NCBI RefSeq assembly: GCF_023806465.1
Contig: NZ_JAMSLS010000002.1
Coordinates: 620,001-684,000 of the forward strand
DNA: 64,000 bases
Direction: 5' to 3'
Source: Thermomicrobium sp. CFH 73360
Lineage (GTDB): Bacteria > Chloroflexota > Chloroflexia > Thermomicrobiales > Thermomicrobiaceae
The translations under genes were made by a program, and so were the position numbers. The notes beneath the pieces are model-generated. The model was not told where the DNA came from, ran no database searches, and was given only the letters and a program-made list of their open reading frames with translations. Of this stretch, positions 1-64,000 are shown piece by piece (the first letter of the stretch is position 1; each line of letters starts with the position of its first letter).

Positions 1-756
1 CAGCACTTCGAGCCCAGCTCCAAGGTCCTCGCGGAGCCGGCGAAGAACCTCCAGTCCACGTCGGCCGCGTGCTCGCCGGGTACTCTCACGACTTTCAGCG
101 ATGCGATGGAGCTCCTGCAGTACCTCCTTAGGCACGTAGACTGTGCCCTCGAAGAATCCTGTCTGGAGAAGCGCTCGGATGCGCCCATCGATGAGCGCAC
201 TCGTGTCCAGTACCAAGGCTGGCTCACCCGGGCGCGACGCTCGCCCAACGAGCGAGAGGATCTCCGTCCGCTTGCTGTGCCCGACAAGTGTTCCAATCAG
301 CGTCGCCAGCAGCGCGATGGCAGGCGGGACGAGTTGCCCAGCTGGACGCGGCAACAGGGCCAAGGGCCACGCAAGCAAGAGACCAAGCAGCGCACCCAAA
401 AATGCGCCGAGACCGCCTGCGATGAGTGCATCGAGGGTGAGCGTACGCAACCGCAGAAGAATTGCGTCGACGAGGTCAAAGACGACATACGGGGTCGTCA
501 GGAATCCCAGCGCCGCGAGCACTGCAGCGAGGAACAGCTGTGAAGCCCCGACGAGTTCTGGCCGTGCAGCCAGCACACCACCGAACGACCAGCCGACCAG
601 TGCACCGACGAACAGGCCACTATAGCGTAACAGCCGCCCGATCGGCGCGTTCGCTCGCTCAGCTCGCGCCCGGCGTCGATCGACTGGCGGATGTTCTATC
701 GTGCCCTCAGTCGAAGCTGTCTGCGCGGCGTCTTGGGGAGGCTTCAGTGCTACCAT
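1..756 (-). CDS. PIN-TRAM domain membrane protein (YacL-like), 3' end beyond the window
   Basis: Reading the minus strand from ATG at 756 gives an uninterrupted 252-codon frame that runs off the left edge, so the C-terminus (where a TRAM domain would lie) is not visible. The N-terminal third has about four hydrophobic segments (starting around YSGLFVGALVGW). A PIN nuclease core then begins near residue 185 with the acidic motif VLDTSALIDGRI and continues with VPKEVLQELHRIAES and an Arg-rich stretch. This order matches the YacL/PIN-TRAM family, membrane-anchored putative RNases that usually lack a proven substrate. It lies 38 bp downstream of the PHP gene on the same strand and is probably cotranscribed. 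The ribosome binding site before 756 is weak, so the exact start is uncertain. Confidence 0.85.
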   Translation of the reverse strand, partial: MVALKPPQDAAQTASTEGTIEHPPVDRRRARAERANAPIGRLLRYSGLFVGALVGWSFGGVLAARPELVGASQLFLAAVLAALGFLTTPYVVFDLVDAILLRLRTLTLDALIAGGLGAFLGALLGLLLAWPLALLPRPAGQLVPPAIALLATLIGTLVGHSKRTEILSLVGRASRPGEPALVLDTSALIDGRIRALLQTGFFEGTVYVPKEVLQELHRIAESRESTRRARGRRGLEVLRRLREDLGAGLEVL

Positions 757-794
757 GTCGCCGCATCCATTCGCCGGCCGTGTCGCTCGCGCTC

Positions 795-1649
795 TCACTG
801 CTCAGGCAGTGTAGCAGGTCGCTCGTAATGCCGAGCACGCGTTTCAAGCGCCGCGACGATTTCGAGTGGTACCTCAACGCTTCCCAACTCGCGGCCAGCA
901 CGAAATGCGGGGCCGTGGTAATCGCTCCCTCCTGTTGGGATGAGATCCCACCGTCGAGCCAGTTCGACCAGTTCACGCTGGATCTCCGGCGGATATTCCG
1001 CGTACCACGCCTCAAGACCAGCCAGCCCGGCTGGCACCAACTCAGCGAGCACCGATTCGAGGTCATCGACGCTGAGCGGGTGCGCCAGAACCGGTACACC
1101 ACCGGCTGCGAAGATGATTTCGACCGCCTGACGAGGAGATGGATAGCTGCGCGGGACATACGCCGGACGATTGCGGCCCAAGTATCGGTCGAACGCCTCG
1201 TCAATGGACGAGACATAGCCATGGGTGAGAAGCAACCGTGCAGCGTGCGCCCGGGTGATCGTCCCGCCCTGAGCAACCGTTTCCAGATCCTCGAGCGTGA
1301 ACGGGAAGCCGAGCCTACGGAGTTGCTCTACGATGCGCGCGGCGCGCTCTCGCCGCGCCTCGACCAACCGCTCGAGATGAGCACGGAGCACTGGCTGTTG
1401 TGGATCGATGAAGTATCCCAACACGTGGACTTCACCAGCCTCGACTGCGGTACTCAGCTCGATTCCCGGGACAACCGTGACACCGAGCTGAGCAGCAACC
1501 GTCTGTGCTGGCGCAAGACCAGCAACGGTGTCGTGATCAGTGATGCCAAGCACGCGAAGGCCGCGCGCTGCCGCCAACTGGACGAGCTCCTCAGGTGAAA
1601 GGAGCCCGTCGGACGCATTCGTGTGGGTGTGGAGATCGACTGTACCCAT
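795..1649 (-). CDS. PHP-domain metal-dependent phosphoesterase (TrpH/YciV-like)
   Basis: A 284-aa soluble protein with the polymerase-and-histidinol-phosphatase fold. Metal-binding motifs appear in order: VDLHTHTNASDG at the N-terminus, GITDHDT near residue 38, PGIEL near residue 64, LAHPLS near residue 190 and GGSDYHG near residue 248. Family members (YciV/RNase AM, TrpH) hydrolyse 3',5'-nucleoside bisphosphates or trim short RNA 5' ends; the exact substrate here is inference. I chose ATG at 1649 over the TTG two codons upstream. A strong hairpin separates it from spoVS. The genes around it (RNase Y, PIN-TRAM) all belong to RNA-processing families, which favours an RNA or nucleotide role. 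Confidence 0.88.
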   Translation of the reverse strand: MGTVDLHTHTNASDGLLSPEELVQLAAARGLRVLGITDHDTVAGLAPAQTVAAQLGVTVVPGIELSTAVEAGEVHVLGYFIDPQQPVLRAHLERLVEARRERAARIVEQLRRLGFPFTLEDLETVAQGGTITRAHAARLLLTHGYVSSIDEAFDRYLGRNRPAYVPRSYPSPRQAVEIIFAAGGVPVLAHPLSVDDLESVLAELVPAGLAGLEAWYAEYPPEIQRELVELARRWDLIPTGGSDYHGPAFRAGRELGSVEVPLEIVAALETRARHYERPATLPEQ

Positions 1650-1664
1650 GCACAAGATAGAGAG

Positions 1665-1694
1665 ACTGCCCCCGGTGCCCTCGCCGGGGGCAGT
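1665..1694 (-). terminator. Hairpin terminator after spoVS
   Basis: Perfect 11-bp inverted repeat (arms 1665-1675 and 1684-1694, 8-nt loop, GC-rich) just 6 bp after the spoVS stop. On the minus strand it is followed by a pyrimidine-rich stretch (TCTCTCTATCTTG). It probably ends most transcription from spoVS before the PHP gene. Confidence 0.6.
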
Positions 1695-1700
1695 CCTCGT

Positions 1701-2090
1701 TCAGCGCGGTTCGACAATCAGCCGGATCGCTGTGCGATCCTCGTTCCCGATCGTGACCGTAATGAATGAGGGGAGACACACGGCATCAATACCCGACTCG
1801 GCGAGGTAATCGCGGGCGATCGCCACCGCCTTGATCGCCTGATTGGCCGCACCAGCACCGATGGCCTGGACCTCAGCCCGCCCAACTTCCCGAACGACAC
1901 CTGCGATCGCGCCAGCGACTGCGCTCGGGCGAGAGCGCGCTGACACCTTGAGCACCTCGCTCCGCCGCTTCTGACCACCCGCTTGACCGCCGGACCGGGG
2001 AGACTCCTGATAACCCTCCTCAGGAGGGAAACTCGCCTCTGTACCGATTTTGATCTCACGCAAATCGAGTTTACTGAAGAAGCGCTCCAT
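1701..2090 (-). CDS. spoVS: Stage V sporulation protein S (SpoVS) with N-terminal extension
   Basis: Residues from about 46 to 129 match the whole SpoVS/Alba-like family (about 86 aa): VLKVSARSRPSAVAGAIAGV, then AIGAGAANQAIKAVAIAR, ending RTAIRLIVEPR. In Bacillus, SpoVS modulates sporulation and septation, and the family is thought to bind nucleic acid. Here 45 extra residues (FSKLDLREIKIGTEASFPPE and a Gly/Gln/Arg-rich linker) precede the domain. ATG at 2090 has a good GGAGGAG ribosome binding site, so the extension is probably translated. An in-frame GTG at 1955 would give a canonical-length protein. The gene is downstream of rny, as in the Bacillus rny-ymdB-spoVS locus, but ymdB is missing. 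Confidence 0.9.
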   Translation of the reverse strand: MERFFSKLDLREIKIGTEASFPPEEGYQESPRSGGQAGGQKRRSEVLKVSARSRPSAVAGAIAGVVREVGRAEVQAIGAGAANQAIKAVAIARDYLAESGIDAVCLPSFITVTIGNEDRTAIRLIVEPR

Positions 2091-2574
2091 TCTGACTCCT
2101 CCGATGGATGTGGGTCACTCTGCCACGCTTGTCGCTCAGCCCGACTCCATTTCCGAGCAGCGCGTCCGATCCTCTACGCGGTCCCCCCACTCCTCTCCAG
2201 GATGACTTCCCTATCCCCATACACCGACTTGCCGTCGCGACGGGCCAGCCATGAGGCTGCAGCCGCGTGTAGGCGTACCACACCGAGACGAGCGCGTCAA
2301 TAGACACAAGAGGCAGCCCTTTGCACTGTTCGCTCGATGCGAGCGTGTGAGCTGCACCGTCCCGACACTGGATATCACGTCCGCAGTGCTGTCGGCGATC
2401 ATCGTAGGGTGACCAGCCAGCATCACTGCCTGTCCGTGCGGTTCAGCAGACGAGAAGAGTCGCTCAGGCCACCAGCATTCTGGGAACGGCTGTAATCCTA
2501 CTACTGAATCGCGAAGCCTGACTTCGGGAGTATCGACTGTGAAGCGTGTCGATCTCCCCCGCGAGGACATCAAG
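2091..2574. other. Intergenic stretch between rny terminator and spoVS
   Basis: About 480 bp with no gene I can identify. A 120-codon minus-strand frame (2211-2573) starts immediately after the rny terminator, but it matches no family I know, has no clear ribosome binding site and ends in low-information Ser/Arg/Gly-rich sequence. It occupies the place where ymdB lies in Bacillus, but I see none of the YmdB metallophosphatase motifs. It should hold at least the spoVS promoter; no convincing hexamers were found. Confidence 0.4.
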
Positions 2575-2575
2575 C

Positions 2576-2607
2576 AAAACAGCCGGCACCCGCGTGGATG
2601 CCGGCTG
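2576..2607 (-). terminator. Rho-independent terminator of rny
   Basis: A 9-bp perfect stem (arms 2580-2588 and 2599-2607, CAGCCGGCA/TGCCGGCTG) with a 10-nt loop is followed on the minus strand by TTTTGCTT. It begins 8 bp after the rny stop codon. Confidence 0.8.
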
Positions 2608-2615
2608 TGTCGCGG

Positions 2616-4148
2616 TTAGCGGGCATAATCGATCGCCCGCGTCTCACGAATGACAGTAACTTTGATCTGTCCCGGGTAATCGAGTGTCTCCTGGATCTTC
2701 TTGACCACGTCGCGGGCAAGCCGCAACGCACCGTAGTCGTCAATCTGGTCCGGCCTGACGAGAATACGTACTTCGCGCCCGGCCTGGATTGCGTACGCCT
2801 TTTGGACGCCGGGGAAGGATGTCGCGACGCTCTCGAGCGCTTCAAGACGCTTGATGTAGGCTTCGAGCATCTCACGCCGCGCTCCTGGCCGAGCACCACT
2901 GATCGCGTCGGCAGCCGCGACGATAAATGCTTCGATCGTCTTGGGCTCTTCCTCACCGTGATGTGCCGCAATCGCGTGCACAATCTTGGCCGACCGACCG
3001 AGGCGTCGCGCGATGTCTGCGCCGATCAACGCATGCGGCCCCTCGACCTCGTGGTCGACGGCCTTGCCGATATCGTGCAGGAGCCCGGCTGTCTTGGCGA
3101 CATTGACGTCCGCACCGAGCTCGGCAGCGAGTGCACCAGCGATGAGCGCAACCTCGATCGAATGCTGGAGTACGTTCTGCCCGTAACTCGTGCGGAAGCG
3201 AAGTCGACCCAGCAGGCGGATGAGATCCGGGTGCAGGCCCTGCACCCCAGCCTCGAGTGCTGCCCGTTCCCCCTCTTCCCAGATGATCTGCTCGACCTCT
3301 TGGCGCGTCTTCTCGACCACCTCTTCGATCCGCGCGGGGTGAATTCGCCCGTCTTGGATGAGCTTCAACAGTGCCCGACGAGCGATCTCGCGCCGCACTG
3401 GATCGAAGGATGAAAGTGTGACAGCCTCTGGTGTATCGTCGACGATAAGATCAACACCCGTCGCCTGCTCGAGCGCTCGGATATTCCGTCCTTCACGCCC
3501 GATAATACGACCCTTCATGTCGTCGCTCGGAAGCGGGACGACGGTTACCGTGGCCTCGGCGACGTATTCGGACGCGATCCGTTGAATGGCTGTCGCCAGA
3601 ATCATGCGGGCACGCTGTTGCGCCTCCTCGCGCACCTGCTGCTCGAGTTCGCGGACCTGACGGTTGAGCAGTTCGCGTGCCTCCTCGGTCGCCTGCTGGA
3701 TCACAAGCTGCCGCGCTTCCTCCAGTGTCATCTGCGCCACGCGTTGGAGCTCGGCCTGCCGTTCCTGCTCCAACCGGGCGATCTCCTCGAGGCGCTCCTC
3801 GATCTCCTTCTCTCGCGCCTGGATCTTGCGTTCACGCTTTTCAAGATTCTCCAGGCGCCGGTCCAGCTGTTCCTCCTTGGCCTGAAGCCGCCGCTCCAGA
3901 CGCTCGACTTGTTGGCGTCGCAGCTGATATTCCTGCTCCAGTTCCTCGCGCAGCTTCAGCGCGGCATCCTTCGCCTCCAGGAGGATCTCTCTCTGCCGCG
4001 CCTCAGCCTCTTCCAGCAGTCGCCGGACCTCGTCTCCCGTTGCGCGCAGGCGCGAGCGTGCTGCCCGCTGTAAGTACAGGTAGGTTCCGAACATCACCAC
4101 GATCGCTGTGACGACGACCGCGGCGACGACCATCAGCATGGTCTCCAT
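2616..4148 (-). CDS. rny: Ribonuclease Y
   Basis: Membrane-anchored endoribonuclease that initiates mRNA decay, 510 aa, the usual length. Domain order: one N-terminal transmembrane helix (about residues 4-24, [20 protein letters not shown]), a long charged coiled coil (about 30-200), a KH RNA-binding domain with the [15 protein letters not shown] motif (about 205-270), an HD phosphohydrolase domain with [12 protein letters not shown] supplying the metal-binding His-Asp pair (about 330-425), and the conserved C-terminal domain ending [15 protein letters not shown] chose ATG at 4148 because AGGAG lies 9 bp upstream; an ATG six codons earlier (4166) is less likely. It is the first gene of the leftward set and ends in a good terminator. 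Confidence 0.96.
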
Positions 4149-4594
4149 CTCCGCGCCTCTCCTCAATGCATCGTTTGGTAACGTACAAGGTCGTCACGCA
4201 ATGAAGCGAACGACCAATAACTGGCGGGGAATTGCCCGCCTCTAAGGATACCCCTCACCAGCCGCTCACGCCAAACGTGCGGCCGAGCACTGCTGCCCTG
4301 TGAAGCGGAGCTCAGAGGCTCACATGAATTCGCCATAACCACAGCCCCATCCTCGCATCTCGTGGTGGGCATGGTCTGCTCAGCCCGTGCTCAACACCGC
4401 CAGCGGTAGAGCACCGATGGAAGAACTGCAGCTGCTTGGAGCCCGTACTGCTCTCCCCGGCAGCGCTCAGTAGAGCAACGGTACATTAGCCCGGCAAGCG
4501 GGTAGACCACCAGACGCGAATCCCCTTAACAAGACACGACATCACAGATCAGACTTCGTTGAGCGATCTGGTCAGCAACGTGAGGAGGGGGGTT
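4149..4594. other. Divergent intergenic region rny / peptide transporter
   Basis: About 445 bp without a gene. It must contain the rny promoter (minus) and the promoter of the decayed transporter (plus); no strong sigma-70-type pair stands out. Two short stretches on the plus strand (near 4400 and 4470) resemble tRNA D-arms (GCGGTAGAGCA, CTCAGTAGAGCA), but neither folds into a cloverleaf in my reading. Confidence 0.4.
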
Positions 4595-6309
4595 ATGTCC
4601 GCCGAGCGTTCTGCCTGGCTCACTTGCGCGATGCAACATCGCCGCTTTCTCCGTCTCGCGAGCTTGGGAGCCGGACTTCTCGGGGCCGGCCTCCTTGGGG
4701 CATGCGCCCGTTCAGCGGAGACTCCGCCTGCGGCAACGCCGACTACTGCCCCTGCTCCTGGTCAGACCCTGGCTCCTGCGGCCTCTCCAACCCCAGTGAC
4801 AGCCGCGACCGGCGGGGCGTTTGTCATCGCACGGCTCACCGATACGATCACGCTTGATCCATCGCGCCAGTACGAATTGACTTCGCCCATCGTGATGGGC
4901 GCTTGCTATGAACGCTTAGTGACCATTCAAGCGCGGGATATCCGCACTATCCATCCCCACTTGGCTGAAAAGTTCGACATCACACAAGACGTTACAACAT
5001 ACACTTTCACTCTCCGCGAGGGGGGTACGCTTTGCCTCTGGGAATCAATTGACTTCCGCTGACGTCGTCTTCAGTTTCAACCGTCTGCGCGAACTGAAGG
5101 ACAACCCCTCCTGGTTGGCCGATATTATTCAGGCAATGGAAACCCCAGACGCCCGAACGGTCCGCATCAGACTCACTGAGCCGAATGCCGTCTTCCTCGC
5201 CATGCTCGTTTCCCCAAACTTCTCGATCCTCGATTCAACCGTTGTCAAGCAACAGGGTGGTACCGACCAACCCGGCGCAGACAAGGTAACAGAGTGGCTG
5301 AACCAGAACTCGGCTGGTTCCGGTCCCTTCGTGCTCAAGGGCTGGGTCAATGAACAAGAGATTGTTATGGTGCGTAATCCGAACTACTGGGGGCAGCCGG
5401 CAGCGCTCGAACGGGTGATTATCCGGCACATCCCTGATCCGACGACTCAGCGACAGCTTCTGGAAAGTGGTGACGTCGACGCGGCACACAACCTCGATGC
5501 CGATCTCATCGCCGAACTCGCGCAGGCTGGCACGACACAGATTGTCCGCGGCGATACGCTCGACACCGAGTACTTCGCGATGCACACCAGTCCCGAGATA
5601 GGGAAAGAGCTTGCCGACAAGCGCGTGCGGCAGGCTATCGCCTACGCAATCGACTATGACGGGATCATCCAGCAGATTCTCCGAGGTGCTGCTGTCCGTC
5701 CGCCCTCAGTCATTCCGAGCGGCCTGTTGGGTGTCACCGAGGCCGAGGACGCACGGTATCAGACCAATGTGGAGCGCGCTCGGCAACTCTTTGGGGGAAG
5801 CGGGTTTAGCGAACGGCTTCGACCTCACCCTGACCTTCTCCAGCGGCGGCACAGAGGTCGGGGGTGTCTCATCCGAAGTTCTAGCGAGCAAGATTGCTGA
5901 CGATCTGCGGAAGGTTGGAATCCGCGTCACTCTTGATCCACGCGCACCGGATGTCCGACTCGCCGACTATCGGGCAGGCAAGTTGCAGTGCACGATTTCT
6001 GGCTGGACGCCGGACTTCCTCGACCCGCACGGCTGGGCAATCCCCTTCGGGGTTCCTGGCGAAGCCGCGGCGAAGCGTGTGGCATACACCAACCCACAAG
6101 TCGCCGACCTCTTCCAGCGAGCTGCCCGCACCGCTGATCCACAAGAGCGTGCTCGACTCTACGCGCAGGGGCAACGACTGCTCAACGAGGACGCGCCGTT
6201 CCTCTGCCTCTATCAGCCCAAGGCACAGATCGCCGTCGGCAAAAACGTGCACGGCTATGTGTTCGATCCGGTGATCGGGGTTGACCTGAGCAAAGTACGA
6301 AAGAGCTGA
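4595..6309 (+). pseudogene. Peptide/solute ABC transporter substrate-binding protein, two frameshifts
   Basis: Family 5 (OppA/DppA-type) extracellular binding lipoprotein. ATG at 4595 follows a GGAGGGGGG site; the signal contains HRRFLRLASLGAG and a lipobox LLGAC. The frame breaks twice. In the G6 run at 5020-5025, removing one G joins TFTLREG to VRFASGNQLTSADVVFSF. In the G5 run at 5793-5797, removing one G joins ERARQLFG to EAGLANGFDLTLTF. With these corrections a normal protein of about 570 aa is recovered, including NPNYWG, RVRQAIAYAIDYD and the C-terminal NEDAPFLCLYQP. The downstream permease gene pair belongs to the same operon. It is either a pseudogene or carries assembly errors; lesions of other kinds in the same operon favour real decay. 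Confidence 0.85.
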
Positions 6310-6346
6310 GCCGCCGCCCGGAGCGATTCATCGGGAGCAGTGGACT

Positions 6347-7363
6347 GTGCTCGGGCAGTTCGTTTTCCGGCGTTTTCTCTTGACAATCCCTTTGCTCTTC
6401 GGGATCACCCTCGTGACCTTTACGGTCTCTCACCTCATTCCGGCTGACCCGCTTATGGCGATCTTGCCTGAGCGTGCCGCCAGCGATCCGGAGACCGTCC
6501 GCATGTATCGGGAGCAGTGGGGACTCGACCGATCACTCCCGGAACAGTCTCTGTTCTATCTTCGCAATCTCCTGCGAGGCGACCTTGGAGAGTCGTATAC
6601 GAGCCGCCGACCGGTCACGCAGGAGCTCCGGCAACGTTTCCCAGCGACGGTGGAACTTGCCCTCGCTGCGATGCTCTTTGCTGTCACTTCCGGCTTGACA
6701 CTCGGAATCCTTTCCGCACTCTGGTACGAGCGCTGGATCGATCATCTGGCGAGAATTGTCTCGCTCGTTGGTGTGTCACTTCCGGTCTTCTGGCTTGGGC
6801 TCTTGGCCCTACAACTCTTCTATGCCAACCTCCGCCTCCTCCCTGGTCCCGGTCGCATCGACCCTCGCCTCACTGCTCCACCGTTCCGCACCGGCTTTTA
6901 CACCATTGACAGCCTACTCGCGGGAGACCTGTCGCTCTTTCTGAACGTCCTCGCTCATTTGGTCTTGCCCGGTATGGTCCTTGGGAGTTATGCTATGGGG
7001 ATCATCGCGCGCATGACCCGCTCGGCCCTGCTCGACGTACTCGGAGCAGACTACATCCGGACCGCCCGTGCCAAGGGACTCAGGGAACATCGTGTTATCC
7101 TCATCCATGCCCTGCGCAATGCACTGATTCCGACGGTCACGGTTATTGGCCTCACTTTCGGCAGTCTTTTGGCTGGCGTCGTATTGACCGAAACGAGCTT
7201 CGCTTGGCCAGGAATTGGACGCTACGCCGTGGACGCCGCTATGAAACTTGATCTTCCAGCCGTGATGGGGGTGACACTACTCATTGCAGTCGTTTATGTG
7301 ATCGTGAACTTTGTGACCGACGTCCTCTACGGCATCCTCGACACCCGGATCCGGGTAAGCTGA
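6347..7363 (+). CDS. ABC transporter permease, DppB/OppB type
   Basis: Intact 338-aa inner-membrane permease of the peptide/nickel importer family, GTG start at 6347. The N-terminus GQFVFRRFLLTIPLLFGITL and TVSHLIPADP are typical of DppB. About six transmembrane helices follow, and the EAA cytoplasmic loop is present as DYIRTARAKGLREHRVILIHALRNALIP, which would contact an ATPase. It sits 37 bp after the frameshifted binding protein and 12 bp before the second, also broken, permease. As no intact binding protein, partner permease or ATPase gene follows, it probably has no working transporter to join, unless it pairs with subunits encoded elsewhere. Confidence 0.9.
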   Translation: MLGQFVFRRFLLTIPLLFGITLVTFTVSHLIPADPLMAILPERAASDPETVRMYREQWGLDRSLPEQSLFYLRNLLRGDLGESYTSRRPVTQELRQRFPATVELALAAMLFAVTSGLTLGILSALWYERWIDHLARIVSLVGVSLPVFWLGLLALQLFYANLRLLPGPGRIDPRLTAPPFRTGFYTIDSLLAGDLSLFLNVLAHLVLPGMVLGSYAMGIIARMTRSALLDVLGADYIRTARAKGLREHRVILIHALRNALIPTVTVIGLTFGSLLAGVVLTETSFAWPGIGRYAVDAAMKLDLPAVMGVTLLIAVVYVIVNFVTDVLYGILDTRIRVS

Positions 7364-7375
7364 GGGAGTTGCCGC

Positions 7376-8268
7376 GTGCTCACGGGCGTGCGCACAGCGG
7401 AACGGTTGGGTACTCGCTCGCGCTGGTGGGATCGGCCGGCTTGGCAGGCGTTCCGCGCTCTCTGGCAACGACCAAGCGCGTTGGTGGGGCTTGCCATTTT
7501 GCTCTTCTGGATCGGCGTTGCCCTGACGGTCACATTCCTCGTGCCGTTCCATCCCCTGGCCACTGACGTGAGTGCGCGGCTTCAGTCGCCAAGCCTGACG
7601 CATTGGTTCGGAACCGACGACCTCGGCCGCGATATTTTTCGGCGCACCCTCTATGGTGCCCGCATCTCACTCCCGGCAGGCTTCCTCACTGTCCTCGGAG
7701 CACTCGTTATCGGTTGTCTCGTCGGTGCGATCGCTGGCTACGCAGGAGCTGGATCGATGCCATCCTTATGCGCATCGCCGACATGGTGCTTGCCTTCCCC
7801 TCGATCGTCTTGGCAATGGCGATTGCTGCTGCGCTTGGTCCGGGTTTGAAGAATGCATTGATCGCAATCGTGATCGTCCTGTGGCCGGAGTACGCGCGGC
7901 TCATGCGTGCACAGGTCTTGGCTGTGAAGGCACAGGAGTAAGTGACCGCTGCCGAAGCACTTGGCATGAGCAGGCTTCGCTTACTGCTCATTCACATCCT
8001 CCCCAACACCCAGGCCCCCCTGGTAGTCAAAGCAACACTCGACGTCGGTGCAGCCATTGTCCTCACAGCAGGACTCTCCTTTATCGGCCTTGGTGCTGTC
8101 CCTCCCGCGCCAGAATGGAGTGCAATGATCCGCGAGGGGCAACGTCGTTTCAGCCAGTGGTGGCTCCCAACGTTCCCTGGGCTTGCGATCTTTAGCGTCG
8201 TGATGGCACTCAACTTCCTCGGTGATGGACTCCGAGATGTACTCGATCCGCGGCGTCGCCGACGCTGA
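7376..8268 (+). pseudogene. ABC transporter permease, DppC/OppC type, frameshift plus in-frame stop
   Basis: GTG start at 7376 with GAGGGAG upstream. The N-terminal OppC-type region (WQAFRALWQRPSALVGLAIL, then WFGTDDLGRDIFRRTLYGAR) is in one frame up to about 7745. One base is missing in GGAG|CTGG (about 7745-7750): restoring a G gives GYAGGWIDAILMRIADMVLAFP. The restored frame then meets TAA at 7939-7941, exactly where the EAA loop normally has a Tyr codon (VKAQE-stop-VTAAEALGMSRLR), and continues in frame to the normal family end at 8268 (FLGDGLRDVLDPRRRR). Two independent lesions of different type make a sequencing artefact unlikely. Confidence 0.85.
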
Positions 8269-8552
8269 GCGATCTCCAGCCACGACGGTACGAGACGTGC
8301 GCAGAGGCTCCCTTTCCTTCGCAAGGGGTCTGGACTGAGCCGGGAATGCTCACTCCTGATTTGAGGAACGGAAGAGAACACGTACCGAGTCAGCGCCGCC
8401 TCTGAGGGTAACCGCATGGGTGCAAGGGATGAGAAGACCGCACTTCGGTCAAAACCTCGATCGGGGAGCGTGCAACCGAAAGAACATGTGTAATCATTTC
8501 CAGCTGTGGTCGTTGCCCCAGCATGGAGTGACTGGCAGAAGGGGGGAAATCT

Positions 8553-8885
8553 ATGCGGTGTGTTGTTGCACGACTTGCCAAATGGATCGCCTTGGGACTG
8601 ATCGGCGCAGCGCTCTACGACCAGCTTCGCCGCGCTCCGGCTGAGCGCACGTGGATGGGGCAGATCGGACCCGTTCCGTATGACTTCCGCCTTCCCTCTC
8701 TTGAACGCCTGCGTGCGAGTCTCTGGAACCCTGACGACCCAAGAATCATCACCTCGATGCCGTGGGGAATCGGCTGGTCAGTCAATCTCGCGCGGGCTTG
8801 GCTCCGCCTTTCCCCACTCGTCGAGCAGGCGCGCCGACGACTTACGACCGCGCTCGGCGGGCAAGGAGCTGCCACGCACCAGTGA
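8553..8885 (+). CDS. Small DUF5808-like protein
   Basis: A 110-aa protein with GGGGGG ribosome-binding sequence 6-7 bp before its ATG. The first about 20 residues form a hydrophobic helix (LAKWIALGLIGAALYDQL). The centre has NPDDPRIITSMPWGIGWSVNL, resembling the DUF5808 pattern (Asn-x-Asp-Asp-Pro-Arg followed by a Gly-Trp-x-x-Asn motif). The function of that family is unknown. Its 3' end overlaps the convergent MFS gene by 44 bp. Assignment to the family is by eye from the short motif only. Confidence 0.65.
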   Translation: MRCVVARLAKWIALGLIGAALYDQLRRAPAERTWMGQIGPVPYDFRLPSLERLRASLWNPDDPRIITSMPWGIGWSVNLARAWLRLSPLVEQARRRLTTALGGQGAATHQ

Positions 8886-10152
8886 GCGTCAGCACAACGC
8901 CAAGTCCGAGGAGAACAGTTGTCACCCCGAATGCATCCGCTAGCGCACCAGCCCCGAAAACTGGGAGAAACGCGACGCTGTTGGAAACGGTGAAAAAGAC
9001 CGCGAAGATTCGTCCGCGTGCTTGCTCCGGCGCTTCCGCCTGGAGCAGTGTCTGCGCCGGTGCACGGACAAGCCCATCCGCAAGACCGAGGAGCGCTGCA
9101 ACGGTCACCGCACCAATGAGTTCTGCAATACCACGTCCCAACGCATCGGGAAGTTCAGCGAGAGCCACAAGCAATAAACCACCACCGACGAGTGCAATAT
9201 CCGCCGTGCGCTCAATCCCCAACCAGCGGGTGACGCGGTCCACGATGAGCGTCCCGAACACCACCCCAAGTCCAGCTGGCAAGACGAGATAGGCAATATC
9301 TTCCTTGGCCAATTCGAGCACCAGCGTCACATACCCCGGCCCGAGCGCTGCGACGACGAGATACGTCGCGGTAGCAACCGCCAAATACCCGATCGCCTTG
9401 CGCAGGACCCGGTGTCCAGCAGCAAGCCGCACCCCTTCCACCATCTCATTCCAGACCTGCACGACCAGTGCCCCCGTATTGAGCACCAGGCGACGGTTCA
9501 CCGCTACACGTGGAAGGAGGATGGAAAGCGCTGTGCTCACGGCGAAGAACACGACGGTTGCCCCGAGCACAGCCCGGACCCCAACCAGCTTGACCAAGAG
9601 CGGCCCAGCGATTGCAAACCCCGCCAGCTGCGATGCGGTGAACGTGAGGTTGAAAAGCGCATTTGCCCGGACAAGCCGCCCACTTGGAACCACGCTCGGT
9701 AGCATCGACCAGAGTGCCGGGCCGAAGAATTGTCCGACAGTACCTGAGGCGAAGGCGAGAGCGTAGACCACAAGCAGCGCTGCTAGCGGGGCCCAGCGCG
9801 CCTCGATGAAGAGCAAACCGATGACCGCAAGCCCTCTGAGCGCGTTCGTAGTGATCAACACACTTCGTCGATCAAAGCGATCGGCCACAACACCTGAGAG
9901 TGGACTCACCAGTACGGCAGGCAACGAAAAGCTCAGCACTGCAAGACCGACTGCAGTATTGGTAGGAAGCGGTGCTCCGCGCTCGAGAATGCCTTGCACC
10001 AGGACCAGCAAGGCGAAATTTACCGCGTTCTGTGACGTCTGCGACAGCGTCTGGACAAGCCAGAGCAGCACGAACGGTCGATGACGGAGGAGACTACGCT
10101 CTCGTGTAACAGTCTCTTCGGGAAGTGGCTCAAGCGTTTCAAGACGACTCAT
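8842..10152 (-). CDS. MFS transporter, EntS-like exporter family
   Basis: A 436-aa major facilitator superfamily protein with about 12 hydrophobic segments. The first loop 2-3 motif appears as GVVADRFDRRSVLI, and PLSGVVADRFDRR is typical of the MFS_3 (enterobactin exporter-like) branch, so drug or siderophore export is the likely role; the substrate cannot be read from sequence. I place the start at ATG 10152, which overlaps the stop of the upstream DUF951 gene in an ATGA arrangement implying translational coupling; the frame is open upstream but that part is the DUF951 coding region. Its 3' end overlaps the convergent small gene. Confidence 0.87.
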   Translation of the reverse strand: MSRLETLEPLPEETVTRERSLLRHRPFVLLWLVQTLSQTSQNAVNFALLVLVQGILERGAPLPTNTAVGLAVLSFSLPAVLVSPLSGVVADRFDRRSVLITTNALRGLAVIGLLFIEARWAPLAALLVVYALAFASGTVGQFFGPALWSMLPSVVPSGRLVRANALFNLTFTASQLAGFAIAGPLLVKLVGVRAVLGATVVFFAVSTALSILLPRVAVNRRLVLNTGALVVQVWNEMVEGVRLAAGHRVLRKAIGYLAVATATYLVVAALGPGYVTLVLELAKEDIAYLVLPAGLGVVFGTLIVDRVTRWLGIERTADIALVGGGLLLVALAELPDALGRGIAELIGAVTVAALLGLADGLVRAPAQTLLQAEAPEQARGRIFAVFFTVSNSVAFLPVFGAGALADAFGVTTVLLGLGVVLTLTGAWQLLARRARS

Positions 10153-10376
10153 CGCGCGGCCGTGGGGGGGAGCACAAGCGGCGGCTTCTCCGAGCGAGTC
10201 ACGATCGTTTTGAGCCGCCGGCGAAACTCGTGGCGTGGCAACAAGACACGCCGCCCGCAACCGAGGCAGCGGAGACCAATATCTGCCCCGACCCGAACGA
10301 CGACCCAGTCGGTCGAGCCACAGGGATGCTGCTTGCGCAAGCGCACAACGTCGTCGACCTGGACGTCGAGCGTCAT
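10149..10376 (-). CDS. DUF951 family protein
   Basis: A 75-aa protein with the complete DUF951 signature: DVQVDDVVRLRKQHPCGS, then WVVVRVGADIGLRCLGCGRRVLLPRHEFRRRL. The Cys of HPCGS plus CLGCGR could bind a metal. The family is widespread in Firmicutes and Chloroflexota and uncharacterised, predicted to be a small beta-rich nucleic-acid-associated protein. ATG at 10376 follows AGGAGGG at good spacing. The C-terminus has an extra tail (SEKPPLVLPPTAAR). TATACT at 10395-10400 (minus) is a plausible -10 element about 20 bp before the start. It is coupled to the MFS gene by ATGA. Confidence 0.88.
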   Translation of the reverse strand: MTLDVQVDDVVRLRKQHPCGSTDWVVVRVGADIGLRCLGCGRRVLLPRHEFRRRLKTIVTRSEKPPLVLPPTAAR

Positions 10377-10445
10377 CAGTCCCTCCTGGGAGCGAGTATA
10401 GCTGGTCACTCAGAAGGGAATGGGGAGTGCTAGACTGCGGCAGGG

Positions 10446-11105
10446 GTGATGCGCGTGCGTGCCCTTGGCAAGCTTAGTTTGATGCTGAGCTGGCTTGTCG
10501 CGGTGATGCTGGCGTGGAGCATCGTCTTCTGGCTCGTCGTATGCCAAAACGTTGGTGGACTGCAGGATTTCTGGGCAGCAGAGCGTTTGCTCGCGTACGG
10601 AGCATTTCTCATCGCACCAGCCCTGACCTTTGCTCCACTGGGTCGCCTCGTCCGTGTGCCGTTCTTGGGGATCGAAGCCATCGCTGGCTGGTCAACCAGC
10701 CTTTTTGTCTGGACGTTCATTGACCCGGAGCGAGTGAGAGGGCCGCTCGCGATGCTCGTCGTGCTGCTTCCGCTCCTCGTTAGTGTCTCGTCCATCTTCA
10801 CCCTGCTCAGTGCTGCGGTAGAACTCCGCTTGGCAGCTCGCCGCGCCATTCTCCCAGATCCCCTTCGGGCACGCCGACGGGGGTACGTGCTTGGCCTTTT
10901 CTCCGTCGGCTGCCTCTTGCTCCACTCGCTGGGAGCACTCACGGCGATTAACGTGGGGTTGCTCGCGCTCATTGCGCTCCTGGTTGAACTCTTGGCCATG
11001 ACCTGGTTCGCCCCGGTACGAGAGATAGGAGACGAAAGCAGTGGCTCGACTCGGGATCGACGTCGGCGGAACGAATACGGACGCGGTGCTCCTCGACCGC
11101 GGTGA
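10446..11105 (+). CDS. Hypothetical multi-pass membrane protein
   Basis: A 219-aa (GTG 10446) or 218-aa (ATG 10449) protein with about six hydrophobic segments, for example LSWLVAVMLAWSIVFWLVV, LAMLVVLLPLLVSVSSIFTL and VGLLALIALLVELLAMTW, and a basic C-terminal tail. I do not recognise the family. TAGACT at 10431-10436 would be a -10 hexamer so close to the start that the mRNA would be nearly leaderless. Its 3' end overlaps the hydantoinase gene by 65 bp, so the two are probably cotranscribed. The C-terminal tail encoded inside the overlap is low-complexity Arg-rich. Confidence 0.7.
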   Translation: MMRVRALGKLSLMLSWLVAVMLAWSIVFWLVVCQNVGGLQDFWAAERLLAYGAFLIAPALTFAPLGRLVRVPFLGIEAIAGWSTSLFVWTFIDPERVRGPLAMLVVLLPLLVSVSSIFTLLSAAVELRLAARRAILPDPLRARRRGYVLGLFSVGCLLLHSLGALTAINVGLLALIALLVELLAMTWFAPVREIGDESSGSTRDRRRRNEYGRGAPRPR

Positions 11106-12585
11106 GGTTATCGCATGGGCGAAACACCCGACGACTCCTGACGTTAGCAGCGGCATCTTTGCTGCGGTCCGGGACGTCCTTGCACACGCACCACTGGCAC
11201 CACGTGAGATCAGTGCCGTCATGTTGGGCACCACACATTTCACGAACGCTGTTGTCCAGCGTCGTGACCTTGCCCACATCGCGGTCATCCGCCTTGGACT
11301 GCCCGCAACCACCTCGATCCCGCCACTTGAGGACTGGCCCGACGACTTGCGTGAAACGGTTGCTGAACTCGCGGTAATCCTCCCAGGGGGTCATCAGTTT
11401 GATGGACGGGAAATCGCCCCACTCGATTGGCAGGCCCTTGAGCAGCTCGCTCGAGAGTTACGACGACGGGGAGTCGACACAGCAGCAGTCACCGCTGTCT
11501 TTTCGCCTGCTGTCCCGAAGCACGAGGACGCCGTTGCAGAGTTCCTCACCGCGCACGTCCCGGGGCTTCGCGTCACCCGTTCGCGGGAAATCGGTCGGAT
11601 CGGCCTGCTTGAACGGGAGAATGCTGCTGCACTCAATGCAGCGCTCGTTCCGCTCGCAGAACAGACAGTCCGCGCCTTTCAGCAGGCACTAAGCGAGCTT
11701 GGTCTCGAGGCTCCACTGTACCTGAGCCAGAATGACGGGACACTCATGACAGCCGAGTTCGCAGCTCGCTATCCGGTACTTACTTTCGCTTCTGGCCCCA
11801 CCAATTCGATGCGTGGGGCGGCTGTCCTGAGCGGGCTCCGCGATGCGATTGTGCTCGACGTCGGTGGTACGACGACTGACGGTGGTGCGCTCGTCGGGGG
11901 CTTTCCGCGTGAGGCCTCATTCGCAGTCATGATCGGTGGTGTGCGAACGAACTTCCGTATGCCGGACGTCGTTTCGATTGGCCTGGGTGGTGGAAGCCTC
12001 GTGGGACCAGACGGCGCGACAGTAGGGCCACAGAGCGTCGGCTTCCGCCTCAACGAAGAGGCGCTTGTCTTTGGCGGTTCGACGCTCACCGCAAGCGACA
12101 TCGCTGTCGCGGCTGGTCGCGCTCGCTTCGGCGATCCCAGCCGCATCGCGCATCTTCCTCCGAATGTCGTCCGGCGAGCACTCACGACGATCGACCAGCG
12201 ACTGAGCGAGCTCATCGATAGCTTGAAGACGACACGGGCAGCAGTGCCGGTTATCGTCGTTGGCGGTGGGAGTGTCCTCGTCCCTGATCACCTGGAAGGA
12301 GCAAGCGAGGTTATTCGTCCACCACACGCTGCGGTTGCGAACGCGATCGGCGCGGCAATTGCGCAAGTGAGCGGCGAAATCGACCGGATTGTTTCTCTTG
12401 AAGGGCAAACACGTGAGGCCGCGCTCACCGCGGCTTGCGCTGATGCCCGTCGTGCCGCCATCGAGGCCGGCGCTGACCCAGGCAGTGTCACAGTCGTCGA
12501 GATCGAGGAAATACCAATCGCCTATCTCCCGTCGAACGCGGTGCGAGTCCGCGTCAAGGTTGTGGGTGATCTACGAGGAGGTTGA
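11041..12585 (+). CDS. Hydantoinase/oxoprolinase family protein (HyuA-like)
   Basis: A 514-aa protein of the hydantoinase A / 5-oxoprolinase superfamily, which cleaves cyclic amides with ATP. The actin-like ATP-binding motif is at the N-terminus (GIDVGGTNTDAVLLD), followed by GTTHFTNAVVQRRDL and the second phosphate motif VLDVGGTTTDGGAL near residue 277, with GLGGGSLV after it. The length matches the single-domain type that partners with a DUF917 protein rather than a HyuB subunit. Start GTG at 11041. The DUF917 gene begins within its stop codon (TTGA), so the two products probably act together on a hydantoin-like or ring-amide substrate. Confidence 0.88.
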   Translation: MARLGIDVGGTNTDAVLLDRGEVIAWAKHPTTPDVSSGIFAAVRDVLAHAPLAPREISAVMLGTTHFTNAVVQRRDLAHIAVIRLGLPATTSIPPLEDWPDDLRETVAELAVILPGGHQFDGREIAPLDWQALEQLARELRRRGVDTAAVTAVFSPAVPKHEDAVAEFLTAHVPGLRVTRSREIGRIGLLERENAAALNAALVPLAEQTVRAFQQALSELGLEAPLYLSQNDGTLMTAEFAARYPVLTFASGPTNSMRGAAVLSGLRDAIVLDVGGTTTDGGALVGGFPREASFAVMIGGVRTNFRMPDVVSIGLGGGSLVGPDGATVGPQSVGFRLNEEALVFGGSTLTASDIAVAAGRARFGDPSRIAHLPPNVVRRALTTIDQRLSELIDSLKTTRAAVPVIVVGGGSVLVPDHLEGASEVIRPPHAAVANAIGAAIAQVSGEIDRIVSLEGQTREAALTAACADARRAAIEAGADPGSVTVVEIEEIPIAYLPSNAVRVRVKVVGDLRGG

Positions 12586-13715
12586 GTGTGGGCTGGGAGC
12601 TCACTGAAGCGCACGTAGAAGCGCTGGCCATTGGCGCTGGTATCTTGGGCACCGGTGGCGGCGGAAACCCCTACTACGGCAAGCTCTATGTCCGCAGACT
12701 GCTGCGCGAGAGACGACGCGTTTGCATCGTCGCACCGGAAGAGGTACCAGACGACGCGCTTGTTGTCTCGGTCGGGGGGATGGGTGCACCGACAATCGGG
12801 ATCGAGCGGATCCACCGGGGAGACGAGCCGCTCGCAGCGCTGCGTGCTCTTGAGCAGCACCTTGGACGGAGAGCAACACATCTAGTACCAGGCGAGATCG
12901 GTGGAGCGAACGCGCTTCGCCCCCTTGCCGTTGCCGCGCTCGCTGAACTCCCGGTGATCGATGGAGACGGCATGGGGCGAGCTTTTCCGGAGCTCCAGAT
13001 GGACACCTTTGCAATCTATGGCATCCCGGCCACGCCGGCCGCGCTCGCCGATATCGACCATAACCTTGTTGTCTTTCCACACCTGCGTGACGCAGTGACG
13101 TTAGAGCGGTACGCCCGTGCTGTGACGGTACAGATGGGTGGCGCAGCCGGCTTTGCCTTCCCAGCGATGAGCGGTGCAGCGCTTCGTCGCGTCGTCATTC
13201 CCTATACGATCAGCCTCGCCGTGCAGCTGGGAGAAGCGGTGTTAGCGGCACGCTCGGAACATGCCGACCCGATTGCGGCGGCCCTAGCTGTCACCGGTGG
13301 CTGCCGGCTTTTTCGCGGCAAAGTGATCGACGTGGAGCGCCGGTTGGCGGCAGGCTTTGCGCGGGGAAGCATGCGCATAGAAGGACTCGGCGATGACCGA
13401 GGGAGCGAACTCCAGATTGACTTTCAGAACGAGAACTTGATCGCCCGTCGAGACGGCCAGGTCATCGCCGCGGTACCTGACCTGATCTGCCTCGTTGACC
13501 AGGAAACCGCCGAACCGGTCACGACGGAAGTCGTCCGGTACGGCCTCCGCGTGGCCGTACTCGGCATCCCGGCACCGGCACTGCTCCGGACGCCAGAAGC
13601 ACTAGCAGTTGTCGGGCCTGCTGCCTTTGGGTACGTCGATGTGGAGTACCAACCGCTGCCAGGCATCTATGGAGGAGATCGTCTCGCGGCAGAGCGCGGC
13701 GCGGCAACTCAGTAA
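12582..13715 (+). CDS. DUF917 family protein
   Basis: A 377-aa protein whose start matches DUF917: EALAIGAGILGTGGGGNPYYGKL, then VSVGGMGAPTIGIE and PGEIGGANALRPL. DUF917 proteins are almost always next to hydantoinase/oxoprolinase genes and are believed to be the partner subunit or a related metal-dependent enzyme; the biochemical role is not established. TTG at 12582 overlaps the upstream stop; GTG at 12588 is an alternative start. Its 3' end overlaps the convergent YggT gene by 7 bp. Confidence 0.86.
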   Translation: MSVGWELTEAHVEALAIGAGILGTGGGGNPYYGKLYVRRLLRERRRVCIVAPEEVPDDALVVSVGGMGAPTIGIERIHRGDEPLAALRALEQHLGRRATHLVPGEIGGANALRPLAVAALAELPVIDGDGMGRAFPELQMDTFAIYGIPATPAALADIDHNLVVFPHLRDAVTLERYARAVTVQMGGAAGFAFPAMSGAALRRVVIPYTISLAVQLGEAVLAARSEHADPIAAALAVTGGCRLFRGKVIDVERRLAAGFARGSMRIEGLGDDRGSELQIDFQNENLIARRDGQVIAAVPDLICLVDQETAEPVTTEVVRYGLRVAVLGIPAPALLRTPEALAVVGPAAFGYVDVEYQPLPGIYGGDRLAAERGAATQ

Positions 13716-13963
13716 ACGGCGTTGAGCAACATCATACGCAAAAGATAAATCAAGAGCAGTGCGACCAGCGGCGAGAAATCGATGAATCCTGTTCGCGGCA
13801 TGACGCGCCGGATCGGAGCAATGATTGGTTCGGTAACCTGCACCAGGATCTGCGAAATCGGCCAACGTGCCCCAGGATCAAACCAGGAGAGGATCGCACG
13901 GGCGATGATCGCGATCTGCATCACCCACAGAAAGGTGAGAAGCACGTTCAGCACAAATTCCAC
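13709..13963 (-). CDS. YggT family membrane protein
   Basis: An 84-aa protein with two hydrophobic segments flanking the family motif: LTFLWVMQIAIIARAILSWF, then VTEPIIAPIRRVMP and SPLVALLLIYLLRMML. YggT/YlmG proteins are small integral membrane proteins linked in other bacteria to cell division, envelope organisation or osmotic stress; the role here is inferred from the family only. A good promoter lies immediately upstream (13995-14023). It is a single-gene unit between a convergent gene and a divergent gene. Confidence 0.9.
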   Translation of the reverse strand: MEFVLNVLLTFLWVMQIAIIARAILSWFDPGARWPISQILVQVTEPIIAPIRRVMPRTGFIDFSPLVALLLIYLLRMMLLNAVY

Positions 13964-13994
13964 GGAAGACAGCCTCCAGTTCTGTACTTACAGA

Positions 13995-14023
13995 ATGGTA
14001 TCACCGCCCAGGAAAAGCGTCAA
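13995..14023 (-). promoter_or_regulatory. Promoter of yggT
   Basis: On the minus strand a -35 element TTGACG (14023-14018), a 17-bp spacer and a -10 element TACCAT (14000-13995) stand 31 bp upstream of the yggT ATG. Spacing and hexamers fit a primary sigma factor. Confidence 0.6.
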
Positions 14024-14154
14024 TCGACATGCACACCGGTGCACTGCGGACAGCACGAGCGGGTGTGATGCTTCATTCCGATACCTCGCGTAGAATGGCG
14101 CAGGCCGTGCTGTGGCCGAATAGTCTGATGAGCGGAAAGGAGCGAGAGCGGACG

Positions 14155-15129
14155 ATGAGCAAGGACGTGCTCGTGTTGACCTGGAAATATTTCTCCGCCC
14201 GCGAGGAGATCCAGCGCTTCCTTGCAGAACGCGGGTGCCGTTTCGTCGAGCGGGAGATTCGCTATCCGGTTGATGAAGAACAACTCTGCGAACTCGTCCG
14301 GGACATTGACGGGCTGGTGGTCGGGTTGGAGCCGGTCACTGCGCGCGTTTTGTCCTGTGCGAACCGTCTCAAGGTGATCAGCACCAGCGGCGTCGGCTAC
14401 GACAACATTGACGTCGCGGAAGCGACCCGCCGTGGCATCGTCGTGAGCAACTGTCATGGTGCCAACGAGCACTCGGTCGCCGAACTTGCCTTCGGCCTTA
14501 TGCTGAGCCTTGCCCGGCGCATCCATGGATCCGACCGGGCAATGCGGCAGGGACGCTGGGAACCATACTTTGGAGTCGAGCTCTGGGGCAAGACGCTGGG
14601 CGTCGTTGGACTGGGCCGCACGGGTCGGGCCGTTGCGCTGCTTGGGCGTGGATTTGGGATGCGTGTCCTCGCTCACGACATTGTGTGGGATACGACTTTT
14701 GCCAACGCCCATGAAATCAGCTACGTTCCGCTCGATAAGCTCCTGCGCGAGTCGGACTTCGTCTCGCTCCACGTTCCGCTGACACCCGAGACGCGCTATC
14801 TCATCGACGAACGGGCACTCGCGCTGATGAAGCCGACTGCATTCCTCATCAACCTGGCACGCGGGCCGGTCGTCAAGCAGTCGGCGCTGGTGGAGGCGCT
14901 ACGCCGCGGGCAGATTGCTGGCGCTGGACTGGACGTCTTCGAGGTCGAGCCGATCCGCGACAACCCGTTTATCGAGTTCGAGAATGTCGTCATGACGCCA
15001 CACCTCGGCGGCTCGACCCAGGAAGCGCGCGAGCGCACCCTCTATCTGGCACTGACCAACGTCTGCAACGTGCTCAACGGCCGGCCACCCCATGCACAGG
15101 TGAACCCTGAAGTGCGCCTTGGATGGTGA
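14155..15129 (+). CDS. D-2-hydroxyacid dehydrogenase (phosphoglycerate dehydrogenase-like)
   Basis: A 324-aa NAD-dependent D-isomer 2-hydroxyacid dehydrogenase. The Rossmann motif is GVVGLGRTGRAVALL near residue 148, and the substrate/catalytic set is present as NLARGPVVK (Arg), DVFEVEP (Glu) and TPHLGGST (His). SerA-like features are the N-terminal SGVGYDNIDVAEATRRGI motif, but the ACT regulatory domain is absent. ATG at 14155 follows GAAAGGAG; the frame is open 42 codons further upstream but without family similarity. It overlaps the M42 gene region by a few bases only and is probably cotranscribed with it. Substrate unknown. Confidence 0.88.
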   Translation: MSKDVLVLTWKYFSAREEIQRFLAERGCRFVEREIRYPVDEEQLCELVRDIDGLVVGLEPVTARVLSCANRLKVISTSGVGYDNIDVAEATRRGIVVSNCHGANEHSVAELAFGLMLSLARRIHGSDRAMRQGRWEPYFGVELWGKTLGVVGLGRTGRAVALLGRGFGMRVLAHDIVWDTTFANAHEISYVPLDKLLRESDFVSLHVPLTPETRYLIDERALALMKPTAFLINLARGPVVKQSALVEALRRGQIAGAGLDVFEVEPIRDNPFIEFENVVMTPHLGGSTQEARERTLYLALTNVCNVLNGRPPHAQVNPEVRLGW

Positions 15130-15137
15130 GGAGAACC

Positions 15138-16199
15138 ATGTTGCGCGACGAGCAAAAGGCGTTCCTACTCCGCTTGCTTGAAGCTCCGAGCCCCTCTGGG
15201 TTCGAAGAACCGGCTGCTCGAATCTGGCGGGAGGAAGCAAGTCGATTTGCTGACGAGGTTTGGGTGGACCACAACGGGAACAGCTTCGCCCGCCTGCGCG
15301 GCAGCGGACCGACCGTCCTCATCGAGGGTCACATCGACGAAATCGGCCTCATGGTGACCCACATCGACGAGCAGGGCTTTATTTGGTTCCGTGGGATCGG
15401 TGGCTGGGACGACCAAATCTTGACTGGTCAGCGCGTACGGATCCTCTCCCGACAGGGGCCAGTGTTCGGCGTGATTGGCCGCAAGCCAGCCCATTTGCTG
15501 AGCGAGGAGGAAAAGGGTCGCGCGAGCCGTATCAAGGAACTGTGGATCGACATTGGCGCGCGGGACGGGACTGAGGCTCGCGAACTCGTCCGCATTGGGG
15601 ACCCGATCGTCATCGAGCAGCCTCCGATTGAGCTTCGCAATGGTCGATTGGTCGCCCGTGGCCTGGATAACCGGATGGGAGCGTTTATTGCACTCGAAGT
15701 GCTTCGTGCACTCGCGAGCGAGCGACCGCCGCTGGAGGTCGTGGCGCTTGCCGCAACACAGGAAGAAATTAGTTTTCTTGGTGCTCGCGCAGCGGCATTC
15801 GCAGTGGAACCGACTGTGGCGATCGTGATCGACGTGACGCATGCCACCGATCACCCAGAAGCAGAGAAGCGTGGCGGAGGCGACGTGCGGATTGGCGGCG
15901 GGCCAGTCCTCGACCGCGGCTCAATGGTGCATCCGCACGTCTTCGAACGCCTGCTCGCAGCAGCTGAGGCGGAAGGCATTCCAGTTACGCTCTCGGCAGC
16001 GCCAATTCGCACCGGCACGGACGCCGATGCGATTGCCCCAGCACGTGCGGGCATCCCTTGCGGGCTCGTGTCAGTACCGAACCGCTACATGCACTCGCCG
16101 AACGAGTTGGTGAGCCTGGACGACCTGGACGCTGCAATCCGCCTCATCACCCGCTTCGTGCGCGACCTTGGCCCAGAACCAGACTTCCGGCGCCGCTAA
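15138..16199 (+). CDS. M42 family metallopeptidase (tetrahedral aminopeptidase-like)
   Basis: A 353-aa cocatalytic dinuclear metal aminopeptidase of family M42. Metal and catalytic motifs are visible: GHIDEIGLMV (His ligand), GLDNRMGAF (bridging Asp), ATQEEISFLGAR (catalytic Glu-Glu), IVIDVTHATDHP (Asp ligand) and the C-terminal RYMHSPNE (His ligand). These enzymes form cytosolic 12-subunit tetrahedra that degrade peptides; some homologues are annotated as endoglucanases. I chose ATG at 15138 with GGTGAGGAG upstream over 15123, which would overlap the dehydrogenase stop. The 3' end overlaps the convergent dioxygenase gene by 4 bp. Confidence 0.9.
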   Translation: MLRDEQKAFLLRLLEAPSPSGFEEPAARIWREEASRFADEVWVDHNGNSFARLRGSGPTVLIEGHIDEIGLMVTHIDEQGFIWFRGIGGWDDQILTGQRVRILSRQGPVFGVIGRKPAHLLSEEEKGRASRIKELWIDIGARDGTEARELVRIGDPIVIEQPPIELRNGRLVARGLDNRMGAFIALEVLRALASERPPLEVVALAATQEEISFLGARAAAFAVEPTVAIVIDVTHATDHPEAEKRGGGDVRIGGGPVLDRGSMVHPHVFERLLAAAEAEGIPVTLSAAPIRTGTDADAIAPARAGIPCGLVSVPNRYMHSPNELVSLDDLDAAIRLITRFVRDLGPEPDFRRR

Positions 16200-17092
16200 T
16201 CGGCCTCAAGCGGTGTCCAGAGCTCGAGCTCAAGGTCGTCATAGTCGCGTGTCCGAAAACCTTCCCCGAGTTCACCGCAAAGTCCGCGCTCGACCGGTCG
16301 ACCTGCCCGCTCCAGTCGGTCGAGCGCGGCACTCCAAGCGGAACGGTCAGGAATGACCATCGCAAAACGCACAAGACCACGGCAACCTGGTGGTGCGGGA
16401 TCAGCACGACGGCTGTTCCAGATATTTAGGCCGAGGTGGTGGTGATAGTCACCGGCAGCAACGAAGAGCGCACCGGGATAGGAACGTTGTGTTACCTGGA
16501 AGCCGAGGAGTTCCACGTAGAAGCGTTCCGCAAGGTCCAAGCCAGACACTTGTAAGTGCACATGTCCCACCCGTGCGTCTACAGGCATTGTCTGCCACGG
16601 CTCCGGGCTCGCGTCGAGTTCTCGGAGCAGATCCCGTACATCCAGAGGCTCAGTGACCATCGAGATCGACTCGCGCGTTCCGCGCGGCCAGCGCTCTGGC
16701 GGGCGATCAGCATAGAACTCGAGACCGTTCCCTTCTGGATCAGTAAGGTAGAGCGCCTCACTGACCTGGTGGTCGGAAGCACCAAGGAGCGGCCAGCGGC
16801 GCTCTACCAAGTGGCGGAGCACTCGCGCCAATTCTGTGCGAGTCGGCAAAAGGATCGCCGTATGGTAAAGACCAGGAGCACGCTGCGGTCGAGCAGGCGC
16901 CTCTGGTGTTATCTCGAAGAGAAAATGCGGCTTCGCGGAACCTGGTGGAAGTGCAGCCAAACAGCCGTCCGCTTGTGGGACAAGCTGGTAACCAAGGGTC
17001 TCCCGGTAAAAGAGTCGGATGAGTCGCTCATCAGCAACACGCAGGGTGACGGGACCAAGCTCAAGCGTTGCGGGAAGCATCATGGTGTGCAT
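16196..17092 (-). CDS. VOC-fold ring-cleavage dioxygenase (CatE/glyoxalase-like)
   Basis: A 298-aa protein with two tandem vicinal-oxygen-chelate modules. The first (about 10-125) has LGPVTLRVADERLIRLFYRE, GLYHTAIL (His ligand) and LYLTDPEGNGLEFYADRP. The second (about 165-290) has VGHVHLQVSGLDLAERFYVELLGF, a DYHHHLGLN segment and ends YDDLELELW. This arrangement is that of CatE/YfiE-type catechol-2,3-dioxygenase-like proteins, iron or manganese dependent. Start ATG 17092 with GGAG upstream. Substrate is not deducible; it stands alone on this strand, divergent from the methyltransferase. Confidence 0.85.
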   Translation of the reverse strand: MHTMMLPATLELGPVTLRVADERLIRLFYRETLGYQLVPQADGCLAALPPGSAKPHFLFEITPEAPARPQRAPGLYHTAILLPTRTELARVLRHLVERRWPLLGASDHQVSEALYLTDPEGNGLEFYADRPPERWPRGTRESISMVTEPLDVRDLLRELDASPEPWQTMPVDARVGHVHLQVSGLDLAERFYVELLGFQVTQRSYPGALFVAAGDYHHHLGLNIWNSRRADPAPPGCRGLVRFAMVIPDRSAWSAALDRLERAGRPVERGLCGELGEGFRTRDYDDLELELWTPLEAD

Positions 17093-17197
17093 GGAGAAGG
17101 CTCCTTCCGATGCAAAATCGTCGATGCAAGGATAACAGGCAGGGCTGCACAACTTGCCTGCCACCGTGGACAGTCACTCTGAGGAAGCGAAGGAACA

Positions 17198-17995
17198 GTG
17201 TTGAGGAGACCAACGACTGAACGCGTTACACCAGAAAGCGCTGCGCTGCGCGTCACCTTCTGGCAAAGTCTAGCAGCCTATCACTGGGCATGCAACGTTG
17301 CTGAAGGGCGACGTGTCCTCGATGTTGGCTGCGGCGAGGGATACGGCACGAGAGAACTGGCACGGCACGCTCGGTTCGTTGTCGGTCTCGATGTCGATGC
17401 AATAGTGTTGCGGGCCGCACGTCGTCGGTATGTGGCTACGAATCTTCGGTGGATCTGCGGAGAGGCTGATGCACTGCCGTTTCGTGACGGAAGTATTGAT
17501 CTTCTGTGTTGTTTTCAGGTGCTCGAGCACTTCGAGCAGCCAGAGCATTTCCTCCGCGAGGCACATCGGGTTCTGACAACACGCGGACATCTCCTGCTGA
17601 CAACACCTAACCGAGCTGCCATCCTCAGCGGACTGAATCCGCACCACGTCCGTGAATACGATCCGGAGAGTTTGCAGGAACTCCTCCGTAGGGTGTTCGA
17701 GCATGTCCAACTCCTCGGCGTTTTCCCCAGCGAGCGGGTTGCAGCGTACCGCGCTGCCAATCGCCGCACGGTAGAAAAGGTCCTGCGGCTTGATCGATTG
17801 CAGCTGCACCGTCGATTACCAGGCAGGTTGCGGGGCGAACTTCACGCGTTGGGTACGCTCCTGGTACGGTGGTGGCTGAACCGACGCCTGCACAGCTTGG
17901 TTGAAGGGATCGCTGTTGAAGACTTCCGTGTTGGCGAGGGCGATGTCACGCAAGCAATTGATCTCGTTGCGGTTGCGCGGAAAGAGGAGTACTAG
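17198..17995 (+). CDS. Class I SAM-dependent methyltransferase
   Basis: A 265-aa protein with a Methyltransf_11-type fold: SAM-binding motif I VLDVGCGEGYGTRELA (about residue 40), acidic loop VVGLDVDAIVL, EADALPFRDGSIDLL and the motif CFQVLEHFEQPEHFLREAHRV. The C-terminal 90 residues are basic and Leu/Arg rich. A small-molecule or glycan methylation role is typical; no substrate can be assigned. TTG start at 17198 after a weak site. It is a single gene, divergent from the dioxygenase. Confidence 0.85.
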   Translation: MLRRPTTERVTPESAALRVTFWQSLAAYHWACNVAEGRRVLDVGCGEGYGTRELARHARFVVGLDVDAIVLRAARRRYVATNLRWICGEADALPFRDGSIDLLCCFQVLEHFEQPEHFLREAHRVLTTRGHLLLTTPNRAAILSGLNPHHVREYDPESLQELLRRVFEHVQLLGVFPSERVAAYRAANRRTVEKVLRLDRLQLHRRLPGRLRGELHALGTLLVRWWLNRRLHSLVEGIAVEDFRVGEGDVTQAIDLVAVARKEEY

Positions 17996-18298
17996 CTCAC
18001 GAGAGGACAGCGCACAACCTCGAGCCTCCGAGGAGTTCCGGCGGTGTGACAGGCTCCATCGAGCGAATCCTGCACGCTTGCAGCAAACGCGACGCGATCA
18101 GCGCGCGACACGGAACGGGTCGGAGAAGAGCTGAACCGAGTCGAACAGGACAGGCACAACAGTGAGCCTGGTTCCGGGTGGGAGTATCCCCGGACGCAAC
18201 GAGCTCGACCATGAGAATTGATGCGGTTTCCCCAAGAGGAGAGCGGGCAGTGCTCGCTCAGTGAGCACCGCCCGCCCACCGAAAGGAGGGTACCATTC
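17996..18298. other. Convergent intergenic region with strong stem-loop
   Basis: About 300 bp with no coding frame that resembles a protein family. It contains a 13-position inverted repeat (arms 18243-18255 and 18263-18275; one A/C mismatch) of very high GC content. It lies 24 bp downstream of the leftward small gene and can end transcription from both sides; no T-tract follows. Confidence 0.5.
18243..18275 (-). terminator. Stem-loop at end of leftward redox operon
   Basis: Arms GCGGGC-A-GTGCTC and GAGCAC-C-GCCCGC with a 7-nt loop, just downstream of the 77-aa gene. No U-tract on either strand, so it may be Rho-assisted or an mRNA 3'-end stabiliser. Confidence 0.5.
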
Positions 18299-18532
18299 TC
18301 AATGTCCGTGGCCGGGCCCGTGTACTGGGGCGTCGGTGACTTCGCTCAGGAGCACCGTCTTGTGGGCGAAGTGGCGGTGCATCCAGTCGAGATACTCCCA
18401 CCGATTGCGGACGATCCGTGTCTGCTCTGGATCGGTGACATCTTGGGGAACACGAGTCATCAAGCTCGGATCAACCTCAAAGACGTGCAAATCCTCACGG
18501 CAGAGCACCACGCCTTTGCGAACCCGCTTCAT
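18299..18532 (-). CDS. Hypothetical 77-aa protein with His-rich tail
   Basis: A small soluble protein starting at an ATG that overlaps the stop of the flavoprotein gene (ATGA, 4 bp), so translation is probably coupled. Residues 1-24 (KGVVLCREDLHVFEVDPSL) and the centre (RNRWEYLDWMHRHFAHKTVLL) look like structured sequence. The last residues are HGPGHGH, with three His of a possible metal site in addition to the MHRHFAH cluster. I do not recognise a family. Its position as last gene of the permease/Fe-S/flavoprotein operon suggests an accessory or maturation role for the redox pair. Confidence 0.65.
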   Translation of the reverse strand: MKRVRKGVVLCREDLHVFEVDPSLMTRVPQDVTDPEQTRIVRNRWEYLDWMHRHFAHKTVLLSEVTDAPVHGPGHGH

Positions 18533-20064
18533 GCGCCCACCTCCTCGTCGACGTAGGCAAGATGCAAATAATTCTTGCTGGGATTGAGGATGTTGTTCGG
18601 ATCGAGCAGACGCTTCATTTTCTTCATGAGCTCGAACCCACCCTCATGAAGCTCTACTGGAATGAACTCAGCGTCCCCCTCGCGGCACGCCCCGTGACAA
18701 GCGCTGATTGAGCCTTGATGTTCAAGTGTGGCCCGGGTAATCTCCCGCTTGAGGTTCACCCACGCCTGCCAAGTTTCCTCGTTGAGCGCCTGCTCCCAGA
18801 TCCCGATGTCAATTTCCACGAGATAGTCACCCCAGCCCTTGTAGGGATTGTTGCTGTAGAAGAACATGCCCCAGTTGTCGAAAATCCCGTACTTCTGAAT
18901 ATACCGGTCAGTGATCTCGTGCCACTTTTGCTTGATAGCAGGGAGTTCCGAGTAAATGATCGCGGCGTCCTCGCAGTGCCAGCTCATCGGAACAACCGTT
19001 CCATCTGGTAGGCGACCGTGGAGTGGCGTCGCGTACCGATCGTGTCGTGAGGCCCAGTCACCCGCGGAGAGCTCGTCACCGAGGTATTCGCCTCCGGTCT
19101 CCTTCGCGATCCGGAAGAGCCGGTTCGCTGCCGCACGCACCTCCTCCTCGACGCCGTAGAGCGCTGTGGCAACGACCGCCTTGATCCGATCTGGCAAAGG
19201 AATGTATGCCTCATCGTCACGGCGGAGATAGTCGACCTTGCGCTCATCAAAGAGAATGACGGCGGCCAGTGTGCCCAGCCCAGACGTCGAGAGTGCCCCG
19301 GTACTCCGGTAGGCCTCCTCAAACGACTCATACCCGAAGAACGCGGCAAGTTCGGCTTCCGGCTTCGGGAACAGCTCGAGCGTCGCCTCCGTGACCACGC
19401 CGAGCGTTCCTTGCGTACCAATGAAGAGCTGCTTCAGGTTATAGCCGGTCGAGGCCTTGCGAACCTTGGGCGCGCCACCTCCGTCACTCAGGCGCACAAT
19501 CTCTCCAGTTGGGAGTACCACCTGCAAGCTGATCACGAGATCGCGCGTGTGCCCATAGCGCGAGCCGATGAGCGACCAACCACTCGTCCCGATTCGCCCG
19601 CCGATGATGGAGACCGGATAGGATGCAGGATCGTCCGGATAGAAGACCCCGTAGGGTGCCAGGTACTCGTTCAGCTTGAGCATATTGAGGCCAGGCTGAA
19701 CCGTGACCGTGCGATTCACCAGATCCAGCTCGATAATCTTGTTCATCTTCTTAATATCGAGCAGGATTCCCTTGTGAAGTGGCACTGCCCCATCGGCAAG
19801 ACCGGTCCCACCAGCACGCGGGACGACCGGCACACGGAACTGATTTGCGATACGCAGGATTGCCGAAACCTCTTCCGCGGTCTCCGGCAGCACAACCACA
19901 TCGGGCATGTGCTCGGCGAACCGATGCACCGGGAACGGCGCCGGCACACGCGTGCGAGCGATCCGCGCTCCGAGATCGGTGCGCACTTTCTCTTTCCCGA
20001 GTGCCTGCTCGAGTGCCGTGATGACTTGATCGGTAACCGGATTCGGAACCGTCAGCGTCGCCAT
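18529..20064 (-). CDS. FAD-linked oxidase, GlcD/D-lactate dehydrogenase-like
   Basis: A 511-aa flavoprotein of the vanillyl-alcohol-oxidase/GlcD class. The FAD-binding PCMH domain (about 50-235) has PDVVVLPETAEEVSAILRIA, PVVPRAGGTGLADGAVP and GTQGTLGVVTEATLELFPKP; the C-terminal FAD-oxidase domain ends with MKKMKRLLDPNNILNPSKNY. These enzymes oxidise 2-hydroxyacids or related alcohols and pass electrons to a membrane pool, often through a GlcF/HdrD-type Fe-S partner, and such a gene lies 15 bp upstream. Downstream comes the 77-aa protein. The substrate is unknown. The central insert CHGACREGDAEFIP contains two Cys. Confidence 0.9.
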   Translation of the reverse strand: MATLTVPNPVTDQVITALEQALGKEKVRTDLGARIARTRVPAPFPVHRFAEHMPDVVVLPETAEEVSAILRIANQFRVPVVPRAGGTGLADGAVPLHKGILLDIKKMNKIIELDLVNRTVTVQPGLNMLKLNEYLAPYGVFYPDDPASYPVSIIGGRIGTSGWSLIGSRYGHTRDLVISLQVVLPTGEIVRLSDGGGAPKVRKASTGYNLKQLFIGTQGTLGVVTEATLELFPKPEAELAAFFGYESFEEAYRSTGALSTSGLGTLAAVILFDERKVDYLRRDDEAYIPLPDRIKAVVATALYGVEEEVRAAANRLFRIAKETGGEYLGDELSAGDWASRHDRYATPLHGRLPDGTVVPMSWHCEDAAIIYSELPAIKQKWHEITDRYIQKYGIFDNWGMFFYSNNPYKGWGDYLVEIDIGIWEQALNEETWQAWVNLKREITRATLEHQGSISACHGACREGDAEFIPVELHEGGFELMKKMKRLLDPNNILNPSKNYLHLAYVDEEVGA

Positions 20065-20079
20065 CGTTCCCTGCCCTTC

Positions 20080-21348
20080 TCAGTCGTTCAACCCCATCGC
20101 CTCGGCGACCATTTCAAGGAGATCGAGCACCTCAAGCTGCTGTTCACGACCGGATGAGGTCAGCGGACGCTCTGACCACGGGCAGGCACTGACGAGAGCC
20201 TGGACGTTCAACTCCTTGGCCCGCGAGATACGGAGGTCAGCAATCTTTTTCGCCAGATCCGGATGCTCGACGGCAAAGCCACCACCCGCACCGGAGCAGT
20301 AAGCCCACTGAGTCACGTGGTCGACGTCGATGAAGGTCAATCCCGGGATGGCGCGGAGAATCTTGCGCGGAGCCTCCCACTTCCCCAACCGCTTGTTCAT
20401 CCGGCAGGGATCGTGGTAGGTGACCGTCTTCTCAATCGGCTTGACAAACTGGATCTTCCCCTGATCCAGGAGCTCGGCGACAAAGTCGATCATAAACACG
20501 AACTCCGGGAGTTCCTCTTGCGGGAACAGCTGCGGGTACATGTCAACGAAACTGATGTAGTCGTGAGGATCGAGAACAAAGACCCGCTTGGCCCCGGCCT
20601 TCTTCCAGTCGGCAACGTTGTGCTCGGCAAGGTAGCGCGCGTGATCGGGATATCCCATCTCGAGCGATGGACCACCACAGCACCACTGCTCATACATGAG
20701 GCCAAAGGGGACACCGGCAGCATGGAGGATCTTGGCGACCGCCTTCGGCAGGCTCGTCCGGTAGTAGGCGGCTTCGCAGTCGACGAACAGGATATTCTCT
20801 CCACCCCGGGGAATTTCAAAGGGCAGGTCCTTCGCCCAGTCGGCAACACGATTGGGGTCGACCGGTTGAATATTCTCGTAATCGAGGACTGGCTCGTTCT
20901 TTCCCACCATCGTCGCCTCGACCCAGCGCTGCCAGCGCGGCCAGAGACCGAGGCCGGCCTTATTCGCGGCAGCACGCATGTCCTGGACGAGCTTCACCGT
21001 GCGCGTTCGGTTACGGTAGAAATCGCCGACGAAGAGGGTGTTGGGACACCGGAGCTCGCAGCCACCACAGAGCGTGCAGTAGCTGTAGTTCTCGGCCACA
21101 TCCTCCAGATGCGCCGCTCCCTTTTCGATCGCCACCACATTGGCGTGAAAGGCTGTCGGAGTGTGTTGTTCGTTCCGCGTGACCTGATAGACTGGACAGA
21201 CCTCCCGACAGAACTTGTGCCCAGAGCTGAAGCAGCCATAGGCCTGGAGCAGATGCCCTCGGACGAACTCCTGCTCGATCTCCCGAACCCCATCGTGTCC
21301 GTTTGCCGCAACCATTTCCGGCGGCGTCGTGCGGATCTCGTCGCTCAT
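20080..21348 (-). CDS. Fe-S protein with CCG domains, HdrD/GlcF-like, altered first cluster
   Basis: A 422-aa (Fe-S)-binding protein. The second ferredoxin motif is canonical (C91, C94, C97, C101-Pro). The first has only C39, C47 and C51-Pro, with Ser41 and His44 where two cluster Cys normally sit. Two CCG-type domains follow: EQWCCGGPSLEMGYPDHA, and HDPCRMNKRLGKWE paired with YCSGAGGGF (Ser in place of the usual second Cys). The family shuttles electrons between a flavoprotein and quinone or disulfide acceptors. ATG at 21348 follows GGAGGGAGGT. It sits between the permease and the flavoprotein genes, so it is the likely electron acceptor of the latter. Confidence 0.88.
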   Translation of the reverse strand: MSDEIRTTPPEMVAANGHDGVREIEQEFVRGHLLQAYGCFSSGHKFCREVCPVYQVTRNEQHTPTAFHANVVAIEKGAAHLEDVAENYSYCTLCGGCELRCPNTLFVGDFYRNRTRTVKLVQDMRAAANKAGLGLWPRWQRWVEATMVGKNEPVLDYENIQPVDPNRVADWAKDLPFEIPRGGENILFVDCEAAYYRTSLPKAVAKILHAAGVPFGLMYEQWCCGGPSLEMGYPDHARYLAEHNVADWKKAGAKRVFVLDPHDYISFVDMYPQLFPQEELPEFVFMIDFVAELLDQGKIQFVKPIEKTVTYHDPCRMNKRLGKWEAPRKILRAIPGLTFIDVDHVTQWAYCSGAGGGFAVEHPDLAKKIADLRISRAKELNVQALVSACPWSERPLTSSGREQQLEVLDLLEMVAEAMGLND

Positions 21349-21448
21349 GTGACCTCCCTCCATCCTGGCTCACATCCCACAGACCGAGTTCCTCAGTGCG
21401 CTTGCGACATTCTCACCTCCACCGGAACCGCACCACCAGCCGACCGCT

Positions 21449-22864
21449 TCAGTCTCCCTTCTGCGCTGCCACCAACTCCCGCCGGGAGACCGTCAGACGC
21501 CGGGTCAAGAAGGTGAGCGCAAGATAGACAGCAGCAGTCAGGAAGAATGTCGGGATGCCAGCCGTAATGTAGGTGAACAACGGTCCAGCACGGTCAGTCG
21601 CCGGGTCATAGGTCCAGAAGTAGAAGATGCCGCCCAAGACAATCGCGGCGTATGCTTCCCAGTTAAAGCCGGCCACATACTGGTAGCGGCCCGCATGCTG
21701 ACGGTACAGGTCACGCAACGAGATGTGGAAGCGCTGGACGAAAACATAGTCGGCAACCATTACACCACCGAAAGCGGCCATGATAAAGGAGATATAGGCA
21801 AGGAACTTCGTGTAGCTGTCATACATGGTCGGGGTAAGCATGAGCAACGCCGCAGGAACGGTCGTCAGGAGGGCCCAGAACCACTTCCAGCGTGGGAAGA
21901 GCGTCTTGATGCTAAGGCTCTGTGAGTAGATGAGCACCGTCGCGGAGGTCAGGTTGGCCAGAATCAGCATGAACAGGCCAAAGAGACCAAAGAGTGGACC
22001 ACCTGCCTCAATCATCCACTCAGTTGGTTCATACGTTCCGACAAGCAACGCTGTCAGTGCGCCAAGGATCGCGGCGACGTTGAGGAGAACGCCCCATCCC
22101 AAGTAGGTTCCAATCAGTGCCGTCCGCTCATCTTTGGCCAAACGATTCCACTGGCCAATGTACGGGAGCCAGGAGAAACCAAGACCGACATTCCACTCAA
22201 TCGCCGAGGCGAGTCCGCGCACTGAACTGTCATACGGCGCTGGTGGCTGAGCGTTCCAGACTGTGGAGACTCCTTTATCGACGAAAATGTAGAAGATCAG
22301 CCCAATGATGATCAGGACCATCGCCGGCACGCCGACTCGGATGAAGAGCCGGATCGCGATCGGTCCCTGCAATGCAAGCCACCAGGCGACCGCGAACGCA
22401 GCGAGGGCGAACATCGGTGCACCAACCGTTCGGGAGGCCAGCCATTCCGGCCCTCCGAAGGCTGCAACGACGCGGATCGCCGACTCGCCGAGCATGAAAC
22501 AGGCAATGGTGATCCACCCAAGGTTCAAGATAGCGAAGATGATGAGGAAGAGATTACTGCCGCGTGGGCCCAGGATAGCTCGTGCACCAATGAAGGTATC
22601 AACACCATACCGGGCGTAGAGGATCGCCAAGACACTAATCAAGAAGACCGGAATCGCGTTCCCAAAGAGGATCGCGGCAATTGCCGGTCCTGCAGGGAGC
22701 ACAGACCCCGTGTAGCCACCAACGAGGAAACTCCAGGCAGCGATTCCAAAGCCGACCTGAACTAGAAGGAAGTCTAACAAACCAAACTGCCGTTCCCCTC
22801 GGAGAACCGGCAGGATACCAAAATAGACCTCCCGCTGAACTGCCTGCTCTCGCCCTTCAGCCAT
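21449..22864 (-). CDS. NCS1 family nucleobase/cation symporter-type permease
   Basis: A 471-aa membrane protein with about 12 transmembrane helices, of the purine-cytosine permease/allantoin permease superfamily. N-terminal GLLDFLLVQVGFGIAAWSFLVGG and the FIGARAILGPRGS motif are typical of NCS1 (TM2-3 region). The start ATG 22864 is preceded by AGGAGGTGGGCGAG. NCS1 members import cytosine, purines, allantoin, hydantoins or related N-heterocycles with a cation. Its neighbours, a redox pair, molybdenum hydroxylases and a CodA-type deaminase, support such a substrate. A 59-aa membrane protein is encoded 25 bp upstream. Confidence 0.9.
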   Translation of the reverse strand: MAEGREQAVQREVYFGILPVLRGERQFGLLDFLLVQVGFGIAAWSFLVGGYTGSVLPAGPAIAAILFGNAIPVFLISVLAILYARYGVDTFIGARAILGPRGSNLFLIIFAILNLGWITIACFMLGESAIRVVAAFGGPEWLASRTVGAPMFALAAFAVAWWLALQGPIAIRLFIRVGVPAMVLIIIGLIFYIFVDKGVSTVWNAQPPAPYDSSVRGLASAIEWNVGLGFSWLPYIGQWNRLAKDERTALIGTYLGWGVLLNVAAILGALTALLVGTYEPTEWMIEAGGPLFGLFGLFMLILANLTSATVLIYSQSLSIKTLFPRWKWFWALLTTVPAALLMLTPTMYDSYTKFLAYISFIMAAFGGVMVADYVFVQRFHISLRDLYRQHAGRYQYVAGFNWEAYAAIVLGGIFYFWTYDPATDRAGPLFTYITAGIPTFFLTAAVYLALTFLTRRLTVSRRELVAAQKGD

Positions 22865-22889
22865 GTCTCGCCCACCTCCTCCTGCCGTC

Positions 22890-23069
22890 TTAGCGATGTA
22901 ACAAGAGGTTCAGTACCAGCGCCGCGAAGAGGAACAGCACCACTGCCGTCACCACCCACATGTAGACCCAGTCGAGGTTTGAGAAGGGCTCAGGACGCTC
23001 GCCCTCTTCGATGCGCCGAATCCGCTCATCCAACTCTGCTTGCAGTTGGGGCTCCAGTAGCTGCTCCAT
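22890..23069 (-). CDS. Small single-pass membrane protein
   Basis: A 59-aa protein starting at ATG 23069, which has a textbook AAGGAGGT site 5 bp upstream; the frame is open further upstream but that portion has no support. It has an acidic/charged N-terminal half (LQAELDERIRRIEEGERPEP) and one C-terminal transmembrane helix (WVVTAVVLFLFAALVLNLLL). First gene of the permease operon. By analogy with small subunits of secondary transporters it could assist the NCS1 permease, but this is inference; no family is recognised. Confidence 0.75.
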   Translation of the reverse strand: MEQLLEPQLQAELDERIRRIEEGERPEPFSNLDWVYMWVVTAVVLFLFAALVLNLLLHR

Positions 23070-23273
23070 AGCCACCTCCTTTATGCCGAAAATGACCACC
23101 TGAGTCCCCATTAGTAAGGTAAACACGCGCGACCCGCAGTACAAGATTTCCGAATACAATTCCCATGATGCATTTTTGTAGTCAGACACAACGAGCGGGA
23201 CATTGCACAGCGCGTCGCGAACAACTCCCAGCTAAAGTTCCTCCGAGACAACAGCGTCGACATGACAGTTCAG

Positions 23274-23304
23274 TCCTGACAATGAGGCAAAGATCCGCTA
23301 TACT
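23274..23304 (+). promoter_or_regulatory. Promoter of the first molybdenum hydroxylase gene
   Basis: CTGACA followed by a 17-bp spacer and TATACT, about 45 bp before the ATG at 23348. The -35 matches five of six and the -10 four to five of six consensus positions. Coordinates are accurate to a base or two. Confidence 0.6.
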
Positions 23305-23347
23305 GGGTGCGAAGCAGGATCGTCAGCGTCAGGGAAGGGGTTAGGCG

Positions 23348-25660
23348 ATGGTATTGAGTCGAATGGTCGGGGCTCGCGTCCGCCGGAAGGAAGACCCTCG
23401 CCTTATCACAGGAACGTCTCAGTATGTCGATGACATGACGCTTCCTGGCATGCTCTATGCGGCCTTCGTCCGCAGCACGTACCCGCATGCGGCCATCAAG
23501 AAGGTGGACGCCTCCGCGGCACTGGCCATGCCCGGTGTCGTCGGTGTGATCACTGCTGAGCAGCTCGGCCACTGGCTGAAGGGCACGGTACAGCTTGGTG
23601 GAGGGGAAGGAGAGGGAGAAGCCACACCGCAGGAGGCTCCATCGGGGCCGCCACAGCACGAACTCCTGGCCGTCGATCGTGTCCGCTACGTTGGTCAGCC
23701 GATCGCAGTCGTTTTGGCGACAGAACGCTATCGTGCCTATGACGCAGCAGCCGCTGTCCAAGTCGAATACGAGCCGCTCCCAGCGGTTGTCGACCCCGAG
23801 GAAGCGATGAAGGACGGTGCGCCGCAGATCCATGCGACGCTCCAGAACAACATCGCGATGCACACCAGCCATCAACACGGCGATGTCGACAAAGCGTTCG
23901 CCGAAGCAGACATCGTCATCAAGCAGCGCTTCTACCAGCAGCGGCTCGTTTCCGTTCCCATGGAGCCCCGCGCTGTCGCTGCAGCACCTGACCCGTTGAC
24001 GCGTGGTGTCACCGTCTGGTCATCCACACAAGCTCCTCACAACAACCGGAACACACTGGCTCAGGCATTGGGGCTCAGTCACGGCCAAGTCCGCGTCATT
24101 GCACCGGAAGTCGGTGGCGGCTTTGGTGCCAAGATCGGAGCCTATCCAGAGGACATCATCCTTGCGGCGATTGCGCTCCATTTGCATCGCCCCGTCAAGT
24201 GGTATGAAACACGCTCGGAACACTTCATCGCCACCAACCAAGGACGTGGGCAGGTGGCCTACTATGAGCTCGCCGCGACGAAAGAGGGGCGGATCCTCGG
24301 TTTGCGCCTCAAGGTCATCCAGGATCTGGGCGGCTACCCGAAGGTCATGCTCTTGGCACCACTCACCGCAATGATGTCGGTCGGTGTCTATGACATCCCC
24401 AATCTCGCGATTGAGACCTATAGTGTTTGCACGAATACTACGCCAATTGGGGCTTATCGTGGTGCCGGTCGACCCGAAGCCGCCTACTATATCGAACGGA
24501 TGATGGATCTCCTCGCCCGCAAGCTCGGGAAGGACCCGGCCGAGGTACGCCGGATCAATTACATCCCGCCAGACAAGTTCCCCTATCAGACACCCGCCGG
24601 CGCTCGCTACGATTCCGCCGAGTACGAAAAGTCGTTGAACAAGGCGCTGGAGATCTCGCGCTACCACGAGTGGCGCCAAAAGCAGCAGGAGCTCCGCCAG
24701 CAGGGTCGCTATATCGGCATCGGGCTGGCCACCTACACGGAAATCTGCGGCTTTGGTCCCTACGAAAGCGCTTCGATCCGGGTCGAACCAACCGGAGCCG
24801 TTATCGCCTATACGGGCACGTCCCCACACGGACAGGGGCTGGAGACCGCACTCGCTCAGATCATCGCGGACGAAATCGGCGCCGACTTTGACCAGATCGT
24901 CGTGCTGCACGGGGATACTCAGAGCGTCCCGGAAGGCGTTGGCACGTTGGGCAGCCGGAGTTTGGCCGTCGGTGGCGGCGCCATGCTGATGGCCGCGCAG
25001 CGTATCCGCGAGAAGGCGATTCGTATCGCCGCACACTTGCTTGAGGCGGCGGTTGAGGACGTGGAGTACGCCGACGGTAAGTATCGGGTCAAGGGCGCAC
25101 CGGACCGCGCGGTCACCCTCGCCCAGATCGCCCAGGCTGCCTACAGCCCGGGGCTCCCAGCTGACATCGAGCCCGGACTCGTCGTGACCGACTACTATGC
25201 GCCACCAGGAACGCTGTTCCCCTTCGGCACCCACGTGGCGGTCGTGGAAGTCTTCCCCGAAACAGGCGAGGTCAAGCTCCTCGAGTACTACTCGGTCGAC
25301 GACTGTGGCCCCCGCATCAACCCCCTCCTCGTCGAAGGCCAGGTCCACGGTGGCCTCGCCCAGGGTATTGCCCAAGCCCTCTGGGAGGAGGTCCGCTACG
25401 ACGACTCCGGCCAACTCCTCACCGGTACCCTCATGGACTACGCCATTCCGAAGGCGCACCTGCTACCGAGCTTTGTCACTGACGAGACGGTCACACCGAG
25501 CCCAATCAATCCGCTGGGGGCCAAAGGGATCGGCGAGGCAGCAACGATCGGGGCTACTCCAACCATCGCCAACGCGGTGATGGACGCCTTAGCGCCCTTC
25601 GGGATTGAGCACCTCGATATCCCGTTGACTCCAGAAAAGATCTGGCGCGCTCTGCAGTAG
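23348..25660 (+). CDS. Molybdenum hydroxylase large subunit, CoxL/XdhA family (copy 1)
   Basis: A 770-aa molybdopterin-cytosine-dinucleotide-type catalytic subunit of the xanthine dehydrogenase/CO dehydrogenase family. N-terminal a/b hammerhead domain (GARVRRKEDPRLITGTSQYVDD), then Mo-binding domains with APEVGGGFGAKIGAYPED, the active-site loop AYRGAGRPEAAYYIERMMD, GTSPHGQGLETALAQI and LGAKGIGEAATIG (catalytic Glu). The AYRGAGR loop is that of 'form II' enzymes, not the AYxCSFR loop of true CO dehydrogenase, so an aldehyde or N-heterocycle substrate is more likely. ATG 23348 has GGAAGGGG upstream. No CoxS (2Fe-2S) or CoxM (FAD) gene is adjacent. It is followed by a terminator and a paralogue. 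Confidence 0.93.
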   Translation: MVLSRMVGARVRRKEDPRLITGTSQYVDDMTLPGMLYAAFVRSTYPHAAIKKVDASAALAMPGVVGVITAEQLGHWLKGTVQLGGGEGEGEATPQEAPSGPPQHELLAVDRVRYVGQPIAVVLATERYRAYDAAAAVQVEYEPLPAVVDPEEAMKDGAPQIHATLQNNIAMHTSHQHGDVDKAFAEADIVIKQRFYQQRLVSVPMEPRAVAAAPDPLTRGVTVWSSTQAPHNNRNTLAQALGLSHGQVRVIAPEVGGGFGAKIGAYPEDIILAAIALHLHRPVKWYETRSEHFIATNQGRGQVAYYELAATKEGRILGLRLKVIQDLGGYPKVMLLAPLTAMMSVGVYDIPNLAIETYSVCTNTTPIGAYRGAGRPEAAYYIERMMDLLARKLGKDPAEVRRINYIPPDKFPYQTPAGARYDSAEYEKSLNKALEISRYHEWRQKQQELRQQGRYIGIGLATYTEICGFGPYESASIRVEPTGAVIAYTGTSPHGQGLETALAQIIADEIGADFDQIVVLHGDTQSVPEGVGTLGSRSLAVGGGAMLMAAQRIREKAIRIAAHLLEAAVEDVEYADGKYRVKGAPDRAVTLAQIAQAAYSPGLPADIEPGLVVTDYYAPPGTLFPFGTHVAVVEVFPETGEVKLLEYYSVDDCGPRINPLLVEGQVHGGLAQGIAQALWEEVRYDDSGQLLTGTLMDYAIPKAHLLPSFVTDETVTPSPINPLGAKGIGEAATIGATPTIANAVMDALAPFGIEHLDIPLTPEKIWRALQ
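25217..25449 (+). repeat. 233-bp tract identical to 27980-28212 (CoxL copy 1)
   Basis: By direct comparison every base of 25217-25449 equals 27980-28212 (constant offset 2763), including synonymous positions, while flanking codons differ. It encodes FPFGTHVAVVEVFPETGEVK through LTGTLMDYAIP. A second identical tract of 95 bp is at 25559-25653 / 28322-28416. Likely recent gene conversion. Confidence 0.9.
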
Positions 25661-26110
25661 GCCAGGGCAAGCGTCTAAAGGCGATATCAGGTGAACTTGA
25701 GTGGCCCGGGGCAATGCTCCGGGCCACCTGTCTTCAACGCTCCTCGTTTTGAGCGCCGTATCGTTTCAAAAATGAGCACGGCGCGCCTTCCAACCGGATT
25801 GCGTGACCAAGGTATCCCGCGCATGAGTAGTCAGCCTACCTGTGCCGGGAGACTTGTGTTTCAAGGAAGTACAGTCCCTTCTGCTGCAGAGCACCGGGAT
25901 CTGCGCAATTGCCAGCGAAACTGTTGTAGACCTGGAGGGCAATACGATTTTCATGACTCACGTGAGTCCGCCGCGGCTTTAGTATTTAGCCCCTAACCAG
26001 ATACCAGTCATGTGATGACCCTTGACTTTTCAGGCGATTCGTCTCAGGCTAGAGTTGTGTACTTGGCATGGGAGCAATCGACGGGAGCCGTCGAGGAAGG
26101 GAGTACAGCA
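25661..26110. other. Intergenic region between the two CoxL paralogues
   Basis: 450 bp without a gene. It carries the terminator of copy 1 (25701-25727), a 7-bp inverted repeat with an 18-nt loop (25753-25759 / 25778-25784) and presumably the promoter of copy 2; TTTTCA-17-TAGAGT at 26027-26055 is a weak candidate. It is more AT-rich than the flanking genes. Confidence 0.4.
25701..25727 (+). terminator. Terminator after CoxL copy 1
   Basis: Perfect 9-bp stem (GTGGCCCGG / CCGGGCCAC) with a 9-nt loop, 40 bp after the stop codon, followed by a pyrimidine-rich TGTCTTCAACGCTCCTCGTTTT. Confidence 0.65.
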
Positions 26111-28441
26111 ATGGTGATCAGTCACTATGTCGGCGCCCGGGTACGGCGGAAGGAGGATCCCCGTCTCATTACGGGAACGTCTCAATATGTGGATGACATC
26201 AAGCTTCCCGGAATGTTGCACGTCGCTTTTGTCCGCAGTAGCTACCCGCATGCTCGCATCCGGAGCATCGACAGTTCAGCCGCCCGAGCCATGCCAGGCG
26301 TCGTCGGTATCTATACCGGGCGCGATTTGGCCGCGTCGCTAAAAGGGAAACCAGAGCTCATGCCTGGTGAAGCACCGCACCCCGAGGAACAGAAGCCCGA
26401 AGGAATTCCGGTGCCACCAGAAGAGCCCATCGCCGTCGACCGCACACTTTTCGTTGGACAGCCAATCGCCGTTGTGGTCGCGACGTCCCCAGCGATCGCC
26501 CGTGACGCTGCCGAGGCGGTCGTGGTGGACTATGAGCCGTTGCCGGCAGTTACCGACCCCGAAGCGGCCATGCAGGAGGGAGCACCACTGCTCTATCCCG
26601 ATATCCCCAACAATATCGGTGAACGTTGGGAGCGTGTCGAAGGTGACGTGGACGGTGCCTTTGCACGAGCCGATGTGGTCGTCAGGCAGCGGTTCCGCCA
26701 GCAACGGCTGGCTGGGATTCCCATGGAGCCGCGGGCGATCGTTGCCGCACCGGATCCTCTGACGCAAGGAGTGATCGTTTGGAGCTCGACCCAGGCACCA
26801 CACTGGAACCGTAACGCCCTCGCCGCAGCGCTTGGCCTTTCCCACGGCCAGGTCCGAATCATCGCTCCGGAGGTCGGTGGTGGCTTCGGAGTGAAAATCG
26901 GAGCGTACCAGGAGGACTTTATCCTTGCTGCCCTCGCCTTACAGCTGCATCGGCCTGTCAAGTGGGTAGAGACTCGTTCTGAGCACCTCATGGCCACTAA
27001 CCATGGGCGCGACCAGGTCGTCGACTACGAACTTGCAGCCACCGGTGAGGGTCGGGTCCTGGCACTGCGGGCGCGTATCGTGCAGGACCTCGGCGCCTAT
27101 CCGCGCGGGCTGTATCTCCCTTCCACAACCGGTCTTATGGCCTGCGGCTGTTATGACATACCTGCAGTCGACATCAAAGCCTATGGTGTGTACACGAATA
27201 CGATGGCAGTTGGTGCCTACCGTGGTGCTGGCCGGCCCGAGGCCGCTTACTACATCGAACGGATGATGGATCTCCTGGCCCGCAAGCTCGGGAAGGACCC
27301 GGCCGAGGTACGCCGGATCAATTTCATCCCGCCGGACAAGTTCCCGTACACCACGGCGGCCGGCGAGAAATACGACACTGGCGATTATGAAAAGCCGCTG
27401 GCCAAAGCTCTCGAAATCTCGCGCTACCAGGAGTGGCGTCAGAAGCAGCAGGAACTCCGCCAGCAGGGTCGCTATATCGGCATCGGGCTAGCCAGTTACG
27501 TTGAGATTTGCGGCTTCGGTCCCTACGAAAGCGCCGTCGTCCGAGTTGAGCCGAGTGGAGCGGTCACCGTCTACACCGGCACGTCTCCGCATGGCCAGGG
27601 ACTGGAGACTGCTCTTGCACAGCTGGTCGCTGAGAACCTCGGTGCGGACTTTGATCAGATCACTGTTTTGCACGGCGACACACAAAGCGTCCCCGAAGGA
27701 CACGGGACCATGGGCAGCCGGAGTCTTGTCGTTGGCGGCAGTGCCGTTCTCATGGCAATCGACCGCGTGAAAGAAAAGGCGACGCAGATCGCGGCGCACC
27801 TGCTCGAGGCAGCAGCGGAGGACATTGAGTTCGCAGATGGCAAGTGGCGCGTCAAGGGAGCGCCGGACCGCGCGGTCACTCTCGCCCAGATCGCCCAGGC
27901 CGCCTACGGCCCCAACCTTCCGCAGGGTATGGAACCGGGACTTGTCGCCACTGATTTCTTTGCCCCGCCTGATGAGGTCTTCCCCTTCGGCACCCACGTG
28001 GCGGTCGTGGAAGTCTTCCCCGAAACAGGCGAGGTCAAGCTCCTCGAGTACTACTCGGTCGACGACTGTGGCCCCCGCATCAACCCCCTCCTCGTCGAAG
28101 GCCAGGTCCACGGTGGCCTCGCCCAGGGTATTGCCCAAGCCCTCTGGGAGGAGGTCCGCTACGACGACTCCGGCCAACTCCTCACCGGTACCCTCATGGA
28201 CTACGCCATTCCCAAAGCAGCAATGCTCCCCTCGTTCACCACTGATCAGACCGAGACTCCAACCCCGCTCAACCCGCTTGGCGCCAAAGGAATCGGTGAG
28301 GCAGCAACGATCGGCTCAACCCCAACCATCGCCAACGCGGTGATGGACGCCTTAGCGCCCTTCGGGATTGAGCACCTCGATATCCCGTTGACTCCAGAAA
28401 AGATCTGGCGCGCTCTCCAGGAGGCCAAGGTCGCTTCCTGA
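26111..28441 (+). CDS. Molybdenum hydroxylase large subunit, CoxL/XdhA family (copy 2)
   Basis: A 776-aa paralogue of the preceding catalytic subunit with the same domain order: GARVRRKEDPRLITGTSQYVDD at the N-terminus, EVGGGFGVKIGAYQED, the form II loop AYRGAGRPEAAYYIERMMD and LGAKGIGEAATIG with the catalytic Glu. I start it at ATG 26111 (GGAAGGGAGT upstream), where similarity to copy 1 begins; the frame is open 33 codons earlier without support. It differs from copy 1 through most of its length, including the 'PEGIPVPPEEPIAVDR' linker, yet has stretches identical at the DNA level (27980-28212 and 28322-28416). It probably oxidises a related but different substrate; no small or medium subunit is adjacent. 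Confidence 0.93.
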   Translation: MVISHYVGARVRRKEDPRLITGTSQYVDDIKLPGMLHVAFVRSSYPHARIRSIDSSAARAMPGVVGIYTGRDLAASLKGKPELMPGEAPHPEEQKPEGIPVPPEEPIAVDRTLFVGQPIAVVVATSPAIARDAAEAVVVDYEPLPAVTDPEAAMQEGAPLLYPDIPNNIGERWERVEGDVDGAFARADVVVRQRFRQQRLAGIPMEPRAIVAAPDPLTQGVIVWSSTQAPHWNRNALAAALGLSHGQVRIIAPEVGGGFGVKIGAYQEDFILAALALQLHRPVKWVETRSEHLMATNHGRDQVVDYELAATGEGRVLALRARIVQDLGAYPRGLYLPSTTGLMACGCYDIPAVDIKAYGVYTNTMAVGAYRGAGRPEAAYYIERMMDLLARKLGKDPAEVRRINFIPPDKFPYTTAAGEKYDTGDYEKPLAKALEISRYQEWRQKQQELRQQGRYIGIGLASYVEICGFGPYESAVVRVEPSGAVTVYTGTSPHGQGLETALAQLVAENLGADFDQITVLHGDTQSVPEGHGTMGSRSLVVGGSAVLMAIDRVKEKATQIAAHLLEAAAEDIEFADGKWRVKGAPDRAVTLAQIAQAAYGPNLPQGMEPGLVATDFFAPPDEVFPFGTHVAVVEVFPETGEVKLLEYYSVDDCGPRINPLLVEGQVHGGLAQGIAQALWEEVRYDDSGQLLTGTLMDYAIPKAAMLPSFTTDQTETPTPLNPLGAKGIGEAATIGSTPTIANAVMDALAPFGIEHLDIPLTPEKIWRALQEAKVAS
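27980..28212 (+). repeat. 233-bp tract identical to 25217-25449 (CoxL copy 2)
   Basis: Partner of the identical tract in copy 1, same orientation. Directly repeated identical segments of this length can also act as substrates for deletion of the DNA between them. Confidence 0.9.
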
Positions 28442-28458
28442 ACCGGGGCGGGAAGGGG

Positions 28459-28496
28459 AACCGGGTGGTGCCTCAACACGACGGCACCACCCGGTT
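28459..28496 (+). terminator. Strong terminator hairpin between CoxL copy 2 and codA-like gene
   Basis: Perfect 14-bp stem (28459-28472 / 28483-28496) with a 10-nt loop, 17 bp after the CoxL copy 2 stop. The leftward gene ends at 28610, so it may serve both convergent units. Only short T-runs follow. Confidence 0.65.
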
Positions 28497-28609
28497 CATT
28501 GTCCTCGGTGCTGAGGGGATTCTGCCCTTGTCGGGCGCTCTGTAGGCGCAGGCTTTCGGCACGCGAGACTCTGCTGAGGGTAGACGGCCACAACCCGAAA
28601 CACCATCAA

Positions 28610-29911
28610 TCATCCACCGAGCAAGAGCCCTTCGCCTGGCCGCTCATAGCGAATCATGACAAAATCCTCGCCGCGCCACACCTCCACCCGTGGTGCTGTT
28701 GCACGACTCACTACGCGCCCGTCCTTCACACACCAGAGTGCTGGCGAGAGCATGCGCAGCGCATCGCGGTCGCTTGCGGCGTCGAAGACCACGAAGTTGG
28801 CCGGTTTCCCGATCTCAATGCCGTAGCGATCAAGAATTCCAAGCGCTTTGGCAGCGTTCGTCGTTATCAGATCCCAGACGAGCGGAATCTCGTCGTAGCC
28901 AGAGAGCTGCGCCATATGCAGCCCAAGCCACGCTGCATGGAGCATGTTGCCTGTTCCCAGTGGATACCAGGGATCCATCACCGAATCGTGCCCGAAGGCG
29001 ACGTTGATTCCAAACGCAAGGAGCTCCTTCACACGCGTCATTCCGCGGCGCTTGGGATAGGTATCAAACCGTCCTTGGAGGATGGAATTGTCTGGTGGAT
29101 TCGCGATGATGTTCAGCTCAGCCCGCTTGAGCCAGCCAAACAGCTTAAAGGCATAGGCGTTGTTGTATGATCCCATCGCGGTGGTATGGCTGGCTACCAC
29201 CCGACCCTGCAGTCCGCGCCGGATCGTCTCGGCAGCCATGACCTCGACAAAGCGAGATTGGTCATCGTCTGTCTCATCACAGTGTGCGTCCAATGGACGA
29301 TCGTAGCGCTCAGCAAGCTCGAAGGCGATCCGCAGTGATTCCACTCCCATCTCTCGCGTGGTCTCATAGTGCGGGATGGCGCCGACCACATCGCAACCCA
29401 TCCGCAGGGCTTCTTCGAGGAGTTCCGCACCCCGTGGATAGGACAGGATCCCTTCCTGCGGAAAGGCAACAAGCTGAAGGTCGACGAGGTGGCGCATCTC
29501 CTCACGTACCTCGAGTAGGGCACGCAGACCGACGAAGTTCGGATCGCAGACGTCGACATGACTACGGATCACGAGGGCACCCTGGCTGGCATACCACTCG
29601 ATCGCTCTTTTGGCCCGCTCCTTCACCGCTTCGACGGTCAGCTGCGGCTTGGTCTGTGCCCAACGCTGGATCCCCTCGAGCAGCGTCCCAGTTTCGTTGT
29701 GGCCCGCCAGACCTTCGGTGAGCGCAGCATCAAGGTGGCAGTGCGGTTCGATCAACGGCGGTGAGAGAAGCCGTCCTGCAGCGTCAATTGTCTCGGTCGC
29801 CTCTCCAGCCAGCTCCGCCTCGATGGCAACGATTCGTCCCTCTGTGACACCGATATCAACCAGCCGACCATCACGGAGCCGTGCCCGGCGGACAATCAGG
29901 TCATACGTCAT
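28610..29911 (-). CDS. Cytosine deaminase-type amidohydrolase
   Basis: A 433-aa amidohydrolase close to CodA. Metal ligands: IEPHCHLDAAL (H57, H59), SHVDVCD, AHCDETDDDQSR (His, Glu), SHTTAMGSYN and GHDSVMDPWYPLGTGNML with the catalytic Asp. In E. coli CodA the last motif is nearly the same, so deamination of cytosine or a related ring (isoguanine, creatinine-like) is likely. ATG 29911 follows AAAGGAGACGAG; the 13 codons upstream are excluded. It is convergent with the molybdenum hydroxylase genes and 5 kb from the NCS1 permease, which suits a nucleobase salvage or degradation context. Confidence 0.9.
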   Translation of the reverse strand: MTYDLIVRRARLRDGRLVDIGVTEGRIVAIEAELAGEATETIDAAGRLLSPPLIEPHCHLDAALTEGLAGHNETGTLLEGIQRWAQTKPQLTVEAVKERAKRAIEWYASQGALVIRSHVDVCDPNFVGLRALLEVREEMRHLVDLQLVAFPQEGILSYPRGAELLEEALRMGCDVVGAIPHYETTREMGVESLRIAFELAERYDRPLDAHCDETDDDQSRFVEVMAAETIRRGLQGRVVASHTTAMGSYNNAYAFKLFGWLKRAELNIIANPPDNSILQGRFDTYPKRRGMTRVKELLAFGINVAFGHDSVMDPWYPLGTGNMLHAAWLGLHMAQLSGYDEIPLVWDLITTNAAKALGILDRYGIEIGKPANFVVFDAASDRDALRMLSPALWCVKDGRVVSRATAPRVEVWRGEDFVMIRYERPGEGLLLGG

Positions 29912-30128
29912 CGTCTCGTCTCCTTTCTGTACAACGTGTCGGTCTTCCATCCCAAGCCGATGTCACCATCTCGCAGAAGGCGCGAGACACGGTGCATTGC
30001 ACCCTTGCTGCACACAGGCTGTCAAGGCACGGCGAATGAGGTGTTGAGGACGAATCCCGACAAGGTGGTACTCATGGCCACGCTATCATGCTCGCGGCGA
30101 ACCACTGCACCAGTGGCGGAGGTGCATT

Positions 30129-30347
30129 ATGTTCGAGGGGCTGTTCCAACCGAGCCACCTGCTGGTGATCCTGCTGATCGTGATGATCATCTTCGGTCCT
30201 GGGAAGCTACCGGAAGTTGGTGCAGCGATCGGCCGTAGCATTCACGAGTTTCGACACAGTGTCCGTGATGCCACCGCAGAAGGTGGGGCAGAGTCATCTG
30301 GGACCGCGATGCGAGAGTTGTTCTCACGCCCGACTCAACAGCAGTAA
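30129..30347 (+). CDS. tatA: Sec-independent protein translocase subunit TatA
   Basis: A 72-aa TatA/TatE-type protein: one N-terminal transmembrane helix (LLVILLIVMIIFGPGKLPEVG), the conserved FGPGKLPE hinge, and an amphipathic helix (AAIGRSIHEFRHSVRD) followed by a polar tail. TatA oligomers form the translocation pore for folded, twin-arginine proteins. ATG 30129 follows GGAGGTGC. TatC/TatB are not in the window. The PstS and amidase precursors encoded here have Tat-like RR signals and are possible clients. Confidence 0.92.
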   Translation: MFEGLFQPSHLLVILLIVMIIFGPGKLPEVGAAIGRSIHEFRHSVRDATAEGGAESSGTAMRELFSRPTQQQ

Positions 30348-30494
30348 GGTCCCTCGCCTCTACCCAAGGTGGGCGGCACGCATCCCAACGGTGTGCCCGT
30401 GGGGTCAGTGCACATCTGGATCGTGCCGCTTCTCCGTGACGTGACGAGCAATTACAAGACTCCCGCAAACGCACATCAACGACCAACGACCACC

Positions 30495-32114
30495 TCAGGC
30501 AAGTCGCGCACGCAGCGCCTGCAGCAAGAATTGGAATTCGGGAACCTGGAAGCGCCGAAGCACAGCCCCATAGATGAGAACGCCCACTATGAGGCCAAGG
30601 CAAACAAGTGCTGCCCGCGCCAGCAGTGATTGTTGTTCTGGTACGACCCAGTGGGAAATTGTCAGCACCACAATTGTGACGATGAGTGCCATCACCAGTG
30701 AAGCGATTCCCGCTGCCCGCAGTGTCCGAGCAACGGTTCCGTCACCGACCCGACCGAGCCAGCGGCGCAAGATCCACCACATGACGAGCGCGTGTGCGAT
30801 AAATTGCGCCGTATTCCCCAGTACCAACCCAAGCATGCCGAGCGGACGCACCAGTGTCAGCGCGACGAGGAAATAGATCCCGACCGAGAAAACACCGACC
30901 AACACCGGTGTGCGCGTGTTCTGCCGCGCGTAAGCTGCGAAGATCAGTACCTGGTCAAAAGCCGCACAGAGTGTCCCCGGGAGATAGCCGAGCAAAGCTA
31001 TCCAGATCGCACGCGCTCCCTCCAGATCAGTCGCACCATGATAGAAGAGTAACGTGACGACCGGCCAGCTCAAGGCTGCCATGCCAAGCGTTGCGGGGAA
31101 AATTAGGAGCGCCACGAATTTGAGCCCCAGCGAGAGTGTCCGCTGATAGCTGTGTTCGTCGCCTGCTGCAGCATGTCGCGAAAGGGTCGGCAACGCAGCG
31201 AGCGAGGTCGCAGCAGCCACCAAGCCGAGGATCATCTGGTTCAGGGCCGTTGCATAACGCATCGCGCCGAGCGCATGTGGGTCGACTCCCCACGCTAAAT
31301 TCCGGTCAATCGTCAGTGCTACGGTGTTCGCGAAGAGACCAAGAAAAATCGGCAAGTAGAGGATGAAGATGCGGCGGATCGCTGGGTGCCAGAGCTGGAG
31401 GTTCAACCTCGGCAGGCAGTCACGCAGCCCCCACAACTGCAGCACGACGAGACCGAGCGCGCCAAGGAGCACCCCAAGAACCAGACTCGCAATCCCGATC
31501 GTGTGCCCGAGCAGGAGTGCGCAGGTAACAATTGCGGCGTTACGCACGCTGAGCGCAAGCGACGGTTGCGTGAAGCGTTGCAATGCGTAGAGCGCGGCCA
31601 TCAGGACTGTGGAGACGGCCAGGAACAGCACCGCGGGCACGATGAGCCGGACCAGCCGAATCGTCAGTTGGAATGTCGCAGCGCCCCGAGCTGCCTCTCC
31701 GCCGCCGAGCGCTGTCATCGCCCAGACGACCCAGGGAGCAGCCAGGGCCACCAGCGCGACTGCCCCACCAACGACGAGCAGCACCCACATCAGAAGACCA
31801 CCAACGATGCGGCGGAACTCGTCTCGCTGATCCGCGTAGGTACTCAGCACCGGGACAAGTGCGGCCTGTAGCATGCCGCTGATCACGAGGTCGAAGAGCA
31901 TTGTGTGGACGTTATCTGCAATGGTAAATGCCGCAACCTCGTTCGTCGTTCCCCAGAAGTAGGAAGTGATCTGTTCCCGCACGAGCCCGAGGATGCGGCT
32001 GAGCACTACGCCGACCATGAGCACCCCAGCCGCACGCGCGACCTGAGCCCGCTCGCGGTGCGCGGCTTCTGCCAAACCTGTCTCAGTCGCCGACGGTGTG
32101 GGATCGCGTGTCAC
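30495..32114 (-). CDS. murJ: Lipid II flippase MurJ
   Basis: A 539-aa polytopic membrane protein of the MviN/MurJ family that flips lipid II for peptidoglycan synthesis. The N-terminus has VLMVGVVLSRILGLVREQITSYFWGTTNEVAAF, the family hallmark, followed by about 14 hydrophobic segments and DRNLAWGVDPHALGAMRYATAL in the middle. GTG start at 32114. It is transcribed toward tatA, and the adenylyltransferase gene lies 210 bp upstream on the same strand. Confidence 0.92.
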   Translation of the reverse strand: MTRDPTPSATETGLAEAAHRERAQVARAAGVLMVGVVLSRILGLVREQITSYFWGTTNEVAAFTIADNVHTMLFDLVISGMLQAALVPVLSTYADQRDEFRRIVGGLLMWVLLVVGGAVALVALAAPWVVWAMTALGGGEAARGAATFQLTIRLVRLIVPAVLFLAVSTVLMAALYALQRFTQPSLALSVRNAAIVTCALLLGHTIGIASLVLGVLLGALGLVVLQLWGLRDCLPRLNLQLWHPAIRRIFILYLPIFLGLFANTVALTIDRNLAWGVDPHALGAMRYATALNQMILGLVAAATSLAALPTLSRHAAAGDEHSYQRTLSLGLKFVALLIFPATLGMAALSWPVVTLLFYHGATDLEGARAIWIALLGYLPGTLCAAFDQVLIFAAYARQNTRTPVLVGVFSVGIYFLVALTLVRPLGMLGLVLGNTAQFIAHALVMWWILRRWLGRVGDGTVARTLRAAGIASLVMALIVTIVVLTISHWVVPEQQSLLARAALVCLGLIVGVLIYGAVLRRFQVPEFQFLLQALRARLA

Positions 32115-32324
32115 ACTCTCGCTCCTGCCCGCTCACCCGAGCCAGCAGGAGTGTACCGAGTGCGGCACGTAACGCGGCCGCGTTGGCAACTCTCTGATAG
32201 AAGCGAGGGAGAGCCAACTGGTGCTCATGGGCCCTCCAGGCAATCACTCAGACGCAGGGGGAGAACAACATGGTGCACGATCCCCCGAAGGCCCATTCGC
32301 CGAGAGGCCCGTCGTCAGGGAGCA

Positions 32325-32876
32325 TCATTGGTCGGTCTCCTCACTGGAGAGCAGTCGGTCGCCGCTTCCAGCACAGCCATAGGCAGCAAGGATCCGGCGG
32401 ACAAGTGCTGTGGTTGAACGCTCGGGAACGTACGGGATCAAGACGACCTCTCCGCCGAGTGCACGAACCAGCTCCGCCTCTGGGAGTGGTTGCTTTCCAC
32501 TGGCAAGCTCTTCTGGTGTCACCCCGTAGTCTCCACCCTTCACGTAGACATGCGGTCGGAGGAGCTGGATCACTCGGTCTGCCGTGTCGTCGGGGAAGAC
32601 TGTCACGTAATCCACACAGGCGAGGCCAGCCAGGAGTTCAGCCCGTTCCTGGGCCGGGACGAATGGCCTTGTTGGTCCCTTGCGTCGACGCGTGGAAGCG
32701 TCGTCATTCACCGCGACAACGAGGACATCACCAAGTCGCCGGGCAGCTTCGAGGGAACGAAGATGCCCCACGTGGAGGAGATCGAAGTGCCCGTTCGTCA
32801 GCACGATCCGCTTCCCAGCTCGGCGGAGCTCGTCACCGAGCGCTGCGAGATCATCGAAGTCGATTCGCTGGCCCAT
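32325..32876 (-). CDS. HldE C-domain-like adenylyltransferase (RfaE2)
   Basis: A 183-aa cytidylyl/adenylyltransferase of the nucleotidyltransferase superfamily. It has the RIVLTNGHFDLLHVGHLRSLEAARRLGD motif with the HxGH nucleotide-binding signature, and the second half contains PERSTTALVRRIL corresponding to the ISTT site. This is the stand-alone RfaE2 domain that activates heptose-1-phosphate with ATP; no kinase (RfaE1) or heptose epimerase gene is near, so the acceptor sugar is uncertain. ATG 32876 follows GGAGGAAGC. Confidence 0.88.
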   Translation of the reverse strand: MGQRIDFDDLAALGDELRRAGKRIVLTNGHFDLLHVGHLRSLEAARRLGDVLVVAVNDDASTRRRKGPTRPFVPAQERAELLAGLACVDYVTVFPDDTADRVIQLLRPHVYVKGGDYGVTPEELASGKQPLPEAELVRALGGEVVLIPYVPERSTTALVRRILAAYGCAGSGDRLLSSEETDQ

Positions 32877-33640
32877 GCTTCCTCCCACATCTGCTGCGCC
32901 AAGGCACAAGGGTAGGACGCGTGTTGTTTCTCACTTCGCAACCATCATTCGTCTGCGGTTCATCAATGACAAGTAGCACGTGATGACACTCCAGGACGAG
33001 AGAAGATGGATGGCACGACGGTGTTCGGCTACCGGCTCCTTCATGCGGTTCGACCTGTTCTGACCATGTGGCTTGCATTCACCAATGTGTCCGTGGGCCT
33101 ACAGCTGTCAGACAACCTGGTCCAAGCACTTCTCGGGTCAGAAGCGTCAAGGAACGCAATCGATGAATCAACAGTTGAGCGACCCGTCCCAGTGCCAATC
33201 CGACGTAGTTGGAGGAGCGCAATCCCTATGGTGTTCCACCAACAGTCTTTGCGCCCACCGAACAAGCCATGCTCCGCTTGGCCAACGGCGCTGGCTTATC
33301 ATTCAAGGCAGAAAAGCCCGCCCAGATGCTCACCCGAAGCATTCGAGTGAACCGAATATATATCAACTAGACGACGAGAATTGATACTAGCATTCACGCT
33401 GTGCTACTCGTGATCCTGAATTACCATCGAAGTTTTGTGCCATAATGCGAACCTTATAAGATCTTCAGTATTCCGCGAGCTCAAATCGTGACCAGCGAAG
33501 ACTCGATTGCTGGTAAGGATCACTTGATCCGTGGTTGGCGCGTCTTTGGCGCGTTTTACCCGGACTACGTCGCCGGGTCTCTCGCCATCAAGGACAGGCG
33601 GCACTCCTCTCATAACAACCAACATATTCTCGTGCGCGAC
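32877..33640. other. Gene-poor, partly AT-rich intergenic stretch
   Basis: About 760 bp between two leftward genes. Short frames on both strands (33006-33350 plus, 33404-33625 minus) match nothing I know and have no good ribosome binding site. The part 33340-33480 is clearly more AT-rich (TATATATCAACTAG, ACCTTATAAGATC) than the rest of the window, suggesting horizontally acquired or decayed DNA. Confidence 0.45.
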
Positions 33641-34378
33641 TTACTCGACGGCTACGCGCCGCTGAGCGAGCGCCGTACGCAGCCGGCGGGCGTCCATCAC
33701 CGCATGCGCAAACGCGTCATTGTTGAAGTAGACGTAACCTGGATGATCGGCACACCGCTGGAGTCGCCCGGCAAGCAGGTCGATCTCCTCATCAGTCAAC
33801 CCGATGTCGTAGAGGCCACTGTGCACGCGCACGTAACAGAGCGGCCCCACATGCGGGAAGTCCTCGGGGGTCGGATGCACTCCACCGTACGCATAGACAA
33901 CGGTCCCGCCTGCACTGGCAATCACTTCAGCAACAGCGGGAACAAACCAACTCGGATGACGAAACTCAAAGGCGAACGATTGGCCGGCCGGTAAGAGTTC
34001 TAAGAACGCTCGGAGACGATCCAGATCGCGCGTGAACCCAGGTGGCAGTTGGAAGAGCAGCGGGCCGAGAGCCGAGCCCAGACCAGCGATCGCCTCCTGA
34101 AAGCGGCGGAGCTCTTCGGCAGCATCGACGAGTCGCCGCAGATGCGTGATCGTGCGAGGTGCCTTCACTGCGAAGACAAAGCCGGGCCGCTCAGCAGCCA
34201 GGCGCGCCCATTCCTCGAAGCGCTTGCGCGCCGGCAAGCGGTAGAACGTCACATTCAGCTCGACTGTGGCAAACTCCCGGAGATAGAACGAGAACCACTG
34301 CCATGGGGGAAGTTCAGGAGGATAGAAGCGCCCGCGCCAGTGGCGATACGACCATCCCGAGGTACCGACGAGCAACAT
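33641..34378 (-). CDS. DUF72 family protein
   Basis: A 245-aa protein of the DUF72 (YecE-like) family with a TIM-barrel fold of unknown activity. Typical motifs: VGTSGWSYRHWRGRFYPPEL at the N-terminus, EFATVELNVTFYRLPARKRF, AVKAPRTITHLRRL, LLFQLPPGF, FEFRHPSWF and YVYFNNDAFAHAV near the C-terminus. Full length for the family. ATG 34378 has a modest site upstream. It is divergent from the GNAT gene, 70 bp away. The YecE family has been associated with nucleic acid metabolism only by context. Confidence 0.92.
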   Translation of the reverse strand: MLLVGTSGWSYRHWRGRFYPPELPPWQWFSFYLREFATVELNVTFYRLPARKRFEEWARLAAERPGFVFAVKAPRTITHLRRLVDAAEELRRFQEAIAGLGSALGPLLFQLPPGFTRDLDRLRAFLELLPAGQSFAFEFRHPSWFVPAVAEVIASAGGTVVYAYGGVHPTPEDFPHVGPLCYVRVHSGLYDIGLTDEEIDLLAGRLQRCADHPGYVYFNNDAFAHAVMDARRLRTALAQRRVAVE

Positions 34379-34448
34379 GGGAGAAATCGCCTCCGCAAAA
34401 TGTCACTGGTGGAAGGGTAACACGCCGAGCCGAGGGAGCAGCGCGGGG

Positions 34449-35048
34449 ATGGAAGAGCACCTTCATCTCCAGGTCATCGTTCCGGGCAAACTCGTCTATC
34501 TCGGCCCTATCCGTCGAGACTTGGCCCCGATCTACCAACGCTGGATGAACGACCTCGAGGTCTCTCGGACACTCACAGCACATTGGCGCGTCCCTTTCAC
34601 AGTCGAGGACGAGCTCGAATGGTTCGAGCAGGCACGCCGCGACCCGACCCGCCGGGTCTTTACGATCTACGAACGGCCTGACGATCGACCAGTGGGCAAC
34701 GCAGAGCTCTTTGGTATCGATTTCGCAGTCGGAAGTGCTGAGGTTGGAATTGTCATCGGTGAGCGGAGTGTCTGGGGAAGAGGATACGCGACTGAAGCCT
34801 TGACTCTCCTGCTGGACTTCGGATTCACGGTGCTCGGCTTGCATCATATCTGGCTTCGCTACTACGCCTCCAACGAGCGAGCTCGCGCGGTCTATGACCG
34901 GGTGGGCTTCCGGGAGGTTGGACGCCTACGGCAAGCGACACGGATTGGGCCATACCGTGATGACATCGTCATCATGGATATTCTGGCGAGCGAGTTCCAA
35001 AGTCCGGTGCTCGCGGAGAAACTCCATCTGCGGCACTCCCGTGAGTGA
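34449..35048 (+). CDS. GNAT family N-acetyltransferase (RimJ/RimL type)
   Basis: A 199-aa acetyltransferase. N-terminal VYLGPIRRDLAPIYQRWMND, then the acetyl-CoA motif VIGERSVWGRGYATEALTLLL (R/Q-x-x-G-x-G/A form), and LRYYASNERARAVYDRVGFREVGRLRQ at the C-terminal side, which are features of the Acetyltransf_3/RimL branch acting on protein N-termini, amino acids or polyamines. ATG 34449 follows GAGGGAGCAGCGCGGGG; the frame is open 24 codons upstream but without similarity. Substrate unknown. Confidence 0.85.
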   Translation: MEEHLHLQVIVPGKLVYLGPIRRDLAPIYQRWMNDLEVSRTLTAHWRVPFTVEDELEWFEQARRDPTRRVFTIYERPDDRPVGNAELFGIDFAVGSAEVGIVIGERSVWGRGYATEALTLLLDFGFTVLGLHHIWLRYYASNERARAVYDRVGFREVGRLRQATRIGPYRDDIVIMDILASEFQSPVLAEKLHLRHSRE

Positions 35049-35336
35049 GCCCTTCGCGTTCTGAGTGACCGCTCGCACCCCCTGGAACGACGCTGCGCCC
35101 TATAGCCCGCGGCATGCATCCTCTGTTCGGTCGGGACGCTGCCACCATCAGCGGAGGAATACGGCATGCGATGCCCAACGGCCTACAGCGCCGGGACTCG
35201 ATCCTTCCCCACTGCGACGTTCGTGATTGACGGTATACTGGAGACGGAACCCAGCCCCCGCGGGAGCACAGCCCACGGCGGTTTCAAGCTGGGAACGCTT
35301 CCGGGATGACCGGACGAATGTGAGGTGACCGGCGCG
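35049..35336. other. Intergenic region upstream of small Cys-rich gene
   Basis: About 290 bp without a gene. TATACT at 35234-35239 is a good -10 hexamer, with only a weak -35 17 bp upstream; it would give a leader of about 90 nt for the small gene. Confidence 0.35.
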
Positions 35337-35591
35337 ATGCTTGCAGCGAAGGTATTTCGGCCCGCGCCGGACACCGACTCCGAGGAACAACTCTGGCTCG
35401 GCTGCCCAATGCTGAAGAAGGTGACCTTTCAAACCAAACGTGGACGCAAGCGTACGGTTCTGCGCTGTGCATTGGGTTATGCACTGAACTCGCCAGCAGC
35501 GGTCGATCGTTGCCGAGAGACTGCTGGCCCGCACCAGTGTTGGCAATGCCAGGAATCTCTCGAAGCACGGCTCATCCGTGACACGGAGTGA
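35337..35591 (+). CDS. Hypothetical small cysteine-rich protein
   Basis: An 84-aa protein with five Cys (positions 23, 44, 59, 68, 71), ending in HQCWQCQES, a CxxC pair typical of zinc or Fe-S sites. N-terminal half is basic (KKVTFQTKRGRKRTVLRC). No family recognised. ATG 35337 follows GAGGTG; GTG at 35325 is an alternative. It is followed by a perfect terminator-like palindrome and preceded by a TATACT element, so it looks like a real single-gene transcription unit. Confidence 0.6.
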   Translation: MLAAKVFRPAPDTDSEEQLWLGCPMLKKVTFQTKRGRKRTVLRCALGYALNSPAAVDRCRETAGPHQCWQCQESLEARLIRDTE

Positions 35592-35636
35592 GACCGTCAG
35601 TGCACTCGGAGTCGGATTCCGGCACCTGTCGTGGAC

Positions 35637-35668
35637 AGCGGTCGCCTGAAAGCTTTCAGGCGACCGCT
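35637..35668. terminator. Perfect 32-bp palindrome / bidirectional hairpin
   Basis: Two 16-base arms (35637-35652 and 35653-35668) are exactly complementary with no spacer; the centre is AGCT. It lies 45 bp after the Cys-rich gene and 45 bp before the receiver-domain gene. It can form a very stable hairpin in RNA, so a terminator is the simplest reading. A dimeric DNA-binding site is the alternative. Confidence 0.6.
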
Positions 35669-35712
35669 CTGCCTGTCAAAGCGGTCGCGAGCTCCGACCC
35701 GCAAAGATAGCC

Positions 35713-36117
35713 GTGGAGTGTCTTCCCGTGCAGCACCTTCCTCTCATCGTCCTCGTTGAGCCTGAATGGCCAACCCGCTCGTACGTGCGAGCAGAACTGG
35801 AAGAACTCGGATACGACGTCTCGGTTCACGCGCGAGCGGCGGATGCCATCGCGTATCTCGAACGTTGGGGACTCCGGCCGCACGTTATCGTCGTAGACTT
35901 GGCACAAGACGGACAGCAAGGAGAAGCGCTACGAACCCTCTTGGAGCATTATCCCGAGGCTGCGCTCATCCTTCTGGTCAGTCCACTACGAGCCGTACCA
36001 CGCTGGCTGGAACAGCGGGCAGCGATTGTCCTCAAGCGACCCGTCACGATTCGGGATATCATCGCCACTGTCCAGCGGCTGGCCCCTTTGCCAGGAAATC
36101 CCAGCCGCGAAGCTTGA
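35713..36117 (+). CDS. Single-domain response-regulator-like protein, atypical
   Basis: A 134-aa CheY-like receiver. Strand 1 ends VLVEPE, so the usual acidic pair is Glu16 and Glu18 around a Pro. The phosphoacceptor is D62 (HVIVVDLAQDG), Ser stands at the strand-4 end (ILLVSPLR), and the conserved Lys is in LKRPVTIRDII. No output domain. Start GTG 35713, with GTG 35728 as an alternative. It may phosphorylate poorly and work by protein interaction. No kinase gene is adjacent. Confidence 0.75.
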   Translation: MECLPVQHLPLIVLVEPEWPTRSYVRAELEELGYDVSVHARAADAIAYLERWGLRPHVIVVDLAQDGQQGEALRTLLEHYPEAALILLVSPLRAVPRWLEQRAAIVLKRPVTIRDIIATVQRLAPLPGNPSREA

Positions 36118-36881
36118 AGGAGAAGCTGTCGGAACACAGCAGCGTCATCGCGCCCTTCTTTTCCCACTCCGAGCCAGCCGGATAACCCAGAGCAATGGTC
36201 GGTCATGCAGCTGCGATCGCTCGCCCACCTGACTGGCGGGTGCGGGAAGGGGAAAGACAGTTCCCCTCCTCCCGACGTTGCTGCCTCATGTCCCTTGCCA
36301 TTCACCGCACGTCAGGCCCGATCCTCTGTCTGGTACCACAGCAGCCGCTGTCTGGTCTGCTTCTCCCTACTCGATGTGTTTCGGAAGAGGAGAAGAGTAA
36401 GGAAGAGTTCGGGAAGGCAGAAAAAGGTGTCAGGACCTGTGTCGGCAACAGCGATCGTGTGCGCTGTTTCGAATCCCGTTCAGGGTCGCCACAGCCAGAC
36501 GGAGAGCATGGACGTGCGCCACGTGCAGAGCCATGGTAGGAGCGAACGATCACGCCCTGGGAGGCGATGACATCCCCTGGGGTACCAATGCCGGGCGAAG
36601 AAGCAAGGTACGCTCCCCAAGGTAACCCACAGTATCCTTCAACAGCATCAGACCCAGTCGAAATACAGGACTGTGCTGCCCTCCGGTGCTCGCGGCTCAT
36701 GTGGCAAGGCTTTCAGCAAGACAACTGGATGGTGATCCTCTCCAGACCCGTCACGGCGCCTGCTGTACTGGGCGACCAAAGCCAAACTTTCGGATGTGGT
36801 CGTTCAACCCACGTTAATGTAGCGCGAAACTGCAGTTAAACTCCGCTTCCTATACTGCAAACAGAGGATGGAGGACGGCCG
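36118..36881. other. Long intergenic region before phosphate operon
   Basis: About 760 bp with no coding frame that resembles a protein. Frames up to 132 codons exist on both strands (36205-36570 plus, 36302-36700 minus), but they are low-complexity Ser/Arg/Pro-rich and lack ribosome binding sites. The last 80 bp carry the presumed promoter and operator of the phoB-pst operon. A small RNA or decayed gene in the first 650 bp cannot be excluded. Confidence 0.45.
36803..36856 (+). promoter_or_regulatory. phoB-pst promoter with 11-bp-phased TT(C/A)A repeats
   Basis: TTCAA, TTAAT, CGAAA (degenerate), TTAAA and TTCCT begin at 36803, 36814, 36825, 36836 and 36847, exactly 11 bp apart; the last unit leads into TATACT (36851-36856), a -10 hexamer. 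There is no good -35. Eleven-bp-spaced direct repeats replacing the -35 are typical of PhoB/PhoP boxes in activated promoters. The assignment is inference. Confidence 0.5.
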
Positions 36882-37658
36882 GTGCGGCAGGAACGAACAG
36901 CAGTGCAGACCGGTAACCCAGCGCCGAGCCCAACCACGCAACAGCGCATCCTGGTTGTCGAGGACGATCCGACATTGTCACGGATCCTCGCCTACAGCCT
37001 CCAGCAACGTGGCTACAGCGTGTGGACCGCCAGCGAGGGGCGCCAGGCGATCATGCTTGCCCGAACTGTCCGCCCTGACCTTATTGTTCTTGACCTCATG
37101 CTGCCTGGCATCGACGGACGCGACGTCTGCCGGTTGATCCGCAAGTGGTTGAGCGCGCCGATTCTCGTTCTCACGGCTCGGGACAGTGAGGATGACATCG
37201 TGGCACTCTTCCAAGCGGGTGCCGACGACTACGTCACGAAGCCGTTCCGGACACGCGAACTCTTCGCTCGAATAGAAGCCCTCCTGCGCCGCTGGGGTGA
37301 CTCCTCGCCAGGAAACGTTTTGACAGCGGGAACCCTGGTCATCTTCCGCGACGAGCATCGCGTCGTCTACCGCGGACGCGAGATCCGGCTGGCTCCCCGC
37401 GAGTTTGCGCTCCTGGCAGCACTCGTCGAGCGAGCCGGGCGGGTCTGCACACGGCAGGAGCTGCTCGATCTCGTCTGGGGCCGCGATATTGTCGACCTGC
37501 GGAATGTCGATGTGCATGTGCATCGCATCCGCGAGGCACTCGGAGGGGAGGCAGAAGGAGGACGACTCATTCAGACCGTGCATGGGATTGGGTACCGGTT
37601 CGTTCCAGAGATGCGAACAGAGGACGTTTTGAGCGAGGAGGGAGAAACTCATGGCTGA
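36882..37658 (+). CDS. OmpR/PhoB-family response regulator
   Basis: A 258-aa two-component regulator. Receiver domain (about 22-135) with acidic residues E27, D28, D29, phosphoacceptor D71 ([13 protein letters not shown]), TAR and [11 protein letters not shown] (Lys). A C-terminal winged-helix (about 150-245) has [28 protein letters not shown] and [12 protein letters not shown], ending GYRFV. GTG start at 36882 after GGAGGACGG. The pstS gene overlaps its 3' end by 8 bp, so it is the first gene of the phosphate operon and likely the PhoB that controls it. No PhoR-type sensor kinase is in the window. Confidence 0.9.
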
Positions 37659-38787
37659 GACACCAATCCGCTGGAGCCGGCGACAGCTCATGACCCGCGT
37701 AGCGGCACTCGGAGTGGCTATGCCGGTAGCCAGCGCACTGGTCGCGGCGTGTCGCGGAGCGGAAGCAACGCCGACCACGGCACTCGGCGGACAGACACCT
37801 GCGGCTGGCGCGAGCCCCACGGCAGGAGAAACACCGGCGACAGTAGCGACACCGACGCGGCCCGCAGAGCTCAGCGGGACGATCGCTATCGATGGATCCA
37901 GTACCGTCTTTCCTATTTCGGAGGCCGTCGCCGAGGAGTTCCAGAAGCAGTATCCCAACGTCAAAGTCACGGTTGGAATTTCCGGCACCGGCGGCGGCTT
38001 CCAGAAGTTCTGCAATAAGGAGACCGATATCTCCGATGCCTCGCGTCCGATCAAGGATTCTGAACTCCAAGCTTGCGAGCAGAAGGGACGAGAGTTCATC
38101 GAGCTGCCGGTCGCTTTCGATGGGCTTGCCGTCGTTGTGAATCCCCAGAACGATTGGGTAAAAGAGCTCACTGTCGATGACCTCAAGAAGATATGGCAAC
38201 CAGAAGCCCAAGGCACGATCACTCGCTGGAACCAGGTACGGCCAGAGTGGCCAGACGCCCCTCTCAACCTCTATGGACCGGGCACCGACTCCGGAACGTT
38301 CGACTACTTCACCGAGGCTATCAATGGGAAATCCGGCGCCAGCCGTGGCGACTACACCGCCTCGGAGGACGACAACGTGCTCGTGCAGGGAGTCGCTGGT
38401 GATAAGAATGCCCTCGGCTACTTCGGCTTAGCCTATGCCGTTGAGAATCAAGGCAAGGTGAAGATCGTCCCGATCGTCAACCCCAAGACAGGCCAACCAG
38501 TCGAGCCAAGCCTAGAAACCGTCAAGACGGGGCAGTACCAGCCACTTTCCCGGCCGCTCTTCATCTATGTCGCGCGAGATCAAGCTGATCGGCCGGAAGT
38601 GGAAGCGTTCGTCGAGTTTTACCTAGAGAATGCAGCGACGCTCGCTGAAGAGGTCGGATATATTCCGTTGCCGGACGAGGCGTACCAACTTGCCATGAAG
38701 CGCTTCCAAGATCGCAAAACGGGTTCCGTCTTTAAGGGTGTTGAAGTTGGCGTCTCGATCGAGGACGTGCTGAAGCGTGAGGAGTAA
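37651..38787 (+). CDS. pstS: Phosphate-binding protein PstS
   Basis: A 378-aa periplasmic-type phosphate receptor. The N-terminus combines a Tat-like SRRQLM motif and a lipobox LVAAC (C34), followed by a Thr/Pro/Ala linker. The mature domain has [49 protein letters not shown] and [15 protein letters not shown], the phosphate ligands of PstS. It delivers phosphate to PstCA. ATG 37651 follows GAGGAGGG. A stem-loop (38819-38850) separates it from pstC, which would let PstS mRNA accumulate above the rest. Confidence 0.95.
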
Positions 38788-38818
38788 CTTCCGGCGCCCC
38801 CGGGTGACCGGGTACAAT

Positions 38819-38850
38819 CCGCGAGCGAGGGTTGAATCCCTCGCTCGCGG
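38819..38850 (+). terminator. pstS-pstC intergenic stem-loop
   Basis: Perfect 13-bp stem (38819-38831 / 38838-38850) with a 6-nt loop and no U-tract. It more likely blocks 3' exonucleases or attenuates than fully terminates, as pstC, pstA and both pstB genes follow on the same strand. Confidence 0.55.
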
Positions 38851-38877
38851 TCGATTGCTGCGCAGCGAGGTGACGAG

Positions 38878-39852
38878 GTGACGACCGAACCCTTTCTGGC
38901 GCCGGTGACGACTCCTGCGGAGCGTCGAGAATGGATTCTGCGTCTTCTCACCGGAACTCAACGGGTCGATCGGATACGTCGTCTCCGCGAGTCGATCATC
39001 CTCAGTCTACTCTTCCTCTCCGCACTGATCTCAGTTGCGACGACGATCGGGATCATCTACACGCTCAGCATTGAGACATTCCATTTCTTTCAGAGAGTAT
39101 CGCTTATTGACTTCCTCACTGACACGCAGTGGACGCCACTCTTCACTGAGAAACACTTTGGTATTTGGCCGCTACTCACCGCCACACTGCTTGTCTCGGC
39201 CATCGCCATGCTTGTCGCATTACCGCTCGGACTTCTCGCTGCGATCGGGCTCTCGGAATACGCTTCTCCACGCCTCGCCAGCATCGTGAAGCCAATTTTG
39301 GAGATCTTAGCTGGTGTGCCGACAGTAGTGTACGGGTACTTCGCTTTGCTCTTCGTGACACCGCTCCTTAAGCGCTTCATCCCGCAACTCGAGGTATTCA
39401 ATGCACTATCTGCTGGACTCGTCATGGGCATCATGATCCTACCGCTCGTCGCTTCGCTGTCCGAAGACGCGATGCGTGCTGTGCCCCAGAGCCTGCGCGA
39501 AGGTGCCTATGCACTCGGAGCAACCAAACTCGAGGTCGTCTGGCGTGTCGTTGTCCCCTCGTCGCTTTCCGGCATCGTGGCAGCATCTATCCTCGCAATC
39601 TCACGCGCGATCGGCGAGACGATGATCGTTGCTATCGCGATGGGACAAGTACCCCGCCTCACGCTGAATCCACTCGTGGCAATGGAAACAATGACTGCCT
39701 ACATCGTCCAGGTAAGTCTGGGTGACACTCCACATGGATCGCTCGAGTACCAGACGATCTTTGCCGTGGGAACAGCTCTTTTTCTCATTACCATGGTGCT
39801 GAACCTCTTGAGTTACCGCTTCCTCCAGCGCTTCCGGGAGGTTTACGAGTGA
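38878..39852 (+). CDS. pstC: Phosphate ABC transporter permease PstC
   Basis: A 324-aa permease, GTG start at 38878 preceded by GAGGTGACGAG. About six transmembrane helices; [21 protein letters not shown], the [17 protein letters not shown] segment and [23 protein letters not shown] (cytoplasmic EAA loop) are typical PstC features. It forms the heterodimeric channel with PstA. The stop overlaps the pstA start by 4 bp. Confidence 0.94.
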
Positions 39853-40745
39853 CAGCGCACGAAGTCCTGCCAATCGATCGAGAGTTCACTCCGCGCCTGG
39901 CGCTGCGTAAGCGGCTCGGTACGCTATTCGGCATTCTCAGCGCGCTGGCAATCATCATCGGGCTCACAACGCTCGGACTGCTCATCGCTGATGTTGTGCG
40001 CGATGGTTGGCACGTCCTTTCCTGGGACTTCTTGACAAGTTACCCCTCGCGGCGCCCCGAACAAGCAGGCATTCGCTCAGCGTTAGTTGGGACCTTCTAC
40101 ATCCTGATTCTGGTTGCCATCATCGCCTTCCCACTCGGTGTCGCGGCAGCGATCTATCTCGAAGAGTTCGCGCCGCGGAACCGGCTCACGGCGATCATCG
40201 AGGTCAATATCTCCAATCTCGCCGCGGTTCCCTCGATCGTGTATGGCCTCCTGGGAGTTGGTGTCTTTGTACGGACCTTCATGCTTGGGAGAAGTCTCAT
40301 CGCAGGTGCCTTGACGTTGAGCCTCCTCGTCTTACCGATCATCATCATCGCCTCGCGCGAGGCCTTGCGAGCGGTCCCACCCTCGATCCGTGAGGCAGGA
40401 CTGGCCCTTGGTGCGTCCCATTGGCAGACAGTGCGGCACTTCGTTTTGCCTGCTGCCCTTCCCGGTATCCTCACTGGGACGATCCTTGCCTTAGCACGCG
40501 CCATCGGCGAGACAGCACCGCTCATCACCATCGGGGCCTTGACCTACGTAGCGTTCACGCCCAAGAGCTTGTTCGACCCGTTCACTGTGCTTCCGATTCA
40601 GATCTTTAACTGGATTTCGCGGCCGCAAGCGGCCTTCCATGAACGAGCAGCTGGAGGCATTATCGTGCTGCTCGCCGTGCTGTTACTCTTCAACGGGCTC
40701 GCTATCTTCCTGCGCGCACGCCTGCAACGCCGTATCCGCTTCTGA
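39849..40745 (+). CDS. pstA: Phosphate ABC transporter permease PstA
   Basis: A 298-aa permease, GTG start overlapping the pstC stop. Motifs: [44 protein letters not shown], and the EAA loop [25 protein letters not shown]. Six transmembrane helices. It partners with PstC; the EAA loop contacts PstB. Confidence 0.94.
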
Positions 40746-40759
40746 AGGAGAGCAGTCCC

Positions 40760-41572
40760 ATGACCCTGGTCACCCGTGAACCAGCCCGCTACATCGTCGA
40801 GCCAAGCGAGCCTTCAGCTCTCCGCATCGAGCGACTCAGCGTTTGGTATGGCCGGCACCAGGCCATTCGTGACGTCAGCTTTACGATTCCTGCACGTCGT
40901 ATCACCGCGATTATCGGGCCTTCGGGATGTGGGAAGAGCACACTCTTGCGTGCCCTCAACCGGATGCATGACCTGACGCCAGAGGCGCGAGTCGAAGGCT
41001 CGGTACGGTGGGGAGAGATCGACCTCTACGCACCGACGACCGATCCGGTCTGGGTGCGACGCCACATCGGGATGATTTTTCAGAAGCCGAATCCTTTTCC
41101 AAAGAGCATCTTCGAGAATGTCGCTTTTGGCTTGCGCGTGAACGGATATCGTGGAGATATCGCCGCTCGGGTCGAAGAAGCTCTCCGCAAGGCTGCGCTA
41201 TGGGATGAGGTGAAGGACAAGCTGCAAAAGAACGCCCTCACCCTCTCTGGCGGGCAGCAGCAGCGGCTTTGTATTGCCCGCGCCATCGCACTCGAGCCGC
41301 AGATCTTGCTCATGGACGAGCCCTGTTCAGCTCTCGACCCGGTGGCTACCATGCGGATTGAGGACCTGATGATCGAACTTGCTCATACCTACACGATTGT
41401 CATCGTCACGCACAACATGCAGCAAGCCTCGCGCGTCTCCCACTATACGGCCTTCATGCTGGCAGGGGAGGATCGTACCGGCGAGTTGATCGAGTATGCC
41501 CCAACTCGGGAGCTCTTCTTGCGCCCACGCGACCGACGCACTGAGGACTACATCACTGGTCGGATCGGGTAA
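40760..41572 (+). CDS. pstB: Phosphate ABC transporter ATPase PstB (copy 1)
   Basis: A 270-aa ATP-binding cassette. Walker [21 protein letters not shown]-loop [17 protein letters not shown], signature LSGGQQQR, Walker [14 protein letters not shown] and the PstB-typical [16 protein letters not shown]. It energises phosphate uptake with PstCA. ATG 40760 follows AAGGAGAGC. A second, divergent pstB gene follows directly. Confidence 0.95.
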
Positions 41573-41599
41573 CCGTCCGACCACGGAGGAGTTCGGCTC

Positions 41600-42451
41600 A
41601 TGGCTGACCCGATCGCCGCACTGACCAACGCGCAAGCGGCACGTGCCGAGGCAGCGCCCCGCGTGCAGGCACCGACTGCTGCTGGCATGGACGTGGAGCA
41701 GCTCTCCGCCTTCTACGGACGTTTCCAAGCGCTGGCCGAAATCACCCTTCCTATTCATCCCGGCGCAGTCACTGCGGTCATCGGCCCCTCCGGGTGCGGG
41801 AAATCGACCTTCATTCGCTGCTTGAACCGCCTACACGAGCTGACACCTGGCGCGCGGGTGACCGGGAGCGTGCGCTTGGAAGGTGTTGACATCTACCAGC
41901 CTGGGGTCGATCCGGCACGGGTGCGACAGCTGGTTGGTATGGTCTTCCAGAAACCAAACCCGTTTCCGACCCTCTCCATTTACGACAACGTCCTGGCAGG
42001 CGTCCGGCTCCATCGCTCTCGGCTCTCCCGTGCGGAGGCGGACGAGATCGTCGAGCGGAGTCTCCGTGCCGCCGCCCTTTGGGACGAGGTGAAGGACAAG
42101 CTGAAGGCTCCGGGGAGTTCTCTTTCCGGTGGACAGCAGCAGCGACTCTGCATCGCCCGTGCACTTGCTGTTGAGCCGCTCGTTCTCCTGATGGACGAGC
42201 CGACGAGCGCGCTCGATCCGATCGCTACCTACCGCATTGAGGAGTTAATCTGGGAGCTCAAGCAGCGCTATACGATCGTGATCGTCACCCACAATATGCA
42301 GCAGGCGGCGCGCATCGCTGACTACGTCGCCTTTCTCCTTGCTGGCGAGGAACGAACTGGACGCTTGATCGAATTCGACACCGCGCAGCGGATCTTCACG
42401 AATCCCAAGCGCAAGGAGACCGAGGACTACATCACTGGAAAGATCGGATAG
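41600..42451 (+). CDS. pstB: Phosphate ABC transporter ATPase PstB (copy 2)
   Basis: A 283-aa paralogue of copy 1 with all catalytic motifs: Walker [59 protein letters not shown] and [17 protein letters not shown]. Both end with a similar TEDYITG(R/K)IG tail. An extra Ala-rich leader of about 30 residues precedes the domain. The copies differ in sequence throughout and show no long DNA identity, so the duplication is old. ATG 41600 follows GGAGGAGTTCGG. Confidence 0.94.
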
Positions 42452-42568
42452 TACACGATTGCGTTTTCGGCGTACACTTGTCACACTTCGCGGATCGTCT
42501 GCCGTGTCCTGAAGCGAGCGTGGATACGTGATCGACGTATCCACCGGGAGCGAAAGCGAGGTATCGAG

Positions 42569-43285
42569 ATGGCAACTCGAGCGCGTGCAGAATTCGAGCG
42601 CGACCTGCAGACCCTGCGCCAAGAAGTACTCAACCTCGGCAGTATGGTCGAGAAAGCGGTCGAACGTGCCGTCGAAGCGCTCAAGCGTTATGACGTGTCT
42701 CTCGCACAAAGCATTATCGAGCGCGACCGCGAGATTGACGAGCGCAGCTATGCGCTGGAGGAACGTGCGCTTCTCCTCATCGCAACGCAACAGCCGATGG
42801 CTACTGACCTCCGGATCATCGCTGCGACACTGTTCATCATTAGCGAACTCGAGCGAATCGGCGACTATGCCGAAGGGCTGGCGAAGATCGCGATTCGCCT
42901 CAGTGCCTGGCCACCGCTCAAACCACTAATCGACATTCCCCGCATGGCCGAGATCTCGGTCGATATGTTGCGACAGGTCCTCGACGCTTTTATCGAGATG
43001 GATTTGGAGCGGTGTCGGGCAATCTGGTGTCGTGACGACGAGGTTGATGCCCTCTACGATCAGGTGTACCGCGAATTGCTCACCTACATGATGAGTGACC
43101 CTCGGACGATTGAGCGAGCCACACTGCTCTTGTGGGCTGCGCACAACCTGGAGCGGATCGCCGACCGGGTGACAAACATCTGTGAGCGGGTCGCCTTTGT
43201 CATCACGGGGGATCCACGGGCACTCGTCAGCCCTGCCGAACCTGATTATGCTGGTGAGCGTGAAGCCGAGTTCGACGTTGAGTGA
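42569..43285 (+). CDS. phoU: Phosphate signalling protein PhoU
   Basis: A 238-aa PhoU with two three-helix PhoU repeats: LGSMVEKAVERAVEALKRYD with IIERDREIDERSYALEERALLLI, then LRIIAATLFIISELERIGDYAEGLAKIAI in the first half, and RATLLLWAAHNLERIADRVTNICERVAFVI in the second. The (E/D)xxxD metal-binding motifs are present. PhoU couples Pst activity to the PhoR/PhoB system and controls uptake. ATG 42569 has CGAGGTATCGAG upstream, 117 bp after pstB copy 2. Confidence 0.93.
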   Translation: MATRARAEFERDLQTLRQEVLNLGSMVEKAVERAVEALKRYDVSLAQSIIERDREIDERSYALEERALLLIATQQPMATDLRIIAATLFIISELERIGDYAEGLAKIAIRLSAWPPLKPLIDIPRMAEISVDMLRQVLDAFIEMDLERCRAIWCRDDEVDALYDQVYRELLTYMMSDPRTIERATLLLWAAHNLERIADRVTNICERVAFVITGDPRALVSPAEPDYAGEREAEFDVE

Positions 43286-43299
43286 GGAGGGGGCTCACC

Positions 43300-43575
43300 A
43301 TGCTTTGGGCAGCGGTCATCCGGTACGGCAATCCCGAAAAGATCCAGGAAGTCCGCCCCGTCCACCGACAGTACTTGCGCTCCTTGCGTGAGCAAGGCAA
43401 GCTCTGGGCATCCGGCCCGTTTGTTGACGATAGCGGCGCGCTCATTATCTACGAGGCAGAAACGGAAGAAGAGGCGCGAACGCTCATTGAAGGCGACCCG
43501 TTCTTCGAAGCGGGAGTCTTTCAAGACATTCACCTGAAGCCGTGGAACATCGTGTTCACGCCGCCATCCCAGTGA
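43300..43575 (+). CDS. YciI family protein
   Basis: A 91-aa YciI-like ferredoxin-fold protein: VRPVHRQYLRSLREQGKLWASGPFVDDSGALIIYEAETEEEA and EGDPFFEAGVFQDIHLKPWNI match the family, with the conserved His and Asp of its putative active site. Function uncertain in the family. ATG 43300 has GAGGAGGGGGC upstream and starts 12 bp after the phoU stop, so it belongs to the phosphate operon transcript. Confidence 0.85.
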   Translation: MLWAAVIRYGNPEKIQEVRPVHRQYLRSLREQGKLWASGPFVDDSGALIIYEAETEEEARTLIEGDPFFEAGVFQDIHLKPWNIVFTPPSQ

Positions 43576-43662
43576 CCAATTGCATCTGGCCTGCTACGAT
43601 GTCACTGCCGTACCATCCGGTACGGCGGTTCATCGTGGCAGCGTTTGGACGGGAGGACCGCA

Positions 43663-45168
43663 ATGGCGATCGAAGCTGGCATCCGGACGTATCATCTTCT
43701 GATTGATGGGCAGTTCGTGCCGGCTGCAAGTGGTGAGACATTCCCCACGTACAACCCAGCAACGAACGACGTTATCGGCTACGTCGCCAAGGCTGGACGC
43801 GACGATGTGGACCGAGCCGTCCGTGCTGCTCGGCGCGCCTTCGACGAGGGACCGTGGGGCCGCATGACGCCGAACGAGCGAGCCCGGCGGTTGCGCAAGG
43901 TTGCAGAACTCCTCCGTGAGCGATTGGACGAACTCGCCCGCTTGGAGACACTCAATTGTGGGAAGATCATCGTCGAGTCACGCATGGATGTGGCATCCGC
44001 GGCAAATTGCTTTGAGTACTATGCCAATCTCGCGGGTCAGATCTGGGGTGAGACGATTCCCATGAATGGACCGCTACTCGACTACACGGTGCGTGAGCCA
44101 TATGGCGTCTGTGGTCAGATTATCCCGTGGAACTTCCCGATCTTGATGGCAGCTTGGAAGCTTGCACCAGCGCTAGCAGCGGGGAACACGGTCGTTCTTA
44201 AGCCCGCGAGTTACACCCCGATCACTGCGCTCGTTCTTGGACAGATCTGTTTGGAAGCGGGAATTCCGGAAGGTGTTGTCAATGTCCTCACTGGGCCAGG
44301 CAGTGAGGTCGGCGCGGCAATCTGCGAACATCCGCTCGTCGACAAGATCGCTTTCACCGGCGAGACGGAGACAGGGCGTGAAATCCTGCGGCTGAGCGCA
44401 GGGACAATCAAGAAGGTCTCCCTCGAACTCGGTGGCAAGTCCCCGAACATCGTGTTCCCAGACGCCGATCTGGAGGAGGCCGTCAATGGCTCGCTGTTTG
44501 CGATTTTTTCCAATGCTGGTCAGCGCTGCACAGCACGAACGCGCCTGCTGCTTCACGAGTCGATTCATGATCACTTCATGGACGATTTCCTGCGCAAGGC
44601 CAGCCAGCTCCGGATTGGTGACCCGCTCGATGAGAAGACCCAACTCGGTCCACTCGTTTCGCAGCGGCAGTGCGAGCGTGTGCTGAGCTACGTGGAGCGC
44701 GCTACGAGCGAGGGTGCCACACTCCGCCTCGGCGGCAAGCGACCAGACGATCCCGCCCTGCAGCGAGGGAACTTCGTCGAACCGACAATCTTCGATGACG
44801 TCCAACCGCAGATGACGATCGCTCGGGAGGAAGTGTTTGGCCCGGTGCTCTCGGTGATCCCCTTCCGCACCGAGGATGAGGCTGTAGAGATCGCCAACGC
44901 GACGATCTATGGGCTGGCAGCAACAATTTGGACAAACGACATCAAGCGTGCCCATCGCCTCGCCGCGCGCATTAGGGCTGGCAACATCAGCATCAACTAT
45001 CCAGTCGTCAATCCACCGGAAGCACCGTTCGGCGGCTTTAAGCAGAGCGGGATCGGTCGAGAGCTCTCACGGCACGCTCTTGACCTCTATACGCAGGTCA
45101 AGAACGTGGTGGTTGGACTCAGCGAGCAGCGCTTCGATTGGTACGGCAACTGGCCTCCGGGACGGTGA
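43663..45168 (+). CDS. NAD(P)-dependent aldehyde dehydrogenase
   Basis: A 501-aa class 3 (betaine/phenylacetaldehyde-like) aldehyde dehydrogenase. NAD-binding IPWNFPILMAAWKLAPALAAGN and TGETETGREI; catalytic Glu in LELGGKSPNIV; catalytic Cys in NAGQRCTARTRLL; C-terminal PFGGFKQSGIGRE. Full length. ATG 43663 follows GGGAGGACC. It oxidises an aldehyde to its acid in the cytosol; the substrate is not deducible. It is a single gene, convergent with the glucoamylase-like gene. Confidence 0.92.
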   Translation: MAIEAGIRTYHLLIDGQFVPAASGETFPTYNPATNDVIGYVAKAGRDDVDRAVRAARRAFDEGPWGRMTPNERARRLRKVAELLRERLDELARLETLNCGKIIVESRMDVASAANCFEYYANLAGQIWGETIPMNGPLLDYTVREPYGVCGQIIPWNFPILMAAWKLAPALAAGNTVVLKPASYTPITALVLGQICLEAGIPEGVVNVLTGPGSEVGAAICEHPLVDKIAFTGETETGREILRLSAGTIKKVSLELGGKSPNIVFPDADLEEAVNGSLFAIFSNAGQRCTARTRLLLHESIHDHFMDDFLRKASQLRIGDPLDEKTQLGPLVSQRQCERVLSYVERATSEGATLRLGGKRPDDPALQRGNFVEPTIFDDVQPQMTIAREEVFGPVLSVIPFRTEDEAVEIANATIYGLAATIWTNDIKRAHRLAARIRAGNISINYPVVNPPEAPFGGFKQSGIGRELSRHALDLYTQVKNVVVGLSEQRFDWYGNWPPGR

Positions 45169-45190
45169 ACCACCAATTACTTCCGATTAC

Positions 45191-47188
45191 TTAGGGAGCA
45201 AGGAACGAGGGCCAGCCTGCAGCCGCGAGCTGGCCCTCGCGTTCCAGATACTGCAAGACAGTCTCGATGAACGTCCCGTGACTCCAGCTCAAGGGGCTCA
45301 CCGAGAGCGGTTCGCCGGTCTCCGGATGCACCTGCTCGGCCAGCACCCCGCTGGGGAGTGCATGGGTCACGACCCAGTCAAGGAGCTCCTGCGCCCGCCC
45401 AAGTTCTCCGGGCGAAACGGCTCGGGCGATATGCCACTCCGCGAGCCAGAGCGTGCAAATGAACCAGGGGTTACCAGGAACGCGTTCCAGATCCCGGCTC
45501 ATCTGATAGTAATAGTCATCCTCATAGCGAGCGACACCGCCGACCGGCGTCTTGACCCACAGCCGCTCCTCGATCGCCCGCATCGTTGCCACAATGCGAG
45601 GATCGCGAGGAGGAAGAAGACCGAAGAGAAAGAGGCCCGCGAGACTGGAGTCCAGCGTCGGATCTGGTTGAACGTCCCCGCTGGGTCCGACCAGGAGTGT
45701 ACGGGCGAATCGCCCGAGTTCCGGGCGATAGAGGTGACGCAACGCAGCGTCCCGCATGTCGTTGGCGGCTCGTTCCCACGTGTCGGCAAAATGATCATCA
45801 CCAAAGATCCGCGCTAACTGTGCCGCTGCACGAAGCCCCGAAAAGACGGCCGCGACGGTGAACGCGTGGATCCCGCGGCGCTCTTCCCACAGGTCGTACG
45901 ACGGTGCCGGGAGGCCAGTGACAGGATCGCGGTAGGAAGCAAGGAAGCGGGCGGAGGGAACCACCATCGGACTATAGAGTTCCCGGAGGAGCTCGAGGTC
46001 GCGCGTCTTTCGGTAGTACTTCCAGAGCGCCGCTAGCACAAGCGCAGTGCTGTCCTCCTGGATCGGGAATTGGAGTTCGCCGGACGGGCCAGCCCAGGGA
46101 TGCCAACTGGAGCCAGCTGAGCCGTCCGGATTGTACTTGTGGAGGAAGAACCCGTAGTGTGTCACCAGTCCTCCCATGAATACGAAGAAGCGGCGCGCCA
46201 GCTCTGGATAGCCTGCGTCAAGGAGCGCCTCGGCAATGAGCGCGCCATCCCGCGGCCAAACGTAGCTGTAGGTATCGCGCCCAAACTGCAGGATATCCGA
46301 GTCGTTCGCAGCTAGAATCGCTCCCCCCTCGTCAATTTGTGTGCGGAGGATCAAAAGACTCTGGCGATAGAGTCGCTGGAGAGGGACGGGCAGCATTGCA
46401 AGTCGCGGGGGATCTGGCTCAATCCAGCTCCGCCAATATCGGCGGACGCGGGTGAGCAGGGTGTCAGGGCGATACTGCAGCACGAACTGGTGCAACCGGT
46501 AGACATCCGCAAAGCGCAGCCCTGCCGCCATCCAAAAGGTTACGGTCGCTGTGCCACCGGCGGAAAGCGAGAATTCCAAGCCGCCGATCGAGTCGACCGA
46601 CCCTTGTGCGATCGGATTCCCACTGAGCTGTCCGTCCTCGGCATCGCGCCACGTCCCCTCGTGGCCTCGGAACGCCTTATTGCCACAGGCAAAACAGTGA
46701 TATCCCGGGCGATCACCCGCCCAGCCGGAGAACCAGAAATACCGCTTCCCTTTGTAGTGGACGAGTGCCCGTGCCGTCGGCTCATAGTAGACCGTCTCAC
46801 CGTCGGCGTAACCCCAGAGATGGCCATCGAAATGCAGGAAGAGGCGGACTTGCCGTGAGCTGCCACGCTCGTCCCGCACCGTGACCTGGCGGATCCAGAG
46901 ATCGTCCTCAAGTCCGACAGCGTCACGGATATGCAGGGAGAGACCAAGCCGCAGATGCCGAAGGCGCACATCAGTGACCAGCGTTCTTTCCTCATAGCGA
47001 AGCTCGCGCTCCCATCCCTCGTCAGAGAGCCAGGCGAACTCCCCATCACACCAAATTCCAAAACGGTTAAGACGCCCCTGAGTATGATTCTCTTGGCCCA
47101 CTCGGGGATAGTACACGTCGCGGAGGGTATACGTCCGGTCGAAAGCGAGAAGGAGACGGCCGTTCCCAATGGGGAGATCCCGAGGCAT
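45191..47188 (-). CDS. Glycoside hydrolase family 15 enzyme (glucoamylase/trehalase-like)
   Basis: A 665-aa GH15 protein. N-terminal beta-sandwich beginning RDLPIGNGRLLLAFDRTYTLRD (bacterial GH15 type), then the (alpha/alpha)6 barrel with YSYVWPRDGALIAEALLDAG, YDLWEERRGIHAFTVAA (candidate catalytic Glu pair) and SPLSWSHGTFIETVLQYL near the end, where the base Glu sits. No signal peptide, so probably cytoplasmic, acting on maltodextrins, trehalose or a similar glucoside. I chose ATG 47188 (GGAAGGATT upstream); the ATG at 47209 abuts the previous stop. A DUF2085 membrane protein gene precedes it. Confidence 0.9.
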   Translation of the reverse strand: MPRDLPIGNGRLLLAFDRTYTLRDVYYPRVGQENHTQGRLNRFGIWCDGEFAWLSDEGWERELRYEERTLVTDVRLRHLRLGLSLHIRDAVGLEDDLWIRQVTVRDERGSSRQVRLFLHFDGHLWGYADGETVYYEPTARALVHYKGKRYFWFSGWAGDRPGYHCFACGNKAFRGHEGTWRDAEDGQLSGNPIAQGSVDSIGGLEFSLSAGGTATVTFWMAAGLRFADVYRLHQFVLQYRPDTLLTRVRRYWRSWIEPDPPRLAMLPVPLQRLYRQSLLILRTQIDEGGAILAANDSDILQFGRDTYSYVWPRDGALIAEALLDAGYPELARRFFVFMGGLVTHYGFFLHKYNPDGSAGSSWHPWAGPSGELQFPIQEDSTALVLAALWKYYRKTRDLELLRELYSPMVVPSARFLASYRDPVTGLPAPSYDLWEERRGIHAFTVAAVFSGLRAAAQLARIFGDDHFADTWERAANDMRDAALRHLYRPELGRFARTLLVGPSGDVQPDPTLDSSLAGLFLFGLLPPRDPRIVATMRAIEERLWVKTPVGGVARYEDDYYYQMSRDLERVPGNPWFICTLWLAEWHIARAVSPGELGRAQELLDWVVTHALPSGVLAEQVHPETGEPLSVSPLSWSHGTFIETVLQYLEREGQLAAAGWPSFLAP
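45206..45239. terminator. GC-rich stem-loop at the convergent end of ALDH and GH15
   Basis: An 11-bp perfect stem (45206-45216 / 45229-45239) lies 38 bp after the aldehyde dehydrogenase stop but inside the last codons of the GH15 gene. It could end the rightward transcript. No U-tract. Confidence 0.35.
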
Positions 47189-47209
47189 CGGCAATCCTTC
47201 CGACCACAT

Positions 47210-48037
47210 TCACGGCAACGGTGGTATGGCCAGCGCCGCCTCCAGGGCATAGCGCAGGAGACTTGTCACTGTCATCACAGATGTTGCGGCGGCAAACGCA
47301 AAGAGGCCCGGACCTCCGAGGTCCTGCCAGCGTTCCGCTCGCTCAAACCAGTGCGTTACCAGCAGGGCCACCGGCCAAGCGAGCAGCGCGAGCGTGACAA
47401 CCGCCGCGATGAGGAGCATCACTGCGACTGGGACGTACCACTTGATTGGCCCAGTCATCACAAGCCAGCCGAATCCCGTGAGCGCAAGCCCAAGCGGCAG
47501 ACCATCACGGCCAAGGTGAAACGATGGCGACGGATGTCGGAATGCTGGCCGCCAGGTCGTCGACTGGAAGACCCACCACAGGAGCACCCCCAACGTCACC
47601 CCCGTCCACCCGCCGGTCAGATAGCGCAGTGTGTTTCGCGGCTCGTACAGTGTCGGGAGATGGAGGTCGGCAGCGAGCGCATTGAGCCCATCGATACCGA
47701 GAAGAGCGATTCCCGCCGCGAGCACAGCGAGGGTGGCAGCCCGGGGCGAGCCAACTGCGCCACGCGAGTGACGGAGAGCGAGCCAGGTGACCGTGAGCAG
47801 CGAGCCTCCATAAATACCCGTCATGCGGGCATCGAAGGGAAGCTGATGCGGGCCGAACCAGAATGAGTGGCTGGGGCGCTGCGCACAGAGACCATGGAGT
47901 GCAGCGCGCGTCGCAAGCTCCACCTGGCTCGGTGAGACAAGCCAGCTTCCAAGAACAACAAGGAGCAGCACGACTGGCGGAAGCAGCTCCCGGATCGCCG
48001 CAAAAATGACAGCTCGAGAACGAACTCTCCCGGTCAC
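47210..48037 (-). CDS. DUF2085 membrane protein
   Basis: A 275-aa protein with about seven hydrophobic segments. The DUF2085 motif is present as LHGLCAQRPSHSFWFGPHQLPFDARMTGIYGG (Cys-x-x-x-Pro-x-x-Ser-Phe and Asp/Cys-Ala-Arg-x-Thr-Gly-Ile-Tyr), the family hallmark; function unknown. Its stop (TGA) is directly followed by the ATG of the GH15 frame. I place the start at GTG 48037; the frame is open 43 codons further but that part has no similarity and lies opposite the amidase promoter region. Confidence 0.78.
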   Translation of the reverse strand: MTGRVRSRAVIFAAIRELLPPVVLLLVVLGSWLVSPSQVELATRAALHGLCAQRPSHSFWFGPHQLPFDARMTGIYGGSLLTVTWLALRHSRGAVGSPRAATLAVLAAGIALLGIDGLNALAADLHLPTLYEPRNTLRYLTGGWTGVTLGVLLWWVFQSTTWRPAFRHPSPSFHLGRDGLPLGLALTGFGWLVMTGPIKWYVPVAVMLLIAAVVTLALLAWPVALLVTHWFERAERWQDLGGPGLFAFAAATSVMTVTSLLRYALEAALAIPPLP

Positions 48038-48198
48038 GCTCGACGCTCCGCTCGCAACGCCCCAGCATACCACTTTCCAGTCCAGACGAGGGTATAGGAC
48101 GATCGGGGGTGTTCGGACACATTGACCGTACACCCTCTGACGGGTACCATTGCCGCGGCATGCCATCTGGCAAGGCCAGCCACAGCGAGGGGGACACG

Positions 48199-50307
48199 AT
48201 GCGGGAGCTGCGACTCACACGACGGGTGCTCCTGCGGGTCGCTGGAGGCGCTGTCATCGCGACGGTGACAGAATTCCAGGGAACACACGCCCGAGCCGGT
48301 ACCATCACTCGGACAAGCTGGCTTGTGGAGGGGCCGTTCCCGTCAGTCGGTCAGCTCCTCACGCCGGTCTATCCGCTCCCGACGCCGTTCACGAGCATCG
48401 AAGTCAGCTGGCGAGCCAGTGTCCCCCCGGGCGCACTCTTCCAGGTTCTGGTTCGTCTTGCTGGGGCAAATGACTCGTGGAGTGACTGGATTGCACTCAC
48501 TGCTGATCCGCACACGCCGCCGCGCGAGCCGGATGGGTGGACGTACGCGCCTCCCATCCTGGCAACGGGCCAGCAGCTGCAGCTGCTCATGCGCTGCGAG
48601 CCGGGGATCGATGGAGCGACTCCCCGAGTCGATGCGGTCCGCGTGACGGCGGTCGATACACGGGGAACAGATATCCAATGGCTCGCGGTGACCGATTTGC
48701 TTGACGGATGGATCATTTCGCGCGCTGGCTGGGGTGCGGATGACACACTTCGCTTCGATAAGCAGGGGAACGAGATTTGGCCACCGCGCTATGCGCCTAT
48801 CCAGAAAGTCATCATCCACCACACAGTCACCCGCAACGACCCACCTGATCCAGCAGCGACCATCCGCGCCATCTATGCGTATCATGCGGTGACACTCGGC
48901 TGGGGAGATATCGGATACAACTTCGTCGTCGACTGGCAAGGTCGGGCGTACGAGGGACGCTACGGCGGGCCGAATGTGATTGGCGCACATACGGCCGGGT
49001 ACAATACCGGAACACTCGGCATCGCCGTCCTGGGTGACTTCTCCGCGACCCCGCCACCGCAGGCCGCGCTCGATGCACTGGCCCGCTTGATCCGCACGCG
49101 GGCCGGCAACCTGGATCCGGCAGGGATCGGAGCATTCCGCGACCTCGTTGATGTCCCGAACATTGGCGGGCACCGTGACTACAACATCACCGAGTGCCCG
49201 GGGGATCAGCTGTATGTGCAGCTTCCGGTTCTCCGCGGCATGCTCAAGGGAACCGGCCCAATCGTCTTCCCCTCGAGGCCGCGTCGGCTTGAGCCGAAAG
49301 CAGAGCTTGTCCGTGTGACCTTCACTCCATCCAGCGAACTTTACGCCGGCACGCTGGTGCGGGTCGATGCCGTTGTGCGGAACGTCGGGCCCATCGATGT
49401 GCCGACACAAGGGCCACCACCCGGGTTCATCTACGAAGAAGGGCAGACCTTTGACACCGTCGGTTATCCCAAAGAAGAAGGAGCGTTCCGCATCGGCGTC
49501 GACTTTGACGGGAACACCGGCATCCCAAACCCATTCCGCTGGGGGTTCCCGGGACCACTTCCGCCAGGACAGGAAGTGACCGTTACCGGGTTCATCCGCC
49601 TCCGCTCGGTGCGCCAATGGAAGCTGAGCGCGAGCCTTGTTCGCGAGTTCGTGCGCTACGAGCAACAAGGAGTCTTCCCACAGGAACTCCGGACCTTGCC
49701 GCCCCCTACCGCTCCTGTCCCGCCGAGCACCGACCCGGAGATGGTCTACTTCGACGTGACCGGACACAACGTGCCGCGCCTATTCTATGAGTTCTGGCGA
49801 GCAAATGGCGGGCTCGAGCGCTTCGGTTACCCCCTCACCGAACCCTTCGTTGAAGTGTCGGCGACTGATGGCCAACAGTATCTGGTGCAGTATTTCGAGC
49901 GTGCTCGTTTTGAACACCATCCGGAGCTGGCAGGTACCCCCTTCGAAGTCCTGCTCGGTCTGCTCGGGGTCGAGCGAACACGTGGTCGGGAGAATGAGCC
50001 TCCATTCCGACCAGTTTCACGACCAGCTGATCCTCATGTGGACTTCTTTGTTGAAACGCAACACACGCTGCGACCGCCCTTCCAAGCGTACTGGTGGAGC
50101 CGCGGTGGCGCGGCGGTCTTTGGCTATCCGATCAGTGAGCCGTTCGAAGAGGTCAGCAAAACCGATGGACAACGGTATCTGGTGCAGTACTTCGAGCGGA
50201 ACCGCATGGAGTACCATCCAGAACTGCGTGGTACGCCGTTCGAGATTCTGCTTGGTCATCTTGGCCGCGAAACACTGATCGACCGCGGTTGGCTACCTGG
50301 TGCTTAA
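48199..50307 (+). CDS. Peptidoglycan-recognition-type N-acetylmuramoyl-L-alanine amidase with C-terminal repeats
   Basis: A 702-aa exported protein. Signal with LTRRVLLRVAGGAVIATVTEF (Tat-like double Arg). After a beta-rich N-terminal region (about 35-185), an amidase_2/PGRP domain (about 195-385) shows SRAGWGADDTL, KVIIHHTVT (Zn His), IGYNFVVDWQGRAYEGRYGG, IGGHRDYNITECPG (Zn His and Cys). A beta-sandwich (about 395-530) follows, then two repeats of about 60 residues (FGYPLTEPFVEVSATDGQ / FGYPISEPFEEVSKTDGQ), each ending GTPFE(V/I)LLGxLG. The repeats probably bind a cell-wall or surface ligand. ATG 48199 is 9 bp after GAGGGGG. Confidence 0.87.
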   Translation: MRELRLTRRVLLRVAGGAVIATVTEFQGTHARAGTITRTSWLVEGPFPSVGQLLTPVYPLPTPFTSIEVSWRASVPPGALFQVLVRLAGANDSWSDWIALTADPHTPPREPDGWTYAPPILATGQQLQLLMRCEPGIDGATPRVDAVRVTAVDTRGTDIQWLAVTDLLDGWIISRAGWGADDTLRFDKQGNEIWPPRYAPIQKVIIHHTVTRNDPPDPAATIRAIYAYHAVTLGWGDIGYNFVVDWQGRAYEGRYGGPNVIGAHTAGYNTGTLGIAVLGDFSATPPPQAALDALARLIRTRAGNLDPAGIGAFRDLVDVPNIGGHRDYNITECPGDQLYVQLPVLRGMLKGTGPIVFPSRPRRLEPKAELVRVTFTPSSELYAGTLVRVDAVVRNVGPIDVPTQGPPPGFIYEEGQTFDTVGYPKEEGAFRIGVDFDGNTGIPNPFRWGFPGPLPPGQEVTVTGFIRLRSVRQWKLSASLVREFVRYEQQGVFPQELRTLPPPTAPVPPSTDPEMVYFDVTGHNVPRLFYEFWRANGGLERFGYPLTEPFVEVSATDGQQYLVQYFERARFEHHPELAGTPFEVLLGLLGVERTRGRENEPPFRPVSRPADPHVDFFVETQHTLRPPFQAYWWSRGGAAVFGYPISEPFEEVSKTDGQRYLVQYFERNRMEYHPELRGTPFEILLGHLGRETLIDRGWLPGA

Positions 50308-50314
50308 GTTGGTG

Positions 50315-50782
50315 TCAACCGAGCAGGCTCACGAGTTGTCGACGGAAGACGGAGCGGGTGACCTGGCTTAGGATCGGAAATTCGGTCTGCCCCGATACGA
50401 GCACGCGGGAGGCAATGGCAACGCCGACCGCGAGCGGAAGGAGAAGGCCGAGCCACACTACACAGGCCAAGAGGGGTTCAAGGCTCCTGAGACCAATCGC
50501 CAAACAGGCAAAGAGCAGGAGGAAGATCAAACCCACCCCGCCGAACACCAACCCTTGCAGGGCATGGACTGTGGCAAACCGGCTCCGTCGCTCATTTGCG
50601 AAGAGCACGATGAGTGGCACAACGACCCAGAAGATGTAGCCAAACGCCGCGAGCAAACGGTCATTCTGCCCTTCAGGAGAGAGGGATTTGAAATCAGGGT
50701 CAGGCTCACCGTTGGATGGTGAAGAGACGCATCCATCCACGAGAGCCTCCTTCCATGAACGAAGTTTCACAACGTTCGTCAT
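50315..50782 (-). CDS. DUF4870-like membrane protein (copy 1)
   Basis: A 155-aa protein with four hydrophobic segments after a polar N-terminus: NDRLLAAFGYIFWVVVPLIVLF, HALQGLVFGGVGLIFLLLFAC, LACVVWLGLLLPLAVGVAIA. It resembles the DUF4870/Tic20-like family of unknown function. It shares the motif order with the next gene (50843-51346). It ends 7 bp from the convergent amidase. Confidence 0.7.
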   Translation of the reverse strand: MTNVVKLRSWKEALVDGCVSSPSNGEPDPDFKSLSPEGQNDRLLAAFGYIFWVVVPLIVLFANERRSRFATVHALQGLVFGGVGLIFLLLFACLAIGLRSLEPLLACVVWLGLLLPLAVGVAIASRVLVSGQTEFPILSQVTRSVFRRQLVSLLG

Positions 50783-50842
50783 GGGATCGTGACCGAACGG
50801 GATAGCTGAGCGAGCCCGGAGGAGTACGGAGACCGAAGGCGT

Positions 50843-51346
50843 TCAATCGTCAGCACTGGCCGATTCATCATTCTCACCCTCATGGTTGTACGTAGGCCTG
50901 CCTTGTCCCGGTGACTCTCCCGGGCTCAAGATCGGTCCAAGCTGGTGGCGGAAAAGTGCACGCGTGAGCTCGCTGAGCAGCGGAAACTCGTTCTGCCCGA
51001 CCGTGTAGGTTCGGTATGCACAGTAGATTCCCAACGCGAGCGGCAGGAAGTAGCCAAGCCACAAGATACAGGCAAGTGGTGGAATGATCGCAGTAAGGGC
51101 CGCGCTCACGCACGTATACAGAAGCACGAACAGAATACTGGCTCCACCAAGGACGAGGCCTTGGAGCGCGTGGACATAGGCGAATGCGCTACGTCGTAGA
51201 TCTGTCAAAAGGACAATGACTGGAACGACGATCCAAAAGATGTAGCCAAGTGCTGCAAGAAGCCGATCGTTGTCACTACTTGGTTGCAGGTGCGCGAAAC
51301 TTGGGCCGGTCGGTTGGTTCGGCGTCTGTGCAGTTCCCGACGCGTT
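50843..51346 (-). CDS. DUF4870-like membrane protein (copy 2)
   Basis: A 167-aa paralogue of the neighbouring gene: SDNDRLLAALGYIFWIVVPVIVLL, YVHALQGLVLGGASILFVLLY, LACILWLGYFLPLALGIYCAYR, and both end with a (R/A)LFRxQL motif. Four hydrophobic segments. ATG 51346 follows AAGGAGGGTCC; the upstream 21 codons are excluded. Tandem copies with clearly diverged sequence suggest an old duplication. Confidence 0.75.
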   Translation of the reverse strand, partial: NASGTAQTPNQPTGPSFAHLQPSSDNDRLLAALGYIFWIVVPVIVLLTDLRRSAFAYVHALQGLVLGGASILFVLLYTCVSAALTAIIPPLACILWLGYFLPLALGIYCAYRTYTVGQNEFPLLSELTRALFRHQLGPILSPGESPGQGRPTYNHEGENDESASADD

Positions 51347-51430
51347 CATGGGGACCCTCCTTGCTTCACTATCATCGGACGACGTTTTACCGGTGTGCTC
51401 CTTGACCACCCCCGGTGAACGCGCAAGACG

Positions 51431-52144
51431 TCACGTTCCGTCGAAACCGAGCCGGTGACGACGCAACGAGACGAAACACCCGTGACCGATGACCAGGTGG
51501 TCGACGACGTCGATCCCCAGCAGCCGGCCTGCCCCGACCGCACTCCGTGTCAACTCGATATCTGCTCGCGACGGTGTTGGATCTCCGGAAGGATGATTGT
51601 GCAACAGAACAAGCGCTGGCGCATTCGAGCGGATGGCTTCCCGAAAGAGCTCCGCGATCCGCACCTGTGCACCGTTGACGTGCCCCTGAGCCACCGTCAC
51701 TGTGCGGAGCACACGATTGCGTGTGTCGAGCAACAATACCCGGAGCTGTTCCTGTTCCAGCGTCGCCATGTCTGCGCCGGCAACCGCGTACGCGTCTTCT
51801 GGCGTCCGAATTGTCGGGCGCTCCTCCGGTTGCGCGAGTGCAAGCCGCCGTCCAAGTTCCAGCGCAGCCTGAAGCTTGGCCGCTTTCGCCTCACCGAGAC
51901 CATGGAAGCGCTGCAGCGTGGCGAAGTCCGCTCGGGCCAGTCCGACCAATCCACCAAACTCGACGAGCAACCGCTGTGCCAACTCAAGCACCGACTCCCC
52001 ACGCGTGCCAGTGTTCAAGATGACGGCCAGGAGCTCGGCATTGGTCAGCACCTGCGGCCCGAGTTGGCGCAAACGTTCGCGCGGTCGCTCGCTCGCTGGT
52101 AACTCCTTCACCGAGATGTGGTAGTTCCCCTGTCCTTCGCTCAT
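51431..52144 (-). CDS. radC: DNA repair protein RadC
   Basis: A 237-aa RadC/JAB-domain protein. N-terminal helix-hairpin-helix region (ELPASERPRERLRQLGPQVLTNAELLAVIL, then FATLQRFHGLGEAKAAKLQAALELGRRLA), C-terminal MPN/JAB domain with FREAIRSNAPALVLLHNHPSGDPTPSRAD (metal-binding HxHPSGxxxPSxxD) and DHLVIGHG. Its biochemical role is unsettled; a repair or processing metalloprotein is the family annotation. ATG 52144 precedes EGQGNYHIS; a promoter candidate is at 52179-52207. Confidence 0.93.
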   Translation of the reverse strand: MSEGQGNYHISVKELPASERPRERLRQLGPQVLTNAELLAVILNTGTRGESVLELAQRLLVEFGGLVGLARADFATLQRFHGLGEAKAAKLQAALELGRRLALAQPEERPTIRTPEDAYAVAGADMATLEQEQLRVLLLDTRNRVLRTVTVAQGHVNGAQVRIAELFREAIRSNAPALVLLHNHPSGDPTPSRADIELTRSAVGAGRLLGIDVVDHLVIGHGCFVSLRRHRLGFDGT

Positions 52145-52178
52145 CGGTAACACGCTCCCTGGAAGACAGTCAGGGCCG

Positions 52179-52207
52179 AGTGTGCAGGGATAGACACAAA
52201 CAGTCAA
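52179..52207 (-). promoter_or_regulatory. Candidate promoter of radC
   Basis: On the minus strand TTGACT (52207-52202), a 17-bp spacer and CACACT (52184-52179), 34 bp upstream of the radC ATG. The -10 hexamer matches poorly, so this is tentative. Confidence 0.35.
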
Positions 52208-52460
52208 GGGACCTCCTGCAACCTTGAAAGAACCCAGGCAGAGGGTCAGGACGGTACATCATCCGAACCAGCGAGAATCCGCCGCTTGTTGCGCAATCAG
52301 CCCAAGTTGCGAGACGAGCATCGCAAAAGGTGCCACCCCGCTCGGATGGAGTGGCCACGACGGAGGAGAATGAGGCGCAGGTATACTTGTTCTCGGCGCC
52401 GCGGCAACCGCTGCGGCGCCACACTCCAGGGAGATGATCCCGAGCACCGAGGAGATGACC

Positions 52461-53423
52461 GTGATCTTTAGTCGTTTTTTCCGCCGGCGCACACCGCCGA
52501 CTCCGCAGTTAGAGAGTGGGCTCAGGCGCAGCCGGCAGGGCATTTTCCGTCAGATTGTGCAGCTGTTCGAGCGCAACCAGGTCGACGAGGAGCTGTTCGA
52601 AGACCTTGAGGCGCTTCTGATCCAAGCTGACCTTGGCGTGACAACGACCGAGGCGCTTCTGGAGCGGCTGCGCGAGCGTGTTCGCCGTGGCGAGGTCCGT
52701 GACCCGGTCGAGGCACGGGAAGCGCTGCGCGACGAGATGGTTGCCTTGCTGGAATCAGCGATGCGGAACCGTCGCGTGAAGATCTACCAGCGTGGTGTTC
52801 CGTTCGTCTCACTGGTTGTCGGTGTGAACGGAACGGGCAAGACAACGACCATCGCCAAGTTGGCACGCTATCATCTCGACCAAGGGCGGTCCGTTCTGCT
52901 TGTCGCTGCTGACACATTCCGCGCTGCGGCCATCGATCAGCTCAAGACCTGGGGAGAGCAACTCGGGATACCAGTCATCGCGCACGCCCCGGGCGCGGAT
53001 CCGGGTGCCGTGGTCTTTGATGGCATGCAGGCCGCGCACAATCGGGGGATCGACGTCCTCTTGATCGATACGGCCGGACGGCTGCACACGAAGTCGAACC
53101 TAATGGCCGAGTTGGCCAAGATCCGGCGTGTCATTCAGCGGCACGTCCCGGAGGCTCCGCACGAAGTGCTGCTGGTGATCGACGCGACGACAGGGCAGAA
53201 CGGGCTCAACCAGGCCCGTGTTTTCACCGAGGCCGCAGGCGTGACAGATATCGCGCTCACCAAGCTGGACGGCACGGCCAAGGGCGGTATCGCTTTCGCC
53301 ATCGCCCGGGAGCTGGGGATCCCGATCGCCTACGTCGGCACGGGCGAAAAACCAACCGACTTTGCCGAGTTCGACCCCGAGACCTACGTTGACGCCCTGT
53401 TCTTCGGGGACGAGGAGGACTGA
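52461..53423 (+). CDS. ftsY: Signal recognition particle receptor FtsY
   Basis: A 320-aa SRP receptor GTPase with a short A domain. N-domain helices (about 20-100, [26 protein letters not shown]), then the G domain: G1 [36 protein letters not shown] (G2/I-box), G3 [18 protein letters not shown]4 [12 protein letters not shown] and the [17 protein letters not shown]-like closing motif. It docks ribosome-SRP at the membrane. I chose GTG 52461 because GAGGAG lies 6 bp before it; the ATGs at 52455 and 52434 are too close to their purine-rich tracts. Only 2 bp separate it from ffh. Confidence 0.92.
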
Positions 53424-53425
53424 AC

Positions 53426-54886
53426 ATGTTCGAAGCCCTAACCGATCGCCTCACCGAAGTCTTCCAGCGAATCGGGCGCAAAGGGCGCCTCACCGAGCAG
53501 GACGTCGACGAGGCGTTGCGCGAGGTCCGTCGCGCACTTCTTGAGGCCGACGTTCACTACACCGTGGTCCGCGACTTCATCGCGGCGGTGCGGGAGCGAG
53601 CAGTGGGCGAGGAAGTCCTGCGCTCCCTTACCCCTGCACAACAGGTCATTGCCATTGTCCACCAGGAACTCGTCCGTGTCCTCGGGACAGAACGAGTACC
53701 ACTGCAATGGGCCTCTCAGCCCCCGACCGTTTTCCTGCTGGTGGGACTCCAGGGCTCTGGCAAGACAACCCAGGTCGCTAAGCTCGGCTACCACCTTCGC
53801 AAGGAGGGTCGGCGACCGCTCCTCGTCGCTGCCGATATCTACCGGCCCGCAGCAGTGGAGCAGCTGCACACACTCGGACGGCAGCATGACCTCCCGGTCT
53901 ATGACGAGGGAACGAAGGCCAATCCGGTCGACATCGTCAAGCGGGCAGTGAAGCTGGCGCGGGATCAGGGCTACAACCCAGTCATCGTGGACACGGCGGG
54001 CCGCCTGCAGATCGACGAGCCGATGATGGAAGAGTTAGAGCGGATCAAGGAGGCAGTGCGGCCGACGGAGATCCTGCTGGTCGCCGACGCGATGACTGGG
54101 CAGGAGGCGGTGAACGTCGCCCGCGAGTTCCATCGTCGTCTCGATCTGACCGGCCTGATCCTGACCAAGATGGACGGTGACGCACGGGGTGGTGCTGCGC
54201 TCTCCATCCGTACGGTCGTGGGCGTGCCAATCAAGTTCATCGGCACCGGCGAGCGAGTCGATGCACTCGAGCCGTTCTACCCGGATCGACTCGCCACGCG
54301 CATCCTCGGCATGGGGGATATCCAATCGCTGATCGAGAAGGCACGCCAAGAAATCAGTGAAGAAGAGGGGAAGAAGCTCCAGGAGAAGATGTTGGCTGGG
54401 GCCTTCGACCTCGAAGACTTCCTGCGTCAGCTGCAGCAGGTGAAGAAGATGGGGCCACTCACCCAGCTCTTGGAGATGATCCCGGGGATGAGCCAGCTCC
54501 TGCGTCAGCAGCAGGTGCAAATCAGCGACGACGAGTATAAGCGTGTCGAGGCAATCATCCTCTCCATGACACCAGAGGAGCGCCGCAATCCCGACATTAT
54601 CAACTACAGCCGGCGCCGGCGGATCGCCCAGGGAAGCGGCACGACCGTCGCAGAGGTTTCCCAGCTGCTCACACAGTTCAAGCAGATGCAGCGGATGATG
54701 GCCGAGCTCGGTCAGCTGGCCGGCGGCCGTGGGCGTGGCGCACTCCATGGCCTCTTGGGTGGCAGAAATCCGTTCGGTGGTCTGACTGGACTCGATGGGA
54801 TGCCCAGTCTCGGAGGTCTTCCAACCCGCCCGACGCAGGCTCCTCATCCGGCTCGACACACGAAGAAAAAGAAGAAACGTCGCTGA
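53426..54886 (+). CDS. ffh: Signal recognition particle protein Ffh
   Basis: A 486-aa SRP54 GTPase. N domain (about 1-95), G domain with GLQGSGKTTQVAKLGYHL, LVAADIYRPAAVEQLHTLG, PVIVDTAGRLQIDEPMM, LTKMDGDARGGAAL and KFIGTGERVDALEPF. A Met-rich M domain (about 310-450: MIPGMSQLLRQQQVQI, FKQMQRMMAELG) binds the signal sequence and 4.5S RNA. The tail is Gly/Pro/Lys-rich (KKKKKRR). Translationally linked to ftsY, giving both halves of the co-translational targeting pathway. The SRP RNA itself is not in the window. Confidence 0.95.
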   Translation: MFEALTDRLTEVFQRIGRKGRLTEQDVDEALREVRRALLEADVHYTVVRDFIAAVRERAVGEEVLRSLTPAQQVIAIVHQELVRVLGTERVPLQWASQPPTVFLLVGLQGSGKTTQVAKLGYHLRKEGRRPLLVAADIYRPAAVEQLHTLGRQHDLPVYDEGTKANPVDIVKRAVKLARDQGYNPVIVDTAGRLQIDEPMMEELERIKEAVRPTEILLVADAMTGQEAVNVAREFHRRLDLTGLILTKMDGDARGGAALSIRTVVGVPIKFIGTGERVDALEPFYPDRLATRILGMGDIQSLIEKARQEISEEEGKKLQEKMLAGAFDLEDFLRQLQQVKKMGPLTQLLEMIPGMSQLLRQQQVQISDDEYKRVEAIILSMTPEERRNPDIINYSRRRRIAQGSGTTVAEVSQLLTQFKQMQRMMAELGQLAGGRGRGALHGLLGGRNPFGGLTGLDGMPSLGGLPTRPTQAPHPARHTKKKKKRR

Positions 54887-54913
54887 AGCGGAACCCGCCG
54901 AGGTGATGTCGCT

Positions 54914-55969
54914 GTGAGCAGGTTCGCACATAGCCTCGTGAGGCAGCTCTCGCATCTCCCGATCTTCTACAAAGTCTTGGCTGCCAACTCGCTCATCGTC
55001 GTTGCGGGAGCAGTTGTCGGGACGACGCTGACGCTGTTGAGTACCGGAAACACTGAACACCTACCGGAGTTCGTCGCGCTGTTCGCCATTAGCGGAACTC
55101 TGCTTTCCGTACTCATCAACTGGATCGTCCTGCGAGCGGCCTTCCGCCCCATCGACGTCCTGGAGCAGACGGCTGACGAGGTGCGGCGCGGCAACTTTCA
55201 CGTTCGCGCCCCGTCTGTCCCGCTGAGCGATCCGGACCTTGACAACCTTACGGCTACTTTCAATGCGATGCTTGATACCCTGGTGGGATACCAGGAACGA
55301 CTCCGGGAACTGTCGCAGCGCGTTTTGACGGCGCAGGAAGAAGAGCGACGCAGGATCGCACGGGAACTCCATGACGATCCAGCGCAGAGCCTGACAGTGC
55401 TTTTGGTGCTGCTCAAGATGCTCCAAGATCGGCAGCAACCAACCGACGGCACGCTCCTTCGGGAACTCATCGACCTCACAAGTGCAACCCTCGAATCGAT
55501 TCGGACTATCGCTCAGGAACTGCGCCCACCGGTCTTGGACGATCTCGGCCTTGCAGCAGCCCTTGAAGGGCTGGCGGCTCAGTATCGGCAGCGCTTCGGC
55601 CTTGCCGTACAGGTACAAGTGCGTGGCCAACGACAACGGCTTGCCCCTGATGTAGAACTTGCACTCTATCGCATCGCCCAAGAGGCACTCACGAACGTCG
55701 CCAAGCATGCGAGCGCCAAGCGAGCGACTATGGAACTCGCTTTCGGGGAGGAGGTGGTAACACTCCGGATCGAAGATGACGGTCATGGTTTTGAGCCACG
55801 TGAAGCGCTCGGCCGCGGGCTTGGCCTTTTCGGCATGCGTGAACGAGCCCAACTCGTTCACGGGACATTCGAGCTTCGTGCCGCACCAGGAAAAGGGACT
55901 CGCATTGACGTTCGTGTACCACTGGAACCGGTCGCGACACTTTTGGAGAGCGGGAAGGAGAGACGATGA
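54914..55969 (+). CDS. NarL-type sensor histidine kinase
   Basis: A 351-aa membrane kinase. Two transmembrane helices (about 20-40 and 55-75, LIVVAGAVVGTTLTLL and LFAISGTLLSVLINWIVL) with a very short external loop, a HAMP-like region, the dimerisation/phosphoacceptor box RRIARELHDDPAQSLTVLL (HisKA_3) and an HATPase domain with ALTNVAKHA (N box), VTLRIEDDGHGFEP and GLGLFGMRERA (G box). The tiny loop suggests sensing within or near the membrane. GTG start at 54914. It overlaps the response regulator gene by 4 bp. Confidence 0.9.
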   Translation: MSRFAHSLVRQLSHLPIFYKVLAANSLIVVAGAVVGTTLTLLSTGNTEHLPEFVALFAISGTLLSVLINWIVLRAAFRPIDVLEQTADEVRRGNFHVRAPSVPLSDPDLDNLTATFNAMLDTLVGYQERLRELSQRVLTAQEEERRRIARELHDDPAQSLTVLLVLLKMLQDRQQPTDGTLLRELIDLTSATLESIRTIAQELRPPVLDDLGLAAALEGLAAQYRQRFGLAVQVQVRGQRQRLAPDVELALYRIAQEALTNVAKHASAKRATMELAFGEEVVTLRIEDDGHGFEPREALGRGLGLFGMRERAQLVHGTFELRAAPGKGTRIDVRVPLEPVATLLESGKERR

Positions 55970-56631
55970 CGTCTGAGCCGATCCGCGTGCTCTTGGCCGA
56001 CGATCATCCGATTGTCCGCGTTGGCCTTCGGACACTGCTCGAAGCAGAACCCGATATCCACGTGGTCGGAGAAGCGGGCACGGCTGATGAGGCAGTGGAG
56101 TTGGCACGCGAACTCCAACCCGATGTCGCTGTGTTGGACATCAGCATGCCAGGAAACGGGCTCGAAGCACTGCGACGGATTGCGGCATTGGGTCTTCCAA
56201 CGCGCATCCTCATCCTGACCGTCCATGCCGAGGAGCGCTATCTTCTGCCGGTACTGCAGGCAGGTGGCTCAGGCTACGTGCGCAAGTCAAGCCTCCATAC
56301 CGACCTGGTCGAGGCGATCCGGACCGTCGCGCGTGGTGAAGTCTTTATCGACCAGGCTGCGGCTCGAACCTTGCTACAGGGCTACCTCGATCGGGCACGC
56401 ACTGGCGAGGTGCAGGATCCGGCACAACTCCTCTCAGAACGCGAACGGGAGGTGTTGCGGCTCACCGCTGCCGGCTATACCGCTCAGGAAATTGCCGACC
56501 AGTTGTTCCTCTCGCCCAAAACGGTGGAGACGTATCGACATCGAGTGATGCAAAAGCTTGGCTTCTCGCGTCGATCTGAGCTCGTCCGCTTTGCGTTGCG
56601 CATTGGCCTCCTTGACCCGCAGACCGAGTGA
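55966..56631 (+). CDS. NarL/LuxR-family response regulator
   Basis: A 221-aa regulator paired with the preceding kinase. Receiver (1-125) with D12 and D13, phosphoacceptor D58 (VAVLDISMPG), Thr in ILILTVHAEER and Lys in YVRKSSLHTDL. C-terminal LuxR HTH: LSEREREVLRLTAAGYTAQEIADQLFLSPKTVETYRHRVMQKL. Targets unknown; the nearest downstream gene in the same direction is nrdJ. Confidence 0.92.
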   Translation: MTSEPIRVLLADDHPIVRVGLRTLLEAEPDIHVVGEAGTADEAVELARELQPDVAVLDISMPGNGLEALRRIAALGLPTRILILTVHAEERYLLPVLQAGGSGYVRKSSLHTDLVEAIRTVARGEVFIDQAAARTLLQGYLDRARTGEVQDPAQLLSEREREVLRLTAAGYTAQEIADQLFLSPKTVETYRHRVMQKLGFSRRSELVRFALRIGLLDPQTE

Positions 56632-56957
56632 GACACGCTGGCACAGCGCTGTTCCTTCAAGACAAATCGAGCAATCTCCCGCGTTCGTACGCTGACACTC
56701 TTGCACCAGCTGACAAGCCCTGCTACACTGTCCCCGGGCTGTACGTACAGTCGCAGTGTCACGAGGAACCGAAGGCGAGAGTCGCACATTTGACCGAAAG
56801 ACACATCTGGACAGGGGCGGTCGGTGCGGCTACACTAGAGCTTGGGCTGGTCGGCCGGATCAGACGCAACATGTAGTGGTGATGCGTCTCGCTTCGACCG
56901 CTGGCGACAACTCTGGAGTCCGGCTCGACGTGCGGAAGGGATTGTGGGGGGCCGATC
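56632..56957 (+). promoter_or_regulatory. nrdJ upstream region with two promoter candidates and nested inverted repeats
   Basis: No gene in this 326-bp stretch. Promoter candidates: TTGCAC-17-TACACT (56701-56729) and TGGACA-17-TACACT (56808-56836), both with GC just before the -10. Between them ACACTG (56725-56730) and CAGTGT (56754-56759) flank the 12-bp palindrome CTGTACGTACAG (56739-56750). The 5' leader from the second promoter is about 110 nt. I find neither a cobalamin riboswitch B12 box nor a consensus NrdR box pair. Confidence 0.5.
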
Positions 56958-59900
56958 ATGGTGGAGCAAGAGCGGCAGACGAGACGCGGACTACACATCA
57001 CGCGTTTCTACACTCAGCCAGGACACGATCCGTACGAGACAGTCCGTTGGACGCGGCGGACGTCACGCATCACCAATCCTGACGGCACTGTCATCTTCGA
57101 GATGACCGATGCCGAGGTGCCAGAGCACTGGTCGCAGGTTGCCACCGACATCGTCGTTTCGAAGTACTTCCGTAAGGCGGGTGTCCCACAGTACGACGAG
57201 CAAGGCCGTCCGATGCTCGACGAGCACGGGAAGCCAGTTCTCGGACCGGAGCGCAGTGTTCGTCAGGTGGTGCGTCGGCTCGTCGGTTGCTGGCGCGATT
57301 GGGGAGAGCGTTACGGGTACTTTGCGACGTCGGAGGATGCTCAGGCCTTTGAGGATGAACTCGCCTACATGCTCCTCCATCAGATCGGTGCACCGAACTC
57401 ACCGCAGTGGTTTAATACCGGCCTCTCCTGGGCCTATGGGATCGCTGGGCCACCGCAAGGCCACTGGTACGTCGATCCGGAGTCTGGCGAGCTTCGACAG
57501 TCACCAGATGCCTATTCCCGTCCCTCAGCCCACGCCTGCTTTATCCAGTCAGTTGAGGACGACCTGGTGAATCCGGGCGGCATCTTTGATCTGGTGCTCC
57601 GTGAGGCGCGTGTCTTCAAGTACGGTGCCGGATCAGGAACGAATTTCTCGAAGATCCGTGGTGAGGGTGAGCCACTGTCCGGCGGCGGAACATCCTCGGG
57701 ACTGATGAGTTTCCTCAAAGTCTTTGACCGCGCAGCCGGGGCGATCAAGAGCGGCGGCACAACCCGCCGCGCGGCCAAGATGGTCGTCGTCGACATTGAT
57801 CATCCTGACATTGAACAGTTCATTCGCTGGAAAGCTGAGGAGGAGAAGAAGGTTGCTGCTCTGGTAGCCGCTGGTTACTCGGCCGACTTCAACGGCGAGG
57901 CATATGCGACAGTCTCCGGCCAAAACTCGAACAACTCGGTCCGGGTACCCGACGAGTTTCTGCAGGCCGTCCTTGAGGATCGGGAGTGGCATCTGCGATG
58001 GCGCACCGATGGGCGCATTGCCAAGACGATCCGCGCCCGTGAGCTCTGGAACATGATCGCTGAAGCAGCCTGGCAATGCGCCGATCCTGGCATTCAATAC
58101 GACACTACCATCAACGATTGGCACACGTGCCCGGCTTCCGGACGCATTAACGCCTCGAACCCTTGCTCCGAATATATGTTCCTTGACGATACCGCCTGCA
58201 ACTTGGCCTCTCTCAACCTGATGACGTTCTACGACCCCAAGACCGGAGTCTTTGATATCGCTGCCTTCCGTCATGCAGTCCGGCTCTGGACCATTGTGCT
58301 TGAGATCACGGTGCTCATGGCCCAGTACCCGAGCCGCGAGATCGCGTGGAATAGCTATCGATTCCGTACGCTTGGACTCGGTTATGCCAACCTTGGCTCT
58401 CTCCTGATGACCATGGGGCTCCCCTACGACTCGGACGTGGCACGAGCCGTCGCAGCGGCCATTACGGCGATCATGACTGGTGAGGCGTACGCCACCTCCG
58501 CGGAGATGGCAGAGGTACTTGGCCCCTTCCCGGCCTTCCCGGAGAACCGGGAGCATATGCTGCGAGTCATCCGCAATCATCGTCGCGCAGCCTACGATGC
58601 GCATCCCGAGGAGTACGAAGGGCTGCATATCACCCCGCAGGGCCTTGATCCCACGCACTGCCCACCAGAACTGGTCGCAGCTGCGCGGGAAGCATGGGAT
58701 CGTGCACTTGAACTCGGCGAGCGCTTCGGCTACCGCAATGCCCAGGCCACGCTTCTGGCTCCGACCGGGACTATCGGGCTGCTGATGGACTGTGACACCA
58801 CCGGAATCGAACCCGACTTTGCACTGGTCAAGTTCAAGAAGCTTGCTGGTGGAGGGTACTTCAAGATTGTCAACCGCTCGGTCGCTCCAGCACTTGAACG
58901 GCTCGGCTACTCGCCGGAGCAGATCGAGGACATTTTGCGCTACGTCCTTGGCACACTGACGCTCGAAGGCGCACCGCACATCAATCGCGAGACGCTTCGT
59001 GCGCGCGGCTTTACCGACGAGGAACTCGAGCGGATCGAAGCTGCCCTCCCAGGCGTCTTTGAACTGCGTCATGCCTTCACACCGTTCGTGGTGGGAGAGC
59101 CAGCACTGCGTCGACTCGGGTTCACCCCTGAGCAGTGGAATCAGCCGGGATTTGACCTACTGAGCGCGCTTGGTTTCTCCCCGCAACAGATCGAGGAGGC
59201 AAACGACGTCATCTGTGGGCGACAGACCGTTGAAGGTGCACCGCACCTCAGGCCGGAACACTTGCCAGTCTTTGACTGTGCCAACAAGTGCGGCAAACAC
59301 GGGACACGGTTCATCCATTACATGGGACACATCCGGATGATGGCGGCTGTGCAGCCGTTCCTCTCGGGGGCCATCTCCAAGACGATCAACATGCCGCACG
59401 AAGTGACAGTTGAGGATGTGGCGAAGGCCTACTTCGAGGGCTGGCGGCTCGGACTGAAGGCACTGGCGATCTACCGCGACGGTTCCAAGCTCTCGCAACC
59501 ACTCTCAACACGCTCGAGCAGCGAGAAGGAGAAGGCAGCAGCAGCCGAAACCCGAACAGCAACAGAGCCGGAAAAGCAGGTGCAGGTAGTCGTCGTGGAA
59601 CGACCCCGCCGCCGTCCATTGCCACCGAAGCGACGTGGCTTCACCTACGAGGGACGCGTCGGTGGCCAGAAGGTCTATTTGCGCACCGGCGAGTACGAGG
59701 ACGGAACTCTCGGCGAGATCTTTGTCGATGTTGCCAAGGAAGGCGCAGCCTTCCGCAGCCTCATGAACTGCTTCGCCATCGCCGTATCTAAGGGGCTGCA
59801 GTACGGCGTGCCCCTGGAAGAGTTTGTCGACACCTTCACATTCCAACGATTCGAGCCGCAAGGCATTGTAGAGGGACATCCCAACATTAAGATGGCCACG

Positions 59901-60311
59901 TCCATCATCGACTATATCTTCCGTGTGCTCGGGTACGAGTATCTCGGGCGAACCGACTTCGTCCAGGTACCGCCGTCCGAGCAGGCAGCGCAAGCTCTTA
60001 CCACGGCAACCGAGACACCCCACGAACGCAAGTCGGCAACGGACTCAACGAGCAGATCGGAGGAGGCACCGAATCTCTCCCCGGCTCCGAAAACGCGGAT
60101 CAACGGCCAGGCAGAACTAGCTCCGGAGCTTGTAACCGTTCAGGTTGCTCACAATGGGGCCATTCACCGCGTGCAGCGGGACGCACTCGATGAACAGCTC
60201 GCGCACCTCATGGGCGATGCTCCATTCTGCGATGTCTGTGGACACCTGACGGTCCGCAACGGCTCCTGCTACAAGTGCCTGAATTGCGGGAATAGTCTCG
60301 GCTGTAGCTAA
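56958..60311 (+). CDS. nrdJ: Adenosylcobalamin-dependent ribonucleotide reductase (class II)
   Basis: A 1117-aa class II reductase that makes deoxyribonucleotides using AdoCbl as radical source, so no metal-radical beta subunit is needed. The N-terminus is [12 protein letters not shown]-like; [17 protein letters not shown] (disulfide Cys region), [46 protein letters not shown] (active-site Cys and Asn-Glu pair), [19 protein letters not shown] follow. Two helical Gly/Glu-rich inserts occur at about 660-760, and the C-terminus has [21 protein letters not shown] with four Cys, a zinc/redox tail. ATG 56958 follows GGGGGGCCG. Transcription ends at the hairpin at 60336. Confidence 0.93.
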
Positions 60312-60335
60312 TCACACCGTACGCTGGTGACGATG

Positions 60336-60367
60336 ACGGGTCGCCGCATTGAGGCGACCCGTTTTTC
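60336..60367 (+). terminator. Rho-independent terminator of nrdJ
   Basis: Perfect 10-bp stem (60336-60345 / 60353-60362) with a 7-nt loop directly followed by TTTTCGTT. It begins 25 bp after the nrdJ stop. Confidence 0.85.
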
Positions 60368-60403
60368 GTTCCTCCTCTGAAGTATTTTGGACGATCAGGC
60401 TAT

Positions 60404-60432
60404 TTCTCAGACGGGTACTGTGCCGTTATAAG
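60404..60432 (+). promoter_or_regulatory. Candidate promoter of the GGDEF gene
   Basis: TTCTCA (60404-60409), 17-bp spacer and TATAAG (60427-60432), 91 bp before the chosen start at 60523. Confidence 0.4.
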
Positions 60433-60522
60433 AGATCGTATCCGCCCTCGCGGGCGAAGAGAATGGCAAGCGGTTGCAGTGGTCAGATCCAGTGGAGACT
60501 CAGCCTTCGCCTGAGGATATCT

Positions 60523-63500
60523 ATGATCGATTCAGTTCAACGGAACAAGCAGCATTCCCCCACAAGTGGGCGTGTCGTTGATGAATTTCGGAAGCGTTCT
60601 GCCTTATGGTCCCGGGATGTAGTTCCCGGACTGCTCTGGATTGCCCTGAGTACCAGCCTTACAGCGTGGGGCGGTATTCCTCACGGGAATGGGATCATCC
60701 AAGACCGAAACATCGTTCTGATCAGTGTCCTGGTGATCCTAGGAGCCGCTCTGCTCGGCACATTCAGCATTCCGCCACATTGCTGGTATCGCTTCGCGAT
60801 CCTGACAGCGAGTGGGGTCGCCTTTGGCCTTGCCATCGCGACTGGGTGTCTGGCCAGGAACGGACCCAATGGCCAAATGAACCACAATCTGATCGTCGTC
60901 GCATCGCTCGCTCTCACAGGGCTCGGACTCCTGACACTGGCATTCGGCAAGCATCCTCGGCTCATCTGCATTTCTGCAGTGGCCTCAACCCTCGCTGCAA
61001 CATTGCACTTGCTTGCCCTGTTCGCCCCTTTCACCCGCATCGAACCCTTGTTGACCCTGCGAGGTCATCCCTTCACTACCATCCCAGCGCTCCTCGCAGT
61101 CGCCAACCTCCTCACCATGCTGGCTAGTGTGCGGCACGATCGTGCGGCAGGACGACTCCCCTTCCGCTGGGCACCCTGGACAGCACTCGCGGTCGGGCTC
61201 CTCCTCACAACAACCACGACCCTTGCCGTTGAGCGATGGCAACAGAATGCATTGCTGGCCCAGACACGCAGTGAAGCACTAGCAGTCGCGAACCACATCG
61301 GAATGCTGCTTGATAACCGGCTCCAACGCCTTCGTCCGAGCCGCATCGAGCGAGCCGGGATCGACGATCAGAGCGTTCCAGGACTTATCTGGTACGGACG
61401 CAGGAACCCCTCAGGCACAACAACGCAGTTCATCACTGATGTTTGGAAGGCACGCGAAGGCGATCTGCTCGCTACGGTGACCATGGCAGCACCACGGATT
61501 CCTCTGTCGAGCGTCATGCTCACACGCGCAGAGCTCCCAGGAGGGCAACCTGCTTTGCTTATCCTGTGGGCTAGACCAGATGGAGAAGTGATGGCCGTCT
61601 TGGATCCCGAGGTGTTCTTTGCTCCGGCCGTGCAAGCAACGGTTAACCGTGGGAGCGCGCTGACACTCTTTCTGAATGGCGAGCCACTCCTGGCAGCCGG
61701 GACTCCACACCGTCGGGCACCAGCCGTGAGCGTTCGTGTCCCTATCACGCAGGCAGACATTGGTGTGCTGCGCGTGAGTACCCAGCTGGGTACAACGCGT
61801 GCCGAACTACTGCTCATGCCATTTCCCTGGGTCATCGGGGCTCTCGGCTTCTTGGCGACGCTTCTGCTCGCCGCGGCCCTGGCCATTGGCTGGCGACAAG
61901 CGGCCACCAATCGACGACTGCACCAGATTCGCCAGCACCTTCAGGAGGAGATTGACGAACGCCGGATGATTGAGCGTCTCTTGGCTGATCGGGAGGCACG
62001 CCTCCAGGCAATCCTCCGACAGCTTCCGGCTGTTGTCTGGACGGTGGATCACGATCTCGTTTTCACCTCAAGCGAGGGAAGCGGGCTGGCACAGCTTGGT
62101 CTTCGCCCTGGGCAGGTGGTTGGCCAGACGTTGTTCGAATATTTTGGAACCAGTGATCCAGATTTTCTGCCGATTCGCTTGCACCGTCTGGCACTGGCTG
62201 GCGAACCACAAGAATACGAGTTCGAGTGGAATGAGCACGTCTACCGGGTTCGCCTCGAGCCGCTACGCGACCGCTCTGCGGCGATCACCGGTGTGATCGG
62301 GATCGCCTTTGACATCACCGAGCAAGTACGCACCCGCCAGCAATTAGAGCGAATGGCAACGACTGATAGCTTGACAGGTCTCGCGAATCGTTCAGCGGTC
62401 ATCGCCTCTCTAGAGCAGCTGATCGAAGCAGGCCAACCGTTTGCCGCACTTCTCCTCGACCTCGATGGGTTCAAAGCGGTCAATGACACCCTTGGGCACG
62501 CCGCTGGTGACGTGCTCCTGCGCGAGGTCGCAATCCGACTCACCCGCACCGTCCGACGGGATGACATCGTGGGTCGGCTTGGAGGCGACGAGTTCCTCAT
62601 CATCGCTCCGCTCTGCGATCGGGACGGAGCGCGAGAACTTGGAGCACGGCTGCTCGTTGCACAGTCACATCCTTACCACATCGATGGGCAAATCGTGACG
62701 CTTGGGGCGAGTATCGGCGTTGTGCTATGGACCCCAGACAATCCGCGCGAGGCTGCGGAAGTTCTGCGCAATGCCGACCTTGCACTCTACAGCGCTAAGC
62801 GACGCGGCAAGGGACGCATCGTGTTCTTTCATCCAGAACTGGCTGAGGAAGCACCGCAGGAGTTCGCCCTTGCACAAGCACTGCGCGAAGGGATCGAGTC
62901 TGAGACGGTCGTCTTTCGCGGGCTTCCAATCGTGCACTTGCGGACCGGTGAACTCGTTGGAGTGGAACTCTTCGCGTCCTGGGTTGATCCGCAGGGGAAA
63001 GAGCGGCGGGCCGAGGATCTTGCCGGAGTAGCCGCCCGCGCGGGATTGGACAGTATCCTAGCCCAGCGTGCCGTTAGGGAAGCATTGGCCTGGTTACAAG
63101 ACCTCCCACAGCGTTGGTTTGTTATTCTCACCTTTCCCAGCGCAGCGCTGCTCGATGAGACCATCACAGAGCATTTGAGAGGACAACTCGCTGCGCAACC
63201 AGCGTTACACGGCAGACTGTGGTTGGACCTCCCAAGCAGCGTGCTCTCTGCTCCGGGTTCGCTCGAACGGCTCACTGCCTTGGCCGACCAGCAGATCGGC
63301 ATACTGGTCCGCGACCCGGTGCTCACTCCCGAAGGAATCGATCCGTTCGTCAACCTCCAACGGGTAGGAATCCGGATTCCAAGAGGATTTGTCCGGTCGT
63401 TCCTCACCGATCCTCGTGCCGCTGCCCTGGCACGGGGACTCTTAGAAGTGGCAAACGATCTCTCCTTGGTCAGCCTCGCTGAATCGATCGACGAGTTTGC

Positions 63501-63711
63501 CGTGTACCTGGCACTGGCGCGGAGTGGCTGTACGTTGGGACAAGGCCCACTCTTTGGTGGAGATTTCGACCGCCAAAAGGCAATCGAGGCTGCACGGCAC
63601 CTACGACATTGGCGGCACCTGGCAAGCACCTCGGTCGATACGACAGTGACGGAGAGGCTTCTCTCCTCACCCACCGCGACTAATCAGAATGAAGAGAACA
63701 GACTCACATAG
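60523..63711 (+). CDS. Membrane PAS-GGDEF diguanylate cyclase with degenerate EAL-like domain
   Basis: A 1062-aa protein. About seven N-terminal hydrophobic segments (20-270), a CHASE-like external stretch (about 290-460), another membrane helix (about 465-490, VIGALGFLATLLLAAALAIGW), a PAS domain (about 530-640, LPAVVWTVDHDLVFT), and a GGDEF domain (about 650-810) with intact RLGGDEFLII, so c-di-GMP synthesis is expected. A final EAL-like module (about 820-1035) starts ELVGVELFASWVDP: ELF replaces EAL, and the metal and catalytic residues of EAL enzymes are not recognisable. ATG 60523 follows TGAGGATAT; the frame is open 58 codons upstream. Confidence 0.9.
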   Translation: MIDSVQRNKQHSPTSGRVVDEFRKRSALWSRDVVPGLLWIALSTSLTAWGGIPHGNGIIQDRNIVLISVLVILGAALLGTFSIPPHCWYRFAILTASGVAFGLAIATGCLARNGPNGQMNHNLIVVASLALTGLGLLTLAFGKHPRLICISAVASTLAATLHLLALFAPFTRIEPLLTLRGHPFTTIPALLAVANLLTMLASVRHDRAAGRLPFRWAPWTALAVGLLLTTTTTLAVERWQQNALLAQTRSEALAVANHIGMLLDNRLQRLRPSRIERAGIDDQSVPGLIWYGRRNPSGTTTQFITDVWKAREGDLLATVTMAAPRIPLSSVMLTRAELPGGQPALLILWARPDGEVMAVLDPEVFFAPAVQATVNRGSALTLFLNGEPLLAAGTPHRRAPAVSVRVPITQADIGVLRVSTQLGTTRAELLLMPFPWVIGALGFLATLLLAAALAIGWRQAATNRRLHQIRQHLQEEIDERRMIERLLADREARLQAILRQLPAVVWTVDHDLVFTSSEGSGLAQLGLRPGQVVGQTLFEYFGTSDPDFLPIRLHRLALAGEPQEYEFEWNEHVYRVRLEPLRDRSAAITGVIGIAFDITEQVRTRQQLERMATTDSLTGLANRSAVIASLEQLIEAGQPFAALLLDLDGFKAVNDTLGHAAGDVLLREVAIRLTRTVRRDDIVGRLGGDEFLIIAPLCDRDGARELGARLLVAQSHPYHIDGQIVTLGASIGVVLWTPDNPREAAEVLRNADLALYSAKRRGKGRIVFFHPELAEEAPQEFALAQALREGIESETVVFRGLPIVHLRTGELVGVELFASWVDPQGKERRAEDLAGVAARAGLDSILAQRAVREALAWLQDLPQRWFVILTFPSAALLDETITEHLRGQLAAQPALHGRLWLDLPSSVLSAPGSLERLTALADQQIGILVRDPVLTPEGIDPFVNLQRVGIRIPRGFVRSFLTDPRAAALARGLLEVANDLSLVSLAESIDEFAVYLALARSGCTLGQGPLFGGDFDRQKAIEAARHLRHWRHLASTSVDTTVTERLLSSPTATNQNEENRLT

Positions 63712-63765
63712 TACTATTGATGCAGATAGTCGCTTGCGAGACGGGAAGGTTCGAGGCATCAACGC

Positions 63766-64000
63766 ATGCCGCTTGCACCGGGCCATCGTCTACCCGATTT
63801 CGAAGCTGAGGGAATAGACGGTCAGCTGATTTCAACGCGCCGGTACTACCTGCGTTCGGGCCTGGTGGTGGTCTTCACGCATGCGTGGCCCTGCGCAGCC
63901 TGTCGAGCGTACCTTTCAGCACTGGATCAATACCTCCCAGAGTTTCGCACAGAGCGGACGGCACTGCTGGCGATCGTGCCGCTTGTACGCACCCTCGTTG
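63766..64000 (+). CDS. Peroxiredoxin/redoxin-like protein, truncated by window edge
   Basis: The ATG at 63766 opens a frame to the right edge (78 residues visible): PGHRLPDFEAEGIDGQLIS, VVVFTHAWPCAACRAYLSALDQYLPEF. This is an AhpC/TSA or redoxin domain with the active-site sequence PCAAC, a CxxC thioredoxin-like pair. It probably reduces peroxides or thiols; the class cannot be decided without the rest. 54 bp downstream of the GGDEF gene. Confidence 0.7.
   Translation, partial: MPLAPGHRLPDFEAEGIDGQLISTRRYYLRSGLVVVFTHAWPCAACRAYLSALDQYLPEFRTERTALLAIVPLVRTLV

Follow-up and report, generated by a model that had tools for sequence, protein, structure and literature searches.

Two tandem stand-alone CoxL-like genes and an Fe-S/FAD/77-aa module in Thermomicrobium sp. 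CFH 73360 are probably separable units

In this study, we report the analysis of positions 18299 to 29911 of a 64,000-nucleotide stretch of the genome of Thermomicrobium sp. CFH 73360 (NZ_JAMSLS010000002.1; hereafter the window). We hold with good confidence that this interval contains two separable units lying side by side rather than one system. The first would consist of two tandem CoxL copies, probably transcribed separately and descended from an old stand-alone clade of the Chloroflexota. Both keep their catalytic residues and have no CoxS or CoxM of their own. CoxL1 and CoxL2 most likely mature as molybdopterin proteins and would act oxidatively on a small organic compound, possibly an aldehyde; the electrons would then pass to trans-encoded CoxS/CoxM or to a different acceptor. 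The second unit would begin with a permease and a small membrane peptide and continue with a dehydrogenase module of three subunits, Fe-S, FAD and 77-aa. Judging from the superfamilies to which its subunits belong, the imported small compound is likely oxidised at the FAD, and electrons would leave through the Fe-S subunit toward the quinone pool.

Organization of the locus

All the genes listed in a previous sequence-only reading of this DNA (two CoxL-type genes, a GlcD-like and an HdrD/GlcF-like gene, an NCS1 permease, two small proteins and a CodA-type deaminase) were present with intact reading frames (Table 1). The two small proteins were likewise real: the 59-aa peptide is preceded by a GGAGGTGG sequence, and the start of the 77-aa gene overlaps the stop of the FAD gene by ATGA. 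For CoxL2, the ATG at 26111 is preferred over the ORF start at 26012, since it agrees better with the alignment.

Table 1. Features annotated in the interval, with positions in the window.
Feature	Position	Strand	Evidence
77-aa protein, third subunit of the Fe-S/FAD module	18300..18532	-	homologues directly 3' of the FAD gene elsewhere
GlcD-like FAD protein (VAO/PCMH superfamily), 511 aa	18529..20064	-	FAD_binding_4 (E 3.8e-39), FAD-oxidase_C
HdrD/GlcF-like Fe-S protein, 427 aa, altered ligand motifs	20080..21363	-	CCG domains and 4Fe-4S dicluster
NCS1-family permease, 471 aa	21449..22864	-	Transp_cyt_pur (E 1.1e-23)
59-aa peptide, one hydrophobic segment	22890..23069	-	GGAGGTGG upstream of ATG
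Promoter-like site before CoxL1, CTGACA-17-TATACT	23276..23304	+	pattern scan, weak
CoxL1, stand-alone CoxL-like Mo hydroxylase large subunit, 770 aa	23348..25660	+	MoCoBD_1, MoCoBD_2, a/b hammerhead
Hairpin with 12-bp stem, GTGGCCCGGGGC-AAT-GCTCCGGGCCAC, 3' of CoxL1	25701..25727	+	read directly in the sequence
CoxL2, tandem paralogue of CoxL1	26111..28441	+	MoCoBD_1, MoCoBD_2, a/b hammerhead
CodA-type deaminase	28610..29911	-	above two NCBIfam cut-offs

The pattern scan revealed five promoter-like sites of this type against 3.4 expected, so that the CoxL1 site counts as weak. The hairpin 3' of CoxL1 lacks a T run and was absent from the pattern-scan list; it suggests that CoxL1 and CoxL2 are transcribed separately.

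CoxL1 and CoxL2 as molybdenum hydroxylases

The three domains expected in the large subunit of a CoxSLM-type molybdenum hydroxylase were found in both proteins. The catalytic Glu, the Gln and the Mo-cofactor motifs TQAPH, GGGFG, AYRGAGR and KGxGE are kept in the two copies (in CoxL1, the AYRGAGR loop and the GE motif are intact), which share 75% identity. Domains, AYRGAGR loop and GE motif are those of form II CoxL and other aerobic Mo-hydroxylase large subunits, from which CoxL1 and CoxL2 differ in having neither CoxS nor CoxM in cis. The form I loop AYxCSFR is not present in CoxL1 or CoxL2, where the loop reads AYRGAGR; they are thus not of form I, and CO is not expected to be their substrate (PMC13203968, PMC6794299). 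CoxL proteins carrying AYRGAGR are classified as form II, with a role described as unclear (PMC13203968, PMC6794299). The conserved clade of CoxL encoded alone, described below, is a warning that counts of CoxL-like genes overstate CO oxidation in Chloroflexota. The best relatives of solved structure were 8uem and 1ffu, both large chains of CO dehydrogenase, and against the glyceraldehyde dehydrogenase alpha model NF041018 the scores of CoxL1 and CoxL2 (781.6 and 761.8) fell slightly below the cut-off of 790.

According to the CoxL tree, the duplication giving rise to CoxL1 and CoxL2 predates the divergence of the sampled Thermomicrobium members. A second tandem CoxL pair was observed in genome G114, perhaps from an independent duplication (support 88/54).

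A stand-alone CoxL clade and its possible redox partners

In the characterised enzymes of this family, iron-sulfur partners, and usually also flavin partners, take the electrons from molybdenum. A domain search of the whole genome identified nine CoxL-type (MoCoBD_1), five CoxS (Fer2_2) and five CoxM (FAD_binding_5) genes. All five CoxS and all five CoxM adjoin five other CoxL genes, and none lies within 4 kb of CoxL1, CoxL2, C1:221102 or C34:96870, so that the genome contains four unpaired CoxL-type genes and not two. The search for these partners had been proposed as a check of the sequence-only reading: the genes do exist elsewhere, but each set already sits with another CoxL, and the CoxS and CoxM of a CoxSLM-type operon are missing beside CoxL1 and CoxL2. 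The claim that two catalytic subunits stand here without redox subunits of their own is therefore borne out in cis.

The same arrangement extends well beyond this genome. We compared 20 loci encoding proteins 54-97% identical to CoxL1 or CoxL2, taken from the genus, the family, the class and other classes of Chloroflexota, and no CoxS or CoxM was found on their stretches, a few of which were short contigs. Of 56 CoxL proteins placed in a tree, 24, all of them stand-alone, grouped together with a support of 100/98; the lack of CoxS/CoxM holds throughout this clade. Both partners were present for every CoxL of the neighboring group (16/16), and the paired or stand-alone label changed 5 times on the whole tree vs. 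18.4 in shuffles. In the wider group (n = 30) a single member lies near CoxS/CoxM, the CoxL of G380, located immediately 3' of a complete S-L-M operon. A second, separate stand-alone clade was formed by sequences of G006, G065, G066, G114 and G125. Flanking genes differ among genera and no constant neighbor of stand-alone CoxL was detected; in some genomes CoxE and a CoxD-like ATPase (G097) or moeA (G006, G008) are found nearby, which suggests that these proteins mature as molybdoenzymes. When 18 CoxS/M-linked and 25 stand-alone CoxL were compared, 133 of the 150 positions invariant in the former were also invariant in the latter, with one fixed difference, indicating that the CoxL core is under the same constraint as in the CoxS/M-linked enzymes. 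No new conserved Cys/His set able to hold a cluster or a haem was seen in the alignment of the stand-alone clade.

Two explanations of the stand-alone state must be considered. We see about an even chance that these proteins take CoxS/CoxM from complete operons elsewhere in the genome, which would make the enzyme a conventional heterotrimer built on an alternative large subunit. The five CoxS/CoxM sets of the present genome, the shared invariant positions with their one fixed difference and the G380 gene directly behind an S-L-M operon all point in this direction, and a CoxS gene occurs in nearly all genomes of the phylum sample that have a stand-alone CoxL. However, the single CoxS of the complete genome G065 sits with its own CoxL, and G024, a 97%-complete metagenome-assembled genome (MAG), carries a stand-alone CoxL as its only CoxL-type gene: no CoxS or CoxM was found above the cut-offs, and a search for Fer2_2 extended to E 1 gave only noise. 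The G024 protein is 80.6% identical to the copy in another member of its genus, which makes mis-binning unlikely. Given that this MAG is in 460 contigs, its evidence against borrowing is suggestive.

A less probable explanation, which we consider only tentatively, is that stand-alone CoxL works without CoxS/CoxM, through another redox partner or by using the Mo cofactor in another reaction. The gene content of G024 argues for it, as does the persistence of the stand-alone state in 24/24 members of the clade and again in the second clade. Against it are the fragmentation of the G024 assembly, the lack of a new Cys/His set and the fact that, to our knowledge, every characterised member of the family uses [2Fe-2S] subunits or domains. 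We regard it as rather doubtful that a whole clade of xanthine-oxidase-family catalytic subunits, spread across the Chloroflexota, works with neither a [2Fe-2S] nor an FAD subunit of its family, its Mo centre being reoxidised by a novel partner or serving another reaction. It must be noted that a conserved CoxL clade encoded alone, including one genome without partner genes, makes it testable whether such a protein turns over on its own or together with a foreign partner. A search of the open literature, in which few subscription journals are included, gave no report of CoxL genes lacking CoxS/CoxM in Chloroflexota; passages of two studies on Thermomicrobium roseum treat the complete form I operon (PMC2615216, PMC6776052).

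The Fe-S/FAD/77-aa module

One genome per species (84,980 species) was scanned with two peptide patterns, which yielded 80 loci; the module is conserved in about 80 genomes, mostly of Actinomycetota. Among relatives of the Fe-S gene, Thermomicrobium sequences came closest (93-96% identical). The FAD gene is located immediately 3' of the Fe-S gene wherever the contig permits; outside Thermomicrobium, at least 64 of 77 loci carry a homologue of the 77-aa protein directly after it. This conserved gene order identifies a three-subunit module. The 77-aa family is characterised by the motifs E-V-D-P-x-L-M and W-M-H-x-H-[FW]-A. The 77-aa protein had no Pfam match, two of its homologues had no NCBIfam match, and its predicted fold (mean pLDDT 69, pTM 0.32) gave no match in the PDB.

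The cluster motifs of the Fe-S subunit are altered. The first one reads C-x4-H-x2-C-x3-CP and the CCG motifs are changed to C196, C228-C229 without CxxC, and C320, C356-S, C394-PWS, invariably in 81 sequences from a sample that is biased toward these motifs, as the scan patterns touch the cluster-motif regions. The two complete C-x-CCG-x-CxxC motifs of an HdrD-type protein were not found in the Fe-S subunit. Scores against curated models were also low (GlcD, 237.9 vs. a cut-off of 567.9; GlcF, 51.6 vs. 333; TfrB, 117.6 vs. 385) and there is no GlcE-type gene in the unit. Both a glycolate oxidase GlcDEF and a true HdrD were consequently rejected on cut-offs and cysteine motifs, GlcDEF also on the missing GlcE. 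The module resembles GlcDEF and the CCG proteins of HdrD/TfrB/GlpC type in co-encoding an FAD protein and a CCG-domain Fe-S protein, but differs from them in the lack of GlcE, the additional 77-aa subunit, the changed cluster motifs and scores far below the cut-offs.

In the 56 module loci with good flanks, the neighbors included a Mer-like luciferase-family protein (53), a GntR-FCD regulator (41), a cache-domain protein (40), an APC permease (39) and an aldehyde dehydrogenase (28). The Mer-like partner is represented in Thermomicrobium by distant paralogues only (26-34%). In actinobacteria, the context includes an aminobutyraldehyde-type aldehyde dehydrogenase, a class III aminotransferase and an amino-acid permease, which hints at an amine as substrate of the module. 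Neither a paper on this three-gene module nor a function for it was found in the open literature searched; it represents a separate, widespread enzyme.

Separability of both units

Other Thermomicrobium genomes carry this locus as well. A divergent promoter region between the two units was found in the present genome and in G124, and the ends of both units were seen side by side in G120 and G123, so that some regulation may be shared within the genus. In spite of this, two Thermomicrobium genomes of 99% completeness (G119 and G122) have both CoxL orthologues and lack the NCS1 permease and the Fe-S/FAD pair. Aligned to the window, G119 has lost positions 18873-23260 (4.4 kb). A remnant of the FAD gene persists along with the region of the 77-aa gene (85% nucleotide identity), and CoxL1, CoxL2 and CodA are retained (about 96% protein identity). 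The break is located 87 bp upstream of the CoxL1 start and leaves the weak promoter-like site in place. G119 and G122 can evidently do without the pair, although the proteins may still interact in genomes that have both. G124, in turn, keeps the Fe-S/FAD pair and CoxL1 and has no CoxL2 at this locus. Other genera of the class have CoxL orthologues without the permease/Fe-S/FAD half, and neither CoxL nor CoxS was adjacent to the module in any of the 56 well-flanked loci (0/56).

The sequence-only reading had proposed one uptake and oxidation system, in which CoxL1 and CoxL2 oxidise an N-heterocycle imported by the NCS1 permease, and the GlcD-like/HdrD-like pair stands in for CoxS/CoxM as acceptor of their electrons. 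Although the halves are adjacent and divergent in four Thermomicrobium genomes and each lacks something that a redox chain requires, we find this proposal very improbable: two genomes of the genus and the orthologous CoxL of other genera do without the Fe-S/FAD half, and no other sampled lineage has the module together with CoxL. Lack of co-occurrence of the divergent halves, which that reading had itself named as refuting evidence, is what the genomes revealed, and the electron link from CoxL to the pair is rejected on these grounds. The N-heterocycle, for its part, had been taken only from the family names NCS1 and CodA.

CodA, the NCS1 permease and the 59-aa peptide

The CodA-type deaminase noticed next to CoxL is indeed present, with scores above the cut-offs of PRK09230 (540.5 vs. 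483) and PRK07572 (513.2 vs. 438), as in cytosine deaminase CodA; its link to CoxL, however, is one of genus-level synteny only. No CodA was found near the CoxL orthologues of other genera, and CodA was discarded as a constant partner because it lies beside CoxL within Thermomicrobium only. Unlike in CodA systems, the deaminase shares no operon with a CodB-type permease, and it is separated from the locus permease by the CoxL genes.

The permease belongs to the NCS1 family by its Transp_cyt_pur domain (84.3 bits vs. a gathering score of 23.5), which it has in common with other NCS1 permeases. It differs from the named ones in scoring below the cut-off of every named NCBIfam model (TIGR00800, 96.2 vs. 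353.1) and in being accompanied by the 59-aa membrane peptide. Within the class, it is held in Thermomicrobium only. The 59-aa peptide is probably an accessory of the permease; in Bacillus badius, a similar short peptide is encoded upstream of a permease 44% identical to that of the locus.

The three-gene module of an Fe-S subunit, an FAD protein and a small protein of 77-108 aa was conserved between the window and the loci L127-L206, which carry its homologues. In Actinomycetota its surroundings comprised GntR, cache, APC, LLM and ALDH genes. A cluster cysteine of the Fe-S subunit was replaced by an invariant histidine in all 81 sequences (that of the window and its homologues), the first motif consisting of C44, H49 (the histidine), C52 and C56. 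The CCG motifs were likewise incomplete in 81 of 81.

The adjoining stretch of the window encodes hydantoinase/oxoprolinase-type and S-Me-THD-type (DUF917) proteins, a 2-hydroxyacid dehydrogenase, an M42 peptidase and a glyoxalase-family protein, and this gene set is syntenic within the genus Thermomicrobium.

Stand-alone CoxL also forms a second clade, distant from that of the window's CoxL, with a member in the same genome (contig C34) and relatives in L236-L240. It was found in five complete or near-complete genomes (G006, G065, G066, G114 and G125), with identities of 49-73% within the clade and about 34% to the CoxL of the window; CoxS and CoxM were likewise absent beside its genes in the fetched stretches. 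A further CoxL without CoxS/CoxM, on a Rubrobacter indicoceani plasmid, lies immediately downstream of 5-oxoprolinase/biotin-carboxyltransferase genes.

Among plasmid-borne relatives of the NCS1 permease, the closest (44.5%) is on Bacillus badius pPM400; a short peptide with a single TM segment is encoded ahead of it, and a haem-dependent oxidative N-demethylase-like gene is found nearby.

Contig C36 of the same genome holds a complete operon with a CoxS/M-linked CoxL. Judging by their N-termini, we take the adjoining genes to resemble FdrA, DUF1116 and carbamate kinase, which perhaps points to allantoin breakdown.

Location of the features described
Feature	Location	Strand
Gene set adjoining the finding	window 11041-17164	
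Three-gene module	window 18300-21363	-
Fe-S subunit	window 20080-21363	-
Second-clade CoxL	L020:7358-9631 (C34:96870)	
R. indicoceani plasmid CoxL	L227:4977-7343	
pPM400 permease locus	L076:13724-17947	
Complete CoxL operon and adjoining genes (C36)	L016:6012-16002
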